DNA from: a virus
Reading direction: 5' to 3' (one strand)
Length of the DNA: 20,178 bases
IMG/VR virus record: IMGVR_UViG_3300031539_000404
Location: 1 to 20,178 of that record
Shown piece after piece: positions 1 to 20,178 of the stretch. Each line of letters opens with the position of its first letter. The stretch's first letter is position 1. The translations under genes and the position numbers were made by a program. The notes below the pieces were generated by a model. It did no database searches, was not told the DNA's origin, and saw only the letters and a program-made list of their open reading frames with translations.

Positions 1-61
1 GGTTGCACGCAGAGACATTGCTGTGCAGCTGCGAGACATCCTCTGTAAGCTGGATATCTAA
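1..61 (+). CDS. C-terminal end of an unidentified upstream gene
   Basis: Reading from base 2, an open frame gives about 19 residues (ending ...LRDILCKLDI) and stops at TAA 59-61. The stop falls just before the strong ribosome site of the next gene, AAAGGAGGGGG at 60-70. The tight spacing matches the rest of the window, so this is probably the tail of a real gene whose body lies upstream. The other two frames are less convincing. There are too few residues to suggest a family. Confidence 0.5.
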   Translation, partial: VARRDIAVQLRDILCKLDI

Positions 62-75
62 AGGAGGGGGTACAG

Positions 76-540
76 ATGAAGACCGTTAGGAAGTTGCTGG
101 AGCTACAACGCGCGTATCACAGACGGCAGGCGCATACGTGTACCGAGACCTTGAGCACTCTAGAGAAGCGCTTTCCCGCGCTTCTAGATTTCGAGGCCTC
201 CGTTATGTACTTGCTCAGCAGTAGCCCGGGAGTGTGTATCTCCCCGTCTGCATGGGACAAGACGGAGCAGAAGGGCTTCTTCGGTAGGGCCATGGAGGTC
301 CTCGAGAAGCGCCTCGGAACGTCTACGGCCGACCTCGAGGTGGACAGTTGGGGTAAGTCGCTCGAAGTCGAGATTCCCTCAGCGAGTGGCAGAGGAAAGA
401 GCTTCTCAGTGCACTTCTCCAGGAGCGTCGATAAGAAGTGCCGGAAGGCTCGTGTCACGCACGTGATCGAAGTCTGCGGAGAGGTAGACGAGACCCAGTA
501 CGACAGCGTCGAGTACATAACGGAGGCGGAGACCAGGTGA
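76..540 (+). CDS. hypothetical protein, 154 aa
   Basis: I do not recognise this protein. The start is well set: AAAGGAGGGGG lies about 5 bases before the ATG at 76. The N-terminal 35 residues are basic and probably helical (LLELQRAYHRRQ). A more mixed middle section follows, then a C-terminal part that looks strand-rich, with alternating residues in SFSVHFSRS and VTHVIEVCGEV. The C-terminus is acidic. No signal peptide or membrane segment is visible. The stop overlaps the GTG start of the HNH endonuclease at 537. That tight overlap means the endonuclease gene could have arrived behind this gene without breaking it. Confidence 0.8.
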   Translation: MKTVRKLLELQRAYHRRQAHTCTETLSTLEKRFPALLDFEASVMYLLSSSPGVCISPSAWDKTEQKGFFGRAMEVLEKRLGTSTADLEVDSWGKSLEVEIPSASGRGKSFSVHFSRSVDKKCRKARVTHVIEVCGEVDETQYDSVEYITEAETR

Positions 541-1151
541 AACGCTGCCTACAGTGTGGAGAAACTAAGCCAAAGGAAGCGTTCTACAAGCGCGCACGTT
601 CGTGGGACGGCCTGCAAGTCTGGTGTAAGGCGTGTAAGCGCGCATACCAGCGGGAGTACTGTCAGTCTGAAGCTGGTGTGACAGCCATATGGCGTGCCAA
701 TCATTCAGAAGCTGCCAAGACGGCGCATGCACGCTACAACCGATCCCCTTTAGGTAGAGCAGCACAAAAACGTTGTCGACAGTCTGAGGCTGGCAAGGCC
801 GCCCAACGGCGTTACGACACATCTAGGAAAGGCAGGGCATTGCGGAAGCGTTTCGATGCTTCCGCAAAGGGGCGTGCAGGGCAGAGGCGCGCCCAAGCCA
901 TACGGCGTGCGGTGCTGGAGAGCGATGAGAGCACGCTAACCGCCATAGAGTGGCAGGACCACTGCACAGAGCACACACATTGCCCGTATTGCGGAGTGCT
1001 GTTTATAGATGCACCTACTATGGACCACGTTATCCCGCTATCGAGAGGAGGAGTGCATACGAAAGACAACGTTCTACCTGTTTGCGAGACATGCAACAAG
1101 AGTAAGGGCAACAAGCCGCTAGAGGAGTGGCTATCAGAACAAACCCCCTAA
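537..1151 (+). CDS. HNH endonuclease with zinc finger and basic repeats
   Basis: This is probably a free-standing homing-type endonuclease of 204 residues that starts at GTG 537, after GGAGG at 522-526. The N-terminus has two CxxC pairs (C4/C7 and C30/C33), which look like a zinc ribbon. Residues about 43-122 are short basic repeats of the form S-x-x-G-(R/K)-A-x-x-x-R, probably DNA-contacting helices. The C-terminus is a complete HNH domain: C149/C152, D163-H164, N178, C183/C186 and N187, with the family pattern DHVIPLSRGG...NVLPVC..CN..KG. The frame stays open upstream to 438, but that stretch overlaps the previous gene and lacks a ribosome site. A diverged paralogue begins at 19753. The cleavage target is unknown. 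Confidence 0.9.
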   Translation: MKRCLQCGETKPKEAFYKRARSWDGLQVWCKACKRAYQREYCQSEAGVTAIWRANHSEAAKTAHARYNRSPLGRAAQKRCRQSEAGKAAQRRYDTSRKGRALRKRFDASAKGRAGQRRAQAIRRAVLESDESTLTAIEWQDHCTEHTHCPYCGVLFIDAPTMDHVIPLSRGGVHTKDNVLPVCETCNKSKGNKPLEEWLSEQTP

Positions 1152-1166
1152 GGAGGGACGATCACA

Positions 1167-1355
1167 ATGAACGCGTACGAGAACATCAAGACAGAGATCA
1201 AGGACGGCGTGCTGACGATCGAGATCGTCGTCGACGAGACGAAGGTCACGACGCATGCGAGCAAGAGCGGAAAGTCCGTGGTCATCGCAACGACCGGCGG
1301 GGCCACGAAGGTCGGGTTCTCGAAGTTGAACCTCACCCTATACAGGGCGCCGTGA
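1167..1355 (+). CDS. small hypothetical protein, 62 aa
   Basis: A ribosome site (AAGGAGGGA, 1151-1159) precedes the ATG at 1167. The protein looks almost entirely strand-forming: DGVLTIEIVVDET, then a Ser/Lys/Gly turn, then SVVIATTGG. That suggests a small beta-sandwich or barrel. From memory, short phage and prophage proteins with a similar ...LTIEI...SKSGK...IA(S/T)T.G pattern exist, without known function. This is not verified. There are no cysteines and no membrane segment. It sits one base before the next start codon, so it is probably co-translated with that gene. Confidence 0.75.
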   Translation: MNAYENIKTEIKDGVLTIEIVVDETKVTTHASKSGKSVVIATTGGATKVGFSKLNLTLYRAP

Positions 1356-1356
1356 C

Positions 1357-1677
1357 ATGGCGCTATCACCGATTCTGCTACTCGTACACGATAGCACCGA
1401 AGAACGTGATGCTGCTGTCGAAGCTCTCCAGCCTGGTGACACAATGGCCATCATCGGCTATATGGGTCTCCGTACGCTGGACGACGTGTCTGACGCATTC
1501 GCCGACGCACATCAGGACGTAGAGATTGAGTATGCATTCTCCCACCCCTACGAGGGTAGCGAGTACTGTCTGATCGTTCGGAAGCTCACCTACGCAGAGC
1601 GCGCACAGCTACGGGTCGATGCTGCCGAGGAGCCAGGCTGGCGCCTTCAGCACCTTGCGCCAGAGGCAGCGAGATGA
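1357..1677 (+). CDS. hypothetical protein, 106 aa
   Basis: I do not recognise this protein. It starts at ATG 1357, one base after the previous stop, with no clear Shine-Dalgarno sequence, so translation probably depends on termination of the upstream gene. It is acidic and appears alternating alpha/beta: a strand SPILLLVHDS, a helix DAAVEALQPG, a strand DTMAIIGY, a helix TLDDVSDAFADAH and a strand DVEIEYAFS. A helical tail rich in Glu and Arg follows. The last bases overlap the start of the gene at 1674 (ATGATC), which supports both frames. Confidence 0.72.
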   Translation: MALSPILLLVHDSTEERDAAVEALQPGDTMAIIGYMGLRTLDDVSDAFADAHQDVEIEYAFSHPYEGSEYCLIVRKLTYAERAQLRVDAAEEPGWRLQHLAPEAAR

Positions 1678-2000
1678 TCGAGATCCTGGTGTACCAGGCA
1701 ACTATCGCGACGTCGAAGGAGTCCTTCAGGCTGACGAAGCGAACTGCGCAACAGTTTCCGATCGACGCTGAGTATGGTTTCGACAGGGCACGCGACGAGA
1801 ATCGCCCCTCAGGCCTCGTGAAGGTGACAGGCAAGACGCTGGGCGTTCCGGCGGCTCCGTGGCTCATCCTGGTAGAGGATCCTCTCGCAGGACTGCGGTG
1901 GATCCTGCCCGTCTGGGGTACGCAGTCCTGGATGCGTACCATCGAAGCACAGGGTGGCACGTGTGATCCTCTCGAAGAGATCCCGATGGTCATACTATGA
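1674..2000 (+). CDS. hypothetical protein, 108 aa
   Basis: I do not recognise this protein. It starts at ATG 1674, overlapping the TGA of the preceding gene, and its own TGA at 1998-2000 overlaps the ATG of the next. The protein is mixed alpha/beta, with opening strands (MIEILVYQATIATS) and a hydrophobic stretch PAAPWLILVEDPLAGLRWILPVWG. That stretch is broken by prolines and charges and does not look like a membrane span. The C-terminal region is acidic. It is part of the chain of coupled small genes from 1357 to 2245. Confidence 0.72.
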   Translation: MIEILVYQATIATSKESFRLTKRTAQQFPIDAEYGFDRARDENRPSGLVKVTGKTLGVPAAPWLILVEDPLAGLRWILPVWGTQSWMRTIEAQGGTCDPLEEIPMVIL

Positions 2001-2245
2001 CCCTACGGCTTACGGAGAAGGAGTTCGCAGCGCGCTTCCCAGACCAGGCGCAACTACTTGACGCTCAGGCGGAATCCTTAGACAGAGCTGCTCTCATCGA
2101 GACCATGATACGTGAGGGAGAGCAGCTCCCTGAGGCCCCAACGAGCTCCAGGAAGAAGACATTCGTGCTCTATGTCCTCATGTTCCTTCTGGGGTACATG
2201 GCCGCTGAGTTACGCTACGCCGTGAGCATGTTTTTCATATTCTAG
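1997..2245 (+). CDS. small membrane protein, C-terminal anchor, 82 aa
   Basis: The first 50 residues are charged and helical (TEKEFAARFPDQAQ, ESLDRAALIETMIREGE). A Lys/Arg patch (SSRKK) follows, then one hydrophobic segment from about residue 54 to 68 (TFVLYVLMFLLGYMA) and a second hydrophobic end (YAVSMFFIF). The layout fits a tail-anchored or hairpin membrane protein with a cytoplasmic N-terminus. It starts at ATG 1997 inside an ATGA overlap. Its role is unknown. The position in an early accessory cluster is compatible with a host-takeover or exclusion factor, but the sequence does not show that. Confidence 0.72.
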   Translation: MTLRLTEKEFAARFPDQAQLLDAQAESLDRAALIETMIREGEQLPEAPTSSRKKTFVLYVLMFLLGYMAAELRYAVSMFFIF

Positions 2246-2263
2246 AAAGGAGTCGAATACAAG

Positions 2264-2473
2264 ATGGAGCCTGAACTGCTACGCGCACTGAAGAAACGCT
2301 GGCCAAAGCTGCAGCCCACGATCCTGGCTGCGGTGCGGGGCGATCCAGACGCGCAGGCGTACCTGAACGAGTACATTGTGTACCTGGACAAGCCACGCGA
2401 GAGCGAGGGTGGTGAGGACGCGTACCTCGTGGACGCTGCAGAAGCACGTGCCCTCAGCACGGTGGAGTTCTGA
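2264..2473 (+). CDS. small hypothetical protein, 69 aa
   Basis: A clear ribosome site (AAAGGAG, 2246-2252) precedes the ATG at 2264. The first 40 residues are probably two helices (PELLRALKKRWPKLQPTIL, then PDAQAYLNEYIVYLD). The remainder is acidic and Ala-rich. It has no cysteine, membrane segment or recognised motif. The stop is two bases before the next start. I do not recognise it. Confidence 0.7.
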   Translation: MEPELLRALKKRWPKLQPTILAAVRGDPDAQAYLNEYIVYLDKPRESEGGEDAYLVDAAEARALSTVEF

Positions 2474-2475
2474 CG

Positions 2476-2760
2476 ATGGGCTATGCGTTCTCGATCACAG
2501 CGTTCTCGGAACCCACATACCCGCAAGTGGTCAACGTACGTATCGAGTATGAAAGGCGTAAGCGCCCTGGAACGATCCGGTCACGGACCACCCACCTCGA
2601 CCTAAGCTACCACAAGCATCGGATGCGCTACCGTAACCTATGTATGCGTGTGCTACCGATGTTTCGCAGCAACGCATACGCAGGGTCGCCGTTCCTGGGT
2701 GGCATCGTAGGTTGGGCGCTTTACAAGAGAGCACTACCAAGGGAGTATGGAGATGCCTGA
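2476..2760 (+). CDS. basic hypothetical protein, 94 aa
   Basis: I do not recognise this protein. It is markedly basic in the middle (EYERRKRPGTIRSRTTH, YHKHRMRYRNL), which would suit nucleic-acid binding, but no family motif is visible. It starts at ATG 2476, two bases after the previous stop, with only a weak upstream GGAG. Its 3' end overlaps the start of the next gene (ATG 2753, stop 2758-2760). Confidence 0.68.
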   Translation: MGYAFSITAFSEPTYPQVVNVRIEYERRKRPGTIRSRTTHLDLSYHKHRMRYRNLCMRVLPMFRSNAYAGSPFLGGIVGWALYKRALPREYGDA

Positions 2761-3097
2761 CGTAGTTACAGAGAGGGACATCAAAGCCTGGATGCGTTCC
2801 TATCTCACGGAACCAAAAGACGCGGTCACATTGCAGATCGCAACGATCGCTAGCGATGTGTTCCCCTACACCGACCACATGAGCCTTGTGCGCTTGGCTG
2901 CAGAGGTTCTCAGGGAGCTCAGGGGTGAAGCCCCGCTTCCTACGCTAACGTTCAGCACACACACTCGTGCTGTGAACCCTGTTCACACGCGGGTCGCAGT
3001 ATACAACCGTGGTGGACTTGCGGGGGAACTCTGTGTCAACACCCAAGACGCGAGAGAGTTCCAACGTCGAATCAACCGTCGTGTAGGAGATGACTGA
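2753..3097 (+). CDS. hypothetical protein with N-terminal IKAWMR motif, 114 aa
   Basis: I prefer the ATG at 2753 because GGGAG (2741-2745) is then 7 bases away. An in-frame ATG at 2747 is too close to it. The N-terminus reads ERDIKAWMRSYLTEP, which resembles DDEIKAWMREHFKER in the gene at 4497. The two proteins may therefore share a small helical module, although the rest does not match. The middle is helical (LVRLAAEVLRELRGEA) and the C-terminus looks strand-rich and basic. The function is unknown. It overlaps the next gene by 8 bases. Confidence 0.7.
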   Translation: MPDVVTERDIKAWMRSYLTEPKDAVTLQIATIASDVFPYTDHMSLVRLAAEVLRELRGEAPLPTLTFSTHTRAVNPVHTRVAVYNRGGLAGELCVNTQDAREFQRRINRRVGDD

Positions 3098-3362
3098 CCT
3101 AGGCTCGTTGATGGGAGCAATTTCGAATCTGCTCTACTTCAACGAGTTTGAACACGCACACGCGAGTGTACAGAATCTACACTACCTACATGAGTCCATC
3201 GACGCCCGTACGCACGCGTTGATCCTAGATGCACTCTTAGCACACGGCTTTGGGACAGCGGCACTATGTCAGCTGCGGATGAATGAGATCCTAAGACCGT
3301 GTGCGACGGAGGTCGAAGTGATCGAGATGCTACATAATCAGGGTGTAAGTCTGGAGGTGTAA
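3090..3362 (+). CDS. hypothetical helical protein, 90 aa
   Basis: This protein is mostly helical, with alternating hydrophobic positions in ALILDALLAHGFGTAALCQLRMNEIL, arranged like a small helical-hairpin repeat. I do not recognise a family. The start is uncertain. AGGAG at 3085-3089 abuts the ATG at 3090 with no spacer, so an internal ATG at 3111 is an alternative, although it has a poorer ribosome site. The stop TAA shares its last base with the next gene's ATG at 3362. Confidence 0.68.
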   Translation: MTDLGSLMGAISNLLYFNEFEHAHASVQNLHYLHESIDARTHALILDALLAHGFGTAALCQLRMNEILRPCATEVEVIEMLHNQGVSLEV

Positions 3363-3520
3363 TGGAACAGAAGAAGACCGAGCTCCAAAAGTGGTTCGAG
3401 AAGAACAGACCGAAGCGCTACCGCAACGTTTCGAAGAAGCGCAAACGCGTCCTGGTAAGTCGTCGGAAACGTAAGGCAGTACGTGCACACAAGCAGCGAC
3501 TGCAAAGGCGGGCAAAGTGA
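3362..3520 (+). CDS. very basic 52-aa protein
   Basis: This short frame runs from ATG 3362 (TAATG overlap) to TGA 3518-3520, which overlaps the next GTG start. GGAGG at 3353-3357 supports the start. About half of its 52 residues are Lys or Arg, in runs such as SKKRKR and SRRKRK. It has one aromatic-rich N-terminal helix (LQKWFEKNRPKRYR). It lacks cysteines and hydrophobic segments. Such a protein most likely binds nucleic acid or an acidic partner, but this is inference from composition only. Its coupling on both sides makes it likely to be a true gene. Confidence 0.72.
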   Translation: MEQKKTELQKWFEKNRPKRYRNVSKKRKRVLVSRRKRKAVRAHKQRLQRRAK

Positions 3521-3777
3521 ACAAAGTGCGCGTATGGCTGCAAGATACTGTGGGAGCACCCACACACAGGGCCACAACCGAATTCTGGCCTTGTGGCTGC
3601 TCCGTTACGTGCTCGGTAAGTCTGGAGTACGGGAACGCTGCAGGGTATGAGTCCGTCAGCCTGTGCCCCACGCATCGGGAGGAGTATGAGATGGAGGTAC
3701 AGGCCGTTCGTGAGGGTCTGGAAGAATACAGCGCTGGTGAGATGACGCCACTGGACGAGTGGGAGAGTGGGAAATGA
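3517..3777 (+). CDS. small Cys/His protein, 86 aa
   Basis: The gene starts at GTG 3517, within the stop of the basic protein, after a weak AGGCGGG. Residues about 25-54 carry a CGC...C...CPTH pattern that could hold one zinc ion. The C-terminal 30 residues are acidic and helical (EEYEMEVQAVREGLEEY). I do not recognise a named family. Small zinc-ribbon proteins of this size are common in phage accessory regions. It overlaps the following membrane-protein gene by four bases. Confidence 0.72.
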   Translation: MNKVRVWLQDTVGAPTHRATTEFWPCGCSVTCSVSLEYGNAAGYESVSLCPTHREEYEMEVQAVREGLEEYSAGEMTPLDEWESGK

Positions 3778-3959
3778 CTCACTACATACTTTGCGTAATC
3801 GCACTGCTCGCCGGAGGGTTCATGAGCTGGTACGGGCAACGAGAAGAAGACAACATGACCATACGCTTCGGGATAATACTCATCTTCCTAGGAGTCGTTG
3901 GCTTCTTGTTGCCTTTTGTGGACATGCTCATCGACGCGCTGCTGGACCTGGTGCTCTAA
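3774..3959 (+). CDS. small membrane protein with two transmembrane segments, 61 aa
   Basis: The protein has two hydrophobic segments, at residues about 4-19 (YILCVIALLAGGFMSW) and about 33-52 (GIILIFLGVVGFLLPFVDML). A short charged loop, GQREEDN, joins them. It starts at ATG 3774 in an ATGA overlap; an in-frame ATG at 3759 lies inside the previous gene and is less likely. The function is unknown. Small two-span proteins in phages can be holin-like or exclusion factors, but there is no lysis gene nearby to support a holin role. Confidence 0.75.
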   Translation: MTHYILCVIALLAGGFMSWYGQREEDNMTIRFGIILIFLGVVGFLLPFVDMLIDALLDLVL

Positions 3960-4141
3960 TGAAGCGTTGTGCCTGGTGCAAGAGTACTGAGTCCAGTGTA
4001 CGCACAGCAGATTGCGGCCTGTCGCTGTGCTGCATCTGCGAGGACGAGCACAACCGGGACTGTAAGGAGTGTCACGAGATCAAGGCGTTCAATGAACGGG
4101 CGGACTACGACTACGACCGTCACAGAGAGGAGGAGGAGTGA
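3959..4141 (+). CDS. Cys-rich small protein, copy 1 of duplicated module, 60 aa
   Basis: The start at ATG 3959 shares a base with the previous TAA. The N-terminal part has eight cysteines, in CxxC pairs (C4/C7, C24/C27 and C35/C38) plus C19 and C25, so one or two zinc sites are likely. The acidic tail (FNERADYDYDRHREEEE) closely resembles the tail of the protein at 4497 (YNEQADHEYDLRRERE). With the next gene it forms a pair that appears to be repeated at 4497-5023. The role is unknown. Confidence 0.75.
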   Translation: MKRCAWCKSTESSVRTADCGLSLCCICEDEHNRDCKECHEIKAFNERADYDYDRHREEEE

Positions 4142-4500
4142 ACGACGCAGATGTCATCAGAGAGATCCTGTGGTACATACAGGGGCACATCGACACAGCA
4201 TGGAGGCCTTGTGTGGTGTCTACGTTCGGTCCGCGGCACGTTACAGTGCTTGATGGGATCCTACGGGACTTGCAGGTGAGGGAGAAGGAGCTCTCTCAAG
4301 CACCATGCACCTGTGCTCGTACGTGGTCCGAAGTGCCTGGAGCGCACCATCTAGAGTCCTGTCCACGCTATGTACCAGATGCGTGTGAACCGGGGAATGC
4401 CCCGAAGCTATGTACCTGCTACCCGCAGCTGCCATGCTACATACGCCCGGGACCCAACCACAAACTAGAATGCGAATGCTATGAGGAGGAACCGAGATGA
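4138..4500 (+). CDS. hypothetical Cys-rich protein, copy 1 of duplicated module, 120 aa
   Basis: The start is GTG 4138, preceded by GAGGAGGAG in the acidic tail of the previous gene. The N-terminus (REILWYIQGHIDTAW) and the middle (CTCAR...PGAHHLESCPRY) match the gene at 4754, which reads ADVLWYLKGYVDA and CICAR...PGEHHLCNCPRY. The two are therefore paralogues. This copy carries an extra C-terminal Cys-rich segment (CTCYPQLPCY, CECYEEEPR) that the second lacks. The C-x-C, H-H and C-P-R-Y residues suggest a metal site. I cannot assign a function. Confidence 0.75.
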   Translation: MNDADVIREILWYIQGHIDTAWRPCVVSTFGPRHVTVLDGILRDLQVREKELSQAPCTCARTWSEVPGAHHLESCPRYVPDACEPGNAPKLCTCYPQLPCYIRPGPNHKLECECYEEEPR

Positions 4501-4757
4501 GTAAGTGGGAGGCTAGATGGCTAGAGGCAACAGAGGCGGGCAGCGACTACCTTCAACGTATCGTGTCGCACTTTGAACCGCAGGAAGAACCCGCGCAGGA
4601 TGACGAGATCAAGGCCTGGATGCGAGAGCACTTCAAGGAGCGTACATCCTTTGTTGTGGACGCGAAGGAACGTTTCCCCAACATCGAGATCGCGCAGTAC
4701 AACGAGCAAGCAGATCACGAATACGACCTACGTAGAGAGAGGGAGGAGAGGGAATGA
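4497..4757 (+). CDS. charged hypothetical protein, copy 2 of duplicated module, 86 aa
   Basis: The gene starts at ATG 4497 (ATGA overlap), after GAGGAGG at 4481-4487. The middle holds the IKAWMR motif seen in the gene at 2753 (DDEIKAWMREHFKER), followed by a short FPNIEI strand. The tail, YNEQADHEYDLRRERE, resembles that of the Cys-rich protein at 3959. It therefore looks like a mosaic: a new N-terminus joined to the same acidic tail. There are no cysteines, unlike copy 1. The function is unknown. Confidence 0.73.
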   Translation: MSKWEARWLEATEAGSDYLQRIVSHFEPQEEPAQDDEIKAWMREHFKERTSFVVDAKERFPNIEIAQYNEQADHEYDLRREREERE

Positions 4758-5023
4758 AACCGAAACACTCGGAACGTGTCGCCGACGTGCTCTGGTACTT
4801 GAAGGGCTATGTCGATGCGTCGGAGCATGCAGCGTCGTCATGCATATTCGACAAAGGACACATTGAAAGTCTCAATGTGTCCCTCCATACACTGAGGGAC
4901 AGGGAAGAGGAGGAAGACCGTCTGCAGGCGCGGATTCAGAACGAATGCATCTGCGCACGCGGCACGCCCGCAATGCCGGGCGAACACCACCTGTGCAACT
5001 GTCCCCGGTACACTGTGTTTTAG
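4754..5023 (+). CDS. hypothetical protein, copy 2 of duplicated module, 89 aa
   Basis: The start is ATG 4754, in an ATGA overlap and preceded by GGGAGGAGAGGG. It is a paralogue of the gene at 4138. The shared features are the DVLWYLKGYVDA helix, a GHIESLNVSLHTLRDRE segment (compare RHVTVLDGILRDLQVREKE), and the C-terminal CxCAR...PGEHHL.NCPRY block. It ends soon after that block and lacks the second Cys-rich tail. No known family is recognised. It is the last gene before the TOPRIM protein, six bases away. Confidence 0.75.
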   Translation: MKPKHSERVADVLWYLKGYVDASEHAASSCIFDKGHIESLNVSLHTLRDREEEEDRLQARIQNECICARGTPAMPGEHHLCNCPRYTVF

Positions 5024-5032
5024 GGAGGAATG

Positions 5033-6547
5033 ATGACCAACTGGAGCAACCTACTTGACCCGTTCGGTAGGGCATTACTCAAGAGGCTGGGCACTGACCC
5101 AGACAACCTACCAACGAACCGCAACCCCATCACCCAGGCCCTAAGGAATCCTGGGTTCGTTACGGCTATCGAGAACATGGATGGTTTCAACCGTCGAGCA
5201 CTGGCACGTGTGGCCACTGTGTGCCAGATGAGTGTGTTCGATGCCGCGGGTGGCCCTGAAGGGGACAACCAACCGAAGGCACTTCGTCGGCACTGGTATG
5301 CTTGGTGGAAGCCTTACTTCGCACAGCCGTTTGCGTTACAGTTAGGCGACTTCGAGACGAATGCACAGGGTGTACAAGAGATCAAGGACCAGAACTGGGT
5401 ACAGATGCTCTCCCAGATATATGGGGAGTTCGTAGACACCTGCATGGTTACGTACCAAGACTTGTGGGTGGAGGACGCTTCCCGAATGATGCAGGACTTC
5501 CACACGGTGCTCTTCAAGGGGTGTCACATCATCATCGCAGTCGAGAAGGACAGCCTCTTCAGCGACTTCCTTGCGCCTGCACAGGCCTTGGGAGCGAAAG
5601 CAGTTTACTCAGGTAAGGGAAAGTCCTCCAAAGCGGGTATCGAGAGGCTGCTGCGCGATCACTTCGGTTGGACAGAGCACAATCAGCCCTTCACACCAGC
5701 GCGTCCGCTTATCGTCCTGCACATCTCGGACTACGACTATGACGGAGAGACTGTGATCGGTCCGACATTCGGGACGCAGGCGAGACGCTATGCAGACGAC
5801 GTCAGGGAAGCACGTGTCGGCATTCAGCCAATGCATGTCACAGACGAGGGCCTGTCACTTCCAGACAAGTGGTACCGTGTCAAGGTTGGGAACCGTGCTT
5901 ACATGGAGTGGGCCACCTTCAAGGCATTACACCTCGCAGAGTGCTTTGAGGAGAGCTGTGGAGCGCGATGGCCGGTTGTCGGGAACGCTGCAGGCTACTG
6001 CCCGACGTGTTCCTCGGCAAACTGTGGTGTGTACCTTGGAAAGGGGATACCACATCACGGACTGGAAGTAGAAGCCCTACGCACGAGAGTGTACTACGGT
6101 CTACTCGTAGATGCTCTGCTACAAGTCCTGCCGTTCGACTTCATCGTAGGGAGGTTACGTGATGAGTGCATCGCGGACTACATATCAGCAGCAATACGTG
6201 TCCAGGGTGACGTACTTGCAGGCAACGATTCGTACAAGAAGCTGCTGGAAGAGTTCATCCGCCTGAACGTCATCAAGAAGGAGTTCGAGGAGCGGGTGCA
6301 ATCCACGTTGGAGGAGACCGGAAAGCCACACGTGTCGGACTGGCGTGACCTTGAGGACGACCCAACGCCAGGCGTGTACCGCGAATACGTGTCCAAAGCT
6401 CAGAAGGGCACTAGCGTGTGGCGTCCCTTCAAGCGTGGCAAGCGTACCGCACAGCTTGTGCAGTGGCTACGAGAGAACGCGAAGGATACCCTAGACGCAC
6501 TCAAGAAGGAGGCAATCGAGTGGAAGACAAACACAGACGATTCCTGA
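5033..6547 (+). CDS. TOPRIM-domain protein, Spo11/Topo VI-A-like fold, with Cys cluster
   Basis: The protein is about 504 residues. Two ATGs are adjacent at 5030 and 5033. GGAGG at 5024-5028 is only one base from the first, so I choose the second. Counting from 5030, residues 166-250 form a TOPRIM domain: the strand IIIAVEKDSLF (E172), then GAKAVYSGKGKSSKAGIERLL, then LIVLHISDYDYDG with D234, D236 and D238. This order (Glu, SGKG loop, D-x-D-x-D-G) resembles the Topo VI A subunit/Spo11. C310, C324, C327 and C332 look like a zinc site, and a helical segment follows (HHGLEVEALRTRVYYGLLVDALL). No clear winged-helix catalytic Tyr is visible at the usual distance upstream, so strand cleavage is unproven. 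It could be a Mg-dependent nuclease or a topoisomerase-derived factor. Confidence 0.8.
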   Translation: MTNWSNLLDPFGRALLKRLGTDPDNLPTNRNPITQALRNPGFVTAIENMDGFNRRALARVATVCQMSVFDAAGGPEGDNQPKALRRHWYAWWKPYFAQPFALQLGDFETNAQGVQEIKDQNWVQMLSQIYGEFVDTCMVTYQDLWVEDASRMMQDFHTVLFKGCHIIIAVEKDSLFSDFLAPAQALGAKAVYSGKGKSSKAGIERLLRDHFGWTEHNQPFTPARPLIVLHISDYDYDGETVIGPTFGTQARRYADDVREARVGIQPMHVTDEGLSLPDKWYRVKVGNRAYMEWATFKALHLAECFEESCGARWPVVGNAAGYCPTCSSANCGVYLGKGIPHHGLEVEALRTRVYYGLLVDALLQVLPFDFIVGRLRDECIADYISAAIRVQGDVLAGNDSYKKLLEEFIRLNVIKKEFEERVQSTLEETGKPHVSDWRDLEDDPTPGVYREYVSKAQKGTSVWRPFKRGKRTAQLVQWLRENAKDTLDALKKEAIEWKTNTDDS

Positions 6548-6711
6548 ACGCCCTGAGAGAATCCTGCGCGACGAACATGTTCGGCGCTGTCCCACACCTC
6601 ATGGCCGCGTTCGAGATTGAGAAGCGTGAGGCGAAGGCCATCCTGATCGAGTGGATGACCTTCTTCCGGAACGACGAGCCCGACGAGCCCGACGAGGAGG
6701 TGGGCGAATGA
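6520..6711 (+). CDS. small acidic-tailed protein, 63 aa
   Basis: I take the GTG at 6520 as the start because AAGGAGG (6507-6513) sits 6 bases before it. The frame is open further upstream, but that part overlaps the TOPRIM gene and has no ribosome site. The 28-base overlap with the TOPRIM gene implies translational coupling. The protein is helical (VPHLMAAFEIEKREAKAILIEWMTFF) and ends in an acidic repeat, DEPDEPDEE, encoded by a 9-base DNA repeat. I do not recognise the family. Confidence 0.65.
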   Translation: MEDKHRRFLNALRESCATNMFGAVPHLMAAFEIEKREAKAILIEWMTFFRNDEPDEPDEEVGE

Positions 6712-6968
6712 AGGGAAATGACATTCTCAAGCTTTACCGAAGCTGCAACAAGCTCTTCGCAGATTTTCAAGCGCTAACTGAACTTCTCGAGATGCTCAGC
6801 CTAGGGGATCGCATCTGTGGACATCGACACATTCCCGAGGTTCGGGAGCAGAACCTTCACACGCACGTCAACACAGCCCGTGGATACATCAGCGCTGTGC
6901 GTGGATACCTCTTCTACGACATGGACCTAATCGTTGGTGTGTTCGGGAAGGTGGTGGAGGACGAATGA
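6708..6968 (+). CDS. hypothetical helical protein, 86 aa
   Basis: The gene starts at ATG 6708 within an ATGA overlap, after GAGGAGG at 6694-6700. The protein appears all-helical, with a leucine-rich N-terminal helix (ILKLYRSCNKLFADFQALTELLEML), a His-containing loop (CGHRHIPEV) and further helices. It has no membrane segment despite FYDMDLIVGVFGKVV near the end. I do not recognise a family. It is part of the coupled run 6520-7458. Confidence 0.7.
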   Translation: MKGNDILKLYRSCNKLFADFQALTELLEMLSLGDRICGHRHIPEVREQNLHTHVNTARGYISAVRGYLFYDMDLIVGVFGKVVEDE

Positions 6969-7234
6969 CTAGAATGGGAACTGTCGGCAGCCTGTACATG
7001 TACGAAGCAGGTGAGCAGGTACTCATCCGAGGGCGCTACTTCAACTCGAACGGTCACGCTACAGCCATTGTCGCTGTTGTGACCGTCGGAGTTGACTGGG
7101 CCGCCTACATCGGAGAAGCGGATCCCCAGCGAGAGTGGGAGGCATACCCGCATGTGGCAGAGACAGGCAGCAAGCTACTCGAGAAGGATGCACGACACTT
7201 CTTCCCGAACATCGACCTAAGGTACCGATCATGA
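6965..7234 (+). CDS. hypothetical beta-rich protein, 89 aa
   Basis: The start at ATG 6965 overlaps the previous stop and follows GGTGGAGG. The core alternates in a way typical of strands (EQVLIRGRYFNS, TAIVAVVTVGVDWAAYI), so a small beta barrel is likely. The C-terminus is helical and charged. No catalytic motif is visible. The stop overlaps the next ATG (ATCATGAGC at 7228-7236). The function is unknown. Confidence 0.7.
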   Translation: MTRMGTVGSLYMYEAGEQVLIRGRYFNSNGHATAIVAVVTVGVDWAAYIGEADPQREWEAYPHVAETGSKLLEKDARHFFPNIDLRYRS

Positions 7235-7458
7235 GCGGGAGTGGAGAAAGACCCATTCCAGCGTTCAAGGACCTGCTGACCGTCCGACGGATCGTGGGCA
7301 TGATTATCGATGACTTCGAGTACTGCTCGGCGTCGGACCTCGAAGACTGTGTGCGGTTCTTAAAGGCCGAGGCAGACAAGTTGTTCGAGCTACGCGAGGT
7401 CGTAGAGAGGGCTTATACGAGGAGTCTCCTTGCGGAGCAGCTTCGTGGATGCCCATAA
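7231..7458 (+). CDS. hypothetical helical protein, 75 aa
   Basis: The start at ATG 7231 overlaps the previous stop. A modest AAGG at 7218-7221 could serve as the ribosome site. The frame extends upstream to 7135, but only by overlapping another gene. The sequence is helical with an acidic middle (IIDDFEYCSASDLEDCVRFLKAEADKLFELREVVERAY), consistent with a small coiled-coil or helical bundle. No family is recognised. It is the last of the small coupled genes before a 16-base gap. Confidence 0.68.
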   Translation: MSGSGERPIPAFKDLLTVRRIVGMIIDDFEYCSASDLEDCVRFLKAEADKLFELREVVERAYTRSLLAEQLRGCP

Positions 7459-7474
7459 CAAAGGAGGATACTTA

Positions 7475-7837
7475 ATGGCAGGAAAGTTGTGGCGTAAGAT
7501 CGGCCCGTTACATCGAGACGTTGTGCTTCTGGTATCCGAGACCAAAGCCTTTCCCGTGACACAAGAGTTTCCGGACCACTTTGTCTCGTACGAGGAGCAC
7601 CTGGCAGGCGACATATTACTGTTTCACCTCACGGGGCACAGGGAGATCGTCGCGGAGATTGCTCTGGTGAAGATCGCGGACACCGTGTGGGGTCTCACGT
7701 ATTCACCGGCAGCAATCAGAGGGACTGAGACGTTCGAGGCCGAGCTAGTCAGTACGGGTGCAGAACAACGAATTGCGGAGAGCATCCTCAAGGCAGTCGG
7801 CTTTACGATTGTCCAGGAGGAACCAAATGGCCACTAG
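7475..7837 (+). CDS. hypothetical protein, 120 aa
   Basis: A strong ribosome site, AAAGGAGG at 7460-7467, sets the ATG at 7475. The protein is mixed alpha/beta: strands DVVLLVSET and GDILLFHLTGHREIVAEIALVKIADTVWGLTY, then a C-terminal helix (EQRIAESILKAVGF) and a short strand (TIVQEE). The layout is like a compact single-domain enzyme or binding protein, but I see no named motif. Its last 11 bases overlap the start of the PadR-type gene, so it is probably translated with the regulator-phosphoesterase-QueC group. Confidence 0.72.
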   Translation: MAGKLWRKIGPLHRDVVLLVSETKAFPVTQEFPDHFVSYEEHLAGDILLFHLTGHREIVAEIALVKIADTVWGLTYSPAAIRGTETFEAELVSTGAEQRIAESILKAVGFTIVQEEPNGH

Positions 7838-8246
7838 TCAGATCAGGAAGGGGAGTACTACGCCCCTACTGCTTGCCATGCTTGTGGAAGGTACTATGTA
7901 TGGCCACGAGATCCTGAAGAGGCTCAGGGAGCGTAGTGACGGGGCATTCGACATGTCTGGTGGTCTTGCTTACCCGTCACTGAAGAACATGGCAACCGAA
8001 GGTCTGGTCGAGAGCGTTGTGGCAAAAGGACCTGCAGGGCATATGTGCCGTCGCTACACGATCACGGACCAAGGGCTCGAGAGACTTAACGTACTCTGTA
8101 AGGAGTGGGTGGACTTCACAGTTCAACTACACACTACGCTGGGCACAGGAGAAGCCGTAGGAGCCCTGCTCGCCGCCGAATACACTAAACGCGAGATGGA
8201 GCGCGTTTACGAAGAGGGCCCCTTACATCATGTGGAGCCGGCGTGA
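7827..8246 (+). CDS. PadR-family winged-helix transcriptional regulator
   Basis: The start at ATG 7827 follows CAGGAGG (7814-7820). Residues 7-90 match the PadR pattern: RKGSTTPLLLAMLVEG, then YGHEILKRL, a YPSLKNMATEGLVES recognition/wing region and RRYTITDQGLERL. PadR proteins are small dimeric repressors that bind palindromic operators, often controlling their own operon. The C-terminal helices, ending about residue 139, fit the family's dimerisation segment. It overlaps the phosphoesterase gene by one base and heads the unit that includes queC. It may control precursor-synthesis genes, or host genes. I did not identify its operator. Confidence 0.85.
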   Translation: MATSQIRKGSTTPLLLAMLVEGTMYGHEILKRLRERSDGAFDMSGGLAYPSLKNMATEGLVESVVAKGPAGHMCRRYTITDQGLERLNVLCKEWVDFTVQLHTTLGTGEAVGALLAAEYTKREMERVYEEGPLHHVEPA

Positions 8247-8863
8247 TGCAGAAAGTCTTCTTCACTGCAGACGACCACTTCGGCCACACGAACATCATCA
8301 GACACTGTAAGAGGCCGTTCAGGGACGCCTACGCGATGGACCAGGCCCTGGAAGATGCATGGAACGCCCCAGTAGGTCCTGACGACGTAGTGTACCACCT
8401 GAGCGACTTTACCTTACAGGGGTGGCTCGAGGCAAGCAACTACTTCGCACGCCTGAACGGACGTATCAAAGTTCTGAGAAACATAAGTCACCACGACAAG
8501 AGGTGGCTAGAGATGCTCAGGAACGCCGACTCGTTAAACTGTGCTGCCGGCTGGCCTGTTAGCGCCAGCGGGCACCCGATCGAACTGATGGAGCCCCAGA
8601 TAACACTGGAGATCGATGGGAAGGTCATAGTACTTAATCACTTCCCTATGGCTAGTTGGGACAGGAAGCACCGGGGAGCTTGGCACCTCTACGCACACAC
8701 ACATGGCAGGTTCGAGGATGTGGGACTGATGATGGATGTTGGCGTCGACGCCGTAAGCAAGTACGGCTTGCCCCCATACGCACCAGTACCACTTAACGCT
8801 GTAAGGAAGATCATGCAAAGGAGGATCGAGAAGAATGGCTCCTGGGATCGTTTGTCTTACTAG
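8246..8863 (+). CDS. calcineurin-like metallophosphoesterase with atypical motifs
   Basis: The family hydrolyses phosphoesters with a two-metal centre. The protein is 205 residues. The start is ATG 8246, overlapping the previous TGA; a GTG at 8243 is also possible. The opening FFTADDHFGHTNII (D9, H11) and the later NHFP (H132) and AHTHG (H151, H153) fit phage-type metallophosphoesterases. Three usual glycine motifs are altered: LGDF is HLSDF (D54 kept), GNHD is replaced by NISHHD, with His in place of the metal-binding Asn, and GHxH is AHTH. The enzyme may have changed metal use or substrate, or be inactive. It overlaps queC by 29 bases, which suggests coupled translation. The substrate is unknown. 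Confidence 0.88.
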   Translation: MQKVFFTADDHFGHTNIIRHCKRPFRDAYAMDQALEDAWNAPVGPDDVVYHLSDFTLQGWLEASNYFARLNGRIKVLRNISHHDKRWLEMLRNADSLNCAAGWPVSASGHPIELMEPQITLEIDGKVIVLNHFPMASWDRKHRGAWHLYAHTHGRFEDVGLMMDVGVDAVSKYGLPPYAPVPLNAVRKIMQRRIEKNGSWDRLSY

Positions 8864-9566
8864 TGGGGGTATCGACTCCACTACAATGCTCTACTGGCTA
8901 CGCAAGTGGCGCCCGCAGTACTTGCCGCTTGTCGCGCTGTCCGTCACGTACGGTCAGAAGCACAACAAGGAGGTGATTGCCGCTGAGAAGATCGCGAACG
9001 CTGCCGGCGCACAGTTCAGGTCAGTTGACATCAGTGGTGTGGGTGCACTTCTCAAAAGTGCTTTGACAAGAGACTACATCGAGGTGCCAAAGGATGAGTA
9101 CACTAGCGCCACCCTGGCACAGACGGTAGTGCCTTCCCGCAACTTGTTGTTCCTGGCCCTTGCAGCGGGGCTAGCCACCTCACTCGACATGCACCGTGTT
9201 GCAATAGCGGTGCACGCAGGGGACCACCCCGTCTACCCGGACTGCAGGCCGGCGTTCCTGCATGATGCTGAAGGGGCACTCCAGCACTACGACCGCCTGA
9301 TGACAATCTTCGCCCCGTTCAAGCACGTTCCCAAGGAGGGGATCGTTCTCGTTGGTCTTGAGCTCGGTGTACCCTTCGAGTTAACGTGGAGCTGCTACGA
9401 GGGGAATGAACGTCCGTGCCTTAGGTGCTCCACATGCGTAGAGCGTACAAAGGCCTTCATGAGTTGCCACACGACGGACCCAGCGCTTAGCCGGGCGGAG
9501 TGGTCTGTAGCTGTAAGCGTCGTGCGCACCAAGCAGCCCGGGGAGCAACTTCGTTTCGAACTCTAG
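8835..9566 (+). CDS. queC: QueC, 7-cyano-7-deazaguanine (preQ0) synthase
   Basis: QueC uses ATP and ammonia to convert 7-carboxy-7-deazaguanine, through an amide, to preQ0. PreQ0 is the precursor of queuosine in tRNA and of 7-deazaguanine bases in some phage DNAs. The protein is 243 residues, close to bacterial QueC length. The PP-loop is TSGGIDSTT (9-17). Other family motifs are VPSRN (99-103), a VHAGDHPVYPDCR block (126-138) and the zinc-binding C187-x7-C195-x2-C198-x2-C201. All key residues are present. It is a stand-alone QueC without the amidotransferase domain of Gat-QueC. AGGAGG at 8819-8824 supports the start. The partner DNA transglycosylase lies at 16684. FolE, QueD and QueE are not in this window. 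Confidence 0.95.
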   Translation: MAPGIVCLTSGGIDSTTMLYWLRKWRPQYLPLVALSVTYGQKHNKEVIAAEKIANAAGAQFRSVDISGVGALLKSALTRDYIEVPKDEYTSATLAQTVVPSRNLLFLALAAGLATSLDMHRVAIAVHAGDHPVYPDCRPAFLHDAEGALQHYDRLMTIFAPFKHVPKEGIVLVGLELGVPFELTWSCYEGNERPCLRCSTCVERTKAFMSCHTTDPALSRAEWSVAVSVVRTKQPGEQLRFEL

Positions 9567-9574
9567 TTGCTCAC

Positions 9575-9603
9575 TTGTATTCTGCTTCAAAGTAGTTCAT
9601 AAT
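9575..9603 (+). promoter_or_regulatory. candidate sigma70-type promoter
   Basis: TTGTAT (9575-9580) and CATAAT (9598-9603) are separated by 17 bases. This lies just after queC in the 137-base gap before the acidic HTH gene. The -10 matches consensus at five of six positions and the -35 at four. The rest of the gap holds one hairpin (9654-9672) and the AAGGAGG ribosome site. Confidence 0.5.
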
Positions 9604-9653
9604 TTAAGCAGGATGAAAACATGCTCCCAGATGTAAGAGGAGCAAGAGCACCG

Positions 9654-9672
9654 AGCCACTCAATGGGTGGCT
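9654..9672 (+). promoter_or_regulatory. stem-loop in the leader of the acidic HTH gene
   Basis: AGCCACTC-AAT-GGGTGGCT folds into an 8-bp stem (one G-T pair) with a 3-base loop. It lies between the candidate promoter and the AAGGAGG of the gene at 9704. There is no T-run after it, so it is not a classical terminator. It could affect mRNA stability or translation. This is inference from the sequence only. Confidence 0.35.
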
Positions 9673-9703
9673 ACAATGTAGGAACCCTTAAGGAGGGTGA
9701 ACA

Positions 9704-10285
9704 ATGGACGAGAACGAAGTTTTGGAAGTGGAAGTGGAAGTGGAAGTGGAGGGCGCGGAAGAGTCTGACGCGCCCAAGTATGAGGAACTCGCCGCGCAGG
9801 GCTTGCTTCCTCTCCGAGCAGCGGCCGCGTTGATGGGCATCAGCGCTGCATGGTGTCGCCGGATGTGTCGTGAGGAACGGATCGATCACGTTCGCACGGA
9901 CAAAGATCGCATCTTCTTCACGATGGAGACGATCGAGCAGTTCAAGGTCACTCAGGTCGGCAAGGTCACAGGCTTGCGGAAGAAGGGTCAAGGATACGTC
10001 CCCGCCAAGATCACAGGCGCGAAGGCCCTGTACGCAGCCGTCATGGCCGCCTCCTTCATCCCCGGAGCTGAGAAGCCCATCGTCCTGAAGTGGGTCGATC
10101 ACTTCGCCTCGACCTGGGTCACGGAGCGTGTAACGGCTATCGAAGCCAAGGCGAACGAAGAGCCGGGCGACGAACCGTGCGACGAACCGTGCGACGAACC
10201 TGCTGCCGGCACCGAGCCGAAGGCCGCACCTGTTGCCACGCCTGAGCCTGTTGCCGATCTCGGCAGCTTCGCACCGCCCGAGTAG
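9704..10285 (+). CDS. acidic helix-turn-helix DNA-binding protein, 193 aa
   Basis: The start at ATG 9704 has a perfect AAGGAGG (9690-9696). The N-terminal 25 residues are a Glu/Val repeat encoded by four copies of GGAAGT. Residues about 34-85 look like an excisionase/MerR-type helix-turn-helix (LLPLRAAAALMGIS, then a recognition helix AWCRRMCREERI and a wing-like DRIFFTMETIEQF). The C-terminus is Pro/Glu/Asp-rich, again with a short DNA repeat (DEPCDEPCDEP), and is probably disordered. It stands alone between two control regions. A phage DNA-binding regulator is likely, but its sites are unknown. Confidence 0.72.
   Translation: MDENEVLEVEVEVEVEGAEESDAPKYEELAAQGLLPLRAAAALMGISAAWCRRMCREERIDHVRTDKDRIFFTMETIEQFKVTQVGKVTGLRKKGQGYVPAKITGAKALYAAVMAASFIPGAEKPIVLKWVDHFASTWVTERVTAIEAKANEEPGDEPCDEPCDEPAAGTEPKAAPVATPEPVADLGSFAPPE
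9724..9747 (+). repeat. GGAAGT hexamer repeat, four copies
   Basis: Four perfect tandem copies of a 6-base unit encode an EVEVEVEV-type tract in the acidic HTH protein. Copy number can vary by slippage, changing protein length in steps of two residues without breaking the frame. Confidence 0.9.
10167..10200 (+). repeat. 12-base in-frame repeat, nearly three copies
   Basis: GCGACGAACCGT is repeated twice in full, then 10 bases of a third copy follow. It encodes the DEPC-type repeats in the C-terminal tail of the acidic HTH protein. It lies within a coding frame, so iteron function is not implied. Confidence 0.85.
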
Positions 10286-10336
10286 CCAGCGGCTACACCC
10301 ACAGCAAGCGAGAGGGAGGCCACAAGCCTCCCTCTC
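10282..10336 (+). terminator. hairpin pair after the acidic HTH gene, likely terminator
   Basis: Two hairpins follow one another. GTAGCC-AGC-GGCTAC (10282-10296) overlaps the stop codon. A second, at 10310-10336, has a perfect 11-bp stem (GAGAGGGAGGC/GCCTCCCTCTC) and a 5-base loop. The second is GC-rich and strong, but no T-run follows it. It may act as a terminator, as a barrier to 3' exonucleases or as a processing site. It separates the queC side of the window from the replication operon. Confidence 0.55.
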
Positions 10337-10349
10337 ATGCTGTCCAGAG

Positions 10350-10377
10350 GGCAAACAGCCTTCGAATGCCGTTTGCC
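10350..10377 (+). promoter_or_regulatory. 28-bp imperfect palindrome, candidate operator
   Basis: GGCAAAC and GTTTGCC are perfect 7-base arms, symmetric about a central TTCGAA at 10361-10366. The whole is 28 bases and ends three bases before the -35 box of the next promoter. A dimeric winged-helix regulator would read such a site. The ArsR-like protein encoded just downstream is the simplest candidate. PadR (7827) or the HTH protein (9704) are alternatives. Confidence 0.6.
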
Positions 10378-10380
10378 ATC

Positions 10381-10409
10381 TTGACATTTCCCTCAGAACA
10401 CATTATAAT
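10381..10409 (+). promoter_or_regulatory. consensus sigma70 promoter
   Basis: TTGACA (10381-10386), a 17-base spacer and TATAAT (10404-10409) match the bacterial consensus exactly. The predicted transcription start is near 10416, giving a leader of about 25 bases before the ATG at 10442. It should be a strong promoter for the replication operon, read by the unmodified host polymerase and held down by a repressor at the adjacent palindrome. Confidence 0.88.
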
Positions 10410-10441
10410 TAGGGGGAGGATAGTCAAACACAGGGGCTCGC

Positions 10442-10741
10442 ATGAAACTACTCCAGTTGAATGACCTACAGAGAATAGGTAATCTACTCGCCTCTCCACA
10501 CCGTATGCGGATTGTCGAGCTGCTTGCTATGGAGGCACAGGGCCCCGGAGCGTTGTCTCGGACGCTGGAGAAGAGCACGACTGCAACAACACGGCAGATC
10601 AAGATGTTGGAAGACGCAGGACTTGTTACACGTACTGACATCCCCAACAGTGTCGGACGCGCCACAATAGCGACACTGAACCTCGAAGAAATCCACAGAC
10701 TTGTACAAGAGGCCCAAGCCTGGGTGGAAGGACTGTCCTGA
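10442..10741 (+). CDS. ArsR-like winged-helix regulator, 99 aa
   Basis: The ATG at 10442 follows AGGGG (10432-10436). Residues 13-80 fit the ArsR fold: the GNLLASPHRMRIVELL opening helix pair, GALSRTLEKSTTATTRQIKMLEDAGLV as the helix-turn-helix, then the wing TRTDIPNSVGRATIATLN. No cysteine metal sensor is seen, so it is not a typical metal-responsive ArsR. It is the first gene after a consensus promoter and a palindrome, a common arrangement for an autorepressor. It leads into the nuclease-ATPase-primase operon, so it may time replication. Direct binding is inferred. Confidence 0.82.
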   Translation: MKLLQLNDLQRIGNLLASPHRMRIVELLAMEAQGPGALSRTLEKSTTATTRQIKMLEDAGLVTRTDIPNSVGRATIATLNLEEIHRLVQEAQAWVEGLS

Positions 10742-10744
10742 ATA

Positions 10745-11758
10745 ATGACATACTACGTACACATATCCGACATACGTGCGTTCCAGAACTGTCGCGTACG
10801 TTGGCACTTTTCGAGTCCCCACAGGATGAACTTCGAGCCACGTGTTCCCTTCACGCCGTTCTTCCTCGGTCGTGGGGTGCATAAGGCCCTCGAAGACCAC
10901 TATAGCGAGGGCATACCTGCTGCTACCGCGTTCATTAGGTGGACCGCGACAGCAGTGCTCGAGCTTGAAGATGTCGAGATGTCCGACGACAAGCGCGCGG
11001 AGCTCATGGAGAGCGTTGTGCTTGGTGCTGGCATGTTAGCCCACTACGATATGTGGAGTGCAGCACGAGATGCGGAGTTCAAGATGCTCCGGCCTGAGTA
11101 TACGATCCACGTGCCTTTGGGCTTTAGTGTGGATGGTAGGGAGGTCTTCTTCGCGGGCCGAGCCGACGGTGTTGTTGAGGACACCAAAGGAGACCTCTGG
11201 CTGAAGGAGTTCAAGACAACCGCTCAGATGGGTAGCTTCAATCTCGAGTACGATAGTCAAGCATACGCCTACCTCCAGGCTGCCAGAATCTCCCCGGACT
11301 TTCCGATTCCAGATCGCAAGCCTGTAGGTACCATCTTCACGTTCCTACGCAAGAAGGTTCCCAACCGCCCGGACGTGATCACTCGTGGGCTGTCGAAGAA
11401 CAAGCGACAGGGCACCTCTTACCACTACTACATGAAGGAGATCGTGGACAGGGGCCTGAACCCTGGAGACTACACGGAGATCCTCGCGCACCTTAAGGAG
11501 AATGTACCGTATTTTGTCCGCGAGAGGCTCCGTCCATCGGGTCACGCGCTACAGATTCAGTGGGAGAACCTACACAAGGTTGCACGCGAGATGCTGGATC
11601 CGCATGTTCCAATCTATCCCAACACCTTTGGGTGGCAGTGTAAGAGCTGTATCTTCAGGGAACCTTGTCAAGCCGTATGGCGCGGTCTGGACCCCTGGCC
11701 ACTGCTACAGACCGACTACCGCGTAAGACCCTCAAGTGCTGAGGAGGTAGAGGAATGA
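10745..11758 (+). CDS. PD-(D/E)XK nuclease, Cas4/RecB-like, with iron-sulfur cysteines
   Basis: This is a 337-residue nuclease of the Cas4/AddB type, which trims DNA ends using Mg. The N-terminal ISDIRAFQNCRVRW supplies the first cysteine (C16). The core motifs are H46 in GRGVHKALE, D141 in GRADG, the E155-x-K157 in LKEFKTT and the YDSQAYAYLQA helix (about 169-179). The last three cysteines are C299, C302 and C308 (CKSCIFREPC). Four cysteines split this way hold a 4Fe-4S cluster in the family. It starts at ATG 10745, three bases after the previous stop, and overlaps the Sak4-like gene. The context points to recombination-dependent replication. Confidence 0.9.
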   Translation: MTYYVHISDIRAFQNCRVRWHFSSPHRMNFEPRVPFTPFFLGRGVHKALEDHYSEGIPAATAFIRWTATAVLELEDVEMSDDKRAELMESVVLGAGMLAHYDMWSAARDAEFKMLRPEYTIHVPLGFSVDGREVFFAGRADGVVEDTKGDLWLKEFKTTAQMGSFNLEYDSQAYAYLQAARISPDFPIPDRKPVGTIFTFLRKKVPNRPDVITRGLSKNKRQGTSYHYYMKEIVDRGLNPGDYTEILAHLKENVPYFVRERLRPSGHALQIQWENLHKVAREMLDPHVPIYPNTFGWQCKSCIFREPCQAVWRGLDPWPLLQTDYRVRPSSAEEVEE

Positions 11759-12570
11759 CAGACGTAGAAGTTCTGGCTCTCGAAGACATAGATGTTGAGG
11801 AGTCTGAACCAGAACCAGAACCAGAGCCGGCGCAGGAGAAGATGTCTCAGAACATTCTCTCGACGCATCCCCCACATGTGGACGCGCGCTTCCTGAGTGT
11901 TCTGATCACGGGGCAGCCTGGGGTAGGCAAGACAGTGCTCGCATGCTCAATCTGCGACCTCCCGGAAGCACTCCCTGTGCTTGTGCTTGACTGCGATGGG
12001 GGCCTAATGAGTGTCAGGGACAAACCCCTACAGGTCCATACGATGACGCAGACCTCGGCACTCGACAAGGTCATCTGGGCCTATAAACAGGGAAAGGCCC
12101 CATGGGGAACGGTTGTCCTAGACTCCCTGACCGCATACTACCTTATGCTTCTCGAGGAGATAGGCAGAAAGAGAGGTGGACAGAGAGACGAACCAAACCA
12201 ACTACAGGACTACCAGAAGGCACTGATCATGGCGCGGAGACAGATCCGGCAACTTATCGCTTGTCCCTGTCACGTCATGGTCCCCGCGCTGGAGTACACC
12301 CAGCAGGACGATCTCACATCTACAGTCAGAACGGCCCCGGCCGTACCTGGTAAGTTCGCGTACGAAGTAGCCAAGTACTTCGACATTCACGGGAACCTGA
12401 TTGTAGCCATGAAGGGGAAAGACCGCTCACGTGTGCTGACAGTTCAACCGTCAAGGCGGTTCCAAGCCAAGGACCGGACTGGGCTCTTCGAGGACGAAAT
12501 CGTCTCCCCGAATATGAGCCAGATAGTAGCCGAGTATATCGGCAAACTCAATCCCCAAAAGGAGAAATAG
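11755..12570 (+). CDS. RecA-like AAA ATPase, Sak4-type
   Basis: The protein is 271 residues. An acidic N-terminal tail (EPEPEPEP, from a GAACCA repeat at 11806-11829) precedes the ATPase core. Walker A is GQPGVGKT (53-60), a strand LPVLVLDCDGG follows, and Walker B is VVLDS (D123). The DEPNQLQDYQKALIMARRQIRQL helix and the tail (RFQAKDRTGLF) match phage Sak4/RadA-like single-strand-annealing ATPases. Sak4 proteins promote strand annealing with phage SSB. The gene downstream, a DUF669-like protein, is a common neighbour. The start is ATG 11755 (ATGA). Confidence 0.88.
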   Translation: MTDVEVLALEDIDVEESEPEPEPEPAQEKMSQNILSTHPPHVDARFLSVLITGQPGVGKTVLACSICDLPEALPVLVLDCDGGLMSVRDKPLQVHTMTQTSALDKVIWAYKQGKAPWGTVVLDSLTAYYLMLLEEIGRKRGGQRDEPNQLQDYQKALIMARRQIRQLIACPCHVMVPALEYTQQDDLTSTVRTAPAVPGKFAYEVAKYFDIHGNLIVAMKGKDRSRVLTVQPSRRFQAKDRTGLFEDEIVSPNMSQIVAEYIGKLNPQKEK

Positions 12571-12572
12571 CA

Positions 12573-12992
12573 ATGCCACAGATTCATGTCAACCTGGCCG
12601 GTGTAGCACAGGAAGCAATGCCGGAAGGTTACTACCCCGCGATCGTTTCAGAAGCGAAGATAGGTACCTCGCGTGCCGGGAAGCCGAAGCTCGAGGTCCA
12701 CTTCGACATCATGCAGGTGGGTTTCGAGGGTCGCAAGGCCTTCGCGAACTACAGCTTGCAACCGCAGGCGCTATGGAACCTGCGCCGCTTCCTGAAGGCA
12801 CTTGAGCTCGACTTCGATCTCGATGGAGAGCTGGAACTCGACACCGATGACCTTCTCGGCGCGGAAGTCACTTTGCTCATGGAGCAACAGGAGTGGGAAG
12901 GTGAGATGCGTAACAGCGTCCAGCGTGTCTTGCCCGCAGGTATGGAATCAGGCCCTGAAGCCGCCGGCGAAGAGGGAATAGCAGACTGGTAG
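12573..12992 (+). CDS. DUF669-like protein, possible ssDNA-binding partner of Sak4
   Basis: The protein is 139 residues. It resembles DUF669 phage proteins: a G(Y)YPAIVSEAKIGTSRAGKPKLEVHFDI strand region (residues 19-45), GFEGRKAFANYSL, then LWNLRRFLKALELDFD. The end is a charged, acidic tail (EAAGEEGIADW), typical of SSB-like proteins, where it recruits partners. DUF669 proteins are commonly encoded beside phage recombination ATPases, and an OB-like ssDNA-binding role is plausible but not shown here. The start at ATG 12573 follows AAAAGGAG at 12557-12564. Confidence 0.75.
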   Translation: MPQIHVNLAGVAQEAMPEGYYPAIVSEAKIGTSRAGKPKLEVHFDIMQVGFEGRKAFANYSLQPQALWNLRRFLKALELDFDLDGELELDTDDLLGAEVTLLMEQQEWEGEMRNSVQRVLPAGMESGPEAAGEEGIADW

Positions 12993-13021
12993 GACCCTGA
13001 TACTCAAGAGGAGTGCACCCG

Positions 13022-15562
13022 GTGGAACTGGCCTTTTTTACACTGCTATTCCGGGGCCTCCGTCCTGACGAGTATGTTGCCATCAAGGCCCTATCAGGGG
13101 GGAAGGCCACACACTACTACCCTAAAAGCCCCAGAGAGATCGTCGATCTCGTGGAGAGACTACATCTTCCAGGGGTTAACTTGTACTTCGGTGTCTGCCC
13201 GCGGAATGCGTGTGCGGCAACGAAGGAGGCCGTATCCCGCGCCTTGTGTGTGTGGCTTGACCTAGACGTCAAGGACCACCAGGAAGGGAAGAAGGAACTT
13301 CTAGAGTACGTACGCGCAACGTACGTCTTACCTCCGACGGCTGTTGTTGATTCCGGTAACGGCCTCCATGTATATTGGAGTCTCCGAAGCTCAACGACGC
13401 GGAACACTGCGGAGGTACTAGCGAAGAGTATGGCAGGCCATCTCAAAGGAGATCGGGCTGCAACAGACTCATCTAGGTTCCTTCGTGTTCCGGGTACAAC
13501 CAACTGGAAGGATCCGGAGAAGCCCCTCCCGGTGGTCCTTGTGACGTTACAAGAGGAAAGGCAATACACACCAGACGACCTGAAGGCAGGCTTCAACGTA
13601 CCTGCATCGCTCATCGAGCGTATACACACGGGAAGCACAGAAGGATACGAATCTAGGTCAGAACGTGACTGGGCAGTAGTGCGTGCTCTCATCAGGGCAG
13701 GGATCAAGGAAGACGACGTACTTACCCTGTTCTCCGAGAACCCGATTGGCGATAAGCTTCGGGACGCATCGCCGCAGGGCGGCGAGACATACTTCGCCCG
13801 CACCCTAGAACGTGCTACAACGAGTGCACAGGTACCAGCGACCTTTACGGAGGTACACGATTGCTACTACCTACCGGATCGTGAGAAGCAGCGACAGGTC
13901 TCGACGTTTGTATACAAGCCGACCCGCCTACTTGAAGGCCCTGGGGGAGATATACTATCTGGTACGATGAAGGCCTCCGGGTACACGTGGCCAGATGTGG
14001 CACTAACCCGCGCGGCCTTCGCAGGCAGTTCCGCTTTGATCAGAGAGCTACCGTACGCAGCATGGCAGTGGCTTGGATCTGATCGCGAAGCGAAGATGCT
14101 GCTTCCACATCTCATGCAACAATTACTGGACGTCGGGCTACCAAGAGCGGTAGCAACACACACGATCGGCAGACACGAAGACTACTTCGTGACTGCTGAT
14201 CGCGTGCTCACGGCTGACAGTGTGCTTTCGCCTGAGGAGGCTCCGTACCAGTACGTACCAACAGGACGTGAAGCCCCAGAGATCACAATCACGTTCCCGT
14301 CCGCAGATAACTATCGTGCGTTACTACGTGACATTGCAGAACTGCTGCCGAAGGTAAATGTGCCTCACGTAGTGTTCCCAGTGTTTTCGTGGTTCATGGC
14401 AGCACCTTACAAAACTGTACTTAAGGAGCGTTGTTCAACGCGCTTCCCGACACTCAACATATACGGTACACGTGGGGCTGGCAAGACGAGTTTGCTACTT
14501 GAGATAATGCAGCCTTTGTTAGGGTGCACACCACACTCGTACTCATGTGCCACAACACCCTTTGTGCTTCTCTCGTTGCTGGCGAGTACGAACTGCATCC
14601 CGATAGCGTTCTCGGAGTTCCGGAGTTCATCGCTATCCGAACAGACGTACTCGAAGCTCATGCGGTATATCCTACTTGCATACGACGTAGGTCGCGATGC
14701 GCGAGGAAGACCAGACCAAACGACAACCATCTATCCTCTTGATGCACCCTTTTCAATAGATGGCGAAGACGCCTTAGGAGAACCTGCGGCCATCGAGCGT
14801 GCGATCATCGTAAACCTGGCGCCAGAGAACATCATGCAGGGTTCGGAAGCGTTCGACGCTTTTCAGAAGATCACGAAGCTTCCTCTGAAGGACTTCGCAG
14901 GGCACTATCTGCAGCACACGCTCAAGTTCGACGTTCATCTGGCCCTGGAGGAAGCACATGCGATTGTGCGCGGAGCTCTTTCCCGCACACTGCCTGACAG
15001 GGTGTACAATAACCTTGTTGTCTGTGTCGTAGGATACATAAGCGTACTGCAACACTTCGCTAACTGGGGCGTCGCGTTACCAGATATCGACGCTACATCC
15101 TTCGGGTGTTGGTTTGACGCGCCGACGCAAGATGCAGTTGCCATGGAGCGTGGACGCACGGCAATGCACGTCGACGAGTTCATTACGGATGTCATCAACG
15201 CCGTTGCCAGCTCAGGTACCACAGAAGTGTTCATGTTCAAGTACAAGAGGACACAGAACGAGCTCTGGTTCCACACGGCCACCGCGGTTAGGTGGTGGTT
15301 CGCGAAACGTAGACGCGAAGGGCTCCCAGCCATAGGCGAGCTCGCTGTGAAGCGCCAGCTAAGAGAGCGTGCCATAGGAGACATCCCAAGTCCAGGACAG
15401 TACTTAGTTGGGAGTACTACACAGAACATAGGGGGCAAGAGCATACACATGTGGGGCATTAGTGTGCAGGCCGCGTACGATTGCGGGTTGGACATCCCAC
15501 AACAACTCGACATCCAGCATGTGACACTTAGCTTTACGTCCCAGGGCAAGGAGGACGAATGA
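13022..15562 (+). CDS. primase-helicase fusion: archaeo-eukaryotic primase plus P-loop ATPase
   Basis: The GTG at 13022 has GAGGAG (13008-13013) 8 bases upstream. A GTG at 13013 overlaps that site, so I reject it. The protein is 846 residues. The N-terminal ~195 residues look like an AEP-type primase: CVWLDLDVK (D80, D82), VVDSGNGLHVYW (H116), then D149 and a RFLRVPGTTNWKDP block. A linker and P-loop ATPase domain follow, with Walker A GTRGAGKTS (482-490) and a Walker B-like IPIAFSEF. The remainder is helical. The arrangement resembles RepB-like primase-helicase replicases that start DNA synthesis and unwind it. It sits between the recombination genes and the modification genes. Confidence 0.85.
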   Translation: MELAFFTLLFRGLRPDEYVAIKALSGGKATHYYPKSPREIVDLVERLHLPGVNLYFGVCPRNACAATKEAVSRALCVWLDLDVKDHQEGKKELLEYVRATYVLPPTAVVDSGNGLHVYWSLRSSTTRNTAEVLAKSMAGHLKGDRAATDSSRFLRVPGTTNWKDPEKPLPVVLVTLQEERQYTPDDLKAGFNVPASLIERIHTGSTEGYESRSERDWAVVRALIRAGIKEDDVLTLFSENPIGDKLRDASPQGGETYFARTLERATTSAQVPATFTEVHDCYYLPDREKQRQVSTFVYKPTRLLEGPGGDILSGTMKASGYTWPDVALTRAAFAGSSALIRELPYAAWQWLGSDREAKMLLPHLMQQLLDVGLPRAVATHTIGRHEDYFVTADRVLTADSVLSPEEAPYQYVPTGREAPEITITFPSADNYRALLRDIAELLPKVNVPHVVFPVFSWFMAAPYKTVLKERCSTRFPTLNIYGTRGAGKTSLLLEIMQPLLGCTPHSYSCATTPFVLLSLLASTNCIPIAFSEFRSSSLSEQTYSKLMRYILLAYDVGRDARGRPDQTTTIYPLDAPFSIDGEDALGEPAAIERAIIVNLAPENIMQGSEAFDAFQKITKLPLKDFAGHYLQHTLKFDVHLALEEAHAIVRGALSRTLPDRVYNNLVVCVVGYISVLQHFANWGVALPDIDATSFGCWFDAPTQDAVAMERGRTAMHVDEFITDVINAVASSGTTEVFMFKYKRTQNELWFHTATAVRWWFAKRRREGLPAIGELAVKRQLRERAIGDIPSPGQYLVGSTTQNIGGKSIHMWGISVQAAYDCGLDIPQQLDIQHVTLSFTSQGKEDE

Positions 15563-16302
15563 ACAGTTCTTTGAGGGTCACCATACCAAAAAGGATGTGC
15601 ACTGGAGGGCACACAATGTTCGGAAATCACAGCAGCAAGCAAAGTAACAGGCTGATCTGGACGGTCGTTGCGCTGGTAGCTGCGTACATCTCACTGCAAG
15701 TGTTCGCAGATATCATGGCGACGAAGATGGTAACGGTCTGGAAGTACGTCGTTCCAGGCGGCACGTTGGTATACGCCTTCACGTTCACAGTACGTGACCT
15801 CGTACACAAGAAGCTGGGCAAGCGATGGGCCCAAGCGTGCATCGTGGTCGCCGGCGCAGTGAACGTCTGCATGGCGCTTTTCTTCCTGTGGCTTGTGAAG
15901 ATGCCCTTCCCGCCCTTCTGGGCGAACCAGGAAGCCCTCACGGCCATACTGCAGCAAGTTCCGCGGATCGTGTTGGCTAGTATCGCCGCCGAGATGGTGA
16001 GTGAGTTCGTCGACACAGAAGTTTACCAACTGGTCTGGAAGAAGCTGGGCAGGCGTTACCAGTGGGCACGCGTAGCGGCTAGCAACGGCGTCAGTGCGCC
16101 CTTAGACAGTATTGTCTTCGCCCTGCTTGCGTTCGGCGGCGTATTTCCGACCGCTGCGCTCGTGGAGATGATCATAGGCCAAGTACTGCTGAAGTGGCTG
16201 ATTGGTCTGATCTCACTACCAACGATCTACCTCGTCAAAGAGGGGAAGGGAGTGGAGGTAATCAATGTTGAATGTCGAAAAGCAGCTTGCTGCACAGATT
16301 GA
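15559..16302 (+). CDS. yhhQ: YhhQ-family queuosine precursor transporter (VUT/ECF-type)
   Basis: YhhQ proteins import preQ0/preQ1. The protein is 247 residues with about six membrane spans (residues 34-50, 65-80, 92-113, 134-150, 185-203 and 205-226). The family positions ADIMATKM, YAFTFTVRDLVHKKLGKRWA and the later ASNGVSAPLDSIVFALLAF are recognisable. Two starts are possible. ATG 15559 overlaps the primase stop and has AAGGAGG; ATG 15616 has GGAGG. I favour the first. Import would supplement or replace the QueC route. The 3' end overlaps the Nmad1-like gene by 38 bases, so the two are probably coupled. Confidence 0.82.
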   Translation: MNSSLRVTIPKRMCTGGHTMFGNHSSKQSNRLIWTVVALVAAYISLQVFADIMATKMVTVWKYVVPGGTLVYAFTFTVRDLVHKKLGKRWAQACIVVAGAVNVCMALFFLWLVKMPFPPFWANQEALTAILQQVPRIVLASIAAEMVSEFVDTEVYQLVWKKLGRRYQWARVAASNGVSAPLDSIVFALLAFGGVFPTAALVEMIIGQVLLKWLIGLISLPTIYLVKEGKGVEVINVECRKAACCTD

Positions 16303-16624
16303 GGCAGCGTTCGAGGAGTCAAGACAAGCCCTCATGGTTTCCGCAGACGTACTGTGGAAGGGTAAGGGTGAGGCATACGACACCGAGGTGAGCATCGTGC
16401 AGCGCCTCCCGCTCGGGGAGATGAGCCTCGTGCATGAGCTCGTTAAGAAGACGCGGCGCCTACAGGGTGAGTTCGCCACTGGCGTACTCGAGTCCCTGAT
16501 GTCGGAGACGGTTGAGGAGCAACTCCTGGACGTCGCCAACTACGCAATCGCACTCGCCGCGTACATGAGAGTCACAAAGAGGCTGTCCGAAGTGACTCTC
16601 CAGCTTAAGAAGACTACTACGTAG
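16265..16624 (+). CDS. Nmad1 (DUF1599)-like protein, nucleotide-modification associated
   Basis: The start is ATG 16265, preceded by GGAGG (16253-16257). The protein is 119 residues and all-helical. The pattern (K34-GEAYD, then ELVKKTRRLQGEF at 58-70, and EEQLLDVANYAIALAAYM at 84-101) fits the Nmad1/DUF1599 domain: a K...YD helix, a KxxRL helix and a D(V/L)xNYA helix. Nmad1 is known by gene context as a companion of modified-base systems, with unclear activity; NTP-pyrophosphatase folds are an alternative. Its position between the transporter and the DNA transglycosylase supports a role in base modification. Confidence 0.62.
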   Translation: MLNVEKQLAAQIEAAFEESRQALMVSADVLWKGKGEAYDTEVSIVQRLPLGEMSLVHELVKKTRRLQGEFATGVLESLMSETVEEQLLDVANYAIALAAYMRVTKRLSEVTLQLKKTTT

Positions 16625-16633
16625 CCACACTGT

Positions 16634-16667
16634 GTGTAGGCTGTACTCACCGGGGTACAGCCTACAC
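16634..16667 (+). promoter_or_regulatory. 13-bp perfect stem-loop before dpdA
   Basis: GTGTAGGCTGTAC and GTACAGCCTACAC pair over 13 bases, with an 8-base loop (TCACCGGG). The stem lies in the 59-base gap between the Nmad1-like gene and the DpdA-like gene, ending just before the AGGAG ribosome site (16671). It has no T-run, so it is an atypical terminator at best. It may instead be an RNA processing site or a translational control. Confidence 0.6.
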
Positions 16668-16683
16668 TCCAGGAGACAAACAC

Positions 16684-17457
16684 ATGAAGGCCGCAATTAT
16701 TGCGCCTACCGCAATGCTCGAGAGGTACTCGACGCTTACGGACACCCACCTCGCTCTCGCACACCTTGTGCTTAGCAATAAGACGTACAGGGAGTTCTAC
16801 AAGGGACGCGCTGCAAAGGGGGACTTCGTCACTGTTGATAACTCCCTAATTGAGCTGGGGGAGCCACTGCCCTTGGAAGACGTAATTAGGGCTGCTAAGA
16901 TGATAGATGCCCAGGAGATCGTCCTGCCGGATGTCTTCGCGAACTGCGTGGAGACCCTCAAGGTTACCATGGCCGCATATAGAGAGATTGTGGCGTCACC
17001 TGACCTCACGCGCTTCAAGTGGATGGCTGTGCCACAGGGAAGAAACGCCCTGGGCTGGTTCTACAGCTATTGGGTGTTCAGCAAGCTTCCCGAGATCACC
17101 ACGATCGGCATCGCGAAGCACACGGAAAGGTTTAGCAAGGGAGGCCGGCCAGCACTACTGGGTGCGCTCGCAACAACCGAGTCCTTGGCGGTTGAGAAAG
17201 CTCACCACCTCTTGGGTTGCTGGAGCAACCCGACTGAGGTCCTCAAGTGCTCCAAGCGCTTCAGGTGGCTGCGGAGCGTAGACTCGAGCATCGCAGTGCT
17301 TGCCGGTCTCGAAGGTAAGCCTTTCCCCGACCCCATTCGTGGTATCGAGTTCGAACGGCCGGAGAAACCGATGGACTTTGACGCAGTAGACGACCCACAC
17401 CCAAACATCACAATGAGGAACGTAAAGCTCTTCATCAGGTGGAGCAGAGGAGTATAA
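16684..17457 (+). CDS. dpdA: DpdA-like DNA guanine transglycosylase
   Basis: DpdA enzymes are TGT relatives that swap guanine in DNA for a 7-deazaguanine base such as preQ0. The protein is 257 residues, shorter than tRNA TGT. The probable motifs are D52-N53 in FVTVDNSLIELG (general acid-base region), LPD (81-83), VPQGR (116-120), IGIAKH (141-146), HLLG (175-178) and RSVDSS, with D200 as the likely nucleophile. The zinc-binding cysteines of tRNA TGT are absent, in line with phage DpdA types. ATG 16684 follows AGGAG at 16671-16675. The polymerase gene starts 4 bases later. Assignment rests on motif order and neighbours, so the substrate is inferred. Confidence 0.83.
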   Translation: MKAAIIAPTAMLERYSTLTDTHLALAHLVLSNKTYREFYKGRAAKGDFVTVDNSLIELGEPLPLEDVIRAAKMIDAQEIVLPDVFANCVETLKVTMAAYREIVASPDLTRFKWMAVPQGRNALGWFYSYWVFSKLPEITTIGIAKHTERFSKGGRPALLGALATTESLAVEKAHHLLGCWSNPTEVLKCSKRFRWLRSVDSSIAVLAGLEGKPFPDPIRGIEFERPEKPMDFDAVDDPHPNITMRNVKLFIRWSRGV

Positions 17458-17461
17458 TAAG

Positions 17462-19765
17462 ATGGTCAAGTTACCGCACGCGCGTTGTGGTAGTTGTCCT
17501 CTAAAAGACACGCCTCTAGTACCCGGCGAAGGTCCTGTGAAAGCAGAGTTCGTTCTGGTAGGAGAGGCCCCAGGTCGCGAAGAGGCAAGCGCCCGTAGAC
17601 CTTTTGTAGGACAGGCAGGCAAGCTGCTGGATAAGATTCTTGTTGGTCTGGGAATTGATCGCGAGGAGCTGTACATAACAAATGCCATCGCATGTGGCGG
17701 TACGACGACGACATACAAGGAAGCCGCACCCTACTGTCGTGACCGATTGTTAGCGGAGATTGACGGTCGCAAGCCACGTGTCGTAGTAACCTTAGGAAAC
17801 TTACCCACCAGCGTACTTCTAGGCCCGAGCTATGCGACAGGCGTTACGAACTACCGGGGCAAGTTTGTAATGCACGATGCCCTCAACTGCTGGGTGTTGC
17901 CAACGCTTCACCCAGCCGCTGTGCTACGCAGGCCGAGTACGTTCGACGACTTGTGTGCAGACTTACAGAAGGCGTTTACTACAACGGAATACGAACCGAA
18001 GCCGTTTAAGTGGTACGTCTGTCAGACGGGGCAAAACGCCCTCGTTGTACTTGACCACATCTACGACAAGGAGACGGAGGTCGTCTTCGATCTCGAGACA
18101 TCAGGCTTCAACAGGCAGGAAGATGACATCCTATGTTTGGTCCTCTGTTGGCGTTCGGACCTAAGCTACGTCATTCCACAGGGGGTACTGGAGCAACCTG
18201 CTGTGCAAGCGCGCTTGTGCACCCTTATGGTGGAGCGCCCCGACATCAAGTGGATCGGGCACAGCGCAAAGTTCGACGCAGAGTTCCTGAAGAGCCGTTA
18301 CGGCTTCCGTCCTGTGATCTACTTCGACACACTTTTGGCACACTACTGCACAGAGGAGCGGAGCGGTACGCACGACCTCAAGAGCATTGCGGCGAACCTC
18401 TTCAACGCACCCGACTGGGAAGGAGACCTAAAGCAGCACCTCAAGAAGCCGCGTACAGACTCATATAGTATGCTCCCGAAGGGTGTGCTGTATAAGTATG
18501 CCGCACACGACGGAATCTACACGTACCTTCTGTATCGCCATTTCCAGGGGGTTCTGGCTAAGGAGCCTAAGCTCAAGAAACTACATGACGATCTCCTCGT
18601 ACCAGCGGCCAATGCGCTCGTGGACATCGAGCTCTATGGAGTGCGTGTCGATCCTGCACACCTCAAGCAGTTGGAGAAGGACTACGCTAGAGATATCGAG
18701 GACTTGGGAGCACAGCTGGAGGTCGCTGTCGGTAGGCCAATCAATGCGAACTCCCCGAAGCAGGTCGCTGAGTACCTGTACGACGAGTTACAGCTGCCCC
18801 AACCCTTCGGGCGTACAACAAAAAAGGAAGCAATGGAGATTCTCGCTCCAATGCACCCTGTGCCGCAGATGATCGTCGATATTCGGCATGCAAAGAAGAT
18901 GCTCAAGACATACGTTATTGGTCTGCAGGAGCTTGCAGACAAGCACGACCGTGTACACACGTCGTTCCTCCTTCATGGCACGACGACAGGAAGGCTGTCC
19001 TCCCGTGGCCCGAACCTCCAGAACATTCCGCGTGGGCAGAAGTTACGTGACTGTTTCATTGCCTCAGAAGGACACACCCTAATCGATTGCGACTATGGTC
19101 AGCTTGAGTATCGCATTCTGGCTGTGCTTGGTAACGACGAGTACATGCTCAAGTGTTTCCGTGAAGGTCGAGACTTCCACACGGAAACTGCACTCCTCTT
19201 CTTCGGGGAAAACCACACAAGTGAAGACCGAATGATCGCTAAGATGGTGAACTTCGGTATTGCCTATGGACGCGGCGCAGCAAGTATGGCTGCTGACCGT
19301 AACCTGAACATGACATTCCGTGAGGCACAGGCGTTTCTACGTAGTCTATTCGACCAACGTCCTGGCGTAGCGCGATATACGCGGGAGACACCCAAGAAAG
19401 CATTCACCACTGGAGTACTCGAGAGCTTCTTCGGGCGCAAGCGTCGCTTCGGTCTTGTCTCTGGGGTCAACATGAAGGAAGTCAAGACCCAGGCGCTCAA
19501 CTTCCCAATACAGAGCCTGGCGTCGGACATCACACTCATGTCGCTGCTCTACCTACATGATACTCTGGAGCACGCACGTATCCTGTTGACCGTTCACGAC
19601 AGTATCCTGCTCGAAGCTCCCGATGAACACGTGTATACCGAGGCATCACGTATCAAGAAGGTGATGGAACTGATACCCCGGAAGCGCTTCAGCGATGTCG
19701 TCGATTTCCCGGTCGATATAAAAGTCGGTAAATCATGGGGGAACATGTCAGAATGGGCTCCCTAA
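17462..19765 (+). CDS. polA: uracil-DNA glycosylase / family A DNA polymerase fusion
   Basis: The protein is 767 residues. Residues 1-175 are a family 4-type UDG: iron-sulfur cysteines C9, C12, C78 and C92, GEAPG (34-38) and the TLHPAAVLR motif (H150). Residues 205-365 are the 3'-5' exonuclease (D210/E212 in FDLETSG, D272, and D350 in YAAHD). The polymerase follows: TTTGRLSSRGPNLQNIP, motif A DYGQLEYR (D544), motif B AKMVNFGIAYG (K594, F598, Y602) and motif C VHDS (H712, D713, S714). Motif A has Gly for the usual Ser, and motif C has Ser for the usual Glu. It replicates phage DNA, and the UDG part may scan the template for uracil or another base. Its 3' end overlaps the HNH gene. Confidence 0.94.
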   Translation: MVKLPHARCGSCPLKDTPLVPGEGPVKAEFVLVGEAPGREEASARRPFVGQAGKLLDKILVGLGIDREELYITNAIACGGTTTTYKEAAPYCRDRLLAEIDGRKPRVVVTLGNLPTSVLLGPSYATGVTNYRGKFVMHDALNCWVLPTLHPAAVLRRPSTFDDLCADLQKAFTTTEYEPKPFKWYVCQTGQNALVVLDHIYDKETEVVFDLETSGFNRQEDDILCLVLCWRSDLSYVIPQGVLEQPAVQARLCTLMVERPDIKWIGHSAKFDAEFLKSRYGFRPVIYFDTLLAHYCTEERSGTHDLKSIAANLFNAPDWEGDLKQHLKKPRTDSYSMLPKGVLYKYAAHDGIYTYLLYRHFQGVLAKEPKLKKLHDDLLVPAANALVDIELYGVRVDPAHLKQLEKDYARDIEDLGAQLEVAVGRPINANSPKQVAEYLYDELQLPQPFGRTTKKEAMEILAPMHPVPQMIVDIRHAKKMLKTYVIGLQELADKHDRVHTSFLLHGTTTGRLSSRGPNLQNIPRGQKLRDCFIASEGHTLIDCDYGQLEYRILAVLGNDEYMLKCFREGRDFHTETALLFFGENHTSEDRMIAKMVNFGIAYGRGAASMAADRNLNMTFREAQAFLRSLFDQRPGVARYTRETPKKAFTTGVLESFFGRKRRFGLVSGVNMKEVKTQALNFPIQSLASDITLMSLLYLHDTLEHARILLTVHDSILLEAPDEHVYTEASRIKKVMELIPRKRFSDVVDFPVDIKVGKSWGNMSEWAP

Positions 19766-20178
19766 AACGTTGTAGTAAGTGTAAGGAAACGAAGCCGCAT
19801 ACGGACTTCCACAAGAACCGCTGCACCTTGGACGGGCTGCAGGACTGGTGTAAGACATGCTTCCGCAAGGGTCAGCAGACGAAAAAAGGACGCGAACGTC
19901 AGTGGCGTGCAAACCACTCAGAGAAGGGGCGCGCTACACATGAGCGCTACCTAGGTTCCGAGAAGGACAAAGTAGTCCGTAGGCGCTATGAGGCATCCGA
20001 GAAGGGACGTGCTGCACGTAAGCGTTTCAATGCGACTAAGAAAGGTCGCGCGATGTATCAACGTAGCTGCGCCAAGAGACGTGCGGTGCTTGAGGGTTCT
20101 GAAGCGACCTTGACTGCAGAAGAGTGGTCCGAGATCAGAGCAGAATACAAGTGTTGTCCGTACTGTGGAGAGCTGTTT
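19753..20178 (+). CDS. HNH endonuclease, N-terminal part, cut by the window end
   Basis: The start is ATG 19753, overlapping the polymerase stop by 13 bases. The first 142 residues are visible. They include two CxxC pairs in CSKCKETKPH and CKTC, then basic repeats (SEKGRA, KKGRA) and the CPYCGELF start of an HNH domain. The arrangement matches the gene at 537, for example DGLQ(V/D)WCK and WRANHSE. The catalytic residues lie beyond base 20178. Homing endonucleases often sit next to phage DNA polymerase genes. The gene is partial only because the window ends. Confidence 0.88.
   Translation, partial: MGSLKRCSKCKETKPHTDFHKNRCTLDGLQDWCKTCFRKGQQTKKGRERQWRANHSEKGRATHERYLGSEKDKVVRRRYEASEKGRAARKRFNATKKGRAMYQRSCAKRRAVLEGSEATLTAEEWSEIRAEYKCCPYCGELF

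Follow-up and report, generated by a model that had tools for sequence, protein, structure and literature searches.

A predicted 7-deazaguanine DNA-modification system with a CP220-type transglycosylase in an uncultured phage

The use of an altered guanine as a shield against restriction is an already known strategy of phages. Escherichia phage CAjan (Seuratvirus) encodes FolE, QueD, QueE, QueC, DpdA and a putative preQ0 transporter, and its DNA contains dPreQ0. The combination of FolE, QueD, QueE, QueC and DpdA without an amidotransferase leads to dPreQ0 both in CAjan and in Rosebush, a Mycobacterium phage whose DNA harbours dPreQ0 and little dADG (PMC6884629). For Campylobacter phage CP220 (Firehammervirus), dADG is reported to take the place of 100% of the dG (PMC8306585).

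The window analysed here is a stretch of 20,178 nucleotides of viral DNA (IMG/VR record IMGVR_UViG_3300031539_000404). With a probability of roughly 0.85, the virus possesses a 7-deazaguanine DNA-modification system in which preQ0, both self-made and imported, is delivered to its own genome. FolE, QueD, QueE and QueC would allow the virus to make preQ0 itself, and its supply could be augmented by import across the host membrane through a YhhQ-type transporter. A TGT-fold DpdA would then exchange guanine for preQ0 in phage DNA after replication; the product would be dPreQ0, with dADG as the main alternative, and the modified DNA would be shielded from host restriction enzymes. In this scheme DNA as the substrate, the identity of the base, the extent of replacement, the timing and the protection are all predictions. 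The features of the window are the following:

8835–9566, + strand: stand-alone QueC, 7-cyano-7-deazaguanine (preQ0) synthase (PF06508, TIGR00364, PDB 3bl5, PP-loop, Cys motif)
10745–15562, + strand: replication cassette of PD-(D/E)XK exonuclease, Sak4-like ATPase, DUF669 protein and primase (family matches)
15559–16302, + strand: YhhQ/COG1738-type putative queuosine-precursor transporter (Vut_1, TIGR00697, hydropathy peaks)
16265–16624, + strand: 119-aa protein, possibly MazG/Nmad1-like (DUF1599, phrog_1485, alignment with the relative L008)
16622–16683, + strand: predicted stable RNA hairpin directly ahead of dpdA (fold z-scores, shuffles)
16684–17457, + strand: predicted DpdA-type DNA guanine transglycosylase with a TGT-fold barrel (AF2 model, PDB fold matches, conserved residues, que neighbours)
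17462–19765, + strand: family-4-type UDG domain fused to DNA polymerase A (PF00476, 1.6e-87; PF03167, 2e-24)

The preQ0 pathway and its genomic setting

The first-pass annotation of the window had recognized a clear QueC with intact PP-loop and zinc motif, and this assignment stands. The protein matches PF06508 (Pfam QueC) with an E of 1.3e-56 and QueC in the PDB (3bl5) with an E of 3.7e-19, and its TIGR00364 score of 160 bits is above the equivalog cut-off of 150.3. The PP-loop SGGIDS is located at residue 10 and the Cys motif CYEGNERPCLRCSTC at residue 187. The Pfam match spans residues 5–210 of the 243-aa protein and therefore leaves no room for a Gat domain. Among its relatives, the best 30 of 276 records are proteins of Arthrobacter, Mycobacterium (Mycolicibacterium) and Rhodococcus phages, 43–48% identical and with a QueC-like annotation.

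The window covers only a part of the viral genome: G001, a 51-kb contig that matches it, carries in addition queD, a queE-like (radical SAM) gene and folE, about 5.8–7.7 kb beyond the window end. These genes escaped the first-pass annotation because the window ends too early. As they lie just outside it, the central reading of that annotation is stronger than the window alone allowed: a virus lacking the rest of the pathway is rejected in favour of a single virus with a complete preQ0 pathway, a transporter and DpdA. QueD, QueE and FolE reach the Pfam cut-offs (PTPS, Radical_SAM and GTP_cyclohydroI) and fall below the NCBIfam equivalog cut-offs, scoring 74.6 versus 89.25, 82.9 versus 200 and 115.7 versus 181.6 bits, respectively. 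Within the 51 kb of this contig, which may be incomplete, a single QueF match turned up, below cut-off and positioned on the FolE gene; no ArcS domain (DUF5591) was found.

In the window virus queC, yhhQ-dpdA and queD-queE-folE lie scattered across a region of about 19 kb. The que and dpdA genes sit amid the replication cassette, whose order is the same in phages Youna2 and BSTP12; the UDG-polA gene starts 4 nt after dpdA, and the dpdA-polA succession is conserved in these two phages too. The primase relatives found came only from G001 and L003.

The 119-aa protein preceding dpdA had been interpreted as Nmad1-like, a claim that fails on the DUF1599/Nmad1 match, which is not significant (E 0.13; 13 bits against a cut-off of 25). 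The protein matches phrog_1485 (function unknown) with an E of 5e-4 and is retained, 82% identical, in the relative L008. Its structure model failed (pLDDT 48); phage records gave 15 matches with E from 5 to 8, and only the G001 copy was retrieved from viral contigs. L008 also has a hairpin before dpdA, at the position of the one in the window but with another sequence; the fold z-scores of the two are −4.3 and −4.4, and for either none of 200 shuffles is as stable. As Rfam has no match ahead of either dpdA or yhhQ, a known riboswitch was rejected for both places.

The DpdA-type protein

The protein encoded at 16684–17457 would most likely insert a guanine look-alike into the phage's own DNA. 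Its AF2 model (7 sequences) has a pLDDT of 83.8 and a pTM of 0.84. All 50 PDB entries listed as matches are tRNA-guanine transglycosylases, with Z between 17.5 and 17.9; the best match (Z 17.9) extends over 234 residues, and the first row is a TGT with preQ0. The fold comparison proposed in the first-pass annotation, for which the lack of a TGT match would have counted against DpdA, is thus favourable. With Foldseek alone, TGT comes after four non-TGT barrels. Of the 998 realigned chains, 986 have a Z of at least 8; the barrel as such is therefore common. The best match in BFVD is phiST (TM 0.83).

Four residues, D52, D83, H175 and D200, are invariant in all 12 rows of alignment A7, window included, and are also kept in CP220, Bakedbeans, L022, L025 and L026, which were aligned with the window later; D52 and D200 are the two that had been put forward as catalytic. 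One record per group was aligned. A7 leaves out CP220 and Bakedbeans, and also L022, L025 and L026, which by match or score nearly duplicate L021 and L024; additional Bacillus, Cellulophaga, Flavobacterium and other records among the DpdA relatives are likewise not included. In hhalign the window protein is matched to the DpdA of CAjan, MS1 and phiFN37 with an E of 1.2e-5, and D52, H175 and D200 are paired with D63, H187 and D206 of CAjan, where H187 presumably corresponds to position 196 of 9g. Against a single E. coli TGT the hhalign match is not significant (E 0.31), and D52 and D200 could not be mapped residue by residue to TGT numbering. The CxC..C motif, which binds Zn in tRNA TGTs, is absent from the window protein.

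The Pfam, PADLOC and NCBIfam models tried name no family for this protein, and PDB sequence searches returned nothing relevant. The Pfam TGT model has no match in six records carrying these genes, and CAjan DpdA is likewise devoid of a Pfam match. No relatives of either DpdA or YhhQ emerged from the genome contigs searched; a scan with Youna2 DpdA gave no relatives and one with L020 DpdA recovered only itself. Homologues are mostly annotated as hypothetical proteins. Genes annotated as folE, queD or queE lie near the homologue in six of eight named neighbourhoods viewed (Youna2, phi19:2, BSTP12, immuto, D479 and MA9V-3), and the stretches viewed in the other two, Bakedbeans and CP220, contain no annotated que gene. 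In the window virus the protein is encoded together with preQ0 biosynthesis genes, a feature by which DpdA membership is judged.

The A7 profile matched the CP220 protein CPT_0056 (E 5.0e-46), found no match in CAjan, 9g, MS1, nt-1 or the deoxyinosine phage NCTC12673, and yielded weak pieces in HVTV-1 (E 0.027 and 0.145). In a tree, which carries a long-branch warning, a clade of 13 proteins including that of CP220 is set apart from three CAjan-type proteins with support of 100/100. DpdA1 (CAjan/9g/MS1 type) was rejected on the lack of profile matches and the tree separation, with a remote profile similarity remaining. DpdA2, the type of Vibrio phage nt-1, was rejected on the lack of a match in nt-1 and the presence of H175; PMC6884629 describes DpdA2 as devoid of the histidine. 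Judged from its sequence, with a match in CP220 and none in NCTC12673, the window protein is a CP220-type transglycosylase. Gene content, conserved residues, TGT fold and DpdA subfamily are supported by sequence and model. The CP220-type enzyme was reportedly called DpdA3 by Cui et al. in 2023 and is said to have been named there as the full-replacement subfamily.

Extent of replacement, precursor supply and base

Because the DpdA profile matches the CP220 protein, near-total guanine replacement is a testable possibility. That the enzyme replaces nearly all dG, by dPreQ0 or dADG, and not a fraction as in CAjan, is a serious though minority prospect: the profile match, the well-supported clade and the complete replacement reported for CP220 in PMC8306585 argue for it, whereas extent is not a sequence feature, and the two proteins are only 21–26% identical and occupy different branches of the clade. 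The broader proposal, that the phage substitutes dPreQ0 for most or all of its genomic guanine and covers the resulting need for preQ0 by synthesis as well as import, is doubtful; if true, it would couple a full-replacement transglycosylase to the phage's own precursor importer. Counts of 16 four-letter palindromes in the 20 kb gave no clear sign of avoidance (observed/expected 0.69–1.23), too slight a result to build on.

The gene at 15559–16302, for which an alternative start is possible at 15616 (read by eye), matches Vut_1 (E 7.2e-36) and scores 109.1 bits against TIGR00697, above the equivalog cut-off of 50.95; it is thus a putative queuosine precursor transporter, and the YhhQ-type family assignment made earlier holds. 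By sequence comparison the gene is absent at the same place in the close relative L008: the flanks are 86% and 79% identical to the window DNA, and 15 nt separate the primase stop from the next start, with no transporter between. Vut_1 was found in one of 15 screened records with window-type DpdA, several of them fragments. Both observations would suit a passenger yhhQ, recently gained or being lost in a phage whose full pathway frees it from dependence on import. This is possible but rather unlikely, for the frame is intact and scores above the family cut-off, the base composition resembles that of neighbouring genes, and the pairing of transporter and pathway recurs among unrelated phages. 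With yhhQ present in one and absent from the other, these two close relatives lend themselves to asking when a preQ0-making phage also gains from import.

The best guess for the base in phage DNA is dPreQ0, and dADG is possible. QueC works through ADG as an intermediate. Were ADG or another product inserted, the DNA would contain dADG and not dPreQ0; the pathway scheme in PMC6884629 names ADG, and PMC8306585 places dADG in CP220. This outcome is nonetheless unlikely, considering that the best QueC records belong to the Arthrobacter, Mycobacterium and Rhodococcus phages listed above and that Rosebush, a Mycobacterium phage, is described in PMC6884629 as having dPreQ0 and little dADG. That the TGT-like protein and the que genes serve host tRNA, as a queuosine boost, and not phage DNA is very improbable: PMC6884629 considers such a boost for phages that have pathway genes and no DpdA, whereas here a DpdA-type protein is encoded 4 nt from the DNA polymerase gene, lacks CxC..C and shares a clade with the CP220 protein, and the 51 kb contain neither QueF above cut-off nor an ArcS domain.

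Comparison with described phages

Import and synthesis of the precursor in one phage is not new. The first-pass annotation had regarded it as unusual, which is contradicted by Streptococcus MS1, CAjan, EC151, Vid5 and HCTV-16. CAjan has the same set of functions as the window virus, including a Vut_1-like transporter (gp41), as well as Cas4-like exonuclease and Sak4 genes. However, its DpdA is from another subfamily, and its transporter is below the Vut_1 and TIGR00697 cut-offs, whereas that of the window is above the latter. MS1 has these functions in one compact run, queC-queD-queE-folE-Vut_1-dpdA, with a CAjan-type DpdA, in contrast to the dispersed genes of the window virus. Publications on Enterobacter phage EC151 and on Pantoea phage Vid5 describe a preQ0/preQ1 transporter paired with a biosynthesis cluster, as in the window virus; the EC151 paper places Vidquintavirus, to which Vid5 would belong by its name, among the Gat-QueC genera, unlike the stand-alone QueC here. 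HCTV-16 is another precedent.

Weizmannia phage Youna2 and Bacillus phage BSTP12 are the closest named DpdA relatives (31–32%). They share the replication cassette and the dpdA-polA order, but their que genes lie together between primase and dpdA and they have no Vut_1 gene; a P-loop-like protein precedes dpdA in both, and the Youna2 one is not similar to the 119-aa ORF. CP220 encodes in CPT_0056 a homologue with all four conserved residues and differs in its lack of a Vut_1 gene, its reported 100% dADG and its low protein identity. The window virus adds a predicted example of 7-deazaguanine DNA modification from an uncultured phage and links, by sequence, its transglycosylase to that of CP220, whose DNA reportedly has no normal dG: the predicted system follows a known strategy with an enzyme related to the one of CP220.

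Gene content of the viral contig

The window (20,178 bases, G+C ∼56%) is, on sequence comparison, a fragment of a larger viral sequence: contig G001 (IMGVR_UViG_3300031578_005720, 51,066 bases) is 100% identical to window 25–4607 and 4691–19900, the final 278 window bases lying outside the query. The two matching pieces differ in offset by 99 bases (window 4607–4691 against G001 4568–4583). L006 denotes the stretch of G001 past the window end.

Genes of the candidate 7-deazaguanine DNA-modification system and their neighbours
8835–9566, +, QueC (TIGR00364, 160 bits against an equivalog cut-off of 150.3)
between QueC and transporter, +, in order: two small putative regulators, PD-(D/E)XK exonuclease, Sak4-like ATPase, DUF669 protein, primase
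15559–16302, +, YhhQ-type transporter (TIGR00697, 109.1 bits against an equivalog cut-off of 50.95)
16265–16624, +, 119-aa ORF
16684–17457, +, DpdA candidate
17462–19765, +, UDG-PolA fusion (family-4-type uracil-DNA glycosylase domain fused ahead of a family A DNA polymerase)
L006:5867–6265, QueD (PTPS, 1.5e-25)
L006:6525–7139, QueE-like radical SAM protein (1.6e-11; best NCBIfam match QueE, 2.1e-23)
L006:7130–7756, FolE (5.4e-38)

The QueD, QueE-like and FolE genes are consecutive on G001 and score above Pfam but below NCBIfam equivalog cut-offs. As G001 adds these three past the window end, a single virus carries FolE, QueD, QueE, QueC, the transporter and DpdA. On the 51,066 bases of G001, which may be incomplete, the sole QueF signal fell on the FolE gene, below cut-off, and DUF5591 (ArcS) found no match.

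Elsewhere in the window, a 505-aa protein (5030–6547) displays by eye a toprim-like DYDYDGETV stretch and gave no significant match in family searches, and a putative HTH protein (9704–10285) contains the simple internal repeats EVEVEVEVE and GDEPCDEPCDEP. ORFs at opposite window ends (438–1151, an HNH endonuclease, and 19735–20178) have similar Cys-rich, KGRA-containing sequences; window 906–1131 matches G001 19957–20182 at 66%.

Fold and conserved residues of the DpdA candidate

Pfam, NCBIfam and PADLOC returned no family name for the candidate, and its best PHROG (20335, 9.2e-15) has no assigned function. By tblastn it matched 18 phage records; in the four that belong to immuto phages, the gene is annotated 'DNA guanine transglycosylase'. 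Five AlphaFold2 models built from seven sequences ranged in pLDDT from 83.8 to 58.4, the best (pTM 0.84) having eight strands in barrel order. Foldseek placed non-TGT barrels at ranks 1–4, with TGT or QTRT1/2 in 5 of 16 PDB rows at E ≤ 0.001; the best-matching viral model was a phiST protein (TM 0.83). VIA-align offered a second look by re-ranking Foldseek's own matches. A Z of at least 8 was attained there by 986 of the 998 chains, so barrels as a class score; yet all 50 entries listed are TGT (Z 17.5–17.9), headed by a TGT with preQ0 (234 residues, 3.5 Å). D52, D83, H175 and D200 are invariant in all 12 rows of an alignment of DpdA homologues (A7), and are also kept in CP220, Bakedbeans and three further viral records (L022, L025, L026). 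Both the TGT entries and the invariant D52 and D200 uphold the first-pass annotation of 16684–17457 as DpdA-like. Against the CAjan, MS1 and phiFN37 DpdA, hhalign gave E 1.2e-5 with a seven-row profile, pairing window D52, H175 and D200 with CAjan D63, H187 and D206, and E 8.3e-5 with a 12-row profile; against a single E. coli TGT, E was 0.31.

Neighbourhoods of the homologues and distribution of the transporter

Six of eight named neighbourhoods inspected carry annotated folE, queD or queE: Youna2, phi19:2, BSTP12, immuto, D479 (GTP cyclohydrolase as sole such annotation) and MA9V-3. Youna2 also has queC, and BSTP12 has queC, queD and folE, the gene at the queE position being annotated GTP cyclohydrolase 1. 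No folE, queD or queE is annotated within the stretch seen of Bakedbeans and CP220. The viral record L020 reads by eye queC-queD-queE-folE-dpdA-polA, and L020:7030–9429 resembles, also by eye, the UDG-PolA fusion of the window. QueC was detected in 9 of 13 records screened (D479 and contig G005 through partial or split matches) and not found in phi19:2, MA9V-3 and contigs G006 and G007. A tree of 16 proteins groups those of phi19:2, MA9V-3, G006 and L024 in a single clade (99/100), L024 being nearly identical to the protein of G007.

A P-loop or nucleotide-kinase-like gene adjoins dpdA in Youna2 (L009:11339–11890), BSTP12 (L011:11282–11845), phi19:2 (L010:11412–11909), CP220 (L055:5494–6036) and D479 (L033:6723–7268), the P-loop-like matches in Youna2 and BSTP12 being weak. 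Its product might, speculatively, process the guanine that is displaced or the nucleotides that are modified. Also near dpdA are a MazG gene in phi19:2 (L010:10528–11115, 4.8e-6) and a PRA-PH pyrophosphohydrolase gene in immuto (L012:7171–7695, 3.1e-10), of which the 119-aa ORF might be a diverged counterpart. The gap directly 5′ of dpdA (window 16622–16683) holds a very stable hairpin (z −4.3), and the equivalent place in a close relative (L008 5215–5296) one of other sequence (z −4.4). Neither matched Rfam; the hairpin may serve in regulation or mark a site of processing.

In the same relative (G002/L008), whose DNA is 86% and 79% identical to the window on either side, the transporter is absent, the primase stop at 4836 being followed by the next start at 4852. 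A Vut_1 screen of 15 records with window-type DpdA, several of them fragments, matched G001 only; CAjan's match fell below cut-off. The window transporter matched 25 phage records by tblastn. Precedents exist for the components and for their combination: in MS1 genes for all six functions are consecutive, which contradicts the first-pass view that import together with synthesis in one phage is unusual.

Subfamily and likely working of the system

The A7 profile was run on CP220, HVTV-1, CAjan, 9g, MS1, nt-1 and NCTC12673: it matched CP220 CPT_0056 at 5.0e-46, gave weak pieces in HVTV-1 (E 0.027 and 0.145) and found no match in the other five. A profile of three CAjan-type proteins matched CAjan and MS1 (both among its members) and 9g, with no match in CP220, HVTV-1, nt-1 or NCTC12673. 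The tree separates 13 proteins from the three CAjan-type at 100/100, although a long branch was flagged. The subfamily permitting complete replacement was reportedly named DpdA3 by Cui et al. (2023, Nucleic Acids Res.). In CP220 and CPt10, dADG is described as replacing 100% of dG, and NCTC 12673 as carrying deoxyinosine (PMC8306585); CP220 and NCTC 12673 therefore serve as positive and negative control for the A7 profile. In 2019 the Campylobacter phages were still listed among those without DpdA (PMC6884629).

Most likely the system works by preQ0 synthesis and import followed by exchange in DNA. FolE, QueD, QueE and QueC would convert GTP to preQ0, extra precursor would enter through the transporter when available, and DpdA would swap guanine for preQ0 in replicated DNA via its conserved aspartates, yielding DNA that would withstand host nucleases. 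The analysis itself shows the gene content, the fold and the residues; substrate, base, extent and protection are inferred by analogy with CAjan, Rosebush and CP220. Given the CP220 kinship, the inserted base may instead be dADG. With a transglycosylase of CP220-like subfamily, which the first-pass annotation had not recognized, replacement of nearly all guanine becomes a possibility open to testing. CPT_0056 of CP220 is homologous to the window transglycosylase and has the same D52, D83, H175 and D200, whereas CAjan, 9g and MS1 carry a DpdA of another type, as judged by profile.
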